From: Anthracocystis setariae
Lineage: Eukaryota > Basidiomycota > Ustilaginomycetes > Ustilaginales > Ustilaginaceae
Reading direction: 5' to 3'
DNA: 64,000 nucleotides
NCBI GenBank assembly: GCA_928724745.1
Contig: CAKMXJ010000010.1
Span: 372,001 to 436,000 of the forward strand
Under the pieces are notes generated by a model. That model did no database searches and had not been told where the DNA came from. It worked only from the letters and a program-made list of their open reading frames with translations. This document shows positions 1 through 64,000 of the stretch, one piece after another. Positions within the stretch are counted from its first letter, which is position 1. Each line of letters opens with the position of its first letter. Both the position numbers and the translations under genes were made by a program.

Positions 1-465
1 TATCTGCTCCATCTCCGAGGCTTGTAACCATCATGTCACAGAGGCGGGTACCGTCTGTCCTACAGTATCGGTACGGTCCGTTCGAAGGCTGGCGGAATCT
101 CGATTACCGAATTCTCTGGTGTATCCCATGAATGCGCCGTTCTCAGCCGAGCTGCATTCGGCACCTCGATCAGTAGCCTGTATATGGTTTGCATCCTGGG
201 TAACGAGGTCACGCCCAGCATGGCAGCGGCTCATCTATGCCTCCGTGTGAAAAAACCGTGAGAAGTTCATCGTGCCTCTCAGCACAAGGTGGCTCTGTAC
301 GAACTGATTCTCAGTCCATTCTTGACTGGCTCCTGTTGCATAGGTGCTATTAGGTGGGGCTAGGGCTGCACACACGGTGTATTCTCCCTAGACTCAGTCG
401 CAGACATCGCCAAGCATTCTAAAAGAATGGGATGTCGAGCTTCGTCTTCTCCTTCGAAACGAAGG
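1..465. other. intergenic, no gene seen
   Basis: Only short overlapping open frames without recognisable domains are present. The stretch is upstream of the secreted oxidoreductase gene and may hold its promoter. Confidence 0.5.
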
Positions 466-472
466 TATAAAG
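466..472 (+). promoter_or_regulatory. TATA-like box of the FAD oxidoreductase gene
   Basis: TATAAAG lies about 120 bp upstream of the ATG at 592 and is followed by a pyrimidine-rich leader (CTCCCTCG, CCCCTCAG, TTCTTACC), a common arrangement for fungal core promoters. Inferred by position only. Confidence 0.4.
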
Positions 473-591
473 ACCTCAATGTGTCAAATTGCATCTCTCC
501 CTCGCTTCTAACTTCCCAATCTCGACCATCCCCCCGAGGCCTTCTCCCCTCAGCCCTTTCTTACCTTTAAACGGTAGCTACCTTTGCCAAG

Positions 592-2109
592 ATGAGGAAC
601 ACCAAGGCTCTTCCCTTCCTCTCGGCGCTTGTCATCTCCGTGGCGCTTCTTCTCAACTGGACATCGGCGTTTGACCGGCGTGCTTCTAGCTTGAGATTCA
701 TGAGGCGTACCGTAAACCAGACCGAATTGGATGCGTGCCAAGCGATCGCTTCAGCTATGACTACTTCCGGCAGCAAGGTCGTCTATCCTCTCGATCTCTC
801 TTACGCAGGTCTCATCGCTCACTACATGTCCTCTTCCGTTCAGCTCTCGACATGTGTGGCCGTTCCCGCTTCGCCCCAGGATGTCTCGGCTGCCATCAAA
901 ATCATCGGCCAACGACGCATTCGCTTCGCTGTAGAGGCAGCTGGGCATGCTTCCAACCAGGGCTTCTCCTCCACTCCTGGTGTGCACATCAGCATGACCA
1001 ACTTCCAACAGGTCAATCTGGCAGGCGACAAGAGCTATGTCGATGTCGGACCCGCTAACATTTGGGACAATGTGTACTCTGGCATCCTCAACCAGGGTGT
1101 GGCGGTTGTTGGCGGTAGGGTTTCGGGTGTCGGTGTCGGTGGATTCCTTACCGGTGGTGGAGGCTACAGCTGGTTGACCAATCAGTACGGATTGACTGGA
1201 GACACTTTGATCTCAGCTGACATGGTGCTACCGGATGGTACCATCACGACCGCGTCAGCCTCGCAGAACCCGGATCTGTTCTGGGCTATCAGGGGTGGTG
1301 GAAACCAGTTTGGTATCATCACCAACTTCCGTCTCAAGACTGTACCCCAGGGTCAGGTGTACGGTGGTATCCGTACGTACACTCAGGACCAGTTGGAAAA
1401 CGTCGTCAACGCAACACTTGAATTTTCCGACAACAACAAAGATCCCAAAGCCCAGGTGTTGCCGACGTTCAACTACATCCTTGGTCAGCCTGGCTGCATC
1501 CTCCTCGGCTTTTACGACGGACCCACCCCACCCGCCGGCGTCCTTGACGAGTTCAACCCTAACCAAGTTCGTCCCTTCACTGATGGCTGGAAGACCCAAT
1601 CGCTGCTCGATCTCGTTAAGTCTGCTCCTTCGGACGTCCAAGGCGGCCAACGTGGAGCCTTCCACACAGTCTCGCTGCAGAAGTACAGCAAGACGCTTCT
1701 CGACCTCATTCTCAGCGAGCTCAACAATTACGGCTCGCAAGCCGTGCTGCACAGCGGTACCCTCATTTCCTATGATGTAGAGCCCTTCCTTCCCTACTCG
1801 CAGTACGCACAGGACGCAGCCTGGCCTCACAACACCAACGCGCTTCCCCTCAACCTCTACTTTGCCTGGACCAACCCCTTGGAGGATGAGTTTTGGACAA
1901 ATGCGATCAAGGCCAGCGCTGCAAAGATTACTGCTCAAGCCAAGAGCGAGGGACAGAACCTCGACGATCTCTACCTGTATCCCAACTATGCGATCTCAGG
2001 CACACCTAGCTCGGAGTTGTTTGGGCCCAACCTCGCAAGATTGACGCAGTTGAAGCAGCAATACGATCCCCAGGACGTCATGGGCCTGACCACCTACTTC
2101 CCCTTTTAG
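592..2109 (+). CDS. secreted FAD-binding (BBE-like) oxidoreductase
   Basis: A 505-residue protein with an N-terminal secretion signal (hydrophobic stretch about residues 7-25, TSA-F boundary), a PCMH-type FAD-binding domain (about 85-260) and a C-terminal BBE segment ending in a conserved-looking DPQDVMG motif. FAD-domain landmarks are the AAGHAS segment with the likely flavin-linking His119, the glycine-rich GVGVGGFLTGGGG stretch (about 179-192) and the PDLFWAIRGGGNQFGIIT block. Members oxidise alcohols, sugars or alkaloids with O2, usually outside the cell; the substrate here cannot be told. The second flavin-linking cysteine of bicovalent family members is absent, with V177/S178 at that place, so a single covalent link is inferred. 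The start is the first ATG, giving a clean signal peptide. The gene stands alone and converges with the thioesterase gene. Confidence 0.88.
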   Translation: MRNTKALPFLSALVISVALLLNWTSAFDRRASSLRFMRRTVNQTELDACQAIASAMTTSGSKVVYPLDLSYAGLIAHYMSSSVQLSTCVAVPASPQDVSAAIKIIGQRRIRFAVEAAGHASNQGFSSTPGVHISMTNFQQVNLAGDKSYVDVGPANIWDNVYSGILNQGVAVVGGRVSGVGVGGFLTGGGGYSWLTNQYGLTGDTLISADMVLPDGTITTASASQNPDLFWAIRGGGNQFGIITNFRLKTVPQGQVYGGIRTYTQDQLENVVNATLEFSDNNKDPKAQVLPTFNYILGQPGCILLGFYDGPTPPAGVLDEFNPNQVRPFTDGWKTQSLLDLVKSAPSDVQGGQRGAFHTVSLQKYSKTLLDLILSELNNYGSQAVLHSGTLISYDVEPFLPYSQYAQDAAWPHNTNALPLNLYFAWTNPLEDEFWTNAIKASAAKITAQAKSEGQNLDDLYLYPNYAISGTPSSELFGPNLARLTQLKQQYDPQDVMGLTTYFPF

Positions 2110-2752
2110 GCACCTTTCGTAGTCATCTGTTTCAACTTTATGTACTTCTTAGTCCTTTAATTGATGGCGTTACTTACTTAGTCTTGATTCCTGCTCGTGA
2201 GGTGAGAGAGGAGGGTGCCGATCCCTTTTTGAACGTTCGCGATCTTTGACAGCGGTGATCTGCGTTTTTTTTAAGATTCACAGTTGTTTGGTTCCAGAAT
2301 GTACGGGCATTCCTTGTGACCGCGTAATCGAGGAACGAAGCTCCATCGGTGATCCCGAAAGTTGAACTCTGCGCCTCCTGCGCACTTACAAGAACTGTCA
2401 CCCGTTTCATTAATTGTCGACAACCAGATCGCACACACTCTGCCGACCGTGATCACAACGGGGCATACAATATGCTCGTCAAAGCTACTTGCCGTGCATA
2501 AGGTCTTCGGGTGGCTCGTCGACCTCGATCAAATCGGGGCTCTCGCTTTGCCAATTTTGTAGTCGTATCCCGACCGAGCTGCGGTCATGGTACCCGAGCT
2601 GGAGTCACTCTTCAGGGATCTCAGCCGTCCAGAACTGTGAACGAAAAAGCTTATTTCGCAAACGACATCACAATGTACCAGCAATATGATTAGGAAGTCT
2701 GGAAGAATGCTATGACCGTCAACTTGGAAGAGGATTCTTGCTACAAAGCTGA
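2110..2752. other. intergenic between convergent genes
   Basis: This contains the 3' ends of the oxidoreductase and thioesterase genes. No gene or repeat was recognised. Confidence 0.5.
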
Positions 2753-4873
2753 TTAGGACGGATCAGAATAGATCCTCACCAACATCTGTTTCAACTCCAA
2801 CCTGGTTTCCCTCCTATTTACCGCCACGTTCGCAAACTCTTCCAGTGCTGAATCCTTCGGCATCTCGACCTGTCTGAGTAGCTTAGGCTTTGTTCCGTCT
2901 CGCACGGAAGATAAGATGGAGGTCGAGATATCCTTGTCGTCCAATGGGAAGGCCAATGTGAAGAGTGCATCGTTGGTGAGCCTTCTGGTGCCATTGCGTG
3001 ATTCTGCCTCCGCGAGAACGTACACCTCACAGCTTTGGACAAAAGTGCGCACAACAATTGCTGTGAACGTCATGCTTTCTCCTACCGCTACCGCCTGTTC
3101 GAATTCCAACCCGTCCAAACTCACGGTACCCCAGCGTCTGCCGCGTCCAACATGGCGAACGGAAAGCAAGGCAGCCTCTTCCATCCAGTCCATCAACTGA
3201 CCTCCAAAGAGTACACCGACCGAGTTTGTATGTTCTGGAAAGACCAGATGCAGGGTTCTCGCCATGGTTTTGGCCACTTTGATGGGCTTACTGAGCTTGG
3301 AAGAAATCTTTTCCTTAGAGAAATCGTGCGTTGCGTGCGTCTTGATTGGTGTGGAAGTGGTGGACTGGTCGAGGTCTGTATCGCCTTCTCTTTCTTGCGC
3401 CGGTTTGAGGGGGGAGAATATCGACCTCTGTCGCCTGAGAGGAGCTTTCGGTGGAGAATAATGCCCACTGCCCTCGGTTTCCATGTCCAGCCTTGGCCGA
3501 GCTGTAAGCGGGGCACTCGGGGAAGGAAGCGGCACCGACCCGGATTCAGGGATTTTGGTAGCAAACAGTAGAGTATGGGATTCTGACTCTCGTTCTTGCG
3601 TGATCTGTTTTGCAAGCCTCTCGACAATTTTCAGAGGGTGTCGAATGGGAATGTCGCCAGAAAGGTGGATTTCTACCAAGCCTTCTTCGTGATTGACCTT
3701 AACGGCGGGATCGCGCGAGACGTAGGCTTGAACAACAAACTCCAACTCCAGCGCTTCTAGTTGACACTCCTGAGAAGTCTTTGTTTTAGGGAGGGCGGCA
3801 GCATCAGTTCCAACAGGTGAGGAAAGCAGGTCGTCTTGCTCGATCTTGAGCCTGCCTGGAGTCCATGATCCAGATTCGGTTTCAGCGGGGCCCTTCCACT
3901 TGCCTCCAGTCTTGGAGATCTCCTTTACTTCCTCTTTGAGTCGGGTCTTAACTTCCGTTGAAACTCCATCGCGAGCTTTGCCTCGTTGTGCGTTCGCGAT
4001 GCGTTTAGCGCGTCTCCGTCCTGCAAGGATGTGTCGTCTCGCCTCGAGTGGTGTCTTCGGCAGCAATGGTGGCAGTTGCACTTTCGGCGGCTGAGCAGGT
4101 GTACTCCATCCCGTCACGAAGGAGTTGATTTTCGCCCATACCGAGGCTGGTGCGAGACTTTGACGTGAAGCCAGCCTGACTCTCGCCGGCGGTTGGGAGG
4201 AGGTCGAAGCGGAAGCGGAATGACCAGAGATAGCGACGAACGTCAAGTAGGCGTGACTGACATACTCCCTCGTTCCTGTTCGTGGATCCTCTTTCACTAC
4301 TCTGACACCCACCTCCAAACTGCTCCCCCAGGCGCGATTCACCGAGGCCGAAAGATGGACCAAATCGCCTAGGTAGATAGGAGCAAGCAGGAGGACCGAG
4401 TCGACGCTGACGGTGACACAGCTCATCTCGGCATGCTTGCGGGCAGATACTCCGGCAACGACATCGATGAGTTTGAATAGAGCACCAGCGCGGATCTTTG
4501 GGAGGAGATCGGAAGATTGGGCCGAGGCATCGGAATCAACCCGGTTGACCAGACTGGCAGCCGATTGAAGTGAATTGTCGCACATCTCGACTGTGATCGG
4601 ATAGGTAACTTGGACGGTGGACTCGTCCGTGGTCTTGCCTCGTTTGTGGCTCGGGTCGGCGGTGCCGAAGGTGCTGCCGCGCCTGGGACGTAACGCAACG
4701 CTGTCAATTTTTGCACTTTTACTCGTGAGTGAAGAGGTCGGCCTGATGCTTCTGAGGTATACGCTGGTTACGTTGGCTCCTGAGTAGAGCAGCAATAAAG
4801 CGGCGACACCAAAAACACCAGCTGTGTAAAGCTGTGAGCCAGTCGCATCTCTGAAATGGGGTGTCGACGGCAT
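2753..4873 (-). CDS. double-hotdog acyl-CoA thioesterase, membrane-anchored
   Basis: A 706-residue protein with two hotdog-fold modules of the acyl-CoA thioesterase (BACH/ACOT7-like) class. The first spans about residues 90-215, and the second about 537-650, opening with MARTLHLVFPEHTNSVGVLFGG, where the G-G-x-L-M-D-W helix and preceding H-x-N/G pattern are typical. Such enzymes hydrolyse acyl-CoA to free fatty acid and CoA. Between the modules lies a long, charged, low-complexity linker (about 220-530). The N terminus has one hydrophobic segment (about 17-38), suggesting a membrane anchor, possibly mitochondrial or ER. The ATG at 4873 is the first of the frame and gives this anchor. The wide separation of the two hotdogs is unusual compared with the compact tandem of animal ACOT7. 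Confidence 0.8.
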   Translation of the reverse strand: MPSTPHFRDATGSQLYTAGVFGVAALLLLYSGANVTSVYLRSIRPTSSLTSKSAKIDSVALRPRRGSTFGTADPSHKRGKTTDESTVQVTYPITVEMCDNSLQSAASLVNRVDSDASAQSSDLLPKIRAGALFKLIDVVAGVSARKHAEMSCVTVSVDSVLLLAPIYLGDLVHLSASVNRAWGSSLEVGVRVVKEDPRTGTREYVSHAYLTFVAISGHSASASTSSQPPARVRLASRQSLAPASVWAKINSFVTGWSTPAQPPKVQLPPLLPKTPLEARRHILAGRRRAKRIANAQRGKARDGVSTEVKTRLKEEVKEISKTGGKWKGPAETESGSWTPGRLKIEQDDLLSSPVGTDAAALPKTKTSQECQLEALELEFVVQAYVSRDPAVKVNHEEGLVEIHLSGDIPIRHPLKIVERLAKQITQERESESHTLLFATKIPESGSVPLPSPSAPLTARPRLDMETEGSGHYSPPKAPLRRQRSIFSPLKPAQEREGDTDLDQSTTSTPIKTHATHDFSKEKISSKLSKPIKVAKTMARTLHLVFPEHTNSVGVLFGGQLMDWMEEAALLSVRHVGRGRRWGTVSLDGLEFEQAVAVGESMTFTAIVVRTFVQSCEVYVLAEAESRNGTRRLTNDALFTLAFPLDDKDISTSILSSVRDGTKPKLLRQVEMPKDSALEEFANVAVNRRETRLELKQMLVRIYSDPS

Positions 4874-5820
4874 GGTGGTTCGACCGCCGATATCGTGGAT
4901 CTACACGTATCTGTGTATGATGGTATGTGAGCCAGCTAGCTTTGCGCTACAGCGCGCATGGGGTACTCGGATGCTCTGATCAACGCAGAGTGATAGTCAA
5001 GGTGCCGAAGAGAGGTCGAGAAAGACAAGTAGGAGGCAGCAATGCTTCGATGCAGGGTCCTCTGGCTCGACCGCGGCGTCTCGCCAATTTCGGAGTGGAG
5101 ACTAAAGCGAGCCAGAGATTTTGATGCCACGTTACATGTTAATTTGTTAAGTTCGAACGATGTACAGTATACAAGGTGAAAATAAAGTGGCCGGTCGCCA
5201 AACGTTGCGTTCCAGTGGCTTGTGCTCAACTCCGCTAATCAGTGTGCAGCGAGCTGTGTGTAGCTTGCGGAGAGCACACACTGACTACAAAGGACCAAAA
5301 AAGTGCTTATCTAGAAATGAAATCCCGCGTAACATTGTGCTCCTCTGGTCTGAGTCGGGCCGACTCTGTGCCACATCCTCTTGCTCTCACCTTGACTCAC
5401 GTCTCTATTCCTCCTTGTCCAATGTTTGGATTCGGAACATCTCTTGGATCACTTGACAACATTTTACAGGCTGAAGTTCCCAATCAAAATACAGCTATGT
5501 AGGATGCTATCTTTTCCCCGGCCATCCGACACGTGAGTTGTGCGTGCCTGATTCAATCAACCGTTGCTGATAACCAACGCTTCCGACTTGTGATTAGCCG
5601 TGCCCATCCTGCTCTCCATATCTTGTCCCGGAGCGGAAGCTTCCTCCCGGCTGCTTTATCGTAAGAGGACACCCATCTCTCTCAGGTGCAACCTTATGTG
5701 ATCACCCCCACGACCTATTGTCAGCTGGTGTCAGGAACCGCATAAGAGGGCATCCAGCTTTCTCTTCAACTACAGCGTCCCACCACTTCGACGCGAGCTT
5801 CAGCTCTCTATCTCATCACC
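4874..5820. other. intergenic, divergent promoter region
   Basis: This lies between the divergently transcribed thioesterase and permease genes, with pyrimidine-rich sequence just before the permease ATG. No gene was recognised in it. Confidence 0.5.
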
Positions 5821-7482
5821 ATGGCCACCAAACCCAAACCGATGACCGAGGTCCACTCAATCGTTTCAGCCGGTGCCGGCGCTGACGCCCGTCTCGCCTC
5901 CATGGGCTATGAGGCCGAGCTCAAGCGTAGCCTCAGCATGTTTACCATCCTTGGTCTCTCCTTCTCGATCATTGCCGCGCCCTTCGGACTCTCTACTGCC
6001 TTCTATATCGCTCTGACCTGCGGTGGTCCCGTGACCATCCTCTACGGCTGGCTCTTTGTCTCTCTTATCTCGCTCTGCATGGCTGCCTCGCTAGCTGAGC
6101 TCTGCTCCATGTACCCTACCTCGGGCGGAGTGTACGTTTGGGCGGCGTTTGTTGCAACCAAGAAGTGGGCTCCACTTACAAGCTGGATCGTAGGATGGGT
6201 GAGTTTGGTGGCCAATTGGACCCTGTGCCTGTCGATCAACTTCGGAGGCGCACAGTTGATCATGGCAGCCATCTCGCAATTCAGAGGCAATGAGTGGGCA
6301 CCCACAGCATGGCAGACGATCCTCTGCTTCTGGGCGTGTATGCTGATCGCGGCTGTCGTCAACGCCTACGGAGTAAAATACAACTATCTCGACAGGCTCA
6401 ACACGCTAAGCTTCTACTGGACCGCAGCAGGTACGGTGATCATCGGCATCACGGTTCTGGTGATGGCCAAGGATGGCAGGAAGAGCGCCGAGTTCGTGTT
6501 CAGCGGCTGGGAGAACACCAGTGGATGGCCGGATGGCTGGGCGTTCTTTGTTGGATTACTCTCAGCGGCGTATACACAAACAGGGTATGGCACGGTTGCC
6601 GCTTTATGCGAGGAAGTGGCGGAGCCAGAGAAGCAGGTACCCAAAGCCATTTTCTGGTCTGTCGTTGCAGCTAGTATCACTGGCTTTGTCTACCTAATCC
6701 CGATCCTTTTCATCCTTACGCCCGATGCAGCAACGCTGCTCTCTGCTGCGGCTGGTCAGCCCATCCCTGTGCTTTTCTCGCTTGCCACCGGATCCGCAGG
6801 TGGCGGGTTTGGATTGCTCTTTATCATCCTTGGTGTCTTTGCCTTTGCCGGAATTGGATCCCTCACGGTCGCCCTGCGTTGCACCTGGGCGTTTGCTCGC
6901 GACGGTGCCATCCCCGGCTCCAAGTACTGGGCCAAGGTCAACAAGTCCTTGGACCTTCCGCTCAATTCGCTCTACCTCTCCACCGTCGTCATTTCCCTGC
7001 TCGGCCTGATCTACCTCGGCAATACTGCCGCCTTTTCCGCGTTCACTGGTGTTGCTACCATCTGCCTTTCCATTTCGTACGGGATCCCCATCGCCATCGC
7101 CATGTTCCGCCGTCGCGTCATGCTCAAAGGCGCACCTTGGACGTTGGGCAAGTTCGGTTACGTGATCAACATGATCACGTTCCTATGGATCTTGCTAGCC
7201 ACGGTTCTCTTCTGCATGCCGACAACAAAGGAAGTGGAGGCGTCAACGATGAACTATGCATCGGTGGTGTTTGCCTTCTTCTTTGTGCTGAGTGCAGCTT
7301 GGTGGTTCGTTTGGGGAAACAAGCATTATGTGGGCCCACTCGGCGCGGCACCAGAGGACGCGGTCGAAGAGATCCGTCATCACAAAGTGGGTCATTCCGC
7401 TGACATGAAGCCGGTTGTAGAGTTCGGTAGCCATGGCTCAGAGGAGAAGGAGAAGGAATCGGTACGGGCGGCGAACATATGA
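5821..7482 (+). CDS. APC-superfamily permease (GABA/choline-type amino acid transporter)
   Basis: A 553-residue integral membrane protein with about 12 hydrophobic segments and short charged tails. The opening motif (LASMGYEAELKRSLSMFTIL followed by GLSFSIIAAPFGLSTAF) is characteristic of the fungal amino acid/choline transporter (ACT, 2.A.3.4) branch that includes Uga4- and Hnm1-like permeases. The AELCSMYPTSGGVYVWAA block in the first third and the CEEVAEPEKQVPKAI segment in the middle are further family signatures. It is expected to import amino acids, GABA, choline or polyamines by proton symport at the plasma or vacuolar membrane; the substrate cannot be assigned. The start is the first ATG, in a CACCATGG context. 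The gene converges on the EMC5 gene. Confidence 0.88.
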   Translation: MATKPKPMTEVHSIVSAGAGADARLASMGYEAELKRSLSMFTILGLSFSIIAAPFGLSTAFYIALTCGGPVTILYGWLFVSLISLCMAASLAELCSMYPTSGGVYVWAAFVATKKWAPLTSWIVGWVSLVANWTLCLSINFGGAQLIMAAISQFRGNEWAPTAWQTILCFWACMLIAAVVNAYGVKYNYLDRLNTLSFYWTAAGTVIIGITVLVMAKDGRKSAEFVFSGWENTSGWPDGWAFFVGLLSAAYTQTGYGTVAALCEEVAEPEKQVPKAIFWSVVAASITGFVYLIPILFILTPDAATLLSAAAGQPIPVLFSLATGSAGGGFGLLFIILGVFAFAGIGSLTVALRCTWAFARDGAIPGSKYWAKVNKSLDLPLNSLYLSTVVISLLGLIYLGNTAAFSAFTGVATICLSISYGIPIAIAMFRRRVMLKGAPWTLGKFGYVINMITFLWILLATVLFCMPTTKEVEASTMNYASVVFAFFFVLSAAWWFVWGNKHYVGPLGAAPEDAVEEIRHHKVGHSADMKPVVEFGSHGSEEKEKESVRAANI

Positions 7483-7604
7483 TGCGTCTTGTTCGGTCAT
7501 TTTATGCTGGATTGTATAGCGCCTTGCATCGGAATAAGCTGGTTCAGTATCCATGTGATTGTGAGCTGAGAGCTGTATGACAAACGATCGTGCAAAGAGC
7601 GGCT

Positions 7605-8376
7605 TTACTCGCTAGAGAATAGGATTTGTCCACGATGTGAGATGGTCCCGAAGCTGGAGCGAGAGTCCACTTCGTCTACAGATCTGTTCATACGGAAGAT
7701 CCATCGGAGAGTGTGTTGCGATCAGCGGTCGATCTAGAAAGCTGCTGGAATGGAAGAGCACAGTGCTCGGTGCTTACTTTGTGCGCATTTCGCTTGCCCA
7801 GGTGACATTCTTGAGAGGTGCAGCTGTGAGTGCGATGCCGAGAGAGATGACTACGAACGAAACAAGGGTCTCGAGTGTGATCTGTTCGACATGTTATACG
7901 AGATGATCAGTAAGAACAGGAGATTTCGCTCAGTAGCAGAGAGGGTAAAAGCGGGACGGGTGAAAGGACTTACATCAATTGGCATGGACTTAGCTTCCGC
8001 ACCAACGAGGCCAAGTGATTTTCGCAATGAAAGATCTAAGGACAAGAATGGGACACAGGGATAGAGGTGGATATGTCAGCAAAGGTTCAAGCCCCAGGAG
8101 CATGACTCTGTAAAGGCGTTTGCGGCAGGCTGTGCCGGCGAGGCTGGCTGACTATATACGTACGCTCGTATGTAGAGTATGCGGCGTGAAAGAATACGAC
8201 TGTAGACGGAGGCGATAATCATGAAGAAGGTCGTGTCAGCTCCCTCGATTCTGGATGATTTCTCTGAGAGAATGAGATCGCTGCGGCCGTTGATGATACA
8301 GCGCCAACAGGGTAGGCATTACGGATAGATATGTACGTATTCCTACTGTCAAAAGCAATCGCCCCGTGAAAGTCAT
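7605..8376 (-). CDS. EMC5: ER membrane protein complex subunit 5 (EMC5/MMGT-like), five exons
   Basis: This gene has no long ORF and was found by assembling small exons on the minus strand: 8337-8376, 8164-8199, 7974-8035, 7778-7881 and 7605-7683. Introns of 137, 128, 92 and 94 bp begin GTACAT, GTACGT, GTAAGT and GTAAGC and end in AG. Phases agree throughout, giving 321 nt, or 106 residues plus stop. The protein has two hydrophobic helices. Blocks aligning with EMC5/MMGT1 are FFHAAYSTYEH, SMPIDITLETLVSF, VTWASEMRTK and SFGTISHRGQILF (family pattern HAAFS, LPIDI, the SEL/EM segment and HRGR-LF). EMC5 is part of the conserved complex that inserts tail-anchored and multipass proteins into the ER membrane. 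The first exon (13 codons) is the least certain part. The gene is divergent from the photolyase gene. Confidence 0.82.
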
Positions 8377-9059
8377 CCTGTCTTCTTTTCGGCGGACGAG
8401 TTGTGCGACTCGTTGCGTATCGAGATGGATATGACCTCTTGATTGCGTGAACTGTGTGTCTTAGTGACGTGGAAGGACCTGACGTCGACGGAGTATGTCG
8501 AGAGGCAAATGAAGTAACGCCTATGGCTCGACTCCAACAAGTGTTGGTCCCAGCGCAGAAAACGCGAGCTTTCACAGCTTCTGAATCGGGATCCAATCTC
8601 CAAGTTTACTGAATTTGGCTTCCGATGAGCCCGATGGCATATCTTGACACAAGAAAGCTGTCAACCGAGGAAACATACAACAGTGTATTTCGGAGACGTC
8701 CAGATCGACGGTGTGCATAGCTTCACGTAATCATTGCTCCACTTCATCACCGGGCATGTGTTTGGTTGCAATCTCAGAGGCATATCCGACCACGCCCTAA
8801 TCATGTTCGTTCATGCACTTCGACTCGCTTTGACAGCCCCGGCTGAGAAGAATCCGAGGAGAAATACTCCACTTTTGTTACAATTCCTGATGATGCCTTA
8901 ACTAGATCCTCAATGCCCTCTTGTCCGACAAATTGGATATATAGCTGAAGGGAGAGCTCTTCTCCTTTTCCATTAGAAGCAAAAGAACTCGATCGCTACA
9001 TACAAGATCTCCCTCCTTCAAAAGGCAGCACAGAGCCGCACAGGAAGAGAAAAGCCAGG
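8377..9059. promoter_or_regulatory. divergent promoter region EMC5 / photolyase
   Basis: About 680 bp separates the two divergent starts. A TATATAG element lies at about 8938-8944, some 115 bp upstream of the photolyase ATG. No gene was recognised. Confidence 0.4.
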
Positions 9060-11120
9060 ATGTCGAAAGCAGCTCGGGTTCTTTACTGGTTCCGCACCGA
9101 TCTACGTCTCCACGACTCTCCCGCCCTTCAAGCCGCGCTCGACCTCAAACCATCCGCATTGTTTCCAGTGTGGTGTTGGGACCCGAATTATGTGTACAAA
9201 CATCGTGTCGGCATCAATCGTTTCCGCTTCCTCCTTGAATCCATGTCGGCCCTCTCGTCCAACATCACCTCCACCCAGGCCAATTCTCAGCTCCTCGTAG
9301 TCCGTGGCGAACCCACCGAACTCCTTCCGGAGCTATGGAAGAGGTGGAGCATCACCCACCTCGTGATCGAGAAGGACCCAAGTGCGTATGGGCGCAGGAG
9401 AGATGCATTGATCCTGGAGGCGGCCAAAAAGAACAAAGTGGAGGTGGTTGCAGTGCAGGGCCATCATTTGTATGATGTGGAAGAAGTGGTGCAGAGGAAC
9501 AAGGGGAAGCCGACGATGAGCATGAGCACACTGCAAAAGATCGTGACGGGTATGGGCGCTGTTCCAAAGCCCATCGATGCGCCCAAGGACCTCCCTCTGC
9601 CATCACTCAAAGACGGAAAGGGGAAGAAGCTCGACGATTTGCTCAAGGAGCTAGCAAAGTCTCTCGAAGGTCTGCCACATTACAGTGGCAAGGGCAGAGA
9701 AGGACCCGAAGCGGTCGACCTCAACTCCATCGAGCTTGGCGGTCAACGTGATGACAAAGTTACGTGCTACGACACCGTCCATGGCGGAGCTTCACACCTC
9801 TTTTCCATTCCCACGCTCGAGTCGCTCGGTATGGACGCGAGCAAAGTCCGCAACACAATTCAAGGCGGCGAACCGCTCGCACTCAAGAAGCTCGCCATCG
9901 TCTGCAAGGATCCTGGCTACGTAGCCACTTTTGCCAAACCTAAAACTTCTCCCGGTCAATCCGCCGAAGATCCCTCTACCACCTTGCTTTCGCCGTATCT
10001 GAAGTTCGGGTGTCTAAGCGTGCGAAAGTTCTGGTGGGATGTTGAAGATGCCAAGAAGAAGTACAAAGGTGGTTCGGCCACCGGGCCTCCGGAGAATCTC
10101 AACGGTCAGCTGCTGTTCCGAGACATGTACGCCTGCGCCGAGCACGCAATTGGCGACGCCTTCCAGCGCGTTCACGGCAACGAATACTGTCGCTACATGG
10201 ACTGGTATCTCCCCACTCACTATGACAAGAACGGGGAGCCTATCCTTCCTCGTCCCGCCGGCGATCCCGTCTCCGAGGCTCGCCTGTCTGCCTACAAACT
10301 TGGCCAAACAGGCTTTCCTTGGATCGACGCACTGATGCGGCAGCTCAGACTCGAAGGCTGGATGCACCACCTGGGGCGCCACTCTGTCGCTGCTTTTTTG
10401 ACGCGCGGCCAATGCTGGATCTCGTGGGAGCGTGGCGCTGAGATCTTTGACGAGTATCTCATCGACTGGGATCCCTGCTCCAACCCTGGAAACTGGATGT
10501 GGCTCTCCTGCTCAGCCTTTTTCTCCCAGTACTTCCGTCTCTACGGCCTCACCACCTTTCCAGCCAAGTACGACAAGACAGGGGCTCTTGTTCGAAAGTA
10601 TTGTCCCGAACTGGCGAAATTTCCCGACAAATACATTTACGAGCCCTTCAATGCCCCAATGGAGGTACAGAAGAAGGCAGGATGCATCATCGGAAAGGAC
10701 TACCCATGGCCGATGCTGGACGAGAAGGAGACCAAGGGAGAGAACATGCAGAGGATGAAAGTTTGCTATCAGGAGAACCTGCATGGGACGGATAAGGCGG
10801 TGATGGATGGAAGTGCAGAGGGCATTCTGAGGAAGAAGCATGGATTCAAGGAGCCGAAGGAGTTCGGCTGGGAGAACAGGCCGGGAAAGAAGATTCCCGC
10901 TTGGGCTCAGGCGCCGAAGGGAGAGGAACACACCACGAAGGGAGCCCCGGAAGGTGGCAACACTAAGGGTAGTGCGAAGAAAGAGGAAGACGGAGACGGA
11001 GACGATTCAGATGATCATGTCTACGAACAGCATGATGAGCAGAGACAGGAGCGTGGAAAGAAGCGTAAAGGCGCCAAGGAGGAAGTTCACGATTCAAAGG
11101 ACAAGAAGAAGAAGAAATGA
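9060..11120 (+). CDS. (6-4) photolyase / animal-type cryptochrome
   Basis: A 686-residue photolyase/cryptochrome-family protein. The N-terminal alpha/beta domain opens with LYWFRTDLRLHDSPALQAAL and continues with INRFRFLLESM and RRDALILEAAKK. The C-terminal FAD domain contains EGWMHHLGRHSVAAFLTRG (about 432-450), carrying the HxxxxH-type pair that (6-4) photolyases use, then SWERGAEIFDEYLIDWDP and GNWMWLSCSAFFSQYF. Wording follows the (6-4) photolyase/animal cryptochrome branch rather than CPD photolyase or CRY-DASH. The expected role is FAD-dependent blue-light repair of (6-4) photoproducts in the nucleus, or light signalling. A Lys/Glu-rich tail of about 100 residues ends in basic runs suitable as nuclear localisation signals. 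A poorly conserved insertion lies around residues 180-260. The start is the first ATG. Confidence 0.87.
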   Translation: MSKAARVLYWFRTDLRLHDSPALQAALDLKPSALFPVWCWDPNYVYKHRVGINRFRFLLESMSALSSNITSTQANSQLLVVRGEPTELLPELWKRWSITHLVIEKDPSAYGRRRDALILEAAKKNKVEVVAVQGHHLYDVEEVVQRNKGKPTMSMSTLQKIVTGMGAVPKPIDAPKDLPLPSLKDGKGKKLDDLLKELAKSLEGLPHYSGKGREGPEAVDLNSIELGGQRDDKVTCYDTVHGGASHLFSIPTLESLGMDASKVRNTIQGGEPLALKKLAIVCKDPGYVATFAKPKTSPGQSAEDPSTTLLSPYLKFGCLSVRKFWWDVEDAKKKYKGGSATGPPENLNGQLLFRDMYACAEHAIGDAFQRVHGNEYCRYMDWYLPTHYDKNGEPILPRPAGDPVSEARLSAYKLGQTGFPWIDALMRQLRLEGWMHHLGRHSVAAFLTRGQCWISWERGAEIFDEYLIDWDPCSNPGNWMWLSCSAFFSQYFRLYGLTTFPAKYDKTGALVRKYCPELAKFPDKYIYEPFNAPMEVQKKAGCIIGKDYPWPMLDEKETKGENMQRMKVCYQENLHGTDKAVMDGSAEGILRKKHGFKEPKEFGWENRPGKKIPAWAQAPKGEEHTTKGAPEGGNTKGSAKKEEDGDGDDSDDHVYEQHDEQRQERGKKRKGAKEEVHDSKDKKKKK

Positions 11121-11531
11121 ACGCTAGAAGCTGTCAAAGATTAGATTGATCGATTCGTAGAACCACTTTCAATAGCGACGATTGATGTCGCAAGATAGGC
11201 GTGATGAGGGGAAAGGGGTTGAACTGTGACGCCCGTATCTGTGCAGACCACTCTGAGAGCTGGCTGTGGTCGCTCAATCGTAGGCGCCTGGATGGGATTG
11301 GTTCGTAAACCATGGTTGAGTTTGATCTAGGTCGAGGATATGACGAACGTCTTGTGCAGCCCATTCGACACCTTCCAAAGCTGTGGGAGGTAGAAGCAGC
11401 GATAGAGATGCTGAAAGAGCTGAGATGCACAGAACCCCTATGGACCATCAGTGGGAGTCTTTTTTCTGAAACCGATTTCAGCCAAGCACGAAGCTACACA
11501 GTCGACGCGATATACTATGGTATTGCTATAG
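11121..11531. other. intergenic between convergent genes
   Basis: 3' flanks of the photolyase and TRAPPC2L genes; nothing recognised. Confidence 0.5.
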
Positions 11532-12240
11532 CTAGCGACCGGCTGCTACCGCCGTTTGTTTACTTGCGCTGGCTGCTGCTGCTGTCTTGCTGCCACCGAA
11601 AATTATTCTGTCGATCCTAGCATCAAATGCTGCACTCCTGATTGACCTGCAATTGATTGGTAGGCTCGATGCTTGCCTCTGCTCCAGTTCGAGCTGCGTT
11701 CTCTTCGACTCTTCCTTCTTGTCCTCGGCTTCTGCTTTGGCGTAGGACGTAGGCGCGAGGCTATGAAATGGGTTCGCCGAGTAATTCAAGTAGCTCGTGT
11801 ACACTGCCCTGAACAGCGCCAGCATGTCAATGTCTCGGACTGAATGATCCGTTAGCGACAGCATGAGAAGGAAACGTAGTCGGGTGCATGTCTGGAAGCC
11901 GTAAATAGCGAGATCTTCGAGCGTGTAGAGGAGGCCAAGGTATTGTTCAGAATTGGAGCGCGATGAGGAGCCTGCCGCAGCATTGAGACCGCTTCGCTCA
12001 TCCATAACATCCAAAGCAGTATGCGCAAAGTAGTGGTACCGAAGGTCGGCAGCAGTCGAATCTTGGGCCGACTTGCCGAATTGGCGGACGTAGATGGGAC
12101 CACTCCTGGGAGAGATGATCGCCAGCGCTTGCTGTTCAAGTTGCACATGTCGAGAGACTCTTTCTTCGTTGTGAGCATGTCCTTCTATTGCGATTTGGAA
12201 GGAGTAGCTTACTCACTATTCTCAGTGCTGTTGCCGACAT
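11532..12240 (-). CDS. TRAPP complex subunit, TRAPPC2L/Tca17-like, one intron
   Basis: Exon 1 is 12217-12240 (8 codons from the ATG at 12240) and exon 2 is 11532-12131. The 85-bp intron 12132-12216 starts GTGAGTAAGC and ends TTGAACAG, and the frame is preserved, giving 207 residues. The longin-type core matches the TRAPPC2L pattern: ALAIISPRSGPIYVRQ, DLRYHYFAHTALDVMDE, EQYLGLLYTLEDLAIYGFQ, a conserved RDID segment and NPF, with AFDARIDRII matching the family C-terminal helix. TRAPP tethers vesicles and acts as a Rab (Ypt1/Ypt31) exchange factor at the Golgi. A charged insertion (Lys/Glu/Gln-rich, about residues 145-175) and an Ala-rich tail lengthen it beyond the usual ~140 residues. The outer retrotransposon sits about 120 bp upstream of the start codon, in the promoter region. 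Confidence 0.83.
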
Positions 12241-12354
12241 TTTGAGTTGTGATAGGTGAATATGTCGTGTCGCTAAATCAAACGTCGGTGTCGATGCGCT
12301 TCAAAGAGTGAACATTCTTCGGAAGTCGGAGTAGCGGGCGGGCGGGCGTGTGCA

Positions 12355-12359
12355 GGCTC
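12355..12359. repeat. target-site duplication, outer copia element (left)
   Basis: GGCTC here and at 27759-27763 directly abut the two 239-bp LTRs. A 5-bp duplication is typical of Ty1/copia integration. Confidence 0.9.
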
Positions 12360-12598
12360 TGTTAAGAATTGTCTCGAGTCAAAGAATAAAATCCCACAAA
12401 ATATGTTAGTTCACGATAGTTTCCCCGATCCACATTTTCGATATGCGATATGCGACATGCGATATGCACCAGCGACTTCACTACAATATGCGGTATGCTA
12501 CAGCACAGACGTCGCAACCTCAATTTTGTATATAAGTTGGTCAGATTCACGTATTTTAGCAGCCGAAATTTTAGTTAGTTTCTCATTTATTTTTCACA
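12360..12598 (+). repeat. 5' LTR of outer copia element
   Basis: 239 bp, TG...CA. The U3 part contains a tandem of the heptamer-like unit GATATGC/GACATGC (about 12420-12447) and a TATATAAG box at about 12529-12536, so transcription should start some 30 bp later. The sequence matches 27520-27758 base for base in my reading. Confidence 0.93.
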
Positions 12599-12614
12599 GG
12601 TTATGAGCCCAAGC
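12599..12614 (+). other. primer-binding site, half-tRNA (iMet anticodon arm) type
   Basis: GGTTATGAGCCC follows the LTR without a gap. It is complementary to the anticodon stem-loop GGGCTCATAACC of eukaryotic initiator tRNA-Met, the arrangement known for Drosophila copia and yeast Ty5. The ATG inside it opens only an 11-codon frame; the gag start is downstream at 12695. Confidence 0.8.
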
Positions 12615-12694
12615 TACTCCTCTGCAAAAGCTAAGTAAAAGAAAGAGATACGACATCAGACCAACAAACATTAACCAAGTAACAAGATAACACA

Positions 12695-15080
12695 ATGGAA
12701 AAAGAGAGTGGACTCCTCGGCATTCCCAAGCTCAAGTCGTTGGACGACTACTTCGCTTGGAAGGAAGACTTCACTGCAGTAATGATGTCGAAAGGTAAAG
12801 TGTACATGTGCATCACGCAGAGTATGGATAAACTAAGTAAGAATTCCGCTAAATCGAAGGAAGAATGGGACGAAGCAGCCATGAAGGCAAAAGGTATGAT
12901 ACTATACGCAATTGGTCAGGACTACAGACACCTGGTGAAGTCACTAGACTCCGCACACGAAATGTGGGAGCGACTTCGCGAACATTTTGAAGAAAGGCTG
13001 AGCCTAAGGCTCGTAATACTAAGAAGTCAGTTAAACACAATCAAGCAAGAAGACAAGGAAAGTGTCGATTCATTCGCATCAAGAATCGCCAAAATATGCG
13101 AACAATTAGACCTAGTCGGAGACAAGATGGACATCGAACGGCGCATGCTAGCGCTACTAACCGGACTTCGCCCAGAATACAACCAATGGAAAGCAATGAT
13201 ACAACACGAAAACGACACATACAAGAAATTCATGAAAAGAGAATTTCAATTTCAGGACGAAAATGGAAAATTACACAAGGTCACTCAAACAATTGACGAA
13301 GTCAACGAGTTGGAAAGGTACAACGACGCTCTGAGGTCGCTCAGAGCACGAGAAGAAGAACTACTTCGAGAACAAGCGACGCGCTCAAACACCAGGTCGG
13401 AAATGGCGATGTCAGTGGGACCCCAACAAGTAGGCCCACGACAACACAACAACTACGCCGTTCGTACATGCTACAAATGTGGAAAACCAGGCCACATCCA
13501 GGCAGTGTGTGGACTCAGATGCACAAAGTGTGGGCGTCTAGGACATCACACTGAACACTGCAGGAAAGGTGCTATGATGTCGAAACAGAGACCCGGGACC
13601 AAGACCACGGAATCAGCTCACGTGGCTTCCACACAATTCGGCGAAGAAAACAATCAAGAAACGGACGTGTTGAACACTGCAGACCCTGCAGCCGCATACA
13701 ATCTCCACTTCGCAAGTACAGCTCAAGTGATTGCCGATGACATCGGTAATCACAAATCCCTCCTCGCTGACCGAAGTCACATCAGAGATGAAGGATGGGT
13801 CCTCGATTCAGGGGCATCGTCACACATGACGAACAAGAAGGAGTTCTTCCACACGTTGACGAGGAAAGGAGAAAATTTACGAATTAGGACGGCGACAGGC
13901 CAGGAAGTTAAGGTCGAAGGAACGGGAAAAGTGGAATTCGTACCAACCATAGACGGCAGACAGGGTGACGTCGTAACACTTGATGAAGTGCTCTACGCTC
14001 CAGAACTGTCGGCAAACTTGATTTCGCTTGCAAACCTAATCAAATCAACAAAGATTAACTTCGACACAGGACGAAAGGATATAGCTGCCGAAATCAGCTC
14101 AAATGGAAAGAAAATACTACAATGTAGATACGAAGGAAACATGATGGTGTTGCAAGGACACACTATCAAACGCGAAGTCGCCAACCTCACAAATATCAAA
14201 GACACGGACATCGAAGCCTGGCACAGGCGGCTTGGTCACGCCAACACAAAATCAATTAAAGAAGCGATCGAGACAGGGACCGGCAGAAGAATCCCAAACA
14301 AGACTGCCATAAGAATCCAGTGCGACGTATGCGAGGTGGGAAAACACACGCGAAGTCCATTTGACAGATCAAACTCGAAGTCAACCAGACCCTTGGAGAT
14401 GGTTCACTCCGACGTCATGGGTCCATACGAAGAAGACCTAAAAGGTAACAAATATGTCCTCACCTTCGTTGACGACTACTCAAGGCATGTCACTGTCATA
14501 CCAATGAAGTGGAAGGACCAAGTCACCCTGTTCTTCCAAGTCTACCACAAATACATGACTACGATGACGGGGCAAAAGGTAGCATTCCTTCGCAGTGACA
14601 ACGGAGGGGAGTACATCAACGATAGGATGTCGGAATTTCTAACCGAAAATGGTATACAGCATAGGCGTACAGCGCCATACACGCCACAGCAAAACGGTGT
14701 CGCTGAAAGGATGAATCGAACCATTATGGACATGGTCCGATGCATGCTCTATGAGTCAGGATTACCCACGCGATTTTGGACTCATGCGGCAATGCATGCA
14801 GGACACATTCGAAATCGCATACCCAACGATTGGACTGGCGCTGCGACAACACCACAAGAAATGTTCCTTGGAGATAAGGCTCAAAAGGATATCGAAACGA
14901 TTCGACCATTCGGATGCACAGCCTATGTACACATCCAGAGGGCCGAACAAGGACCAGGTTCAAAACTCCAACCAAGGAGCAGAAAAATGATACACCTAGG
15001 CTCAAGCAAGGAACACAAAGCGTATGACGTTATCGACTTCAACCTAGTCGACGTAAAAGTAAGCAGGGACGTCACCTTCG
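12695..15080 (+). pseudogene. outer copia gag-pol, 5' part (gag, protease, integrase)
   Basis: First part of the polyprotein, interrupted at codon 796 by the 1,113-bp insert. Visible in order: a copia-type Gag (UBN2-like, about 1-230), two CCHC zinc knuckles (CYKCGKPGHIQAVC and CTKCGRLGHHTEHC), the aspartic protease site VLDSGASSHM, the GAG-pre-integrase H...H...C..C zinc site (HRRLGHANTK to CDVCEVGKH), and the integrase core with HSDVMGPY, FVDDYSRH and RSDNGGEY. Beyond 15080 the open frame continues into the inserted element until a stop near 15253, but that tail is not part of the protein. The ATG at 12695 begins an A-rich-leader polyprotein; codon use is clearly more A-rich than in host genes. 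Confidence 0.9.
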
Positions 15081-16198
15081 TGTCAGCGGTCGGGCGCCTG
15101 GTAAATAGGCCGATCTTGTTTCGAGAACGGTGCGGTCCTGAGGGGTTGGGCCGCCGAGTTTGGGATACGCGCCTGGGCAACTGGGTAGTACGAGGTGGGT
15201 TGCGCAGATACGTCGGCGGTCCGATGAGGACGACTGGGCCGCACTCGACTTGACGGCGGTGGAGAGTGGGCTTCTCGACCGCGTTCGACCTATTACCGAC
15301 TGACGCTGTTGGCGCTCCGTTCAGCGGCAGCACGGCGTACTCGGTATTACGGCGTGATAGCCTAGTGTCTCGCGAGCGCTCTTGACAAGACAGAAGGCGT
15401 GTTGATTGGTTAGGTGGTCACTGGACGTGATCACCAAGCTGTTAGAGAGACGGCTAAGAGCCTGCCGTCTCGGTGTCAGCGTGTAAGCAGCGTTTACGCG
15501 CTGCGGTGTCGGTACACGTACCGACGAGGACTAGCTGTTCTCCGACTTGAACGGAGGCACGCGAGGAAGCTGCAATGCTACTGTATTGCAACTTACTAAA
15601 CTAGTTACTGGAATGATCGTGAAGACGTCGTTAAGAATAGATACTGAGCTGAAGACTGTGTTTGTAAGAAGTAGAGTGGATGAGGAGCTCATCCACTACG
15701 AGCCAGATGAGGAGGCCTTAAGTATGACAGCTCCAAGCCCCTATGGCAAGGCCGTTCCAGCGCTAGCCTATTGTCTAGCTGCACGGCCTGCGTGTGCGCA
15801 TGTACTGACCGTGGTACAAGTATCTGCTCACCTCCAAGCCTCTGAGAGCGCTTGAGATGGTGTCCCTCGACTACTGATCGCCTCGAGATGACGTTGTCGC
15901 GATCCGGCGTCTCTGCGCTGTCGAACGGCCGCAATCCGATCGCTATGGACGAAAACGGCTGAAAGAGACTCATTGAGCCGCATTCACTCCGAGGGCGGCC
16001 GAAAAGCGTGTTTTCCACCGCTTCAACTTTGTCGCCCGTGAGTAGCGCCACTGCTAAACTCGGCGCACTGCTGGCCACGTGCCTCCCCTCGCCCGAATGC
16101 GAGGGCGGTTGACCGTAGCCCTCTTAACCGCGCTGGAACCGAAGGCGGTCGGGAAACCAGTTTTCCGCCGCCTCGGCATCGCTGCCTGTGACACTTCG
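15076..16198. mobile_element. 1,113-bp TG...CA insertion in pol (solo LTR or non-autonomous element)
   Basis: The insert proper is 15081-16193, flanked by CTTCG duplications at 15076-15080 and 16194-16198. It begins TGTCAGCGG and ends CTGTGACA, with TGTCA/TGACA inverted termini. Removing it plus one CTTCG makes the two gag-pol frames continuous. It has no credible coding capacity, and is GC-rich with repeated GCGGTCG-like words, unlike the A-rich copia sequence around it. The 5-bp TSD and TG...CA ends fit a solo LTR (perhaps gypsy-type) or a terminal-repeat retroelement in miniature; which one cannot be decided here. Confidence 0.85.
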
Positions 16199-17955
16199 TT
16201 GAAAGTGAGTTTCCCGCCAAGAAAAACCATACATTCCGGCCAAACCAAGTAAACGTGGACGAAAACCCACAAGTAAGCAATGAATCGATCATAACGAACG
16301 AAGTCACAGACCCAGAAAACGAAGGAGAAGTGGAAATTCAAGAAGTGGACGGAGTGGACGAAGTCATATATGCAAATTTGACGACACAGATCGACTTCGA
16401 CCAGATGCCAAGGAAGAGTCTTGACCCAATTAGCCTCGAAGACGCACAATCAAGGACGGACTGGCCAAGATGGAAAGAAGCAATGGATAAGGAACTAGCC
16501 AGCCACAAGGAAAACGAGACCTGGGAAGTCTGTGCCAAACCAGCTAACGATGGCCACGTTGTCGACTGCAAGTGGGTTTACAAGCTCAAGCTGAACCCGG
16601 ATGGATCTCTTGACAAGTATAAGGCAAGGCTTGTTGCCAGGGGATTCACACAACGGGAAGGAATCGATTACGAGGAAACATTTGCCCCAGTACTCAAGTT
16701 CTCGACGTTAAGAATCCTAATTGCACTGACAACCTCACTGGACCTGAAAATGGAACAGATGGACGTTGTCACAGCATTCCTAAATGGGATTATTACCGAA
16801 GACATTTACATGAAACCGCCGCCAGGATACTGGAACGGCAAGACATTAAAGCTAAAGAAGGCACTCTACGGCCTTAAGCAAGCAGGAAGAAAATGGTACG
16901 AGAGGCTTGACGCGAGCCTCAGGGAAATGGGATTCACAAGAATTGAAAGTGACTTTGGGGTGTACAAACTGGGAACATTGTCGAAGTCACTATGCATCAT
17001 CGCGGTCTATGTTGACGACATCGTCATCGTTACGAGGTCACAAGATGACATGGACACCTACAAGAAGGAACTCACCAAGCAATTTAAGATGACTGAAGGA
17101 GGCAAGCTCAAGTATATACTCGGACTAGAAGTCACATGGGGGCTAAACGAAACCAAACTCAGTCAATCGGCATACATCAAGCGATTGGTCGGAAAATTCC
17201 TAAGGGAGGATGAAAAGGGTGCGACAACACCACTTCCGACAAAAGAAGAAAAGCCCGATGTCACCGCACTCGACGAAAACGAACACAAGAAATACAGGAT
17301 GATTGTCGGATCACTACTGTACGCGGCCACAGGCACAAGACCCGACATAAGCTACGCCACTGGGCGACTTAGTAAGGAACTTCAAAACCCCACGAAGACG
17401 TCTATGAAGTGTGCCATACATTTGCTACGTTATCTAAAATGCACGCAAAACATTGGAATCCACTTCTATAAAGGAAGTGCGACACCAGACGTGCTGGAAG
17501 GCTACAGTGACGCTGACTTCGCTGGCGACACAGACGATAGGAAGTCCACAACCGGTGTAGTAACCGTTGTATACGGATCTCCGATAAACTGGCTCTCAAA
17601 GAAACAAGGATTAGTTGCCGACTCGACAACCGTAGCCGAATACATTGCCATAACCGAATCTGTCAAAGATATCATATGGACGCGTGCCCTGCTAGCGGAG
17701 CTTGGACTTCGACAATATGAATCAACTAAGATTCACTGCGATAACACTGCAGCTAGGCAACTTGCTGCAGATCCGAAATTTCATGCACGAACTAAGCATA
17801 TTGACGTGCGATTCCATTTCATTAGGGAACACGTCGGGAATGGCGATGTAAAAGTGGTACCGGTGACAACGCTACAACAAAGGGCAGACTGCCTCACAAA
17901 GTCACTCGGGCCAACGAAAATCGAGGAAGGCCGACGCATGCTCAACATGCACTAA
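16199..17955 (+). pseudogene. outer copia gag-pol, 3' part (reverse transcriptase, RNase H)
   Basis: In frame with 12695-15080 once the insert is removed, giving a polyprotein of about 1,380 codons. It starts in the integrase C-terminal linker. The reverse transcriptase shows WVYKLKLNPDGSLDKYKARLVARG, FAPVLKFSTLR, MDVVTAFLNG and the catalytic YVDDIVIV. RNase H shows GYSDADFAGDTDDRKSTTGVV, ADSTTVAEYIA and CDNTAARQLA. No stop or frameshift was seen within it, so the only damage is the insertion; a separate internal start (GTG at 16255) has no support. Confidence 0.9.
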
Positions 17956-18676
17956 AACTCAAAATAAAATTATACGGTCGGCGCCACATGTGAAGTAAAG
18001 TGGGCCAAGGGTACACTCAAGGTTCACAAAACCAAGAATAGGAGTGACGTCGTGGCAAAGGTGGGGGAACAAAGCATAATGAAGACACCGAAGTGATCCG
18101 AAATAAACTTCATTCGGATGCACCAAGGAAAAGGAACGAAAAGAAAATTAGAGATCCCGAAAGGGAAAGTTAAATTTGGTGGGACGTTCAAAATTACCGT
18201 CCCGAACCGTCACCGAACGTGACTTCGGATATCAAGTACAAGGAAAATACTACGACTTCGTCGACCGAAATCGCCGGAGGTCAAAGGGAATACGATTGAT
18301 TAGTGGTCCGATGCCTCAACCATGAAGACAAGCACGCACAAAGCGTTAAGATTGCGCAGAACGATAACGGCGCAAAGGGGATAGAGGGCACCGAAATCAG
18401 ACCGTACGGAGGTGCGCAGATATGGCGACATCGACAGGCAACTCAGCAGCCTAACTCAAGTATTCGCTACGGCTGCACAGCGAAAACGGTGCGAAATGGT
18501 AAAGACAAGATGATTTCTCAAGCAAGCGTATAGCAAAATAGGGGGAGCTACGAAGTAGGGGGAGAAAGTTATATATAGGATCGCCGACATCGACGAAGAG
18601 GAGGAAGTTCAACCATCCGACAACACTCAGACCCTCATACACACACATACACACACTCCTCTCTACACCACTCATC
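17956..18676 (+). other. outer element spacer between pol and accessory gene
   Basis: Non-coding 720 bp. It contains two purine tracts with GGGGGAG (18540-18546 and about 18559-18564) resembling the terminal polypurine tract at 27509-27519. A TATATATA run at 18570-18577 and a CA/CT-rich leader ending ACCACTCATC follow, immediately before the ATG at 18677. It looks like a private promoter and leader for the accessory gene. Confidence 0.55.
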
Positions 18677-18938
18677 ATGGCGACTATTTGCCCTACTCAC
18701 ATTCGATTCGAGAGCGACAGTAGCAGTGGTAGTGACTCTGATGGGAGCGCTACAAGTTCGGTGATCCAGAAGCGTATGATGGAGATGGTATGCGATGACG
18801 AAGAAGGAAGCGAAGAAGGAGGGTCCGACGTCGCGGACAGTGGAGAGGAGGACTCGGACGATGGTCAGGAGGGGGACAACGAGGGCGGCGAAGAAGAGGA
18901 GGAGGAAGTCGAGTTGGAGCCGGAGGCTGAGGATGGGA
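18677..18938 (+). pseudogene. outer element accessory gene, 5' part (acidic domain)
   Basis: The first 87 codons plus one base of an accessory gene located between pol and the 3' LTR, split by insertion of the second copia element. The encoded N-terminal part is extremely acidic and Ser/Gly-rich (runs of Asp/Glu from about residue 40 to the break), reminiscent of an acidic activation or histone-binding region. The remainder is at 26836-27404, and the phase is continuous across the single TSD copy. Confidence 0.75.
18934..18938. repeat. target-site duplication, inner copia element (left)
   Basis: TGGGA here and at 26831-26835 directly flank the 800-bp LTRs of the nested element. Confidence 0.92.
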
Positions 18939-19738
18939 TGTTGGAACCTAGAGTTCCGCATACCGTCTCACACTTAGAACATTTCACCCTTCGACCATAA
19001 ACCCGACGTCGGGATTTGCAATCCGCATGCGGGACTTAGTCTCCCAACGAGATTCAATTAATCACGACGCGACTTATTGCAAATCAAGGAATTCCCACAC
19101 ACACGCCCAAGACACACGGTCCAAGACAAGAGGTTCGAAACATCGTCTCAAAAACCCGCGGTCGGGTTTTATGATTCCGGATGCGTTCTCAAGCAGAGAC
19201 CACGGATTCTCCCTATACGACCAGAAGGCGCATCCCACAGCGAAAGATCGGTACAGACGACCAAGTAAGTGGGTTTACGCTATAGGTATCATAGCATTCA
19301 CCAAAGAACGTTCAGTGCGAACGCAAGGGAGCATCATCGCGAACACAACATGTATATAAACACCTCCTCGTCATGACTCGTTAGTGTCTTTGGAATACAT
19401 CGAATCTTTCCCCCATTTACTCTTACCATACCTTCTCTCCGACAACTCGTCGAGTAGTCATCAAAGTACTTATAGTATTTATCGTTCAAGCTTCCTACCT
19501 CTGCGAAGACGACGTGAGCGTACGAAACCCGACGTGGATCTTTGGAATAACAACAAAGATAACGTTCGGACATCCTAAGACTTCCGGGATTCTAACAAAC
19601 CCGCAGTTTGTCAGAACCCGACGTCGGGATTGATCACCCGACGCCTACTTCCGTAAGTCACGCTCAAAAGCCATAATTAACTACTTATTCTTGGCTTTGC
19701 CGTAAGGCCGTTATTCCTCATCTGCCATTATTTTCACA
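18939..19738 (+). repeat. 5' LTR of inner copia element
   Basis: 800 bp, TG...CA. It carries two exact copies of the CCCGACGTCGGG palindrome (19000-19013 and 19615-19628), a variant at 19153-19168, and a TATATAAA box at about 19353-19360. The short open frames inside the LTR recur in the other LTR only because the LTRs are duplicates. Confidence 0.95.
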
Positions 19739-19752
19739 GGTTATGAGCCCAA
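19739..19752 (+). other. primer-binding site overlapping the gag start codon
   Basis: GGTTATGAGCCC directly follows the LTR and is complementary to the initiator tRNA-Met anticodon arm. The ATG within it (19743) is also the first codon of the 1,435-codon gag-pol frame, so primer site and start codon coincide. Confidence 0.8.
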
Positions 19753-22700
19753 AGCCTGCTGGAAACTCGAACGATATATACTTGAATACTCGATCCCGCT
19801 CCCGAGTCGATTCGATCACCGGAGAACCCGAAAACACCGAAAGAAATTTACCGAACCCGACGTCGGGTTTCGAATACACCGAAGAAATCATGCAATCCAT
19901 CGATGGGGTCCCGCATAATTCTCCCGGATTGCCGAAATTGACACAGGCACGCGACTATTACCAATGGAAGGACCAATGCATCGACATTCTCATGCAAAAG
20001 GGTGCTCGAATCTATGGAATTATTAAGGGGACTCTACCCCGGCCTGAAGCCTCTGACCCCAAATACGGAGAGTGGATTAACGCCAACTTTACCGCTTGCG
20101 GCATGCTACGAAGCAGTCTCTCAAGTGAAATCAAGCACACCATTGCGGATCTTGAAGACGCGCACACAATCTGGAAAACCCTCGAAGAACGGTTCGCTAA
20201 AGCCATGAAATGGCAACTCGAGGAAATGGAGACGGAGCTCAACAGTCTCAAGCAAGATAGACGAACCATCGACGGATTCGTCAGCCGAATCACCGAACTG
20301 TCAGACCAGCTGACCATGGCAGGCGTTACAATTAGCTTCAACAAGAAGTACAGCGTACTAATGAAGGGCCTCCGCAAGGAATATGATAACATCCGAGCAC
20401 AAATCGAGGAGACCTACCGAGCACGCCGAGAGACAAGCGAAATGATCGTCCGAAGGGGCGACAACGAAGTCGAGACCCTGGTTGTCGAGAGTGCCGTCAT
20501 TAACGAGAAGGTCGAGCTCGACAACATCGTTACTCGCCTGCGAAGCGAGGAATTGCGCCTCGGTATCAACGTTCAGGGCATACACCAACGAACCCGGGTC
20601 GGGTCATCGGCATACTATGCCGGACAAGAAAACAAACGGAAGGGTCAACGAAACCCGAAGCGAAACCCCAAGACGAAGCCGAAAACGCCAATCGAGAAGA
20701 TCACTTGCTTCAATTGTCAAGAAAAGGGGCACTATGCGAACAAATGCCCGAAACCCAAGAACCCGACGTCGGGTTCTCAACCGAACACCAAAACTGGTGA
20801 ACCCGGGCGTGATAACGTCTACTCCGCCAGCGAGTTCACACATCCGCGGTCAATGATGTGGTTAATGGACTCGGGTGCCAGTCGACACATCTGTTGTAAC
20901 AAGACTCTATTTTGGGATCTTAAACTCGGTGTGACAATGCGACCCATCTGGGTAGCAAACGAAGTTCCGGTCAAAATCGAAGGACTCGGCACAGTAGACC
21001 TCGAAGTCAACATCGGACGAGGAAAAACAAACCAAATTACATTATCGAATGTGGCATACATCCCATCCTTCGGCGTCAACCTCCTGTCCACAGGTGTAAT
21101 GAGGAAGAAGGTGGAAATTGTAACAAACGACCGCGAGACAGTCGCTCGCACGACGGATGGCAGAATCACATGCAGAGGTGTCCACATTGGACCCCTCACG
21201 TATGTCGATCAAGTCGGCACCGACTTTGCCGGAATGGCGGCCGAACACGAGGCCAACACCACGAATTGGCACAAACGCCTTGGTCATCCTGGCCAAGCAC
21301 GATTGGAAGAGATTGCGAAGGTCGTTCCCCAAGTAACTCTCAATCCACGCACACCCGCAAAGTGTGAGACGTGCCAAATCGGAAAATCACACAAACAGCC
21401 GTTTTCTCGAAACCCGACGTCGGGTTCCACAAAACCCCTGGAACTTGTGCATACCGACGTCGTGGGTCCAATGCCCGACGAAACTCCTCAAGGCCACCGC
21501 TACGCTGTCACATTCATCGACGATTTCTCAAGATTCACCGTCGCTTTCCTACTCACGAGGAAGAGTGAGGTGTATGGTCACTTCCTGGAATACAAAACTA
21601 TGATGGAGAAGCAAACCGGCCAATCGATCAAAAGAATCAGGTCGGACAACGGAGGCGAATACACGAGTAACGAACTTGCAGAGCTACTTCGGGGAAATGG
21701 GATCATCCACGAACACACCGCTCCATACACGCCAGAACAGAACGGGGTTGCAGAACGAATGAATCGCACCCTGTTCGACCTAGCTCGCTGCATGATGATC
21801 CAATCATCCTCACCGTATCATATGTGGGGAGACGCTTTCCTCCACGCAGTCTACCTCAATAACCGATTCCCAACGAAGGGCGCCGGGATGAAGATCCCGA
21901 CCCAATTGTTGCGATCCATCTCACCTGACTTCTCCCTCGCTCGAACGTTTGGATGTGCTGCATGGGCACACGTTCCAGAGGAGAGAAGAGATAAATTGGA
22001 GCCCCGCGCACTAGCATGTGTTTACGTCGGCATCGCTGCAGGAACGAAGGCCTTCAAGTTATATAACGTGGCCGCAGATCGATATATTACAACGGTCCAC
22101 GCAACATTCGACAAAGGGACTTTCCCCTTCTCGTGTGACACCGAAAGTTCAGTGCGGTTCGCGAAACCCGACGTCGGGTTCGCGAACCCGTCCAGAATTG
22201 ACACAACAACGAAGGAAATTGATATTCCCCCTCAGCCAAGTCATCAAAACGCCGCACCTCAACAAAATACATCGGAAGACCCAAATAGCTGGCCCTACCT
22301 TACCCCAGAAGAGAGAGCGGCAGGGATCCAGACTCCACCTGGTTCACCACCAGGCTCACCACGCCTGGACGCGCTCGCAGCCCTCGAAGAAACCGACGCG
22401 GTCGAAAACCCAACGTTGGGATTAGATGATTCGGACCCAATCGGGCTACTCGACGACGAACCACGAACAATCACTCAGGCTTTCCGAAGACCCGACTGGG
22501 AATTATGGAAACAGGCCGTGAACAAGGAACTTGCGTCGCACAAGGACAACAACACCTGGAATCTTGTGACCCCTCCTAAGGACGCAAACGTCATCGGAAG
22601 TCGATGGGTCTTCAAGATCAAGCGAAAAAGCGACGGAACCATCGACAAGTACAAAGCTCGCTTGGTAGCACAGGGATTCGCACAGAAACACGGCATAGAC

Positions 22701-24050
22701 TACGACGAAACCTTCGCACCCGTTGTGAAGCTAGCGACACTCCGTCTGCTCATGATCCTGAGCCTACAAATCGGATTGACTATCTACCAAATGGACGTCG
22801 AGACCGCTTACCTCAATGGCGAAATCGACAAGGATATATACATGCGACCGCCACCTCGAGAACCCGATGCAGATCCTCACTCTCCGGGCCTGCTTTGCAA
22901 ACTAAACAAGTCGCTCTACGGCCTCAAACAAGCTGGCCGTACTTGGTACCAAAAGGCGGATTCTACTTTACGGGGAATGGGTTTTAAGCGCAGTAACCAT
23001 GATTCCGCGCTCTACATCAAAAACCCGACGTCGGGATCCGAAACCCACCCGCTCGTCCTCACACTCTACGTGGATGACATACTCATCTTCGCCCGCTCTA
23101 AACCCCTCGCCGAAACCGTAATGAACGACCTCAGGAAGCACTTCAAGATGACGGGTGGAGAACAGCTTGACTACATTCTAGGCATTCAAGTGAAACAATC
23201 GCCGGACTCCATACACTTGTCCCAAACCAGCTACATCCGACGGCTCCTTCTGACTTACGGCCTGGAGTCAGCCAACATCGTACACACTCCGCTCAACCCG
23301 AGCGCCAACTTGGCAGAAGGTGACCCCCTCTCTTCAGCAGAACATTCGAAGTATAGAAGCATCGTTGGTCAAATCCTTTACATTGCAACGTGCACGCGGC
23401 CAGACATCAGTTACGCTGTACAAAGACTCAGCCGCGAACTTGCAAACCCGCATTCTAATGCCATGGTTCAGGCAAAGCACCTGCTACGTTACCTCAAGGG
23501 AACAGAAACCCACGGTCTGGAATATAGACCTGCCGTCGGGTTTTCAATTCACGACGTAAATCTTGATTTTGGGTCCCTATTTCAAACATTCACCGACGCA
23601 GATCACGCGGGGGACACACTGACTTCGAGATCAACGTCGGGAATTGTTAATACGGTCAACACTATGCCATACAGCTGGATTTCTAAGCTACAGTCCATCA
23701 TCACGGACTCTACAACATACGCCGAATACGTAGCTATGGCTGAAGCAGCAAAGGAAATTACATGGTGCCGCTGGCTGGTCGAAGAACTTGGCCTCAAAGT
23801 CAAGAACCCGACGCAACTCATGGTGGATAACCGCGCGGCCATCGAACTCGCCAAGGAACCCAAGTTTCACAACCGAACCAAGCACTTTCGCCTCAAGTAT
23901 CACATCACTCGATCATACCAAGCAGAAGGATTACTGATCGTAAAACCAGTCTCGACAACGAACCAACTGGCAGACATTCTAACTAAGGCATTGGAAAAGA
24001 ACAAGGTTCAAGCCAACCGCGAGAACCTTCACATACTTCCCACGAACTAA
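19743..24050 (+). CDS. inner copia gag-pol polyprotein
   Basis: An intact 1,435-residue polyprotein. Gag (about 50-260) is followed by one CCHC knuckle (CFNCQEKGHYANKC), the protease site LMDSGASRHI, and the integrase zinc site (HKRLGHPGQ to CETCQIGKSH). The integrase core has HTDVVGP, FIDDFSRFT and RSDNGGEY. The reverse transcriptase has WVFKIKRKSDGTIDKYKARL, MDVETAYLNG and YVDDILIF, and RNase H has TDADHAGDTLTSRSTSG and VDNRAAIELA. The peptide NPTSG(S/F), or KPDVGF in another frame, recurs at several points because the AACCCGACGTCGGG palindrome is embedded in the coding DNA. The start at 19743 lies in the PBS; the next in-frame ATG (19890) is an alternative. No frameshift or stop was seen. 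Confidence 0.92.
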   Translation: MSPKPAGNSNDIYLNTRSRSRVDSITGEPENTERNLPNPTSGFEYTEEIMQSIDGVPHNSPGLPKLTQARDYYQWKDQCIDILMQKGARIYGIIKGTLPRPEASDPKYGEWINANFTACGMLRSSLSSEIKHTIADLEDAHTIWKTLEERFAKAMKWQLEEMETELNSLKQDRRTIDGFVSRITELSDQLTMAGVTISFNKKYSVLMKGLRKEYDNIRAQIEETYRARRETSEMIVRRGDNEVETLVVESAVINEKVELDNIVTRLRSEELRLGINVQGIHQRTRVGSSAYYAGQENKRKGQRNPKRNPKTKPKTPIEKITCFNCQEKGHYANKCPKPKNPTSGSQPNTKTGEPGRDNVYSASEFTHPRSMMWLMDSGASRHICCNKTLFWDLKLGVTMRPIWVANEVPVKIEGLGTVDLEVNIGRGKTNQITLSNVAYIPSFGVNLLSTGVMRKKVEIVTNDRETVARTTDGRITCRGVHIGPLTYVDQVGTDFAGMAAEHEANTTNWHKRLGHPGQARLEEIAKVVPQVTLNPRTPAKCETCQIGKSHKQPFSRNPTSGSTKPLELVHTDVVGPMPDETPQGHRYAVTFIDDFSRFTVAFLLTRKSEVYGHFLEYKTMMEKQTGQSIKRIRSDNGGEYTSNELAELLRGNGIIHEHTAPYTPEQNGVAERMNRTLFDLARCMMIQSSSPYHMWGDAFLHAVYLNNRFPTKGAGMKIPTQLLRSISPDFSLARTFGCAAWAHVPEERRDKLEPRALACVYVGIAAGTKAFKLYNVAADRYITTVHATFDKGTFPFSCDTESSVRFAKPDVGFANPSRIDTTTKEIDIPPQPSHQNAAPQQNTSEDPNSWPYLTPEERAAGIQTPPGSPPGSPRLDALAALEETDAVENPTLGLDDSDPIGLLDDEPRTITQAFRRPDWELWKQAVNKELASHKDNNTWNLVTPPKDANVIGSRWVFKIKRKSDGTIDKYKARLVAQGFAQKHGIDYDETFAPVVKLATLRLLMILSLQIGLTIYQMDVETAYLNGEIDKDIYMRPPPREPDADPHSPGLLCKLNKSLYGLKQAGRTWYQKADSTLRGMGFKRSNHDSALYIKNPTSGSETHPLVLTLYVDDILIFARSKPLAETVMNDLRKHFKMTGGEQLDYILGIQVKQSPDSIHLSQTSYIRRLLLTYGLESANIVHTPLNPSANLAEGDPLSSAEHSKYRSIVGQILYIATCTRPDISYAVQRLSRELANPHSNAMVQAKHLLRYLKGTETHGLEYRPAVGFSIHDVNLDFGSLFQTFTDADHAGDTLTSRSTSGIVNTVNTMPYSWISKLQSIITDSTTYAEYVAMAEAAKEITWCRWLVEELGLKVKNPTQLMVDNRAAIELAKEPKFHNRTKHFRLKYHITRSYQAEGLLIVKPVSTTNQLADILTKALEKNKVQANRENLHILPTN

Positions 24051-24279
24051 GAAAACCCGACGACGGGTTTCCTTTTCCACAGATTAATCATCAAGATCCG
24101 TACATGTACAAATTCGACCCGACGCGCTTTCCCTGAAAAACATCAAAAACAACACAAAACATCCGAACAAGACAAACACCGAAAAATAACAATAAAAGCC
24201 AACAAAATAATTGGACCCTGCATGAACACGCGACCCAAGATACAGCAACACCCCTCGGATCACAGAACCCGACGTCGGG
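19854..24279. repeat. dispersed palindrome array AACCCGACGTCGGG(TT/AT)
   Basis: Exact AACCCGACGTCGGG copies inside the element body start at 19854, 20760, 21411, 22165, 23022 and 24266. LTR copies start at 19000, 19615, 26092 and 26707. Variants are at 19153 and 26245 (AACCCGCGGTCGGGTT), 22407 (AACCCAACGTTGGG), and 24054 (AACCCGACGACGGGTT). Half-copies occur near 19526, 20591, 23531 and 24118. The core contains CCG-N4-CGG. I saw none of these in the outer element or in host DNA of the window. Confidence 0.9.
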
Positions 24280-24624
24280 ATTTCATGTCCAGCACGAAAC
24301 CTCGAAACTCAAGACCGGATAACCAAAAATTACAAATAAATTACCGCTAACACCACAGTCACTTATATGTCACATTGCGCAATCACATCCACCGAGATGA
24401 AACGCGGCGCATCCGACAACACTCTCTATCGGGTCATAAGACCCGACATCTGGCCCTCACTACATGCTGCGCCAACTGCGGAACAGAACGAACAAAGCGT
24501 TACCAAACAAAGGATTGGGATAGAAGCGCGGATCGAAGATACAACCCTCAGCACGCTCTCCCATACACTCCGCACTCATACCTCTCTCACCACCACCACA
24601 GACAACACCACTACTCATCAAACG
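24051..24624 (+). other. inner element spacer between pol and accessory gene
   Basis: An A/C-rich spacer with two palindrome copies (variant 24054-24069, exact 24266-24279) and a GGGTC-ATAA-GACCC inverted repeat near 24432. It ends in a CA/CT-rich leader (CCACCACCACAGACAACACC, then ACTACTCATCAAACG) before the ATG at 24625. The leader resembles the one before the outer element's accessory gene. The frame is open further upstream to 24367, so a longer N terminus is possible. Confidence 0.5.
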
Positions 24625-25905
24625 ATGGGGAAACGACTTTCCCAGGCCAAGAAGAACGCTCTTGCCAAGGCAAACGAAGCCAGGCGAAGGAGAGCCGCCA
24701 ATGCCGCCAACGCGGCCAACGAAAATGTTTCCCCCGTCGCCAGTGTCGCCATCGATATCGACAACTCCACCAACAACATCGATGCCAACGGACCTACAAC
24801 GACGACCTCCACCCTCGCCTCTCCCCCAGATGAACAAGAAGAAGCGATGGAAGTGGACGAGCAACCAACACCGCCAACAGGTGAGGATTCACACCAGCAA
24901 CACAGCCTGCCCACTGTCAACAACGACATGGTAATGGACGACCCTCCTCAAGACCCCGAACTAGCTGGCCCTTGCAACCCCAACGCCAATCGAGAAGGCG
25001 ATGGCGACCACCCTTCATCGTCCGCGCCATGCGGGGCCGGCCGCACTCTTCGCCTCCGCAGTAGACCGCTCCCTGCGTTGAGGCCATCCACCTCAGTCTC
25101 CCGAGAGGAAGCACCACCAGAAGAAAGACCACTCTTCCTTCACTCGGACGATCCCCTCGCCGACGGCGACTTCGAGATGGATCCAAGCTTTAATCAAGGG
25201 TTCACGAGCGATGGGACGGAACGAAGCATCACCACCCGCAGGAACAGCTCAACAGTCACCTCCCGAGCAATCGAGCTCGTGGAGTCCACATCTTCCCTTC
25301 CCCGCCGTAGGATTGTAGGCGCTGCCGCCGCCGCCGTAGCAACTTCCGAGGCCAACCTCCATGCCGACGAAGTACAACCCGCTGGCGGATCGACGGAACA
25401 CCCCCTCCCCGCGCACCTGGCATGGTCTGGGGCGATCATCCCGGGGGTTCCACCTTCAAAACAGAAACGGTTCGTAGTCCCAGCTGGAGTTGTGCTGAAT
25501 TCTCGACGGCACTTCACTCCACTGGACCAAGAACCTCATCCAGCCCTCAAGATCGTCGAACCCGGCTGCCAGGAGTGCCGTCTTATCGGAGTACACTGTT
25601 CTTTCGGCGCCGGAGTGAATCATCAAGGCAAAAGACGAGATCCCGACCGCGGGTCTTGCGATCACTGTATGGTGATCTCGAAGCCTTGCCGAGGACTAGG
25701 ATACGAAGGGAAGAGGACCAAGAAGCTCATGGTCATTGACAAACTCCGAGGAAAACTCGACGAAGCTAGGGAAATTTGCATCGATACAATAGTCGCATCA
25801 AGAACCGGGAAACCACTTCCAAAGAAGTGGGATCCCTCCTACTTCATCAAACTCGTAGGACAGGCCGAAGAACTGATCAAGAAACGCGAGGCTCCAGGCC
25901 CTTGA
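24625..25905 (+). CDS. inner element accessory protein with Zn2Cys6-like cysteine cluster
   Basis: A 426-residue protein (from ATG 24625) encoded between pol and the 3' LTR. The N terminus is basic (MGKRLSQAKKNALAKANEARRRR), followed by a long low-complexity Thr/Pro/Asn/Glu-rich region. The C-terminal third holds CQECRLIGVHC, a 19-residue basic spacer and CDHCMVISKPC (from residue 315), that is C-x2-C-x6-C-x19-C-x2-C-x6-C. The basic RTKKLMVIDKLRGKLDEA helix follows. The six-cysteine layout resembles fungal Zn2Cys6 DNA-binding domains, but the central loop is longer than usual. It is not an Env or other retroviral protein. A DNA-binding role in the nucleus is inferred, not shown. An alternative start at 24367 in the same frame would add 86 residues. 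Confidence 0.75.
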   Translation: MGKRLSQAKKNALAKANEARRRRAANAANAANENVSPVASVAIDIDNSTNNIDANGPTTTTSTLASPPDEQEEAMEVDEQPTPPTGEDSHQQHSLPTVNNDMVMDDPPQDPELAGPCNPNANREGDGDHPSSSAPCGAGRTLRLRSRPLPALRPSTSVSREEAPPEERPLFLHSDDPLADGDFEMDPSFNQGFTSDGTERSITTRRNSSTVTSRAIELVESTSSLPRRRIVGAAAAAVATSEANLHADEVQPAGGSTEHPLPAHLAWSGAIIPGVPPSKQKRFVVPAGVVLNSRRHFTPLDQEPHPALKIVEPGCQECRLIGVHCSFGAGVNHQGKRRDPDRGSCDHCMVISKPCRGLGYEGKRTKKLMVIDKLRGKLDEAREICIDTIVASRTGKPLPKKWDPSYFIKLVGQAEELIKKREAPGP

Positions 25906-26030
25906 AACAGATTCGCTCAAGCGTCTGGATCTAATGCTTCGGGTCCTTAAGACCCGCCGTGAATCCCATCGTCCTGTCATGTGAATGATTGATTGTGAAT
26001 GAAGTGTGTGAAGTGTTCAACGCGGGGGAC

Positions 26031-26830
26031 TGTTGGAACCTAGAGTTCCCCATACCGTCTCACACTTAGAACATTTCACCCTTCGACCATAAACCCGACG
26101 TCGGGATTTGCAATCCGCATGCGGGACTTAGTCTCCCAACGAGATTCAATTAATCACGACGCGACTTATTGCAAATCAAGGAATTCCCACACACACGCCC
26201 AAGACACACGGTCCAAGACAAGAGGTTCGAAACATCGTCTCAAAAACCCGCGGTCGGGTTTTATGATTCCGGATGCGTTCTCAAGCAGAGACCACGGATT
26301 CTCCCTATACGACCAGAAGGCGCATCCCACAGCGAAAGATCGGTACAGACGACCAAGTAAGTGGGTTTACGCTATAGGTATCATAGCATTCACCAAAGAA
26401 CGTTCAGTGCGAACGCAAGGGAGCATCATCGCGAACACAACATGTATATAAACACCTCCTCGTCATGACTCGTTAGTGTCTTTGGAATACATCGAATCTT
26501 TCCCCCATTTACTCTTACCATACCTTCTCTCCGACAACTCGTCGAGTAGTCATCAAAGTACTTATAGTATTTATCGTTCAAGCTTCCTACCTCTGCGAAG
26601 ACGACGTGAGCGTACGAAACCCGACGTGGATCTTTGGAATAACAACAAAGATAACGTTCGGACATCCTAAGACTTCCGGGATTCTAACAAACCCGCAGTT
26701 TGTCAGAACCCGACGTCGGGATTGATCACCCGACGCCTACTTCCGTAAGTCACGCTCAAAAGCCATAATTAACTACTTATTCTTGGCTTTGCCGTAAGGC
26801 CGTTATTCCTCATCTGCCATTATTTTCACA
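26031..26830 (+). repeat. 3' LTR of inner copia element
   Basis: 800 bp, matching 18939-19738 except C at 26050 for G at 18958. It carries palindrome copies at 26092-26105 and 26707-26720. A purine tract CGCGGGGGAC lies just before it. Confidence 0.95.
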
Positions 26831-26835
26831 TGGGA

Positions 26836-27404
26836 ATGACGGAGGACAGGACCCGGAAGAAAAGTGCCAAACTTGTAGAGTAGGAAGGCACCGATGTCAG
26901 CATCCGGCAAAGGTGGTCAAGCGGGGAAGTCGTAGCACTAAGTGTTTTCGTTGCTACAAGAAGAAGAGACCCTGCTCGCTAGACACCAATGTCCGTTCCC
27001 TGAACTCACGAAGAACTCAACTCGACAAGGCTCGCCGTCAGGGAGAGCTTCGGGCGGCAAGGAACGACTTCGAATCAACGATGCGAACGCTGCGCGCCGA
27101 AGACACTGCCCTCAATGCTACCATCGAGAATCTCCGGACCACTGGAGAGAGGACAATGCAGATGCTCGAGGACTACATTGGTTTTGACTATCAACTCCGA
27201 CTACTAATCCAACAACTCAGCGTACATTGGTTCGAGGGAAATAACGAAATGCTCGGGCAATACTTCGACTTTCTCGCTAGATACGATCTCTGCGAACCCC
27301 TGGACGACGAAGACTTGGAGCGCGAGCATGACCCCGAAGTCGTAGTCACGCGAGTCATGGAGAATCCGAATGCGTTCCCAGATACCAGCGACAACGAAGA
27401 ATAA
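26836..27404 (+). pseudogene. outer element accessory gene, 3' part (Zn2Cys6-like cluster and coiled coil)
   Basis: Continues the frame of 18677-18938, giving a 276-residue product. Just after the break come CQTCRVGRHRC, a 15-residue basic spacer and CFRCYKKKRPC (residues about 98-134): C-x2-C-x6-C-x15-C-x2-C-x6-C. The first half also satisfies the Zn2Cys6 preference for basic residues after the second cysteine (C-R-x2-R-x2-C). A heptad-like Leu/Arg/Glu-rich helix (about 145-220) follows and could mediate dimerisation, as in many zinc-cluster regulators. The C terminus is acidic. The host-like alternative, an internal GTG start at 26913, would remove half the cluster and is unlikely. Confidence 0.75.
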
Positions 27405-27508
27405 GTACAAAAACAGTTTCAAATCCCGTTCCCAGAATCCTTCCCCTGTTACGAAGTCCGCCACTCAAGTTTCAAGCGATCATATCGATGTCGCAACACT
27501 CTTTGCCT

Positions 27509-27519
27509 CGAAGGGGGAG
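27509..27519 (+). other. polypurine tract of outer copia element
   Basis: CGAAGGGGGAG directly precedes the 3' LTR, the expected place for plus-strand priming. Confidence 0.8.
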
Positions 27520-27758
27520 TGTTAAGAATTGTCTCGAGTCAAAGAATAAAATCCCACAAAATATGTTAGTTCACGATAGTTTCCCCGATCCACATTTTCG
27601 ATATGCGATATGCGACATGCGATATGCACCAGCGACTTCACTACAATATGCGGTATGCTACAGCACAGACGTCGCAACCTCAATTTTGTATATAAGTTGG
27701 TCAGATTCACGTATTTTAGCAGCCGAAATTTTAGTTAGTTTCTCATTTATTTTTCACA
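27520..27758 (+). repeat. 3' LTR of outer copia element
   Basis: 239 bp, reads identical to 12360-12598, and is followed by the GGCTC duplication at 27759-27763. Confidence 0.94.
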
Positions 27759-27763
27759 GGCTC

Positions 27764-28215
27764 GCTCCTGCCAGTGGAGGCGGCGAATTATCCTTGCACG
27801 CTGTAAGCCCGTGGAGAAAAGCAGCTCTGAATCACAAATCCCCTGGGTAAACTGGCGCTGAAAACGCAGTTCGGATTGCCACTAGACACGAGAAGAGAAG
27901 CATGTAGCCAGAGTGAGTGGCAGGAATGCAAAGACAGATAAGGACACGCCAATCCTCGAGCAAGTTGGCCCGTATCTTTGTTGTAGACCGATAAATGCGA
28001 CAGGCGGGCTCGACGTCACGAGGCCGGAAAAATTAGAGGTTGCAAGGACACCACATAGCAAAATTTAAAATTTTGGTCTGTGCGAACAGCTTATCTTCCA
28101 TCAGAGGTTGGCACTTGAGCTTCGCAATCAAACAGTGGCGGTTTGTGTTTCTTGTCGAACAGGAACGGCTTTCTTCCTTACCTCCAACAGCCTCTCATCG
28201 TATACCCTATTCGCC
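27764..28215. other. intergenic, upstream of dipeptidase gene
   Basis: Promoter side of the Dug1-like gene; no other gene seen. Confidence 0.5.
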
Positions 28216-29649
28216 ATGGCTACACAAGCTCAGAAGAAGTTTATCTCGCAGATCGACGCCAATAAGGCCGGCTTGATCGACCGCCTTGCCGAAGCCGTCT
28301 CGATCCCCTCAGTCTCCGGAGATGCTGCTTACCGCAAGCACTGCTTCGAGATGGCCGACTGGATGCTTGCTCAGCTCAAGGCGCTCGGTGCTACTGCTGA
28401 GCTGAAACCTCTTGGTAAGCAGACGCTCGATGGCCAGGAGATCGACCTTCCTCCCGTCGTGCTCGGCGACTACGGAAAGGACCCCAAGAAGAAGACCATC
28501 CTCGTATACGGCCACTTTGACGTTCAGCCCGCGCTCAAGTCGGACGGTTGGGACACCGAACCTTTTACTCTTGTCACAGATGAAAAGACCGGTCGCATGT
28601 ACGGCCGTGGCTCCACCGACGACAAGGGCCCAATCCTTGGCTGGATCAATGTGATCGAAGCTCACAAGCAGGCCGACATTGACTTCCCCGTCAACCTCAA
28701 GTTCTGCTTCGAGGGCATGGAGGAGTCCGGCTCGGTCGGCCTTGACGAGCTCATCGTCGCCGAGAAGGATCAGTTCTTCCAGGGCGTTGATGCCGTCTGC
28801 ATCTCGGACAACTACTGGCTCGGCACGAAGAAGCCATGCCTCACGCATGGCCTTCGAGGAATCGCCTATTTCAAGCTCGCCATCTCAGGTCCCGCTCGCG
28901 ACCTCCACTCGGGTGTGTTTGGTGGATGTGTGCACGAGCCCATGACCGACCTCTTCACCGTCATGTCGAAGCTTGTCGATGCAAAGGGCAACATTCTCAT
29001 TCCCGGCATCAAGGAACTCGTCGCGCCTTTGACTGACGAGGAACGCAAGCGATACGATGTCATGGACTTCTCGCTCAGCGACATTCACGGTGCCACTGGT
29101 AGCGAGACTACCATCAGTGATGACAAGCCCGCCACCCTCATGGGCCGCATGCGTTACCCTTCGCTGTCCCTTCACGGCATCGAAGGCGCTTTCTCGGAAC
29201 CTGGCACCAAGACCGTCATCCCCGCCAAGGTGATCGGCAAGTTCTCGCTCCGTCTCGTGCCCGACATGACTCCTGACAAGGTCAATGAGCTCGTTGTCAA
29301 GTACGTCACCGATGAGTTCAACAAGATCGGCACCAAGAACACGATGCACATCATGAGCGAGCACGGCGGCAAGCCATGGTTGGCCGACCCCAACCACTGG
29401 AACTACGAGGCTGCCATCAAAGCCACCGAAACCGTCTACGGCGTCAAGCCTGACCTTACCCGTGAAGGTGGCTCGATCCCCGTCACCCTCACTTTCGCTG
29501 ATACACTCGAGAAGAATGTGCTGCTTCTTCCGATGGGCCGTGCCGATGACGGCGCTCACTCGATCAACGAGAAGCTCGATATCTCAAACTACATTGAGGG
29601 GACCAAGCTCCTCGGCATTTACTTGCACGAGATTGCTGCCATCGCCTGA
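28216..29649 (+). CDS. Cys-Gly metallodipeptidase, Dug1-like (M20 family)
   Basis: A 477-residue M20 metallopeptidase, the usual length for Dug1/CNDP2. Metal and catalytic motifs are present: YGHFDVQPA (metal His and catalytic Asp), YGRGSTDDKGP (bridging Asp), EGMEESGSVGLDE (catalytic and metal Glu), HSGVFGG in the lid domain, and HS near the C terminus (RADDGAHSINEKLD). It hydrolyses Cys-Gly and other dipeptides in the cytosol as part of glutathione degradation. The frame is open upstream to 28108, but the ATG at 28216 (CGCCATGG context) gives the canonical N terminus MATQAQKKFISQID. Confidence 0.92.
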   Translation: MATQAQKKFISQIDANKAGLIDRLAEAVSIPSVSGDAAYRKHCFEMADWMLAQLKALGATAELKPLGKQTLDGQEIDLPPVVLGDYGKDPKKKTILVYGHFDVQPALKSDGWDTEPFTLVTDEKTGRMYGRGSTDDKGPILGWINVIEAHKQADIDFPVNLKFCFEGMEESGSVGLDELIVAEKDQFFQGVDAVCISDNYWLGTKKPCLTHGLRGIAYFKLAISGPARDLHSGVFGGCVHEPMTDLFTVMSKLVDAKGNILIPGIKELVAPLTDEERKRYDVMDFSLSDIHGATGSETTISDDKPATLMGRMRYPSLSLHGIEGAFSEPGTKTVIPAKVIGKFSLRLVPDMTPDKVNELVVKYVTDEFNKIGTKNTMHIMSEHGGKPWLADPNHWNYEAAIKATETVYGVKPDLTREGGSIPVTLTFADTLEKNVLLLPMGRADDGAHSINEKLDISNYIEGTKLLGIYLHEIAAIA

Positions 29650-30584
29650 TCCATGCTTGTCTCGTTCTCAATCGAGTTGCACCGGAATTATCCAACATCT
29701 GATGGACTGATGTGAAGCTGATGTTCTACAGGAATGCAAAGACCTAGACTTACCATCCCTTGTGAGCTTTGTGTGTAAACGGGCCTTTCCTACAGTCTGT
29801 TGACGGAAAGCACCGTAGACCGCTCTTCGGTGTCGGGTGGTTTCCTTCAAAGAGCTTGATGGACCCAATGATCTGATGAAAGGAGTCGAATCTTGTATTC
29901 ACGTCGTCTTCAAGCTCGATGCAAACCCGCTCACTTGGACCCCGAACGGAGCCTCGGGACTGTCACGGGTTGACATGCAGAACTCGAGCGTCGTGTGAGA
30001 CGCCGCCCTGGACACTCGAATCGAAATTTCGGGAAACGCCAAGTTCACATGTGGCTGGCTGGTTGCAAGCGCAATCGTAACCTGCAGTTTTATCTTTTTT
30101 TCTCTCCGTCGGTTCTGAAATTTCGCACGCCGCTTTCGCGGTCCAATCAGCAAGCCTAGAACTAACCCCACACCGGCAGACTGATAGTGCAGCTCAAGTG
30201 GAGCCTAGGAAGTGTGCATGCAACTCGAGTACAGTGCAGTACCCTGTATCCTCCAATAACAAACGAAGTGATTGGCTCCTAGCCTATTTCTGATCTACCA
30301 TCCGTTTCTGCAACCTTCCGACTATCCTGGGAGAGACAAATAGGAAACCGCGCATCTTAGCGACACCGTTGCTTCCTCTCATCATCATCTCAAAGATTCG
30401 GCTTGTTCCGATCGCAGCATTTCACGCCATCTCGCTGGACCAGCGGTCTCTTCCGCCCTTTCCGGACTGCTTCTCTCTGTCGGTCCACCCACCAGAGCCG
30501 CCACGGACCTCCGCAACATCGACTGTCCACCGTAGAATGCCTTTCTGATCTTAAACACAGCGAGCGGTCGCCGAGTCTTATAAC
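29650..30584. other. intergenic, no gene seen
   Basis: Only overlapping short frames on both strands; no domain or RNA gene recognised. Confidence 0.45.
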
Positions 30585-32786
30585 ATGGCGCCACGCACAT
30601 CCAATAGGTCCATCCCCGTTCCTCGTGACCAAGCACGAGGGTCCACACGAGGCGACGGCCAGCAAGCAGCATGGCGTAGCTCGCTCGATCTCGTCTGGTC
30701 CTATTCACGCTCCCAAGCGTTTTACGGAAACAACATTGCCACTTCTCCGTCCTTTGTCGAGTCACGCTGGGCAGGTCAGTATCCAGAAGAGGGCGACAGC
30801 TTCTACGAAGATGAAGAAGATTCTGGCTCAGAGGAGGAAAGCGAGGACTATTCTCTGACCGAGACGGACGGAGCAAGTACAGCGAGTGAGTCTAGGGTTG
30901 ACTTCGGTGAGGATTGGGAAGGTGAAGCACTGCCGCCGAATGCTGTGCAAGGGAGGCGGCGGCGCAGCAAAGCAAAGGATCGTAGACTGGAGCAGTTGGA
31001 AAGCGCAGACGAGGAGGAGAGAGAGAGAAGTCGAAGTAGAAGTCCCAAGCGCCTGGCAGGTGGTCCGCGTGAACGGGCCTCGAACAGCAAGCTGAACCCG
31101 AACAGAACCGATGCTAACAGAACATCGCGCGTCTCCACCGTATCTGGAGCCGTGTTGCGGGATCCATTCGCAGTAGACGAAGCAGAGCAAGGAGGTAGCA
31201 AGACCACAGAGGTCACCCCTCTCTTGCCCAACAATGGGTTACGGTTAAAGTCGAGCACTTACGGTGCACTCCGGCGATCCTCTGGATCAGAAGCCATCTC
31301 TACACGTTCGATTCACGAAATGGGTACAAGTACGCTCCTCCAATCTTGGTTCAACACTGTCAATGCGCTCGTTGGCGTCGGTATCCTTGCTCTTCCTCTC
31401 GCTTTCTCGTACGCTGGCTGGATCGGCGGCACCGTCCTCTTCCTAGTATGTGGCTTGCTGACAAACTATACAGGCAAAGTTCTCGCCAAGATCATGTCCA
31501 AGGAGCCCTCTTTGCGGACATACGCCGATATTGGAAGTTACGCTTTCGGACCATCCGCACGCATCCTCATCAGTCTTTTCTTCTGCCTCGAGCTCTGGGC
31601 TGTTTCCGTTGCTCTCATCATTCTCTTTGGCGATTCGATGGCAGCCATCTTCCCAAACGTTGCCCCCTCCGCCTTCAAGATGCTCGGTTACTGCTTGGTA
31701 CTGCCCAGTGTCTTCTTACCATTGAAGTTCCTGTCTCCAATCTCGGTCATTGGAATCGTGTCGACCTTCACCCTTGTTGTGGTCGTCATTTCGGATGGAT
31801 TGATCAAGAAAGACGCACCCGGCTCTCTTTTCTCTCCAGCGGAAACGACGCTTGTGCCGCGCTGGAACCACTTGCCGCTCTCTTTCGGGCTGATCATGTC
31901 TGGCTTCTCCTCGCATCCGATCATACCCTCTTTGGTGCGCGACATGAAGGATCCCTCCAAGTTTCCAAGAATGCTCAACCTGGCTTATTTGGCCGCAACC
32001 GTCCTCTACCTGTCCATGGGCATGGTCGGCTACACCATGTTCGGCATGTCCGTTTCGGACGAGATCACCAAGGACCTTGCTCGAACGCCGGGCTATCCTG
32101 TTGTGCTCAACTCGATTGCCATTTGGCTGATCGTCATCAACCCGCTGTCCAAGTTTGCGCTCGCGACAAGGCCGATTCAGACAACGTTCGAGATCCTGCT
32201 CGGAATTGATGAGCAAACGGCACAGAAGCTTGAACTCAGAAGTCGCAGGAGAAGCTCGGCTGCCCGAAGCATTACAAAGAAGCCCAACGCAACAGACTCG
32301 AGCCTCAATTTAACTACAGAAGCAACCAACGCAACGCTTTCGGTTTCACCCAATCAACGCGTATCCTTCGCTTCGTCGAAGCCCAGCGCTCCAGCTCCGA
32401 CAGCGGCTCTAGCCGCAGAGCCGGAGACACTCGGTCCCACCAACGAGGGGGGAGTCAATCCTCTCGCCGGTTCGGCAGTCTCTCTGCGCGCTGCAGAGCT
32501 CACAGCCAAACTTAGCCCGCGAACGCGACGTGCTTGTCAGATCGGGCTGAAGATTGGCATCACTGCACTCATCGCGGTTACCGCAGTGGTACTTCCTGGG
32601 TTTGAGCAGGTGATGGCTTTCCTCGGCGCATTCCTTGCATTCGCGACGTGTGTGTTCGGACCACTGTTGGCGAATCTTAAACTATTTGCACGAGAGATGA
32701 AGACGTGGAGGATTGCTCTGGATGTAGCTATCATGGCTTTGAGTGCGGTGATGGCCATAACCGGCACAGTCTGGGCGTTCTTGTAA
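30585..32786 (+). CDS. vacuolar amino acid transporter, AVT1-like (AAAP family)
   Basis: A 733-residue protein. About 240 hydrophilic N-terminal residues with Asp/Glu- and Arg-rich tracts precede a transporter domain of about 11 membrane segments. The domain opens with TSTLLQSWFNTVNALVGVG and ILALPLAFSYAGW, the hallmark of AVT1/SLC32-type amino acid/auxin permeases, followed by TNYTGKVLAKIM and GFSSHPIIPSLVRDMKDP. A low-complexity loop (about 540-640) separates the last helices. AVT1-type proteins move neutral amino acids across the vacuolar membrane using the proton gradient. The start is the first ATG, in an ACATGG context. Length is similar to AVT1-like proteins of other basidiomycetes, as far as I know. 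Confidence 0.87.
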   Translation: MAPRTSNRSIPVPRDQARGSTRGDGQQAAWRSSLDLVWSYSRSQAFYGNNIATSPSFVESRWAGQYPEEGDSFYEDEEDSGSEEESEDYSLTETDGASTASESRVDFGEDWEGEALPPNAVQGRRRRSKAKDRRLEQLESADEEERERSRSRSPKRLAGGPRERASNSKLNPNRTDANRTSRVSTVSGAVLRDPFAVDEAEQGGSKTTEVTPLLPNNGLRLKSSTYGALRRSSGSEAISTRSIHEMGTSTLLQSWFNTVNALVGVGILALPLAFSYAGWIGGTVLFLVCGLLTNYTGKVLAKIMSKEPSLRTYADIGSYAFGPSARILISLFFCLELWAVSVALIILFGDSMAAIFPNVAPSAFKMLGYCLVLPSVFLPLKFLSPISVIGIVSTFTLVVVVISDGLIKKDAPGSLFSPAETTLVPRWNHLPLSFGLIMSGFSSHPIIPSLVRDMKDPSKFPRMLNLAYLAATVLYLSMGMVGYTMFGMSVSDEITKDLARTPGYPVVLNSIAIWLIVINPLSKFALATRPIQTTFEILLGIDEQTAQKLELRSRRRSSAARSITKKPNATDSSLNLTTEATNATLSVSPNQRVSFASSKPSAPAPTAALAAEPETLGPTNEGGVNPLAGSAVSLRAAELTAKLSPRTRRACQIGLKIGITALIAVTAVVLPGFEQVMAFLGAFLAFATCVFGPLLANLKLFAREMKTWRIALDVAIMALSAVMAITGTVWAFL

Positions 32787-32904
32787 AGCACCTTTTCTCA
32801 ATGTCAAGCATTTTTGTGGTACAAGGTGACGCCGGTTCCCTTTTTGAGACGATCGGCAATCCTGTGACTTGAAATTGAACGATTCTGGTGAGGTATGACA
32901 TGAG

Positions 32905-34956
32905 CTAGAGTTTCGTATGTTCCAAGCCTGCCCAGCGCCTTATCAGTGGTGGACTGAGCATCGGCACACCGACAGCACCAAAATCTCTCATCGCACTGCC
33001 TCCTGCTGTGGTCGCGCTCGAAGGGCCGGCTTCTGCGCTTGCTGTGGTGGCATGCGGCATTCCTCCGATGCCCATACCGGGTGAGAACATAGCATAGCGC
33101 TGCTGTTGCATCAAAATTTGATGGATCTGCATTCTAACCGCATGCAAACCATGTCTCAAGCTCGCCACCTCTTCCTGCACCCTGCCTGCATCGAAACCGG
33201 CCTTCACAGCTGCGATGTGGCCTTCCTCGGTTCGCTTGTCCAGCGTTTGAAGGCCGGTAGAGAGACCAGCGATGGAAGAGGTGAGCGAGGCGATGGCTGC
33301 ATCCAAGTTGCTCCTATCCACATCGCGATCGACATCAGTGGGATGAGCGAGCGAAGCAAATGCGTAGGGAGAACGAGAGAAAACAGAATTGCTCGAGTTG
33401 CTTTGTTCCAAAGTTGATGCGGATCGACGAGGATCGTTCAAGTAGGAAGGTCGTTCTCGTGAGGGCGAGGGGCTCTGTGTTGTGTGACCTGTAAGCGCCG
33501 AGGTGCTTGGCATGGAGCGAGCAAGGGGTGGAGCAAGGTAGCGCGATGAAGTCAGGAGAGCTTCTTCCATCGCCGCGGCAGGACGAGAGCTTGAGCTTGG
33601 CCTGGGCAGTTCGAGAAGAGGGTAAGCCGAATTTCCTCTTCTAGCCCAGATCGCCACGTCCATACTCGGGATGGCATCTGCACTGTGCGCTCTCCCTTGT
33701 CTGGCTGCGAAGCTCTGCTGGCTCAATGACCGCTCCCAGTTCTGCGCATCCAGAGGGAACTCGTCCCATTCTCCATCTACTCCCACTTGCGAACCTCTTC
33801 GTCCAGACTCGAGCCCAGCTGAGCGGATTTCTCCAGCTGAGCGATACCAGCTTCCAAGACTATGTACGCAGTCGTCCATGCGCCTAGCTTGGCCAAGCTG
33901 TCGACTCTCGAGCTCCTCGACGCGCAATCTGAGGGAAGCATTCTCCTCTTTGACCGCGTCCATGTGCCTACTAAAGACACTGAAGAACGCCTTGATTGGT
34001 TCGAATCGACATTCGTCTTGCAGATGTGTCCTCTGGGTGCTCTTTCCAGCCTCATCCGCAGACCTCCTTAATCTCCTTCTCTGTCCCCTCCAATCGCATC
34101 CAAACTGCGCATGTTCACACCCTACCACCGCTTCGCCACACTCCTCGTTAATATGTGTCTCTAATCTGCTCTGGATGGTTTCGAAGCCGCAGAGGTCGCA
34201 GCTGACGGGCTCTGGCGAGCAAGCTTCGCTATGTTGGTCGAGCTCATCTGCGGAGAGCGTGGCATCGCACGTTGGACATGCGACTTTGCGCTTCGGGCAG
34301 GTCAGGCCGTGGGAGGCCCAGTCCTTGCGCATCACTTTGGACGAGCAACCGCAACGCTTGCCTTCGATATGATCTTGGTCGACGTATTCATACGCGCATG
34401 CATTGGAGACATGGTTCCAGAGCAGATGACGTTCGCAAGTATAGGTGCAGCCCTTGGAAGCGTTGGGACAGCGGACTTGGAGAGTGTCGACCATATTCTT
34501 GATAAGAAGAGCCGTTGGTTGGAAGTCAGACAATTCGACGGCGGTCCGACACGTTGGGCAGCGCTTGCTGACGGCTGTCACAAGTGGATCGCCATGCTCT
34601 GCGTCATCTTCAGCAAGAGCGGTTGTGATGCACTGCTTACAGAACGTATGGGAGCATCGTGTAGATTCATAGGGGTCCAAGAACGGCCCCAGACAGATCG
34701 GGCAGTGTAGGAAAGCGCTGATCCTGGCGTCGTCGTCGATGTAGTCAAAGCAGTCGCCTGTAGTGCAGGAAAGTCGTTGGAGACCACTGCTGACGTTACT
34801 GGTGTCGGAACGCTGGCTGACAGAGGATGTCGCACGAGGCCGAATGGGTCGGGATCTGGCTGAGCGAGTACCGGAGGATCGTCGACGCGACATGGATGCG
34901 GTGCTGGGTCTTGGGGCGATACCTGAATTTGGACCCGCTTCGGAAGCGTCGGACAT
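32905..34956 (-). CDS. RING-finger / TRAF-type zinc-finger protein, putative E3 ligase
   Basis: A 682-residue protein from ATG 34956 (MSDASEAGPN). A Ser/Arg-rich N terminus precedes a C3HC4 RING finger (residues 85-136, CPICLGPF to CPTC, with CSHTFCKQC). TRAF-like Cys/His zinc fingers follow: CPNASKGCTYTCERHLLWNH, CPTCDATLSADELDQHSEAC, CDLCGFETIQSRLETHI and CEHAQFGCDW. After them come a short coiled coil (AVKEENASLRLRVEELESR), a disordered Ser-rich region and a second helical stretch (about 590-650). The layout matches TRAF/RNF-type E3 ubiquitin ligases; the substrate is unknown. The frame stays open upstream to 35208, but the extra 84 residues look like translated leader. Confidence 0.82.
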   Translation of the reverse strand: MSDASEAGPNSGIAPRPSTASMSRRRSSGTRSARSRPIRPRATSSVSQRSDTSNVSSGLQRLSCTTGDCFDYIDDDARISAFLHCPICLGPFLDPYESTRCSHTFCKQCITTALAEDDAEHGDPLVTAVSKRCPTCRTAVELSDFQPTALLIKNMVDTLQVRCPNASKGCTYTCERHLLWNHVSNACAYEYVDQDHIEGKRCGCSSKVMRKDWASHGLTCPKRKVACPTCDATLSADELDQHSEACSPEPVSCDLCGFETIQSRLETHINEECGEAVVGCEHAQFGCDWRGQRRRLRRSADEAGKSTQRTHLQDECRFEPIKAFFSVFSRHMDAVKEENASLRLRVEELESRQLGQARRMDDCVHSLGSWYRSAGEIRSAGLESGRRGSQVGVDGEWDEFPLDAQNWERSLSQQSFAARQGRAHSADAIPSMDVAIWARRGNSAYPLLELPRPSSSSRPAAAMEEALLTSSRYLAPPLARSMPSTSALTGHTTQSPSPSRERPSYLNDPRRSASTLEQSNSSNSVFSRSPYAFASLAHPTDVDRDVDRSNLDAAIASLTSSIAGLSTGLQTLDKRTEEGHIAAVKAGFDAGRVQEEVASLRHGLHAVRMQIHQILMQQQRYAMFSPGMGIGGMPHATTASAEAGPSSATTAGGSAMRDFGAVGVPMLSPPLIRRWAGLEHTKL

Positions 34957-35297
34957 CTTGACGGAAGCCAGCCAAATCTCAGAGTAAGGTATCGAGGGAG
35001 GAGGTGAAGCACGAATTGCTTGGTTCAGTGGATAGTTGCAACAAGTGGATGAAATGCAGAAGGCAAACATTACGGCCACCCACGGCTCCATCGGGCTGCA
35101 CGCTTCCGGGATCCAACTGCAGATTTGCGGGGGATCCGTCAATTGGACCCTGGCTTTGTGTGAAAGGCGAAACGTCGATTTAATATCAACCCGGTTGTAC
35201 GTAACCATACCCTAACAAGGATTCGAATTAGTTTAGTCGCCTCCACAATTTGCCAACTGCACGCTGACGTTGGAAAGCGCTTCAGTGTGGAATCTGG

Positions 35298-35333
<36 letters not shown>

Positions 35334-36129
35334 CCCGTAAGCTTGCACTGCCTGCATGGCAGAGGCATTCGCACATTTCCGACCACACTCTTGATTTCCC
35401 AAACGACGGTGCATTGGTGCATGTGTCAAAGCACTGCCAAGCTCGGTGATATGACGAAATGGTATCATGGAGCAATTTCTGCCCTGTGGAAAAAAAAAAC
35501 CCCATCGGCCTCTTCTTTCCTCCAATTCGCACAGTGTAAGCATGGCTTTCGTCTTCACTAGACCAGTTCTCGTTGATCATAGCTCAGGTTGAGTGGCTGC
35601 GATTGAGCCGACATGGCTTGACCAGCTCGCCATCTTTTTGCACGGTGGATCGCTAAGTAGGGGTGATGGACGGCAAGGCCGACTTCTGCGGTGACATGTC
35701 TCCAAGTGTCCGTGCATGTGATCTCCGGGGAATGTGGTTGGCGTTGCTTCGCATATCGATTGATGAGTGTTCCATCCTCTGCATTTGCAATCTCAGAGCG
35801 ATCGCTTCGCTCGACAAATGTTCCCTTGCACCGAATTCACCAACCATTTCTCAGGCGCTTCCTTCTTGCCATTTTCAGCAAAGTTGCAGGCTCATATCTG
35901 CCTGCATTCCAGCTTCGAAATCGTCGTGGCCTTGCGCTCTGAAACACTTGGCTTATCGTCGTGCACCCCCTTCCCTTTTCTCCTTGCCATTCGGTGCTTG
36001 AGCTTGCGCCTCAAACCGCTTCCCAATCTCTTTCCTCTCGCTGCATAAATAACGGCATCCAAAGCGAGCCTTCCCCACATTCCATCATCTTCTACTGCAC
36101 TGTCCGGGCTCCTCCGAGCTGAAGCCATC
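34957..36129. other. intergenic with a 32-base A tract
   Basis: Divergent promoter region between the RING protein and the tricalbin gene. It contains an uninterrupted run of 32 A at 35298-35329 and an A-rich TATA-like CATAAATAA near 36043, about 85 bp upstream of the tricalbin ATG. No gene recognised. Confidence 0.5.
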
Positions 36130-39100
36130 ATGTCTCACCATCATACAGGTGAAGGTTGGTCGGACCGTAACAAGGTCCCCACCGTGCAAGACTATCGACA
36201 GCAACAGGAAGAACTTCGCGCTGTCACTGCTCATGGCAATGCTTCTCGCCTTGCCAGCACCGAGGCCGATGAGGCCCCTCCTGCCGTCTCTGGCTCGCTC
36301 GATGGTCTGAGGGAGCACAAAAGCACTTCTTCCACTGCTGAGCCCACGAGCGGTGCCGGCCGGTCTAACCTGGACGGCGCTCCCTCGGTCCCCAAGAAAG
36401 CTGATCAAGTCGACGATAAGCCCGGAGGAGGTCAGGAAGAAAAGGAGCGCATCAAGAAGGCTTATGCTCCTAAAGGCAAAGCCAACGAGTTCGAAGAACA
36501 GGGTGAGCGTATTGTCACTGACCCTACCACCGGCGGTGACGTCCAGATCCGCGATGATTCCGAGAATGCCAAGATCAATCCCGATAAGCTTGACTCCCGC
36601 TATGGTCCTGGGTTCTCTTCGCACATTCCTAAAGACCCTTCCAAGCACCATCCGCTGCACACCTCGCCCAGCCCGGCCGAGCCTTCCAACGTTCTGCTTC
36701 ACAGGTTCCCTGAACCGGTCGATTCCGGCGCCATGAAGCGAATGCAAGCAGCCTTCAATCAGCTTGCGTTCGGGCTTGGCGGTGCACTTGCGGTGATCTG
36801 GTTTTTCTGCGCTTTCGGCAATGGATGGTGGAAATTCTTCGTTCGCACCACTGTTCTCATCGCTGTAGGTTTCTGCGGCTGGACCGGTCTGCACTTGCAG
36901 TTGCGCAAGATCGAAAAGGAGCACGAAGCCATTCGCGCAGAGATGCACAAGCAGCGCGGTCAGAAACTGTCGCCTCCCATGCCTGAGAGTGTGGAGTGGC
37001 TCAATGCTGCTATTGCCTGTGTCTGGAAGCAGATCAATCCAGACATGTTCATCCCAATGGCGGATATGGTCGAAGACATCATGCAGCAGTCTCTGCCAGG
37101 TTTCGTAGATGCGGTCAAGATCGACGACATTGGTATTGGCGATAATCCGTTCCGCCTTGTCGCCATGCGAGGGTTGGCGGATATGATGAGCGACAAGGAA
37201 TACCCTCGCGAAGGATGGATTACCCAAGGAAAGCAAGTGCCTGATGACAGCCCGGACAAGAAGCACAACGAGAAGAAAAGCGACACCCAGAAGGCGCTCG
37301 AGGCCGCTGAGGATGCTGATGGAGATGGCATTCCGGACGAGGACGAGTCGGGTGACTTCCTCAACTACGAGATCTCCTTCTCTTATTCTGCCCGACCTGG
37401 CCAGTCACACAAGGATAGGGCGAAAAACATCCATCTCATGATTCAGTTCTTCATCGGCGCTTATGATCTCTTCCAGATCCCTCTCCCCATTTGGATTCAA
37501 ATCGAGCACATCTCCGGAACCATTCGTCTGCGCTGCCAGATGGTACAGCAGCCACCTTACATTCGTAACTTGACGTTCAGTCTCATGGGTGTACCCAAGG
37601 TCGAAATCTCGGCGATTCCAATGGTCAAGGCTCTGCCCAATGTTCTCGATCTCCCACTCATCTCTGGCTTCGTCCAGTCCTCGATTGCTGCCGCTGCGAA
37701 CATGTACGTCGCCCCAAAGAGTATGACCCTGAACATGGCACAGATGCTCTCCGGTGATGGAATCAAGAAGGACACTGACGCTGTTGGTGTCCTCGTCGTC
37801 GAAATCGAGTATGGTGAAGGTCTATCCGCTCAAGACGCCAATGGAAAAAGCGACCCCTACGTCGTTCTCTCTTTTGCAAAGTTCGGTCGCCCGCTCTACT
37901 CTTCTCGCATCATCTTTGAGGATCTCAACCCCGTCTGGCAGGAGACTGCCTTCCTTCTCGTTACCAAGGACGATATCCGCGCAAATGAGTCCCTTTCGAT
38001 TCAGCTGTGGGATTCTGATGCTCGTACCGCTGACGACATCGTCGGTCGCGTCAACAAGCCGCTTCGGGAGCTTGTGCAGGACGCCAACCATCCTCAGGAT
38101 AGGAAGGACAAGTTGATGGGCTTCGAAGACGCCGATGACATGCCCGGAATCCTTAAGTGGAAGGTTGCTTTCTATGAGAAGGCCGACTTCAACAAGGCTC
38201 TCGTGCCTAAGAAGAAGGAGGGCGAGATGACCAAGGTGGAGAAAGAGACCCAACGAGAAGCTTCAGCGATTGATTCGGAGGCTGAGAAGATTGCTCTTCA
38301 CTGTCCGCCCGATCCGAAGTATCCCTCTGGTATCCTCAGCATCATCGTCCACCACGTCTCTGGTCTCGAAAATCGAGAAGTAGAGAAAGGTGTAATGGGT
38401 AAAGAGCGCGAGGGTACTTATGGTCAGGATGTCGATGCTGAGGCTGGTGAGGGCAAAGCTCTACCTTCAGGCTATGTCGAGTTCATCGTCAACGACGACA
38501 TCATCTACAAAACCCGCGTCAAACAGTACACCAACATGCCCTTCTTCGAAGCGGGAACCGAGACCTTCATCCGCGATTGGACGCGTACGGAAGTGCGCCT
38601 CGCTGTGCGAGATGCTCGTCTGCGAGAGCACGACCCGATCATGGGAATCGTAGCCATCGACCTCAACGAATTGTTTACCGAGTCGTCGCAGGTGTCGCAG
38701 TCGTTTTCCCTTCAGGATGGCGTCGGATTTGGCAAAGTCCATGCCAGTCTGGTGTTCCGTAGCATCAAAGCCCAGCTGCCCAAGGCGCTCCTCGGATGGG
38801 ACACTGCTACTGTCGAGCTGCTCTCCGAAATCACGATCGAGGGCGATGAGAAGCTCAAATCGAAGATAGTCAAGGTTTCGACCGGTGATGACACTCAGAA
38901 GATCTATCCTGGTCAGCCTATTGAGGGCGACACGGAGACCTTGGTTCGGCTTCCCGTGTATGATCGATATTCTTCGCTGCTTACTTTCGATCTTGGTGGC
39001 GCTGGTCTCTCTATTGGCCCTCTTGGAGGAAAGCCGGACGCTGTAGCGGTGGCTGCACTGTGTGACATTCCTGATGGTGAAGCCGTCGACCTCGAGCTCG

Positions 39101-39555
39101 ACATCATGGTGGGAGACAACCTGGGCACACTCAAGCGCAACTATATCAACGAACAAACCCGCAAGACGCATTCCTTTGAGGTGGTTGGCAAACTGCGCGT
39201 CAAAGTGCGCGTTGATGCCGGTATTGACGATGACCACCTACGACTCGTCGCATCATCGACCGGAAGGAAGGATAAGCACGAGTTTGAGGTGTACAACCGT
39301 TTGGAAGGGATGCCGAACCGCGCTGTGCACAACTCGCATGCGATGGACGATGGTGTGATTGACAGGAAGGAGAAGAAGGAGATTGAGCATGCCAAGAAGG
39401 AGGCGCTCCATTCCAGGCACAGAGGCGTGATGGGGTATGGTGGAGCTAGGACTGCGGTCTGGGCGAAGGATGGGATCAGAGATAGGATCAGGAGGACGGG
39501 AAACAAGATTTTGGGTAAGAAGGGAAGGGACCAGACGATCAAGTCGGAAGCGTGA
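36130..39555 (+). CDS. tricalbin-like ER-plasma membrane tether (SMP and C2 domains)
   Basis: A 1,141-residue protein. The disordered N terminus (about 1-205) is followed by a hydrophobic hairpin (about 209-255) for ER anchoring, an SMP lipid-transfer domain (about 285-530; ESVEWLNAAIACVWKQINPD start and the IPLPIWIQIEHISGTIRLR segment) and a C2 domain (about 548-655; LSAQDANGKSDPYVVLSF with calcium-binding aspartates, ARTADDIVGR). Further C2-like regions lie at about 725-880 and 930-1060. Tricalbins tether cortical ER to the plasma membrane and move lipids between them. The SMP domain is interrupted by a charged loop holding DADGDGIPDEDE (about 396-407), which resembles a calcium-binding acidic loop. 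The basic C terminus may contact lipid. The start is the first ATG, in a CATCATG context. Confidence 0.87.
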   Translation: MSHHHTGEGWSDRNKVPTVQDYRQQQEELRAVTAHGNASRLASTEADEAPPAVSGSLDGLREHKSTSSTAEPTSGAGRSNLDGAPSVPKKADQVDDKPGGGQEEKERIKKAYAPKGKANEFEEQGERIVTDPTTGGDVQIRDDSENAKINPDKLDSRYGPGFSSHIPKDPSKHHPLHTSPSPAEPSNVLLHRFPEPVDSGAMKRMQAAFNQLAFGLGGALAVIWFFCAFGNGWWKFFVRTTVLIAVGFCGWTGLHLQLRKIEKEHEAIRAEMHKQRGQKLSPPMPESVEWLNAAIACVWKQINPDMFIPMADMVEDIMQQSLPGFVDAVKIDDIGIGDNPFRLVAMRGLADMMSDKEYPREGWITQGKQVPDDSPDKKHNEKKSDTQKALEAAEDADGDGIPDEDESGDFLNYEISFSYSARPGQSHKDRAKNIHLMIQFFIGAYDLFQIPLPIWIQIEHISGTIRLRCQMVQQPPYIRNLTFSLMGVPKVEISAIPMVKALPNVLDLPLISGFVQSSIAAAANMYVAPKSMTLNMAQMLSGDGIKKDTDAVGVLVVEIEYGEGLSAQDANGKSDPYVVLSFAKFGRPLYSSRIIFEDLNPVWQETAFLLVTKDDIRANESLSIQLWDSDARTADDIVGRVNKPLRELVQDANHPQDRKDKLMGFEDADDMPGILKWKVAFYEKADFNKALVPKKKEGEMTKVEKETQREASAIDSEAEKIALHCPPDPKYPSGILSIIVHHVSGLENREVEKGVMGKEREGTYGQDVDAEAGEGKALPSGYVEFIVNDDIIYKTRVKQYTNMPFFEAGTETFIRDWTRTEVRLAVRDARLREHDPIMGIVAIDLNELFTESSQVSQSFSLQDGVGFGKVHASLVFRSIKAQLPKALLGWDTATVELLSEITIEGDEKLKSKIVKVSTGDDTQKIYPGQPIEGDTETLVRLPVYDRYSSLLTFDLGGAGLSIGPLGGKPDAVAVAALCDIPDGEAVDLELDIMVGDNLGTLKRNYINEQTRKTHSFEVVGKLRVKVRVDAGIDDDHLRLVASSTGRKDKHEFEVYNRLEGMPNRAVHNSHAMDDGVIDRKEKKEIEHAKKEALHSRHRGVMGYGGARTAVWAKDGIRDRIRRTGNKILGKKGRDQTIKSEA

Positions 39556-40187
39556 GTCTGGCAACCCATCTCTGACCCCCGATGGTCCTTTTGTTGCGCT
39601 GATACTGTGTATACCGTTCCTGTGTCGGATGTCGTTATCGTTTCTTCATTCCCCGTTTCCAGGTTTGTACATCGCATCTGTGATTGTGTTCGCAATCCAG
39701 CTTTGCCTCCGCCTCGGTCTTCGTCCATGTGTGGGTCTCCGATGTGAAGAGGTAGTAATGACAAGCAAAAATTCTACTCCGCGGTCCGCGGCAGCGCTAG
39801 GCTCCTTGACGCGTGTTCGGGGTCAAGGAGCAGCTCGAAGGTCTGAACTCCACGGCCGGTTGCATCTACGGTCCGCAAGATCTTAGTTTGTCGGGCAATC
39901 GAACCGAATCTTATTATCAATAATGACATGAATTGGTATCGTTAGGATGCTGTAGTGTGTGCCAAGACCGTGCGTTGGATTGTAGGAGATCGGAATCTGA
40001 GAGACTCGGGTTTTTAGAGCTTTCTCGGTTAGCGCGGAAGGGTCTCATCCGATGTTCCGCTGCAACGTGGTTGTTAGTACCGAAGGTTACAGCGGGCAAC
40101 CAATTTGACAGAGCTGTGAGCTACAGCTGAGGTACACATCAGGCTGGATTTTTTCGCGGTGCGGATGCTTGTCTCTTTTCCATCAAC
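39556..40187. other. intergenic, no gene seen
   Basis: 3' flank of the tricalbin gene and 5' flank of the GNAT gene; nothing recognised. Confidence 0.5.
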
Positions 40188-40760
40188 ATGACGCATCCAA
40201 CAGTCGACTACGAGACTTTTTCGCTCACCACTCCGGATGGTTCGCTCCGTCTGAGGCCGTTGCGACTCAGCGATGCGTCCAATCTTCGAGATCGGTGCGC
40301 AGACCAACGAAATGTAGAGTACCTCCCTCATCTGCAAGGCAAACAGGATCAGACGGTGGAGGAAGTCGAGACTTGGATCAAAAGCGTTCTGGCCGGCTGG
40401 AACAAAGAGACCCTCTTCCTCGTTGTCGAGGAAGCAACCACAGGCAAAGTGATCGCAGAGGGTCCGCTGGGATTCATCAACTGGCGAGACAAGTGGGCTG
40501 AGTCCGGAATCATGGTCGACTACGAACATAGCGGCAAATCGATCGCGACCAAGGCGTTGAAAGTATCGATGGACTATGCATTTAAAGAGCTTCAACTCGA
40601 ACAGATCCGATACGGAACGTTAAAGGCCAACGAAGCCATGGCAAAGGTGCTGCGACACAAGCTGGGAAGAGTGCAAGTGACGGAAAACCTAAAAAAAGAT
40701 GGCAAGGAAGAATTCAACTTCGTCTTCAAGAGAGAGGACTGGCTGGAAGAGAATCCATGA
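40188..40760 (+). CDS. GNAT-family N-acetyltransferase
   Basis: A 190-residue protein of the GNAT (Acetyltransf_3, RimJ/RimL-like) fold. It starts with the LRLRPLRLSDASNLRDRCAD strand-helix. The GFINWRDKWAESGIMVDYEHSGKSIATKAL segment corresponds to beta4 and the acetyl-CoA-binding loop, where the usual Q/RxxGxG/A appears as EHSGKSIA. The IRYGTLKANEAMAKVLRHKLG segment is the typical Asn-containing helix. It probably acetylates a small amine or protein N terminus; the substrate is unknown. The start is the first ATG, in an ACATGA context. Confidence 0.75.
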   Translation: MTHPTVDYETFSLTTPDGSLRLRPLRLSDASNLRDRCADQRNVEYLPHLQGKQDQTVEEVETWIKSVLAGWNKETLFLVVEEATTGKVIAEGPLGFINWRDKWAESGIMVDYEHSGKSIATKALKVSMDYAFKELQLEQIRYGTLKANEAMAKVLRHKLGRVQVTENLKKDGKEEFNFVFKREDWLEENP

Positions 40761-41207
40761 GAGCAAGACAGTGTAACTCGATCTTCAGCCTTGCAGCCAC
40801 AGTTCCGCCCCCGCTTCTTCGTCTCTGTGGCCGAAAACGATCCGATCATCCTCGCATCCCGGCACAGTCAGCACACGGTTGGAGCTGCCGGAAGGTTGTC
40901 ATTCCTGAAAAGAGGCAAGGGAGTCGCACAGGATCAAGTTCGCCAGAATACCGGCACATCCATATTGCGTCGCTCCAAATCTCAAACAATGTCTGCGACG
41001 AAACAAGCCATCAGGCTTTTGTAATCCAAAGAAAGTCTCGCAAAGATCGAAAACGACATCACCGCCGACAAGATAGAAAATCAGGCGGTCTGAATGGACG
41101 GTTGTGTTCGTTTCTGATGTGTTCAAATCTGTTACAATCGTCCCGGACTTAAGTCAGGGACCAAATCGGATCGGCGACATCGCAGGTACCCGAAGGGATG
41201 GGTAAAT
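40761..41207. other. intergenic between convergent genes
   Basis: Nothing recognised. Confidence 0.5.
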
Positions 41208-42689
41208 TCAACTTGGAGCTCGTTCTTTGCCTTTGAGTTTGAGCTTTGCGAGCACTTGTTGACTCACGCAGTCGATAGCTGAGGTGTGCGAAGATGTTGA
41301 GGCACTCTCGATGGAATCAGCTGCCGCAGCTACTTCTGCAACAGCTTCTAAAGTATCCAACGGCCGATCGTGACGCGAACTGAAACGCTGGAGGCTGCGG
41401 TTGGTCGCTTTGTCGACTAGTTGATGGTATTGATTCACATCGTCTTGAATCACCTCGAGACCACGTTGGAGCCTTTTGCGTACATTCCCGGGGACATGGC
41501 CATTTCCTGGATGCGATTGCTGCCTGGCTTCGATGTCCTGCTGATCCTGCTTGAGTAACACGTTCCATACCTTGAGGTTCCCGGCGATTTTTTCCACCTC
41601 CATATCATCAAAGGGCGAGTAGCCTCTGTGTTGCTGTTTGATGTACGTTCGCAACAGCCGATCACAGCAACGGATCATGACGTTGAGTTCCTTGGAGTAA
41701 AGATTGTAGATGGGACGGCTGGTCAGGCATACGTTAGTTAGGGAAACGAATGCGTACACTGTCCCACAAGGCAGGTAGAACGCATCCCCAGTGTGCAATA
41801 TATTAATGGCAGGACTCTCGAAGTCGTCCAGATGGTCATACTGATTGACTCGCGCGTCATGACTGCGATAGTGCCAGGCATTGAAGTTGCGGTCCGAGCC
41901 CGGCCAAGAGATCAGCAGTGGAGTACCTTGCACGACTGCATACATCAGTCCGAAAGCGGGTCCGACCAAAGCGATGGGGCTTTTGGTGCCGGCGATGGCG
42001 CAGTGCACCGTATCTCTCATCGCTTCGGCTGACTTGGGGTGGAGACCCAGTCTCAGTCGCTGAGAAGTCGGCAAACGCACCGGGAAACAACTCACAATAC
42101 CAGTCGGGCATCCAGCCAGGGCCGAGTACCAAGCGAGGTTTCTGGGCACACCGAATTGAGACTCCCACAATGCCTCGGTCATCGCGAGAGTGTCAGGATG
42201 CGGCGGCAAGAGCCCGGCTTCTTCGATGGGGTCAAAGTCTGTATCTTGAGATTCACTGTCGATGTCGTTTAAGACTTGTCGAAAGGCCGGGCGCGTCGTG
42301 AAGAGGTGGTCGATGCCATTTGCGAGCACAGCGCGAGAGCGCTGATGCGAAGTTGGACCGCTTTGATTGCGTAGGACGAGCTCCTTGACGTTAACGAAGC
42401 TTGGCAGCGCTGTGATGGCGGGCGGGAGGTGTGACCACGCAACTTCAAAGTCACTCGTGATAGCGCCCTGCTTTCGGTGCCCAGTGGTGTGGCTTGGACC
42501 TGCTTCGATGGCCTCGTGTCCCTCGTCGACGTCCCAAGCACCCGAGCCTTCGGAAGGTCGTGGATCGGTTTCTCGTTCCTCTCGGCGAAGGTGTAACAAG
42601 TCGAGAGGGACATCATCACCTAGATTCTTCAGGATTTCGCGAAGCTTGGTACGCGACTCCAAGAATTGAGAGCTACCTTCGGCGTACAT
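41208..42689 (-). CDS. protein with a possible JmjC/cupin-like domain
   Basis: A 493-residue protein from ATG 42689. The central region (about 235-340) reads like a double-stranded beta-helix: PLLISWPGSDRNFNAWHYRS, then INILHTGDAFYLPCGTVYAFVSL, comparable to the L-x-P-G-x-x-H segment ending JmjC domains. The distal metal-binding His is replaced, so catalytic activity is doubtful. The C-terminal third is helical and charged. The frame is open a few codons beyond this ATG, and a CTCAG just upstream could be a splice acceptor, so a 5' exon may be missing. The domain assignment is tentative; the gene itself is supported by a long frame with balanced composition. Confidence 0.6.
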   Translation of the reverse strand: MYAEGSSQFLESRTKLREILKNLGDDVPLDLLHLRREERETDPRPSEGSGAWDVDEGHEAIEAGPSHTTGHRKQGAITSDFEVAWSHLPPAITALPSFVNVKELVLRNQSGPTSHQRSRAVLANGIDHLFTTRPAFRQVLNDIDSESQDTDFDPIEEAGLLPPHPDTLAMTEALWESQFGVPRNLAWYSALAGCPTGIVSCFPVRLPTSQRLRLGLHPKSAEAMRDTVHCAIAGTKSPIALVGPAFGLMYAVVQGTPLLISWPGSDRNFNAWHYRSHDARVNQYDHLDDFESPAINILHTGDAFYLPCGTVYAFVSLTNVCLTSRPIYNLYSKELNVMIRCCDRLLRTYIKQQHRGYSPFDDMEVEKIAGNLKVWNVLLKQDQQDIEARQQSHPGNGHVPGNVRKRLQRGLEVIQDDVNQYHQLVDKATNRSLQRFSSRHDRPLDTLEAVAEVAAAADSIESASTSSHTSAIDCVSQQVLAKLKLKGKERAPS

Positions 42690-43722
42690 CTCGGAAGCCC
42701 TGAGAATTTGGCACAAGCGTAACGATCAATGGGGTAAGAAGAGGAGGTGGTGGTGGTGGTCGAGGACGGAGTTAGACCTCGACATGGGCCCGATGAGTAT
42801 CTGGATGCCTTGGAACCGTTTTCATTGGGGGGTCGAGCATTGCTCCTTCAGATAATATGCATGACGACACTGTCTGATTGCCTTGGGCGGTAAGATCCGA
42901 CAGCCATCCGTTGTCGCGACGAGGAACAGATGCCTGCGGTCCTTCGGCTTCTTTCCGAGCCACCTGGTGGACCTCTCACGGTGTACCGAGCTCAATCGAT
43001 GCTCAGCAGCCTTGGCTTTGATGGCTTCTCGTCTCAAGCATCGGAAGTGCCGAATGGCTGAGTCATGAACGGAATGGCTTCACGGTCCGTGCTCTCAGCC
43101 CGACCATCTTCTATACCTGCTTGGATTCCGTGTCCATTGCTGTTATTCCTCCTTGGATTGACATGCCAGCCAAACTCAGCAACTCTAAGGAGTAGCACGA
43201 TCAAGCAGAGCAGGCAAAGCAGGCTGAAGGGGCCTGTACGCTGAACAGGCAGAAGCGCTCCTGTCACGCCCCATCTCCGCGCTCGCAAGAATTTGCGGGG
43301 ATTTCTAACGCTTGCTGCGGACATTGCATCCTCGCTCTGCACAGTCGATACCTTTGTCTAGGTTGATATTAAGTGCTGCGAGTTCTAAAGGGACCAGGAT
43401 ACGAGTACAAGATGAATGTGGCAACAATCGAGGGAAGCGATGTGCAAGTGGACAAGAGACGCGGGAAACACCGACGCTGCCGGAAGCCAAAGAGGCTAAC
43501 AGGTCCTACGAAAGGGGACCGGGGGAAGATGCAATCCAAAGGCGCATTCGACTTGCGACGAGATCATCGCAGGAAGGCCAGTTGAGCTCCCGGTGATGCG
43601 AGAAAGTTTTGTGTGCCATTGTCGTTGGCTATTCGCCCGGGACCAGAATGCGGACGGGCGCAGCGAGTGACGTTTGGATGACTAGAGATGGAAAGAGGAA
43701 GCGGTAGACTGCGGTTGCGCTC
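42690..43722. other. intergenic or 5' exon region, uncertain
   Basis: The minus strand holds an open frame at 43034-43342 whose product has one strong hydrophobic segment (FSLLCLLCLIVLLLRVAEFG), and a basic frame at 42822-43037. They might be exons upstream of the JmjC-like gene or chance frames; no splice model joined them convincingly. Confidence 0.25.
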
Positions 43723-45468
43723 TCACTCTCGCGACACGTCACGACCGAAGAGAAAGACCTTGAACCAATCGGCAGCTACGAGCGATCGGTTTCGCAGCGA
43801 GAAGAGCATTGACACGTAAGCGGAACGCCAGAACATGAAGGTGACGACGCCACCGGAAGCGATCTGGTTGTTGCCGAGCAGGGGAATGTCAGCGATAGCC
43901 TTTTCGGACCCGATATAAGCAAGCGAACCCTGGTGCGAGTACTTGAAGGGTCGGATCTTGGCCGCCTTCTCGATCTGACGCTCGAGGCCGCTGATCTCGG
44001 AAGCGTCGGCGTTGTTCTTCTTCGCTGCCTCAAGTTTGTCCTCGAGGACATGGAGACGGGCGAGCTGGTTGAAGACGCGGGCGAGGTAGGCACCCTGTTG
44101 CGAGGCAGCCTGGGCAGTAGGAGCGAATTGGGTAGCCGTGGCATCACCGAGTGCGAACACCGAGTCTTCAGCACCCTTGAGGCGCATGTGATCGTCCACT
44201 TCGAGACCGCGGCGGTTCTTCTGGGACTCGGGGAGAGCTGCCATCAACTGGCGGGTCAGGGGGCGCGCGGTGTTGCCGGCAGCCCACACAAGCAGACCGT
44301 ATGGGATCTTCTTCTCCTCGCCAGAGGGGGTCTTGACAAGCACGTCACGGTCGTCGACGTCCTTGACCATGTGTTTGGTGAGAATGTCGATCGAGTTCTC
44401 CTTGAATGTAGACTCTGTGTATTTGATCAGCGTTTGCGAGAACATGGGAAGAATGTTGGGCAGCGCCTCGATCAAGGTGACACGGAGCTTGTCAGCCACC
44501 TCGGGATACCAGCGGATCAAATCCGACTCGACAAAATCGCGGAGCTCCGCGGCGTACTCGATACCGGTGGGACCGCCTCCAACAACGACCATGTGCAGCA
44601 AACGGTCGATCTCCTCTTCCGACTGACCCTTGATAGCAGCGCTCTCGACGCAGTCGATCAGGCGAGCGCGAATCTTCTCGGCATCGCTGAGCTCCTTGAG
44701 GAAGCAAGCATGCTTCTTCACCCCCTCGATTCCAAAGGTCTGGTTCTCGGTACCGACCGAGTAGACGAGATAGTCGTAAGGGATGGTGACCTTTGAGACG
44801 GAACCCTTGACCTCGCTCTTGTCCTCAAAAGTGACGGTCTTGTTGATAGGGTCGACGTACTCGCAATCGGCTTCGTAGACCTTGACCTCGCGAGTCTTGA
44901 ATCGCGTCGTGTGTCGGGTAGGCTGCACGATACTGCGGCCATCGAGGGTGCCGACGGTGACGGAGGGGAGAAGAGGAGTGAAGAGGAAGTAGTTGTGAGG
45001 CGAGATAACGACGAGGTTGTACTCCTCTGTGTCGATGTTTTTAAGGAGCGAGGTGGCACCCCAGCCACTTCCGAGAACCACAATGGTCTTCTTGGTAGGG
45101 TCCTGAGGGAGCTGATCAGGCGGATGACGTCCCTGATAGACAAAGTAAGCATATGTTCCCAAACTTCCAAGTGCGATCACGTAGAATGTGCGTCGGAGAG
45201 TTCGGAAGAAGCCGCCCTTCTTCTGTCCGCCGTTGCTTGGTGGTGGCAGTTGTGCCTGCACGTCATGCTGAGCAGCCTGGATGACTGCGGCCGCCTTTTC
45301 GTTTCTCCAAGAGCGTGTTTTAAAGATGTTGCGCACTTGTTGTTGCTGCTGGAACGCCATGGAGAGCGGTGCGACCGCAGCAGCGGCACTGGTGGATGGC
45401 ATGCCCACTCGGGAGGCTCGGAGCGCCATAGCTCGGAGCGAGCCAGCACGAATTGCTGGAGACATCAT
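43723..45468 (-). CDS. alternative (type II) NADH:ubiquinone oxidoreductase
   Basis: A 581-residue mitochondrial NDH-2. An Arg/Ser/Ala-rich presequence (about 1-60) is followed by one hydrophobic segment (about 92-112). The two dinucleotide-binding folds are VVLGSGWGATSLL (about 130-142, FAD) and VVVGGGPTGIEYAAEL (NADH). SPHNYFLFTPLLPSVTVGTL, VWAAGNTARPL and ALGDATATQFAPTAQAASQQG are family signatures, and the C terminus WFKVFLFGRDVSRE is the membrane-anchoring tail. It oxidises NADH without pumping protons and passes electrons to ubiquinone at the inner membrane. The membrane segment after the presequence favours an external (Nde-like) location. No EF-hand insertion is present. The start is the first of two adjacent ATGs. 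Confidence 0.93.
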   Translation of the reverse strand: MMSPAIRAGSLRAMALRASRVGMPSTSAAAAVAPLSMAFQQQQQVRNIFKTRSWRNEKAAAVIQAAQHDVQAQLPPPSNGGQKKGGFFRTLRRTFYVIALGSLGTYAYFVYQGRHPPDQLPQDPTKKTIVVLGSGWGATSLLKNIDTEEYNLVVISPHNYFLFTPLLPSVTVGTLDGRSIVQPTRHTTRFKTREVKVYEADCEYVDPINKTVTFEDKSEVKGSVSKVTIPYDYLVYSVGTENQTFGIEGVKKHACFLKELSDAEKIRARLIDCVESAAIKGQSEEEIDRLLHMVVVGGGPTGIEYAAELRDFVESDLIRWYPEVADKLRVTLIEALPNILPMFSQTLIKYTESTFKENSIDILTKHMVKDVDDRDVLVKTPSGEEKKIPYGLLVWAAGNTARPLTRQLMAALPESQKNRRGLEVDDHMRLKGAEDSVFALGDATATQFAPTAQAASQQGAYLARVFNQLARLHVLEDKLEAAKKNNADASEISGLERQIEKAAKIRPFKYSHQGSLAYIGSEKAIADIPLLGNNQIASGGVVTFMFWRSAYVSMLFSLRNRSLVAADWFKVFLFGRDVSRE

Positions 45469-46221
45469 CTTGGCGACGATGCGGTAGGGCGTCAGGTGAC
45501 GATGAGAAGAGTGGTGGTGAGGAGATGTTGATGAAGCAAAGAAGGGGATGCAGAAAGAAGAATCCCAATGACTTCAGATCAAGTGGGCGAACAATCTGTT
45601 GGATGGCTGTACGAAGTCTGCGTCGTGAAAAAGATCGACGAGCACCGAGCATGCAGGAGGGCTATCAAATTGCACTTTTTCCCTTTTCCTCCCTTTTTTT
45701 TTTTTTTTTTTTTGGGCAATACGTGAGCCAAAAAAAAGTGATACGCGGTGCGGTGTCCGGTCATCCAGAGAAAGTCAGCGGTGCCTGACAATAATTTCGT
45801 CGTGACGTGGGCATTCGGAGGACGGTATACTAGGCAGTTTTCGGTTTGTCGTTGTCGGCATGACCTGGTCATGCAGTCGAGATGGTGGAGATGACTCGGG
45901 ATGGTGGTGGTTCGGAAGAACGTCGTCTCCATGATCTTGCTTCCGCATTAATCCTAGCTTTCATGAAAATTTTTTTAATTCACGTGACGCGTAAAACCGG
46001 CCGAAACAGTCTGAAAACCTGGAAATCGGCAAAATAGTGACCGATACGAGCCGATCCATGAGATTTGTATGGTGGTAGTGGTCGTCGTCGTGATCAGGCA
46101 CACCCGCTTGTTGCCGTCGGCATTTGCAATGAAATGAACTTTAAACCATTGCCCGGTAGCTGAACCTTATCTCACACACTCGAAAGAGATCAAAACCATC
46201 ATCGTAAACAGGCTGCCGACG
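45469..46221. other. intergenic, left flank of Harbinger pair
   Basis: This includes a T run at about 45696-45714 and AT-rich sequence near 45963-45980. The left end of the Harbinger element should lie here, but I could not define a terminal inverted repeat. Confidence 0.45.
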
Positions 46222-46767
46222 ATGAATACCAACTCTCACACCCCTCAGTACGGCTCCAGCACTCAAGCAAACCTTCCTCAACCCCTCGAAGACCGTCTCA
46301 GGTCGGTTATCGATATAGACTATATGACCAACTTCGTGGATATGACCTGTATCGCCGACAAGGAAGATTCTTCTCCACAAGGCTCGCAAGTCCTGCCGCC
46401 GGTACCATCGCTCACGCAACAAGCTCGTCAGACGTTAGCAACTTCACAAGCCTCGTTACCTTTGATGTCTCAAGTAATGCGAAGTTCATCTCAATCAACG
46501 TCTGCGCGCTCAGAGTATGGTCGTACACACTGGGATAAAGAGACGCTGGTCATTCTCATCACAGCCGTCTTTGCTCATAATCCAATGAAGATGAGAAGCA
46601 ATCAAGAAAGGAGTCGAGCTTGGAACGAGGTATACCATGAGATGAGGACCGTACTCTCCAACCGTGGCTACCCAGAACGATCTTTGAATGCCATCAAGAT
46701 GAAGTGGTCCGAGATTGCCAATGCTCGCAAGAAGGAAGTATTAGATTCTAAAAGTCAATCGATGTGA
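46222..46767 (+). CDS. Harbinger-associated SANT/Myb-like DNA-binding protein, 5' exon
   Basis: A 181-codon frame. After a Ser/Gln-rich N terminus, the segment from about residue 100 (GRTHWDKETLVILITAVFAH to NAIKMKWSEIANARKKE) is a trihelix/SANT-like domain with Trp residues at the expected helices, of the kind encoded by the second gene of PIF/Harbinger transposons. That protein binds the transposon ends and brings the transposase to the nucleus. The frame stops at 46767. The coiled-coil frame at 47683-48465 probably supplies the rest through a splice of about 0.9 kb, but the donor site is not certain. Confidence 0.65.
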   Translation: MNTNSHTPQYGSSTQANLPQPLEDRLRSVIDIDYMTNFVDMTCIADKEDSSPQGSQVLPPVPSLTQQARQTLATSQASLPLMSQVMRSSSQSTSARSEYGRTHWDKETLVILITAVFAHNPMKMRSNQERSRAWNEVYHEMRTVLSNRGYPERSLNAIKMKWSEIANARKKEVLDSKSQSM

Positions 46768-46779
46768 AGTAGCTATCGC

Positions 46780-47640
46780 GGCGTTAGTTTATCCAATGTT
46801 AGATACGACTTACAACACTCGGTAATGAATGTTTGACATCCGATATCCTATTTCCTAAGTTGCGATCTTGGGAGAGTGTCGTGAGTCGTTAAGTCCGTGC
46901 TCGAACTATCACAGAGTTTGATGTCTGTGACTTAGTAATGCTTAGGACAATATCGATATTGAACGGGGCGCAGCGGTTAGAAGCTTCGAAGGATTTGAAC
47001 GAGGAAGATCAACATCCAGTATCGGATGTTGATGCTAGTCGTCAGATCTTATAAGTCGATAAGTAAGGTAGTGATTCGATAATCTATTCACTCTCTCGGG
47101 TTCTGGTCCCGAGTCTTATATACATGTGCCTTGACCCTAACTTGTACAGCGAAGGTGTCCCCATCTTCGCTATACATCCTATGCGCTTCCTATGGTAACT
47201 GTCCTGTCCTCCATCTGTTTCCCCAACACTCGTTATTGAGCGTTTCTCTTCATCGTGTGTGCCTTCATTCCGCTACTGAGTCTCGCATCTCAGTTATGAT
47301 TGGTTCGGATCTTGTCCGCCCGTCCTTCTCTCCTCTTCCATGCTGGGCAGAAGGTTCCATTCGGGGCGGACCGGTTTGCCATCCTTCCAATGCGGTCTTG
47401 CCATTCGGCGATGAGTGTGTGGGTTCGTAATTGAGGTTTGTGATTCGTCGAGTAGTCTCAACATTTAGTATCGAATGTTGAGACCCGTTGATGGACCAAT
47501 GGGAGTACTGTCGGGTGTCGCGTGGGTACGGGAAAATGTCTAAATCCGCCCGGCGAACATTGAGACCGGCGTCTCGATATTCGCCAATGCGTGTGCAACA
47601 CTCATTACTGAGTGTTGTGTGCCGATATGTGATGTGCCCG
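46780..47640. repeat. cluster of short CAACA...TGTTG palindromes
   Basis: Inverted repeats sit at 47008-47033 (10-bp arms ATCAACATCC, loop AGTATC), 47455-47484 (11-bp arms GTCTCAACATT, loop TAGTATCG) and 47597-47618 (9-bp arms CAACACTCA, loop TTAC). Imperfect relatives are at 46813-46835 and 47224-47244, plus the perfect CAATATCGATATTG at 46948-46961. They lie between the two coding parts of the SANT protein gene. Confidence 0.8.
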
Positions 47641-47682
47641 ATTGCGAGATGAAAAGCCGATTCGTAAAGTCGAATCCAACAG

Positions 47683-48465
47683 GAAGTTGCCATCAACACT
47701 TGCTCCTCGGGCATTGTGGAATTCGAGACCTCCGAAAGCAGCATGATAGATGCAATTCTACAGTCCGACGTTGCTCACTTGTCAAGACGGCCGCCGAGGT
47801 CCACGGCGGATGCTCACCGGGAGAGCATTGCAATGTCAGCCGCTTCTTGTTCGATGACCTCAAGGCAGGAACGAAATCATACGCACACCCAACAATCCCC
47901 GGATCTTTCACAGACAAACCCCGATGATGTCAGCGAATCATCCTTTGATTCAATCATATCGCCTTCGCCATCACGGAAACGCGCTCGACACTCAGCAAAC
48001 GATGCTTTGACGACAATGGTGCTCAACGAGGAACGAAACAGACTTGAGGACATCGAATTCAGGAAGCAGAAGCACAAGGACGACATGCAATGGCGGAATG
48101 AGGACCTTGCCATCCGCCGAGAACAGCTTAAGCACGATCAAAATATAACCGCCAAGATCAACAACGTCGAAGCAAAGCTTGATAACGTCGACGACCGCTT
48201 CAACAACGTCGAAAGTAAGCTTTCGCAGATCTTGCTGTACCTTAGCTCACAGTCAACACCGTCAATGTCATCAAGTCTAGCCTCAACGTCATCAACTCAT
48301 CGCTTGCATGACATTCAAGAAGATCCTTCCACACCACGACACCATCGGCAGTCGTCCATTGCTGCTTCGGATCAAAGCACTCCCACTCGAGGCTCTACAG
48401 CAAGACGTCGTAGCGCGCGAGCTTCTTCACAGACTCGCACAGGTCCGTATGGTGGTTTTCAGTAG
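47683..48465 (+). CDS. Harbinger-associated DNA-binding protein, 3' exon (coiled coil)
   Basis: An open frame of about 260 codons after a possible acceptor (CCAACAG, ending 47682). It encodes a Ser-rich region, a basic SPSRKRARHS motif that could be a nuclear localisation signal, then a long charged coiled coil (ERNRLEDIEFRKQKHKDDMQ, followed by a KIN/DNV heptad pattern), and a Ser/Thr-rich tail. A C-terminal coiled coil after a SANT domain is typical of the second Harbinger protein. No good ATG start of its own is visible at its beginning, which supports its being a downstream exon. Confidence 0.55.
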   Translation, partial: EVAINTCSSGIVEFETSESSMIDAILQSDVAHLSRRPPRSTADAHRESIAMSAASCSMTSRQERNHTHTQQSPDLSQTNPDDVSESSFDSIISPSPSRKRARHSANDALTTMVLNEERNRLEDIEFRKQKHKDDMQWRNEDLAIRREQLKHDQNITAKINNVEAKLDNVDDRFNNVESKLSQILLYLSSQSTPSMSSSLASTSSTHRLHDIQEDPSTPRHHRQSSIAASDQSTPTRGSTARRRSARASSQTRTGPYGGFQ

Positions 48466-48490
48466 TATTCTTGTCATCATATCATTGCAA

Positions 48491-49663
48491 TCAAAGCTCC
48501 TCGTTGATAAACACCTCGTCACTATTGTCTGAATGCACTTCTGAGTTGATACCCGAGTCGCTCCTTTCCGGATCTGGCATAACTGATGTCACTACAACGC
48601 GTGACGACGAGAACATCTCCTCGAGCGTCGGCGGATTACATCCCATCGACACACTGATCTGGTTTCCTTGCAAGCACGTCTTTGCATTCCATAGTAACGT
48701 TGCTACTTTCCAATCCCTACCGCATGGTGTGAGTCCCGTCCTTTGATACTGCTTGTCTCTGAATCGCGGCCACTGCATGGACACCATGCCGATACCCCAT
48801 TCCACCGTTACTCTGTACTTACTCATGATGTGATTGAATGCCGATTGATTCGAATCCACTAGATTGCCATGGAAAGGAGCAATGATTGCTGCTGACACGC
48901 CGTAAGCCTGGTCACCGTACAAGTAGCGTTGCTCGCCATCAGTTCCTTTTGCGTGCGTACTTGCCCAATCCACCAATTGCGACTCTATGACCATGTGAGC
49001 GTCGTGCCGTCGTCCATCGTATGGACCGTTGAGGAAGAGTAGACCGTCCGGAGTAGCAATGAACTGCCATTTCAAGGCATGAACCCGCTTGTGACCATTG
49101 TAGGCATTCTGTTGGTCAATCATTGGCATTGCAATCGGTCGAACGGTACCATCGATAGCTCCCCAGAAGTTCGGCATCGTTGTTCGGCGTTTAATAGCTG
49201 CGGCGTAGTAGTCCAAACGCCGAGGAGTAACAAGTTGATTGCGAGGGCTTGTAACATCAAGCAAGTGACACCATCGTCGATGTATATAGGCACTCATATG
49301 ATGAACAAAACGACTAACTCGACCATGACTCCATCCAAACTGGCCCTCCAATGATCTCAGCCGACTACCGCGCAGCCACGCTAGGAGCATCAGCATTGCA
49401 GTCTCACTATCAAGCACATCACGCGAAGATGTTCTCACACGCTCAGGCAGTTTCAAAGCACGATGTATATCATCGAATTCCATGAAAGTAAACCCGAACG
49501 TTGACTTGAAGTGCGAATCATCCAGTTGTTGCCTGATATGGTGGTAGTGCTGAGGCGTGAGTAACGTTGGAGGCCTTCGTGTCAGGGCCAAGGCTGCCAT
49601 TAAGATCCTGCGCCGGCGTCGGTAGCCTTCGAGAAAGAGATCATCGAGATTGTCCGATTCCAT
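48491..49663 (-). CDS. PIF/Harbinger-type DDE transposase
   Basis: A 390-residue protein from ATG 49663. It is the HARBI1-like (DDE_Tnp_4) transposase. An N-terminal helix-turn-helix-like region (FGFTFMEFDDIHRALKLPER; GQFGWSHGRVSRFVHHM) precedes the catalytic core with GAIDGTVRPI (first Asp), YLYGDQAYG (second Asp) and VEWGIGMV (Glu). It cuts and pastes the element with 3-bp targets in characterised family members. It converges with the SANT gene, the usual two-gene arrangement. The frame is intact with all three catalytic residues, so the element may be functional or domesticated. Upstream codons to 49762 lack an ATG. Confidence 0.85.
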   Translation of the reverse strand: MESDNLDDLFLEGYRRRRRILMAALALTRRPPTLLTPQHYHHIRQQLDDSHFKSTFGFTFMEFDDIHRALKLPERVRTSSRDVLDSETAMLMLLAWLRGSRLRSLEGQFGWSHGRVSRFVHHMSAYIHRRWCHLLDVTSPRNQLVTPRRLDYYAAAIKRRTTMPNFWGAIDGTVRPIAMPMIDQQNAYNGHKRVHALKWQFIATPDGLLFLNGPYDGRRHDAHMVIESQLVDWASTHAKGTDGEQRYLYGDQAYGVSAAIIAPFHGNLVDSNQSAFNHIMSKYRVTVEWGIGMVSMQWPRFRDKQYQRTGLTPCGRDWKVATLLWNAKTCLQGNQISVSMGCNPPTLEEMFSSSRVVVTSVMPDPERSDSGINSEVHSDNSDEVFINEEL

Positions 49664-51264
49664 CGTTGGCGTTGCAGCGGATAACAAGACAAAGTTCAGA
49701 TTGTGCGGGGTACAGTTGATATGGTGGTAGTAGTACACATACTTCTCAACAAGGCACAACACACTCCAATCGCGGCCATGGTGCGATGATATGATCAGAT
49801 TTCAGAGCGTTCGCATGATACCGGCAAAGCTAACTCTCGGAACCGAACTTATCGCCTCAGTACATCCAGACTAGTCGTCCCCATCACCAGAGTAAGGCTT
49901 GGTCATGCAGGAGACTCGGCGAAGTCATCGAGATGACTTCGCCAACGAGCGGGGTTTGGATTACATGCATAATTCCATTTGCCGAGCTCGAGATGATGGA
50001 GTAGACGCGTGTGCGAAAACTGCCTACTGGCTGCTGCCAACAGAATTCGAGCGAACCCTGACCGAGGTTCGGCAATCTGATCTTGCGTTACGGGCTCCAG
50101 CAACCAAGGCACGAAACGCAACACATCACAACACCAGAAATCGCGCGACTGCCGCATCGTTACAAGTTTCCCAGATCTACAGATGCAATGAACAGCGCGC
50201 GACGTAGATCTCGAGAAATCCTCTTGTCCAAAGTTAGTAGGTAGTACTGTACAGCAGTGTCTCGAGCATGCCATGGCAGAAGCAGTCGATTCGGAAAATC
50301 GAATCTGGACTGTACCTGGACAAGGCACAACCGCCGAGCAAGGTTTGCTCGGTCCGTGAGTGTGCCGCAAAAGGAAGAGTGGGCCCGATCAACAGCGCAC
50401 AAGGTTTGCATGCCATTTCACAAACATGGGCTATACTTGTCCCTCTCCTACAATATTATGAGCTGAAAGAACGGCTAGTTCAGATGTTGGCTGCCATCAA
50501 AGCCAATCGGGTCTATGCCACTTGCTTCAGATGAGAAAGTTTCACTGAAAGATGTTGTCGAGAGCAAGCTCAGGCCCCCATTGAGAGATACTCAGTTGCG
50601 TACATGCACCGACGCGGGAGACTGCACTTTTCGGCAGTCACTACATCGCTTCTCGTCCTCGTCTCCTTCTATCTTCAGGAGCATAACCTTCCTCGTATCT
50701 TTCTTCGCTGATTTGAGGCAATTGCTGCTCTGTTATCGCCTTGTGCTTGCGCTCAGTCAGTTGCACATTGCGACGCGAAAAGCTGAGATGAAGGCAAGCT
50801 GCATCAAATAAGAAAATTTGAACTGCTTATCGATGTGCATCATCAGCTTCCAAGAAATTTTTCGGATATCAGTGCTGTTTTCTTCCAGTGCAACACTTGG
50901 TTTCGCCACGGCGCGCTATCGCGGTTGACCAGCAGCGAGGATCACCGAGCACTCCAAGAAGAGTTGACAGACCTCGTGGCCTGCCTGCCTGCCAAAGCAC
51001 ACGTACAGTACGGCGATTTCCCAATCATGGCCGATGCCCTTCTTCTCAAGTAACACAGACAAAGTTGCCGGTCAAGACTTGACAGATTCCCGCAGAATAA
51101 ATGGAAAACTCTGCTTTTCCGACAGATAGACCCTGGACAAAACTGTTGCACTACCGTACAGTCCACTGGAGAATCTGGGAATGATACGGACTACAGTAGA
51201 CACATCACCTTGAAACATGAAATGCTCCAGCCAAGCAAGGCATGGGGAGGTTGCACTGACAAGG
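49664..51264. other. long interval without a supported gene
   Basis: This holds several overlapping short frames. The best-looking one (50268-50534, plus strand) has no recognised domain. A perfect hairpin (12-bp arms GGCGAAGTCATC, 2-bp loop) lies at 49918-49943. The right end of the Harbinger element should lie near the start. Confidence 0.4.
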
Positions 51265-52794
51265 CTATCTGCTCAGTCGATCCGCTAGTATGAAGGTAGT
51301 TCCACAGCCAGCCCAAATGTCGTGCGGCGTATACTGGGCTAATATCGCGGCACCGGACCGCTTCCCGTCGAGCAGCCGAACCGGTCGGTCTCGGTCCGCC
51401 TCATCGTCTGGACCCTGCGCTAGATTACCGTGTTCGTTCCATCCCCATCCCCAAACCTCCGCTTTTGGCGTTTGGAGCATCTGCTCATCATCCGCTTCTG
51501 CTGCAGCAGTGATCTTCTCCCGCCGAACCAACAGGAGTGAATGCTCGCTGCCAGAAACCATCTTCAAAATCGTGACTTTTTCCGTCGCCGATGAAGCGCT
51601 ATTGGCGCTTTGGTCATTGCCTGAGCCGGACGTCTGGCCAAGAAGGGTTGATTCCACATCGACACGTGACGGCATCGAGCTCTCCGACGTTGAGCTGCGT
51701 GTGCCATTGCCCAGCTGCCCTTTCCCATTGGCTCCGCAACTGAAGATGCAAGGGTGTTCTCCGGACCAGCCTTGTTGCCCCATGACCAAATGCACGCTAT
51801 TCCAATTGCTGGTCATGTCGGCTATATCATAGCGGTCTGCTTCGAGGAGCGGCAATGCAAACGCATCGAATCTCTGCCTTCCGAGATAGTGTAGTTCAGG
51901 GTCCTCAGCAGTGCTGCGCGGATGCATCTTGACCAATGAGAAATTTCTTCCTGCTCGGACCGTACAGTTCGGCGGTCGAAGATCCACAGTCTTCCGATCG
52001 AAGATGAGTTGAGGCGTATGCACGACAACTGGAGCTGGCCCTGGTCGCGATGACGAGCCAAGTGATCTCGTGGAAGACGTAGGTACTTGCCCAACTTGAC
52101 CATGACGAGCTGAACCCCAACCTACGACGACTGTCCGTCCTTCATCGCGGGACCCCACGTTCAGTACAGCAACAGCATGTCGGAGACCTGCTGCGAAATC
52201 GACAAACTGGAACGGAACATCCGTCTTCAGTCCAGCCTCGGCCAAGACTCCAGCAAAGGAGATGACGTGCACGCAAGATTCACGTGCATCGGGAAGGTGA
52301 TCGGGACATCCGAGCTCGCCGAAAGTGTTTTCACGATGGAAGCCGAACGAGATTAATACCTCTTGACGGTGGTTGTCCCGGGGCCTCAGAACAATGTAGC
52401 TGCAATTCCAGCCACAGATGACCTGTACGGGCTCGAATGAGCATTCAGACAAGCCGACAGACCTGATGCAAGCCTCCAGATCCAAATGGGTGAAGACGTC
52501 GATTGGTTTGCTGCCTTTCGAGGCATACGCGGGCCCTAGCTGGCCTTGAGCGCCTGTGCCGGTCGCCCAGATTTCGTTCCTTTCCGTCAGGAGAGACCGG
52601 ACCAATGCCAGCGTATGGTTGGCACCGGATGAGACGTCTCTTACAGTGAAGCCTGTCGGCGGAAAGGATGTGGTCTCCTGGCGGCCGGGATCGATGCGAC
52701 AGAGCGCTTCTTGGAGTGTTGACACGTCGTGGTCGTGTGCGACGCCAAGCTGAAAGCCGGAGTTGCTACCGGCAACAAGCAGACGCAGCGCCAT
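51265..52794 (-). CDS. RCC1-repeat (beta-propeller) protein
   Basis: A 509-residue protein with recurring RCC1-type blades. Examples are LLVAGSNSGFQLG, EIWATGTGAQGQLG, VVVGWGSARHGQVG, CIFSCGANGKGQLGNG and EVWGWGWNEHGNLA, each followed by a hydrophobic strand such as HTLALVRS or HSLLLVRR. Together these form most of a seven-bladed propeller. No F-box, kinase or other domain is fused. Family members act as nucleotide-exchange factors or interaction platforms (for example Ats1 in yeast); the specific role is not determinable. The ATG at 52794 starts directly with a blade strand. Low-complexity Ser/Asn insertions interrupt the fifth or sixth blade. Confidence 0.85.
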   Translation of the reverse strand: MALRLLVAGSNSGFQLGVAHDHDVSTLQEALCRIDPGRQETTSFPPTGFTVRDVSSGANHTLALVRSLLTERNEIWATGTGAQGQLGPAYASKGSKPIDVFTHLDLEACIRSVGLSECSFEPVQVICGWNCSYIVLRPRDNHRQEVLISFGFHRENTFGELGCPDHLPDARESCVHVISFAGVLAEAGLKTDVPFQFVDFAAGLRHAVAVLNVGSRDEGRTVVVGWGSARHGQVGQVPTSSTRSLGSSSRPGPAPVVVHTPQLIFDRKTVDLRPPNCTVRAGRNFSLVKMHPRSTAEDPELHYLGRQRFDAFALPLLEADRYDIADMTSNWNSVHLVMGQQGWSGEHPCIFSCGANGKGQLGNGTRSSTSESSMPSRVDVESTLLGQTSGSGNDQSANSASSATEKVTILKMVSGSEHSLLLVRREKITAAAEADDEQMLQTPKAEVWGWGWNEHGNLAQGPDDEADRDRPVRLLDGKRSGAAILAQYTPHDIWAGCGTTFILADRLSR

Positions 52795-53163
52795 CGTAGC
52801 GCCTTGAGCCGCCTGCAGCCCTTCGATACGCTCTCCCCTACTGCTTTGTGGATTTTAGCTAGCGTGACTGGCGCAGCGATGGTAGTCGTCAACGAACCCG
52901 ACGGCCGCCTTAAAATTTTGGAATAGCGGTCGAGCGCAGATCATTTCGCTTCCCTCGGTGTGGGGCAATGCCGATATTCATTTCTTGGCCGCTTCTCTTC
53001 AGGACCGAAGCATTCTCATTCTGTACAGTAGCCACAATCGACATATCTCAAATTATCTGGACAGGTTTCGATCAGGACATGCAAACTGACTTTGGAAAGT
53101 GAATTACAGCAGAGCAAATGCAGTGGATCTAAAAGTACAGATGAGATAAAAGGACAACGCTTG
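52795..53163. other. intergenic
   Basis: 5' flank of the RCC1 gene and 3' flank of the F-box-like gene; nothing recognised. Confidence 0.5.
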
Positions 53164-54660
53164 TCATAAAGCAAGATCGTGGTTTCCAGACTCGAGATTG
53201 CGAGTCACGAGCCGCAACCATTCCAACGTGCCCCTTCTTGGTGTGAGAGGATACATCGTCGATGGTCTTGGCAAGTGCGCTCCCAATATCGACTCGACAT
53301 CCCATTCGTCATGTGCATCTGCCGTCTGCGTCTGGTCAGGCACCATTTCCGCAGGTGGGTTGATGAGGACGTCCCAGGCAGGTTTAGTGTTCTTGTTATA
53401 ACAAGGGAACGGCAGCGAGCGATAGCCGCCTTTGAGCTTGATCGGTACCATCGATGTGGAGTTTGGTAGGAGCAGGAAAGGCTCTTGCCAGCCGTGGCCA
53501 GTAGTGTAACGTCGAAGAATGTCGTCTTCTTCGGCTGTGTAAGGGTACTCATTGCCAAAGGCGACGGTGTCAGAGCTTACCGATTGCTCGGTAGGGAGCC
53601 AATCATAATCGCCGCCGATATCGAAGCCGGGCGCATCTCCAATCTCATTTGAGCAAACGTGATAGACTGCTACTGCGAAGGGAAGTGGCGCTAAAGCAAT
53701 GAGCTGTCGGATGCTGTCTTCCCACCACGACCGAGGGTACAAACATGGCAGTCCCGTCTTGCTTGCCTTGGACACAAAGTGCAGGGGAGCACCGGTATGA
53801 AAGTCTCGATCGGCAACATACATTTCAACGAGCTCCAGCTTGGAGAAGAGCTTCGAGACCATCTGAATGACTCCGATCGCTATCCTCGTCCCGATTCGAT
53901 CGTTCTGGTAATTCTTGCTGCATCTTGCAGTCAGGATCCTTTGCCTGGGAAGCTGACTGGACACCATGCGGCGGAAGAAGCCTTTGGGCAGCTTGTGTAC
54001 ACTGGGCAATCTCCCTAGCAATCTAAGATCGTACAGCATACGGCTGGCAGATCTAGCATCGGTCGCGATCATGTCTGAGCGCTCGATTCCTCTGGCATCG
54101 GATTCGCTGCGGAAGTGAAAGGGCTTGAAGACCGATTCAACAAGCTCCTCGAATGCACGCAAGTCCGAGTCGTGCCATCTGAGCTTGGCCAGTGCCCCAG
54201 ATGGCACAGCAAGTAGATACGTATCCTCGGGATCCCTGAAGCGTTGCAGATTGCGAAAGTAGATCAGGTTGCGACAGTGAGTGAGTACCTTTAGGTATTG
54301 GTCTTGGTTGGCGATGCCCGATTGCTCTCGACTGATGGCAAAGTCGAGCGCTCTGACGGTGTTGGCGAGCTTCGTGTTGCGAGAGATCGTGTCGCAAAAG
54401 CGCTCGATACGCCAGGCGCCGAGCTCGTCTCCATCATATGGTGACAATGCAATGCAACTATAGAGCGGAATGATAGTGGTACGGTACCAAGCTTTGTCGA
54501 CTAGGCTCCAGCGACAGAGGGTTGCGGAGGGGACGAGCCAAGCCGAACATTCGACCATGAGGAGCACAAGCTCGCGAGGAAGGTGTTGCCATATCGAGGG
54601 TCGCAATTGCTCGCTCAGAGTCAGCCGGTCAGCAGAATAACGCCAGTGCCAGCTGCTCAT
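53164..54660 (-). CDS. F-box-like protein of unknown function
   Basis: A 498-residue protein from ATG 54660. Residues about 18-60 (SIWQHLPRELVLLMVECSAW, then LCRWSLVDKAWYRTTIIPLYSC) match the F-box pattern of LPxEL...I......L...R..CK.W, as in many fungal SCF substrate receptors. The rest has scattered Leu-rich segments but no clear repeat. It might link an unknown target to Skp1-cullin ubiquitin ligase. Codons upstream to 54798 lack a preferred ATG. The substrate domain is not recognised, and confidence in the function is moderate at best. Confidence 0.6.
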   Translation of the reverse strand: MSSWHWRYSADRLTLSEQLRPSIWQHLPRELVLLMVECSAWLVPSATLCRWSLVDKAWYRTTIIPLYSCIALSPYDGDELGAWRIERFCDTISRNTKLANTVRALDFAISREQSGIANQDQYLKVLTHCRNLIYFRNLQRFRDPEDTYLLAVPSGALAKLRWHDSDLRAFEELVESVFKPFHFRSESDARGIERSDMIATDARSASRMLYDLRLLGRLPSVHKLPKGFFRRMVSSQLPRQRILTARCSKNYQNDRIGTRIAIGVIQMVSKLFSKLELVEMYVADRDFHTGAPLHFVSKASKTGLPCLYPRSWWEDSIRQLIALAPLPFAVAVYHVCSNEIGDAPGFDIGGDYDWLPTEQSVSSDTVAFGNEYPYTAEEDDILRRYTTGHGWQEPFLLLPNSTSMVPIKLKGGYRSLPFPCYNKNTKPAWDVLINPPAEMVPDQTQTADAHDEWDVESILGAHLPRPSTMYPLTPRRGTLEWLRLVTRNLESGNHDLAL

Positions 54661-55615
54661 CCTCGCAAACTCGATGTTATGAAGGACAAAGCATTGACGG
54701 TCACCCTGGTGAAGGTCAAAAGCTTCGCAGACATGACGGTGAAGAGACAAAAGTAGGTTGGAATTACAAGGCGGTCGCGGCCAGCCTGGTTGCTTCAAGC
54801 AGTAGGATGCTGTCTAGGGCGAGGCTAGCCGTCCAGTAGTTTGTGCAGACTTGTGACGCTAGTTCGCAATGCACCATGCGACCCGATCCGAGAATCACCT
54901 TGCATGTGGGCCGATGAAGGTTTAGTTCGCCGAAGTGCGCGGACGACCACGGACTCGAGGCGCTCAGACGCAATTCCGAAAGATGAGGGTGAACTCATGT
55001 GAGGGACGGTGGGAATTGAGGCTTCTTAGCGAGGCTAGACGAACTCATTACGCTCAAGCGAAGAGGTGGATCCTATCGAGAGGATCCAAATTGTGGAAGA
55101 AGTGTGCTACACTGTGCTGTACAGTACTGTAATCCCTGCGTGGAGCCGAAAACAAGAAACGAGGCGAGTCCAGATGGGTCGCATGCATTCATTGACTGCC
55201 CTTCCTCAAGCGAGATCGTCTATGATGCTGAAAGAGAAACGGAGAAAATCGCTCAGCCCAGCACTACTTTGTCGGTTCGAGATGCTTTTCACGGGAGTCG
55301 CGACCAGAAGAATTGGTTCGGAGATAGTACGGCGTGAGGACTTTATGCTAGGGACGCACGACTAGCCTTGGGCTGTTGCAGGTACACGTTGGGTGCCCAT
55401 GTGGACGGGTACAGTTGGAACAAATGGCAGAACAGAGCGTGGGAGCGTGCCAACCGCCGTTGTGCTTGGGCATCGGCCATCTCGACCAAATCAAATAGGG
55501 GCCATCCTCTGCATCGTTGAATCCGACGGAAATTTGATCTGAGCGACATCCAGCTCGCACGCTCCACACATGATGATAATCAGCACCATCTTCCACGGGG
55601 ATCCTGGCCTCTCTG
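54661..55615. other. interval without a supported gene
   Basis: Short frames on both strands only, for example 55343-55596 on the minus strand, none with a recognisable domain. It contains a GCTGTACAGTACTGTA run near 55118. Confidence 0.4.
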
Positions 55616-56239
55616 ATGATGACGGTGCCAGACGCAGGAGTGCCACCACCTCAGGCACATGTCGTCAAGCTGAGCGACCGTGACCTTCTCGACTACCGCG
55701 CTGCTCAACGGACCTTTGACGGAGCTTATTCCAGAACTGCGCTCGGGCAACTTTGTTACGCTATTGTGATCCTGCGACTCTTTCAGCCCAAATTCTTCTA
55801 CGTCGGTGAGTATGGAACGCTACGAGGGCCCCATACCTGCGTCATCGCTGGCTGACAGCTAGGCACCGACTTGCTTCGAACTCGATTGATGGCAGGGTTG
55901 GTTTATGCGATTCTGGGCATGGGCTTCGTCCCTGTCGCCATCTTCCGCTACCGGACGGCAGTGAGCAACTCGGGCAGATTTCTAAAGATGCAAGTCATGA
56001 GACCTCGACCAGGTGACATTCTAGAATCAGATGCGGTCCCGGAAGATTCAGCAAGCACAGCCGGTCAGAACGCATCCCAGCCCAACGTTGCAAATCCATC
56101 GCCGGACGATCTCGCGCCGGGCCCGGTTCAGACAGTGCTTCGCGAAAGCTTCATTACAGCTGAATCTGTAGTTGCTGGTGCTACAGCCTTTGTTGGGCTC
56201 GTAGAGATCGCGTTGTTGGTGCTTATTCTTCGAGTCTAG
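55616..56239 (+). CDS. DUF202-type small membrane protein, one intron
   Basis: Exon 1 is 55616-55805 and exon 2 is 55863-56239. The 57-bp intron starts GTGAGTATGG and ends GACAGCTAG, and joining keeps the frame, for 188 residues. The segment RAAQRTFDGAYSRTALGQLC is the characteristic DUF202 entry motif (E/QRTxLAWxRTxLxL pattern). It is followed by hydrophobic helices around 38-50, 67-83 and at the C terminus (about 160-187), with the RYRTAV motif after helix two. DUF202 proteins occur in vacuolar or plasma membranes (for example beside Vtc proteins and YidH) with unclear roles. A second ATG directly follows the first. Confidence 0.78.
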
Positions 56240-56436
56240 ACAGACATCAGCCTATCATCTGCTCTTTGAGGATTGGCTTTCGCATCAGATACCCCCGACC
56301 AATACTCATAAGAAATACTTTCAAAGCATCGCATTGTGTATGTGTGACAATCCTTTAAGCGGCAGTGTTGCGATCAATGCAGAGATCGCCTTTTCGATTG
56401 GCGCCGGTGTGTGTTGTAGCATTTGCTCCCTCACGT

Positions 56437-57381
56437 CTAAGCTCGAAGTATTGACATGGTGAAGTCCCACAGAGCATCTAGGTTTTCTTCTGGTTCAAGC
56501 TGGTCCCACAGATGGTCCCTGCCGGGCACCTCATCATACTTGACCTGCGCGCCAACCTCGTTCAAAGCCTTCTCCAATCTCCTGGCATGATCGACATCCA
56601 CCGCTGAGTCCTTCTCGCCGTGAACAACGTAGACCGGTGGGAAGGCCTTCCTCTGCTCGTCCGAAGAGTTGATCAAGAAAGTGACAACATCCGTCTTCTG
56701 CATCCATCCTTGCTTCCTCTGTTCCTCAGAAAAGAGAAGAGAGGGGAAGAGAGCTTCCTGTTGCGCGTGCATGTAGAACTTCTTCCTGTGCTCTACGGCG
56801 GCAGAATTGGCGGTGACGGGGGCGTTGGGGTTCCTGAACTCGGCGAACGTCTCTGAGTCATCCTTGAGCATGCCTCCGAACGGCACCTGCTTCTCCAGGA
56901 AGAATGAATGGTCCATTGTGGTGATCGGATAGATCGCAGCGATGCCCTTAATTTTCCTCAAATGTTCCTTCTTGGTGCCCTGGCACATGCCCAATCCGAC
57001 CATCAGGCACTGCCATCCACCAGCACTTGAGCCACTGACCACTATACTTTCCGTGTCGAGATTGGCGGTTTCACCTTTCTTCTCCAGCTCTGCGGGAAGC
57101 GAGTCGACCACGTAGGAAAGGCAGGCTTCCATGTCTTGCATGATATCTGGCACTCGGACTTGAGGGGCGAGACGGTAGTCAGTTGACACCACAGCAATGT
57201 TGTACTTGTCCACAGCCCGCTTAAGATGCGGAGCCATAGCTTGACGTGCGCCTTGGATGAGACCTCCACCATGCCACCAGATGAACACGGGGAGAGGTGA
57301 CGAAGAGGCGGCATCTGGAAGACAGAGGTCGAGGAGGACGGGCACCTCTCGCTTGGCAAATTCGAATGTGAGGGTTCGCAT
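56437..57381 (-). CDS. alpha/beta hydrolase, HSL/esterase type
   Basis: A 314-residue alpha/beta hydrolase (Abhydrolase_3). The oxyanion-hole motif WWHGGG is at about residue 34-39, the nucleophile elbow VSGSSAGG at about 113-120, and the acid/His pair is probably in VVHGEKDSAVD (Asp) and GRDHLWDQ (His). No signal peptide is present, so a cytosolic esterase or lipase acting on short acyl esters is likely. The substrate is unknown. A TTTATATAG element on the minus strand lies about 105 bp upstream of the ATG. The gene is divergent from the kinase gene. Confidence 0.85.
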   Translation of the reverse strand: MRTLTFEFAKREVPVLLDLCLPDAASSSPLPVFIWWHGGGLIQGARQAMAPHLKRAVDKYNIAVVSTDYRLAPQVRVPDIMQDMEACLSYVVDSLPAELEKKGETANLDTESIVVSGSSAGGWQCLMVGLGMCQGTKKEHLRKIKGIAAIYPITTMDHSFFLEKQVPFGGMLKDDSETFAEFRNPNAPVTANSAAVEHRKKFYMHAQQEALFPSLLFSEEQRKQGWMQKTDVVTFLINSSDEQRKAFPPVYVVHGEKDSAVDVDHARRLEKALNEVGAQVKYDEVPGRDHLWDQLEPEENLDALWDFTMSILRA

Positions 57382-57890
57382 CGTGACTTGTTCTGTGCTT
57401 GAAGGATCGGAAGAAGCTGTCTGACCTTGGTCTGAAGAGAAGATGACCAGACAAGCGTGGGTGCGTTCGAGCTGAAAACACGGCTATATAAACATATCGA
57501 AAGAAGGCGAGGCTGAAGGGTCTAAACTGCAATCCGGAAATTGACCGCGGAGCGAGGATGGTCCGGGGGGAGCCTAATATATATTATTATTGCTTATGCT
57601 GATTTTGCGGTTCTTTTTGAGACCGAAATTAAAATTCAAATTAATTTTCTTTTTAGGTGGGACGAAATTGACAGCTTTGGGCGGAAATTTGGTGTCAGTG
57701 TAGTCTCAGTAATCTCGCTCGGACCTTCCAGCTGTACCGCCACGCGGCGTGGGCACGGGACAAGCTTGACCGTCTGTGAGGGTCGGGTCGTGTTGATTTC
57801 ACTGGTTCACTTTTCTTCGCTTCGATTGATCATCTTCTATGCATCCGAACAACACTCCTCGACGTCTCTTCAACAAGGAGAGTGATCATC
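57382..57890. promoter_or_regulatory. divergent promoter region, hydrolase / kinase
   Basis: About 510 bp with AT-rich stretches (around 57575-57660) and a TATATAA element near 57485 serving the hydrolase. No other gene. Confidence 0.4.
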
Positions 57891-59237
57891 ATGCCTTCGA
57901 TCCAGTCGTCATCTGCCGGGTTGCTTAGTGCGCTCTTCGAGCGTGCACAAGACGCCATCTTCGCGCTCTCATCGTGCCTCCCATGCACTCCGGAGACATC
58001 GGTCCTCAAACTCAACGGTCGCAACTTCCAAATCGTGAAGCTCCTCGGCGAGGGCGGCTTCTCCTTTGTGTATCTTGTGAAAGACCAAGAATCGGGTCGA
58101 CTCTTTGCCTTGAAGAAAATCCGATGCAGCTCCTACGGCACCGACTCTTTCCAAGAAGCCATGAAGGAGATCGAAGCTACAAAACGATTCCGATCGCCCA
58201 ACATCATCCAAATTTACGACAGCTGCGTAGTTCAGGACGATGCTGGCTCAGGTACCTTGTTCGGTAATCTTCCCAGCGGCGATCCGGATGGAGCGGGTGG
58301 CAGAGGCAGCGACGGCAGCAAGGTCATCTATCTTTTCTTACCGTTCTATGAGAAGGGGAATTTGCAGGATGCTATCAATGCGCATGTATTGAGGGGGACG
58401 AGATTCGGTGAGAGGGAGATGCTGAACCTGTTCTTGGGGACGTGTAAGGCGGTCAAGGAGATGCATCTATACCGATTGCCCAACGTTGCTGCTCGTCGTG
58501 GAGCAACGAATCCTTCGATCCCAAGAATGGAAATCACCCCACCGCAGGATCCGTTCTCGGACTCCCATGCCGCGACCAGCGACTCTGCACCGTTGATCGA
58601 CGGTGAACATCTGCATGATGATGACGAGGGTGATAGCTCGAGCTATCCACCCAAGCCCAACAAAGGCAAGGGCCGCGATTTCAGTGACCAAGTCCAACAA
58701 CCCGCGCTGGACGGCGGGTTGGAGCAAGGCAGCGCCGGAGAACTCATGCCGTATGCGCACCGGGATATCAAGCCTGGCAATGTCATGCTTTCCGATGACG
58801 GACACACTCCGATTCTTATGGATTTCGGAAGCACCATCAAAGCGAGAGTTCGCATCTCTTCGCGTCGTGACGCGGTTGCGCATCAAGACCTCGCTGCTGA
58901 ACGCTCGTCGATGCCCTACCGCGCTCCGGAACTTTTCGACGTGCCTACGGATACGACATTGACCGAGGCGGTCGATATTTGGTCGTTAGGCTGTCTGCTC
59001 TACGCGCTGGCGTACCTGCATAGTCCATTCGAGACCACGCAAACCATCGAGCAAGGTGGTAGCATTGCACTGGCGGTACTCAACGGAAAATACTCTACAC
59101 CACCAGCGGGAGAAGACCCGTACAGTGAAAAGACACGAGAGATCATCAGACGGTGTATTCAGGTCAAGCCACAAGATCGACCCAACATCGACGAGGTGAT
59201 CGAGCTGACCCAGGTTGCGCTACGCGGGCTTGACTAG
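57891..59237 (+). CDS. Ser/Thr kinase of the STK16/Env7 (NAK) type
   Basis: A 448-residue kinase from ATG 57891. The N terminus has a CLPC cysteine pair (about 24-27) that could be palmitoylated, as in STK16/Env7. The kinase domain begins FQIVKLLGEGGFSFVYLV (glycine loop), then ALKKIRC (ATP-binding Lys), HRDIKPGNVML (catalytic loop), MDFGS (DFG) and YRAPELFDVP...VDIWSLGCLLYALAY. A low-complexity insertion of about 80 residues (Pro/Asp/Ser-rich) separates helix E from the catalytic loop. In yeast Env7 sits on the vacuole and restrains its fusion; STK16 is Golgi-associated. A GTG three codons upstream is not the start. Confidence 0.85.
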   Translation: MPSIQSSSAGLLSALFERAQDAIFALSSCLPCTPETSVLKLNGRNFQIVKLLGEGGFSFVYLVKDQESGRLFALKKIRCSSYGTDSFQEAMKEIEATKRFRSPNIIQIYDSCVVQDDAGSGTLFGNLPSGDPDGAGGRGSDGSKVIYLFLPFYEKGNLQDAINAHVLRGTRFGEREMLNLFLGTCKAVKEMHLYRLPNVAARRGATNPSIPRMEITPPQDPFSDSHAATSDSAPLIDGEHLHDDDEGDSSSYPPKPNKGKGRDFSDQVQQPALDGGLEQGSAGELMPYAHRDIKPGNVMLSDDGHTPILMDFGSTIKARVRISSRRDAVAHQDLAAERSSMPYRAPELFDVPTDTTLTEAVDIWSLGCLLYALAYLHSPFETTQTIEQGGSIALAVLNGKYSTPPAGEDPYSEKTREIIRRCIQVKPQDRPNIDEVIELTQVALRGLD

Positions 59238-59533
59238 CAACATTATGCGTAGCCAATCTTGCATTAAAGTGATATTTCGCGACAGAATGCAAGTCTGTTT
59301 TGTGGATCGTGGAACATGCTCGTCTGATTGCAGGAGTGAGACTCGGTTGGCTTTTGGCAACTTGAGGTGCAACAAACCCGCAACCAAGGACGTAGTCTGC
59401 CTTCTCCTGTACGAGTGCTGCATAGTCCGGAGACCTAAGCCGTGTGATTGAAATAAGGTGACGACGAGTACGCTGAATTGTGACACACACCGACAATTGA
59501 CCAATACAATGCAAAGCCACCGTGACACAGTAA

Positions 59534-59647
59534 GGCACTCTGCCCGAGTGGTTAAGGGGTAAGTCTCGAATAGAACTATTCGATCATCCTTAGTGATGAG
59601 ATAACTTATAGGCTCTGCCTGCGTCGGTTCAAATCCGACGGGTGTCG
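59534..59647 (+). tRNA. tRNA-Ser(CGA) with intron
   Basis: GGCACTC pairs with GGGTGTC (G-U pairs allowed), with discriminator G at 59647. The D-arm contains GCCCGAGTGGTTAAGG (A box) and the T-arm GTCGGTTCAAATCCGAC (B box). Anticodon stem TAAGT/ACTTA encloses CTCGAA, with anticodon CGA at 59567-59569. A 32-nt intron (59571-59602) follows position 37, and a long variable arm fits the Ser type. The intron position and overall layout match yeast tRNA-Ser(CGA). Confidence 0.92.
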
Positions 59648-59654
59648 CGAATGA

Positions 59655-59661
59655 TTTTTTT
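59655..59661 (+). terminator. RNA polymerase III terminator
   Basis: A run of seven T's begins 8 bp after the mature tRNA-Ser end. Confidence 0.8.
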
Positions 59662-62340
59662 GGGTGTTGTTGTGAACAACACTTTTTTTTTGGATTTCAA
59701 CATACCAGAAGTCTGGCCATACAGATTATGAAGAGGTAGTGATTTGTGGCAAGGTTGATTTGTCAAAGCTGCGTGTTAGACTTGGCTTGTTGTACAGGGA
59801 AAGACGGATATTGGTGTACAATTTCCGATAAAATCGACCCTCCCTTTATTGCCAATCTATCGACTCGATTTGCACCCAATCGCCTTTAAGCTTTTTATAA
59901 TTTAACAGTTCCAAACACCTTGGACTCAAAAATCGCGACTTTGTCGGGTTGCACAGGTTGGTAAGATTCTACAGAAATCATGTAAAAATTCAAGATTCGC
60001 TGTGGACTGGACGCGCTGACGAGCTGGATTGGAGAAGGCGACTGAGGATAGGGTTGGGGGGTTTGGCGGGGCGTTGAGAGCGAGCCAACGAGAATCGGAA
60101 GAAAAGTTGCCTGTGACCGGCTTCTGCGATTACCGAAAGTATGACAAAGACGGTTCCAAGTTACGACGATGACAAAACTCAGACGATGACAAAACTCAGA
60201 CGATTGCAGATATTATCAGGTTTCATGTACAGTGTGGTCTTGACTGCGCGTAGGATATGAGATCGAGTGGGTGGGGTTGATTCTTGGTCTTGGAGCGGAA
60301 GGTCACAAGGCATGTTGCCACGAGTCCGGGGCCATGTAGCCGAGCGGAACGTTCTCGATCCATGCGAGATCAGGGTTCAGGAACGAAGTGCTGTATTGCT
60401 GGCCCGGTTTCAGTAGAGTGTCGTTATATTTTGCGCGTTAGGCGCTCGGATGGCCGGCGCGCGGGGGCTTGCTAGACATCGATACGGACAGGAGCTGGGG
60501 TTGTGCTTATTGATTCGCATGGAGTAATTCGACGGGGATTGGACGATGAATTGCGGGGGAACCAACTACAGCACAACACGATTGCGTCGTAGAATACGTT
60601 GGAGCTCAAGCTGTGCGGTGAAACAGGGATGCGGACGATATTGCATGGCTCGCTCAGATTCGCTTCCGCCGGGCTGCATGTGGAGACTCCGCAAGAATCA
60701 GTGAATGCATACAGTAGCTACAAGTGTGTGCGCGTTTCAATCTCAGCTGCTCTGGCCCGCGCCTCCCCCACGCGCTGGTGCGTAGTAACGAGGTTCTCTT
60801 TTCTGTAGACCGCTGCCTGTTTGGCTGCCAGCCGCGCCAAAATCCAGCGTTCGGCAAGAAAGCAAACGCAGCCGACCGGTCCAGCTTACAATTGTGCCGG
60901 TTTACGCATTTGTTTGGTTTAAGCGTATGCGGTGGGATCGCCCAACCATATTGATGTGTACTTCCGCCGCCTGCACTAGCCGACGGGTGGCAGTAACGCT
61001 GCCGCAGGACCGTTGCTGCTGTTCCGCTTGTCCTTGTACCGTTCAGATGCTGCTGCAAACAGCACCGAGTGTTGCACGGGTCGTCGTTGTCGCGGATGTC
61101 TCCGTGCACGTTCAAGGTAATTCGACTCCGCTCAGCATCAATTGCTTGCATGCCTCGTGGCCTCGACCAAGCACAGTGAGGAGAACTGGACGTAAGAGTA
61201 CAGTACAGTACAGTACAGTACAGTACTACAAGCTCCGTAGCAGAAAAAGTGAGCAAGCCCCGAATCGGCTCATTTCTTTGCTGCAACATGGGTACGCTTT
61301 TGACTGAGCAAGTGTCAGAGCTCTGTACTGCATGGCTGGGCTCTGATCAACTACGGTTCTGGACAAGGAGTCGTGGTGGCAAAATGCAAGAGTTGGAACG
61401 AGAGGGATTCGTGCTCAGCTGCTCGCAGTACTACAACACTCAGCTGGTTGACGCGGGTCATTTCTAGCACATTTTATTGATTTTCGCCGACCCCACGGTT
61501 TGCTTAGCTCCGACCATTGAAAATGGTTTGAATTTTGCCAAGGCATAACGCCGTATACAGTAGCTTGCGTCTGCGGTGCTGCCGATATGCGTGCGTGCGT
61601 GCGTGCCTGATCCGTCAAATTCTCCTTGTCAACTGCGCTGCTGGACCTCTTGTACTGTGCTGTACTGAACTGAACTGTGCAGTACGATAACCACATGCAC
61701 CTCCCCGACTAGTCCTGCGTCGCCAAAGTGCTCGAGTTCGAGATTTGCGAGAGCTTCTGCAGCTCGTCGTTTTGCAACTTCCACTGATTTCATCGTCTCT
61801 GTTTTTGGCTGTGCTCCTCGAATTTGTTCCAAGCCGTCCAACTCCCTCTCTGCTGCTTATCTGCGTGGCCCCGCAACCTCAATTACAGCAGAGCAGCTGC
61901 ACCAACTACCCCGCCCCCGCACGCGCAAAACGAGCTCCTCCGTTCTCGATCATGTCTTCCGGCGTGCTGCTCCGCTTCCACCTTGGTAAACTGTGCGGGG
62001 TCAGACTCGGTGTCATGCAACCGCAGAGTCACTTTTGCTCTGGAATTGTCAGCCTCATTCCAACCCAGCTGAGTCCGATGCATTGCCCCATCCTCCCTCC
62101 CAACAACCGCGCTTCCACTGCCCCGCACCAGCTGCCGTTCTAATCCGTAATGAGATCAGTATGAGGTGCGGGTGAAGCCACTTGCCTTGCAACCTAACCC
62201 ATATCTAAGAATCGCCTTGCATTCCAACTCTATCTCCAACCTGCCACTTACACAGTCCATGCATCAACACAGCATGTGTGCTCGCCTCGATCCTGTCTGT
62301 CTCTTGCCTCACATGAAACCTCTCCCTGCACCTCCCTCGA
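59662..62340. other. long interval without a supported gene
   Basis: About 2.7 kb with only short overlapping frames. It includes a direct 17-bp duplication (ACGATGACAAAACTCAG, 60166-60199), a CAGTA pentamer array at about 61197-61226, related CTGTACTG words near 61655-61680, and GCGT repeats near 61593. Pyrimidine-rich leader sequence of the MIP gene follows. Confidence 0.45.
61197..61226. repeat. CAGTA pentamer microsatellite
   Basis: Five uninterrupted CAGTA units flanked by partial units. Confidence 0.9.
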
Positions 62341-62341
62341 C

Positions 62342-62348
62342 TTATAAA
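62342..62348 (+). promoter_or_regulatory. TATA box of MIP channel gene
   Basis: TATAAAA about 170 bp upstream of the ATG, followed by a long C/T-rich leader, a combination typical of strongly expressed fungal genes. Inferred. Confidence 0.45.
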
Positions 62349-62515
62349 ACCAAGCGCTAAACACTTCCACCTCCCTGTCACTCCCCCAGCTTGCACCTTG
62401 CCTCCTCTGTGTAGACCGACTCAGCCCCCTCTATCCTTCACACTCTAGCTCAACCCCTGCCTTCCTTATCTCTCTACTCTCCCTCTGGTCTTCACAGTTC
62501 TCTACCTCTGCAACC

Positions 62516-63703
62516 ATGACGGAGCCAGCTATCCACCCCACCTATATCCCTGCCGACAAGATTCACCACGACGTGAGCGACAAGGACGCCCACAGCTCGC
62601 ACAGCCACCACTTCCAGCGTCCTGAACGCCGAAACGGTGAGCTCGAGCTCGGTGTCACCGAGATCCTCGAGGGCCGCACTGATGCTCAGCGTACCGTCGC
62701 ACGATCCGCCGGTCTTTCCGAATGGTCCGGTCGTGTCAAGTTCGAGCAGGCTATGCCCAAGCTCATCCCTGCTCTCATCGCCGAATTCATCGGAGTGACC
62801 ATCTATTGCATGGCTGGAGAGATGGCCACCGCCACCTTCCTCGTCACCACGTATGCTGGCAGCCCCATGGGTAATCTCACTATGATTGGTTTCGCTTACG
62901 CTTTCGGAATCATGTTCGCTATCATGATCTGCGCCACCACCTCCGGTGGTCACTTCCACCCCGGTTTCACCGTCGCTCAGGTCGTCTTCAAAGGTTTCCC
63001 TCTCAAGCTTGCTCCTCTTTACATCCTCGCTCAAATCCTCGGTGGAATGTTTGGTGCGCTCATCGTCATGGGTTCATGGCACGACGAACTCATGAAGCTC
63101 ACCACCCTTCTCAGGGCTTCTGGCAAGGGTGCCGAGGTCTTCACCGCCGCAGGTCCTGCAGGTGCCATTGCCCTGTTCGCCACCCCTGGTCGTAGTATGG
63201 GTGCCATCTTCTGGAACGAGTTCATCTGCGACGTTTTTGTCGGTCTGCTTGTCTGGGCCAACCTCGATGGCTCCAACCCCTTCGTCAGCCCTAACCTCGC
63301 TTCCTTCAACATCGGTATGGCTTTCACCCTCGTCGTTTGGTGCTTCTCCCAGTCCAACATCGCTGCCAACACTGCGCGCGACCTCGGTGCACGTCTGGTT
63401 TGCGGCATGTTCTGGGGTAAGGAGTGCTTCCCTGCTGGTTACTCTGCGCTCGCCGCTCTCACCAACATCCCTGCCACCCTTGTTGGTGTCGGTATCTACA
63501 CCTTCTTCCTCTCCGACACTCGTCGTCCTCCTGCCACCGTCATTCACGACCACATGCACCGCGAGTATGTCGAGACCGTCGAGCGCCTCGAGTCCATGCA
63601 CGCCCAGCTCCTCGACGAGAAGATTGCCCAGACCATCAGCCGTGGTGGTGACGCTACCGCCTTGCAGAAGCAGCGCACCAACCTCAGCACCAAGAACTTC
63701 TAG
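62516..63703 (+). CDS. MIP-family (aquaporin-like) channel with altered NPA boxes
   Basis: A 395-residue protein with six membrane segments of the major intrinsic protein fold between hydrophilic tails. The first half ends in GGHFHPGFT, where the NPA box reads HPG (residues 148-150). The second has NTARDLGAR, reading NTA (285-287), with the selectivity-filter Arg288 and the DLGAR signature kept. Both Asn-Pro-Ala boxes are therefore changed, and water or glycerol permeability cannot be assumed. The membrane location is probably plasma membrane or vacuole. The C-terminal tail is helical (REYVETVERLESMHAQLLDE). The leader is C/T-rich, and codon use is strongly biased to C-ending codons, suggesting high expression. 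Confidence 0.83.
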   Translation: MTEPAIHPTYIPADKIHHDVSDKDAHSSHSHHFQRPERRNGELELGVTEILEGRTDAQRTVARSAGLSEWSGRVKFEQAMPKLIPALIAEFIGVTIYCMAGEMATATFLVTTYAGSPMGNLTMIGFAYAFGIMFAIMICATTSGGHFHPGFTVAQVVFKGFPLKLAPLYILAQILGGMFGALIVMGSWHDELMKLTTLLRASGKGAEVFTAAGPAGAIALFATPGRSMGAIFWNEFICDVFVGLLVWANLDGSNPFVSPNLASFNIGMAFTLVVWCFSQSNIAANTARDLGARLVCGMFWGKECFPAGYSALAALTNIPATLVGVGIYTFFLSDTRRPPATVIHDHMHREYVETVERLESMHAQLLDEKIAQTISRGGDATALQKQRTNLSTKNF

Positions 63704-63912
63704 ATCAATCAATCACCGCGCACGCAACGCATCATCCATGTTCATCCATCACAGTCAATGCGATGAACTCTGACTTGGCATGCGCCAGACGTCACTTGTA
63801 CTTGTCTTCGTCACTCTTACACTTCAGCTGTCACGGGAATTTTACTCTTTAACACATACACGCCTTGTCTTGTCTCGTCGTTCTCTGCGATTGTGATGAT
63901 AGTTGAACGAGC

Positions 63913-64000
63913 TCACCAATCGACTTGGTCGTCAGCTGCATTGATGACCAGCTCGAGCACGGCCTCTTCCTCGTCCAGTAGCTGCTTGACAAAAGCAAAG
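63913..64000 (-). CDS. partial gene, C-terminal end (runs off the window)
   Basis: On the minus strand an open frame enters from the window edge and ends at TGA (63913-63915). It encodes about 28 residues with alternating hydrophobic and acidic positions (AFVKQLLDEEEAVLELVINA, then ADDQVDW), a plausible helical C terminus. The product is not identifiable from this fragment. Confidence 0.4.
   Translation of the reverse strand, partial: FAFVKQLLDEEEAVLELVINAADDQVDW

Follow-up and report, generated by a model that had tools for sequence, protein, structure and literature searches.

Why should two copia retrotransposons, one nested in the other, each carry a third gene between pol and the 3' LTR, and what could its product do? 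The window, which is the whole 64,000-nucleotide stretch of DNA that was analysed, contains the following features.

12360..12598, plus strand: 5' LTR of the outer copia element (239 bp, identical to its 3' LTR; target duplication GGCTC)
12695..15080, plus strand: first part of the outer gag-pol (gag and integrase, from Pfam domains)
15081..16193, no strand given: foreign insert in the outer pol (1113 bp, TG...CA, duplication CTTCG; probably a solo LTR)
16194..17955, plus strand: second part of the outer pol (reverse transcriptase)
18677..18938, plus strand: first piece of the outer accessory gene (acidic N terminus; the inner element interrupts the gene)
18939..19738, plus strand: 5' LTR of the inner copia element (motif sites at 19000, 19153 and 19615; weak site at 19526)
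19743..24050, plus strand: inner gag-pol (coding motif sites at 19854, 20760, 21411, 22165, 22407, 23022 and 23527)
24054..24281, plus strand: interval between the inner pol and accessory gene (two motif sites, at 24054 and 24266)
24625..25905, plus strand: accessory gene of the inner element (residues 315-355 form the cysteine cluster; a single weaker motif site lies at 25640)
26031..26830, plus strand: inner 3' LTR (motif sites at 26092, 26245 and 26707; weak site at 26618)
26836..27404 (start at 26831 or 26836), plus strand: second piece of the outer accessory gene (cysteine cluster and downstream helix)
27520..27758, plus strand: outer 3' LTR

The elements display the LTR pairs, short target duplications and gag-integrase-reverse transcriptase order of Ty1/copia, with the Pfam domains Retrotran_gag_2, rve and RVT_2 in copia order. 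The inner element, whose 800-bp LTRs differ by 1 mismatch and which is flanked by a 5-bp target duplication (TGGGA), has inserted inside the outer accessory gene and thereby split it into two pieces. A sequence-only reading of this DNA had placed a gene with the layout C-x2-C-x6-C...C-x2-C-x6-C between pol and the 3' LTR of both elements, and both frames were recovered at coordinates that agree with it. The inner protein (426 aa; ATG at 24625, stop codon ending at 25905) contains C-x2-C-x6-C-x19-C-x2-C-x6-C, and the joined pieces of the outer protein contain C-x2-C-x6-C-x15-C-x2-C-x6-C. The outer gene is present elsewhere in 7 unbroken copies with a single frame of 276-282 aa, while an eighth outer-type copy (L028) has a premature stop. 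The acidic N terminus of the outer protein and the basic stretches of the inner protein agree with the earlier description, and both ATGs follow a CA/CT-rich leader. The coiled coil proposed for the outer protein is consistent with a single-sequence model, in which a long helix is confidently predicted downstream of the cluster, and with a heptad-like pattern; no such pattern was seen in the tail of the inner protein. As to the suggestion that the two genes are homologous, they match each other weakly (pairwise E 0.007).

We compared the accessory genes to the rest of the 21.5-Mb genome. The inner gene matches at least 62 places and the outer gene at least 12, a recurrence that puts the gene beyond chance. 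After removal of three N-terminal pieces of genes already counted, 59 inner-type places were retained, which together with 2 added places and the 12 outer places gives a list of 73, in which two overlapping pieces at C8 are kept as two places. In total, 81 copia reverse transcriptase loci were identified, of which 58 have such an accessory gene downstream; roughly nine, C5:879561 and C28:1358094 among them, count as lacking it. The inner gene is related to those of four further families (g2-g5), and the six cysteines are invariant across 7 aligned accessory proteins. The gene is under purifying selection, with dN/dS values of 0.23, 0.17 and 0.05 (based on 65 of 66, 5 of 6 and 5 of 6 pairs, respectively). 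The calculation did without 3 of 7 outer copies and 1 of 5 g4 copies, in which the start word could not be located. The accessory protein diverges more than pol, with identities of 31% and 67%, respectively, between the inner family and g2. Searches of public proteins, with 8000 candidates scored in each, gave no relatives of the inner protein (E 0.001) or of alignment A1 (E 0.01), an absence that says little given the uncertain fungal coverage. No printed description of a copia lineage with such a gene was among the literature matches listed, in line with the earlier statement that none was known. One g3 locus (L051) looked GC-rich and motif-poor at first; the region upstream of it has a 1712-aa minus-strand frame, probably another element, and a copia pol was not found in it.

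The cysteine cluster had been described as Zn2Cys6-like. The conserved six-cysteine layout upholds this description across the 58 loci, whereas membership in the Zn2Cys6 family (PF00172, Zn_clus) does not follow. The window proteins gave no match to PF00172, and a profile search of the accessory proteins gave a best E of 0.19, in 3 of 7 members, below the curated cut-off. The same model does work in this genome, where it recovers 78 other matches, all of them more than 12 kb away from any accessory place. The nearest solved structure by profile is the Zn2Cys6 protein AlcR, at a non-significant E of 1.3, and in the one single-sequence structure model that was obtained the cluster has a pLDDT of about 41-57. 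The accessory proteins share with fungal Zn2Cys6 proteins such as Leu3 and AlcR the C-x2-C-x6-C doublet and, in the outer protein, a predicted long helix after the cluster. They differ in that the cluster is distant from the N terminus and in that the loops between the cysteine doublets, of 15, 16 or 19 residues, are longer than the classical ones.

The larger finding, which is new and absent from the sequence-only reading, is a set of dispersed family-specific DNA motifs, and these suggest what the accessory protein does. Among the families read so far, all of which carry the accessory gene, elements are strewn with a short motif of their own in the LTR, in the leader and inside gag-pol. The motif is AACCCG-N4-CGGGTT in the inner family, CAYTCR-N4-YGARTG in g2 and YTACCG-N4-CGGTAR in g4. 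Thus, all three have a 6-bp half-site, a 4-bp spacer and an inverted half-site in common, while the letters differ. The inner and g4 motifs have the core CCG-N4-CGG, which corresponds to an everted CGG pair, and the CGG pairs to which Zn2Cys6 proteins bind can be inverted, direct or everted, according to the accessible part of PMC5559640. In the outer family, where a palindrome was sought and none found, the weaker evidence points to CGAAGTC on both strands. This motif is gone from L030, the older outer-type copy, and no motif was recognised in the g5 element that was read (L047; no shuffle control).

Palindromes number 14 in the inner element, 13 in g2 and 17 in g4, as compared to maxima of 8, 6 and 7 in codon or dinucleotide shuffles (20 each). 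CGAAGTC, which was picked on the same data on which it was tested, occurs 18 times in the outer family (10 on the plus and 8 on the minus strand), against a mean of 4.5 and a maximum of 10 in 1000 shuffles. The motif is thus enriched in its own element in the inner, g2 and g4 families, and more weakly in the outer family. Exact k-mer maxima exceeded all of 100 shuffles at k 7, 8 and 10 in the inner element and in L049, and only at k 7 in two g4 copies; those of g2 fell within the null, and the maximal 7-mer of the outer copy L048 tied with it (14 vs 14). Short tandem arrays brought one of four host control windows (56-63 kb) above its null (9 vs 5). Genome-wide, CCCGACGTCGGG was counted 138 times as compared to 4 for the reversed control, and the g2 pattern 28 times as compared to 0. 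The zone within 9 kb of the 44 inner- or g2-type accessory places makes up at most 3.7% of the genome, and it contains 42 of the first 50 listed occurrences of CCCGACGTCGGG and 22 of the 28 g2 occurrences.

Taken together with the gene, these motifs suggest that each family may use a private code to distinguish itself from all other DNA in the genome. We consider it probable, judging from the sequences, that the accessory protein binds the repeated sites of its own family, marks the element as self and keeps the family expressed. In this clade of fungal copia elements, the product of the third gene would enter the nucleus and bind specific DNA sequences through a two-zinc-like six-cysteine cluster. 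The inner, g2 and g4 proteins would recognise a dimer-type site of two inverted 6-bp half-sites with a 4-bp spacer, and the outer-family protein perhaps a single 7-bp site; AlcR binds DNA as a monomer, as stated in the accessible text of PMC5559640. Bound along the LTR and the body, the protein would sustain expression of the element that it marks as self. The likeliest route is that it counteracts host silencing in the manner of plant VANC, perhaps with activation of the LTR promoter in addition. The anti-silencing step, which is argued by analogy, is put forward tentatively; C5-methylase and Argonaute domains are present in this genome. Counting against this reading, motif likeness does not track protein likeness: the inner and g4 families have CCG-N4-CGG in both at 28% protein identity, whereas the inner and g2 motifs differ at 31%.

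An unlikely alternative that nevertheless deserves weight is that the protein simply activates transcription from its own LTR, with the body sites as by-products or in the service of an internal promoter. Two inner sites (LTR positions 63 and 216) are located upstream of the LTR TATA (position 416), a TATATA precedes the ATG of the outer gene by 107 bp, and the acidic stretches look, by eye, like activation domains. However, 10 of the 14 distinct inner sites are outside the LTR, in gag-pol, the leader and the accessory gene, with coding-sequence sites in more than one frame, and a promoter activator would have no need of these. In favour of the self-recognition reading, the half-site cores are 0.967 identical, against 0.829 locally and a maximum of 0.933 of 2000, at 7 sites in 14 related copies (the six gag-pol sites from 19854 to 23022, where no copy aligned, are left out), and the spacers vary in letters with the length fixed at 4 bp. 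Exact sites recur through pol at almost the same offsets in the copies on C6 and C11. Within g4, site conservation gave no signal (P 0.22 and 0.87), because the copies are too alike.

The motif and the protein are linked by co-occurrence only, and the motifs might instead be bound by a host protein, Gag or integrase, with another job for the accessory protein. This is distinctly unlikely, as families within one genome have different motifs, each of which, like the protein, stays with its family, and inverted half-sites with a fixed spacer suit a dimeric zinc-cluster protein. It is quite improbable that the protein is a Zn2Cys6 regulator captured from the host that continues to control host genes: the genome encodes 78 domains of this type and the cysteine layout is similar, but no accessory protein scored over the Zn_clus cut-off and target-like sites cluster near elements. 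A second nucleocapsid-like or an env-like structural protein, to which the position of the gene (where some retroelements have env) and cysteines capable of non-specific nucleic acid binding would point, is very improbable, since the CxxC-x6-C doublet is unlike the CCHC knuckle matched in gag and no env-like Pfam match was obtained. RNA hairpins that would help genomic RNA to dimerise or to be packaged were rejected as hardly credible. AACCCG-N4-CGGGTT could form a 6-bp stem with a tetraloop, and one site is altered on both sides (CCCAACGTTGGG). Mirrored cells, however, are paired no more often than independent half-sites would be in each of the three families (71 vs 70.9, 82 vs 80.6 and 88 vs 89.9), as expected if the palindromes act as DNA sites, and the outer motif, which is not palindromic, occurs on both strands.

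We also compared the self-recognition reading to known systems. In Arabidopsis VANDAL elements, as far as the accessible parts of PMC5735166 and PMC10398659 go, VANC is likewise an extra element-encoded protein that has diverged further than the mobility protein, and each element repeats a short motif that is particular to its family and differs from those of related families. VANDALs are, however, plant transposons of another kind than copia LTR retrotransposons, VANC sites are in non-coding tandem repeats whereas many sites here are single and inside gag-pol, and VANC carries DUF1985/DUF287 in place of a cysteine cluster; neither DUF matched the accessory proteins in Pfam up to E 5. Fungal DNA transposons with TET/JBP dioxygenases also have a gene thought to evade methylation-based silencing, but as an enzyme, and the accessible text of PMC12730594 mentions no sequence code, whereas a DNA-binding protein is probable here. 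Some plant LTR retrotransposons similarly carry a gene outside gag-pol in the form of extra open reading frames; the accessible part of PMC7264820 mentions no DNA-binding protein with matching dispersed sites.

It may well be, with about equal room for doubt, that the codes are private addresses, in which each family's zinc-cluster protein is matched to its 16-bp site throughout the element, including gag-pol, with wholesale code switches and several pol sites kept in the same place with changed letters, and that anti-silencing by self-recognition arose independently of plant VANC. Co-location of inner and g4 sites was not significant, and for inner and g2 sites within 3 columns P was 0.22 when only variable codons were allowed. 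If the reading is correct, self-encoded DNA-binding anti-silencing extends beyond plant VANDALs and has arisen in fungal LTR retrotransposons too, and how fungal elements escape CpG-type silencing becomes directly testable. Protein and target could both be read off the sequences of several families in parallel, which would make these a natural data set for asking how a zinc-cluster protein shifts its specificity together with all of its sites, with CAYTCR and CGAAGTC as candidate new DNA-binding specificities.

The window holds two nested copia retrotransposons and, within the pol gene of the outer one, a further repeat:

12360-27758, outer copia element; LTRs of 239 bp, identical; target duplication GGCTC
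15081-16193, 1113-bp repeat in the outer pol, probably a solo LTR (TGTCA...TGACA); duplication CTTCG
18939-26830, inner copia element, complete; LTRs of 800 bp with one mismatch; target duplication TGGGA

Both elements have gag-pol in copia order, and each encodes, between pol and the 3' LTR, an accessory protein with two CxxC-x6-C halves. The cysteine spacings and coordinates that the sequence-only reading had given for the two proteins were borne out when the sequence was re-read. The outer accessory gene is split by the complete inner element. The body of both elements opens with GGTTATGAGCCCAA (12599-12612 in the outer and 19739-19752 in the inner element), which probably serves for priming by part of the initiator tRNA, the arrangement of Drosophila copia. 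Stretches similar to the 1113-bp repeat were also seen inside five copies elsewhere in the genome (L018, L020, L031, L032, L049).

In the 21.5 Mb genome (36 contigs), the inner protein matched at least 62 places, falling into three groups by identity (about 51-79%, counting fragments, then 31-42% and 33-37%), while the outer protein matched at least 12 places with 79-100% identity. For 58 of the 81 copia reverse transcriptase (RT) loci, an accessory gene lies no more than 4.5 kb away on the same strand, nearly always at a distance of 1.25-2.14 kb, and the RT was upstream at 61 of 73 accessory places. Among the 14 loci of family g4 that were fetched whole, 12 have a pair of LTRs, each about 716 bp long, with 98.9-100% identity. 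The other 23 RT loci have no accessory match; some of them, the outer element of the window included, are broken or nested copies, and about nine look like families that lack the gene, as judged by similar RT scores. Such loci offer natural controls for testing the motif hypothesis:

C5:879561, C8:350208, C5:122326, C7:718645, C2:483647, C5:235922, C28:1358094, C3:845622, C21:193835 (contigs of this genome, G000), RT loci of copia elements around which no accessory gene was seen

Among the matches listed by searches of an open-licence library, in which most subscription journals are missing, no publication described a copia gene or motif of this kind. In locus L051, a GC-rich stretch with an open frame of 1712 aa, probably another element, was seen on the minus strand upstream of 5646, with a still-open g2-like accessory gene directly downstream of it.

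The accessory gene is maintained by selection: dN/dS is 0.23 in the inner-type family g1, computed from 65 of the 66 pairs among 12 copies, and, with four copies each, 0.17 for the outer family and 0.05 for g4. All six cysteines are invariant in a seven-member alignment, and the inner protein and families g2 to g5 have similar sequence flanking the cluster (e.g., RF..P ahead of the cluster and P.C..C where it starts). As to the suggested homology of the outer and inner proteins, the similarity between the two is only weak (pairwise E = 0.007). The likeness to fungal Zn2Cys6 domains was not recovered by the profile search of the accessory proteins (best E = 0.19, in three of seven members), and none of the 78 places in the genome that match Zn_clus (PF00172) lies within 12 kb of any accessory place. 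AlcR ranked first in a profile search of solved structures, at a non-significant E of 1.3. The one single-sequence structure model obtained, of the outer protein, predicts with confidence a long helix after the cluster, the cluster itself being modelled without confidence. A heptad-like pattern is present in this helix (P = 0.02); no such pattern was found in the tail of the inner protein (P = 0.81).

Family-specific motifs are dispersed along the elements. Ten exact copies of CCCGACGTCGGG are present in the inner element and none in the remaining 56 kb of the window. In a palindrome search against 20 shuffles preserving codons and dinucleotides, we identified 14 sites of AACCCGACGTCGGGTT in the inner element (null maximum 8), 13 of CATTCAGTACTGAATG in g2 (null maximum 6) and 17 of TACCGACGTCGGTA in g4 (null maximum 7), all three with the layout half-site, N4, inverted half-site. 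The damaged g1 copy L049 has the same core (8 vs 5) but only equals its own null at 16 bp. Three of four host control windows were within their own null, and the fourth holds short tandem arrays; short arrays of GTACAGTACTGTAC-like repeats were seen in host DNA at 55108-55133 and 61197-61687 of the window. Self-trained profiles recovered 18, 24 and 42 sites per ~8 kb, both LTRs counted, in the inner element, g2 and g4, as compared to 3, 17 and 7 across 48.5 kb of background; the weaker g2 sites are accordingly uncertain. In the outer family, CGAAGTC, which was picked on the same data as it was counted in, occurs on both strands (10 and 8) without a palindromic flank; in the outer copy L048 the maximal 7-mers only equal the null, and the decayed outer-type copy L030 has lost the motif.

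Motif and accessory gene co-occur in the inner and g2 types. Genome-wide, CCCGACGTCGGG occurs 138 times (reversed control 4) and the g2 pattern 28 times (control 0). The zone within 9 kb of the 44 accessory places of inner or g2 type covers no more than 3.7% of the genome and contains 42 of the first 50 listed occurrences of CCCGACGTCGGG and 22 of the 28 of the g2 pattern; six of the eight leftover inner-type places adjoin one copia RT locus on contig C11. The looser CCCGNNNNCGGG occurs 554 times, as compared to 239 for its control, and half-sites alone thus extend beyond the elements.

Sequence comparisons indicate that the motifs are constrained as DNA, rather than as RNA or peptide. Sites in coding sequence occupy at least two frames, and the N4 spacer varies in letters and is constant in length. 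In a test of 7 sites in 14 related copies, identity is 0.967 in the half-site cores and 0.829 in stretches close by (highest of 2000, 0.933). Sites further upstream in gag-pol, unalignable in the fetched copies, were instead compared by the offset of exact sites from the first LTR site, and these offsets are nearly constant: in the inner element they are 615, 1760, 2411 and 3165, in a copy on contig C6 614, 1759, 2410 and 3164, and in a copy on C11 613, 1757, 2408 and 3162. Within g4, site conservation was not distinguishable, the copies being too alike. An RNA stem would be expected to show co-variation of mirrored positions; the pairing is that of independent half-sites.

At some variable positions of the pol alignment (A2), inner and g2 both have sites but with different letters, the inner and g2 peptides being FSRNPTSGSTKPLE vs FQHSVLSVDTPLQ, ENPTLGL vs EHSVSDV and IKNPTSGSET vs IKHSVPNVET. 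Of the seven inner sites, three have a g2 site no more than one column away (P = 0.0005 under uniform placement; a variable-codons-only null, in two versions, gave P = 0.01 and 0.035), and five have one within six columns (P = 0.05); coincidence within three columns gave P = 0.22 under the stricter variable-codon null. The weaker values under these nulls show that tolerant places in pol account for part of the coincidence. Inner and g4 sites coincide within chance. The inner and g2 accessory proteins are 31% identical, and the pol proteins 67%.

The sequence data establish the accessory gene, the selection on it and the motifs; from these we infer that the accessory protein binds the motifs of its own family and that the outcome is anti-silencing. 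The protein would be expressed from the 3' gene, which in the outer element has its own TATA box, move into the nucleus and bind as a dimer in three families and as a monomer in the outer family. Zn2Cys6 proteins are described as recognizing inverted, direct or everted CGG pairs, everted for Leu3, with AlcR binding as a monomer (PMC5559640). By analogy with VANC of the Arabidopsis VANDAL transposons (PMC5735166), the spread of sites over the whole body suits a role in chromatin more than one in promoter activation only.

In five copies that are broken or truncated (L015, L016, L018, L020, L030), 27-68% of the reference CpGs read TG/CA and gains are few. The share is 3-18% in the other 20 copies compared, which include L028 (one stop) and L049 (broken pol), and in most of these 20 the gains are similar or larger in number. 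A CpG-directed process thus seems to act on dead copies, and the TG/CA excess points to CpG methylation or RIP-like decay in the genome. Since intact lineages are renewed by transposition, this decay alone does not demonstrate anti-silencing. C5-methylase and Argonaute domains were both found in the genome.
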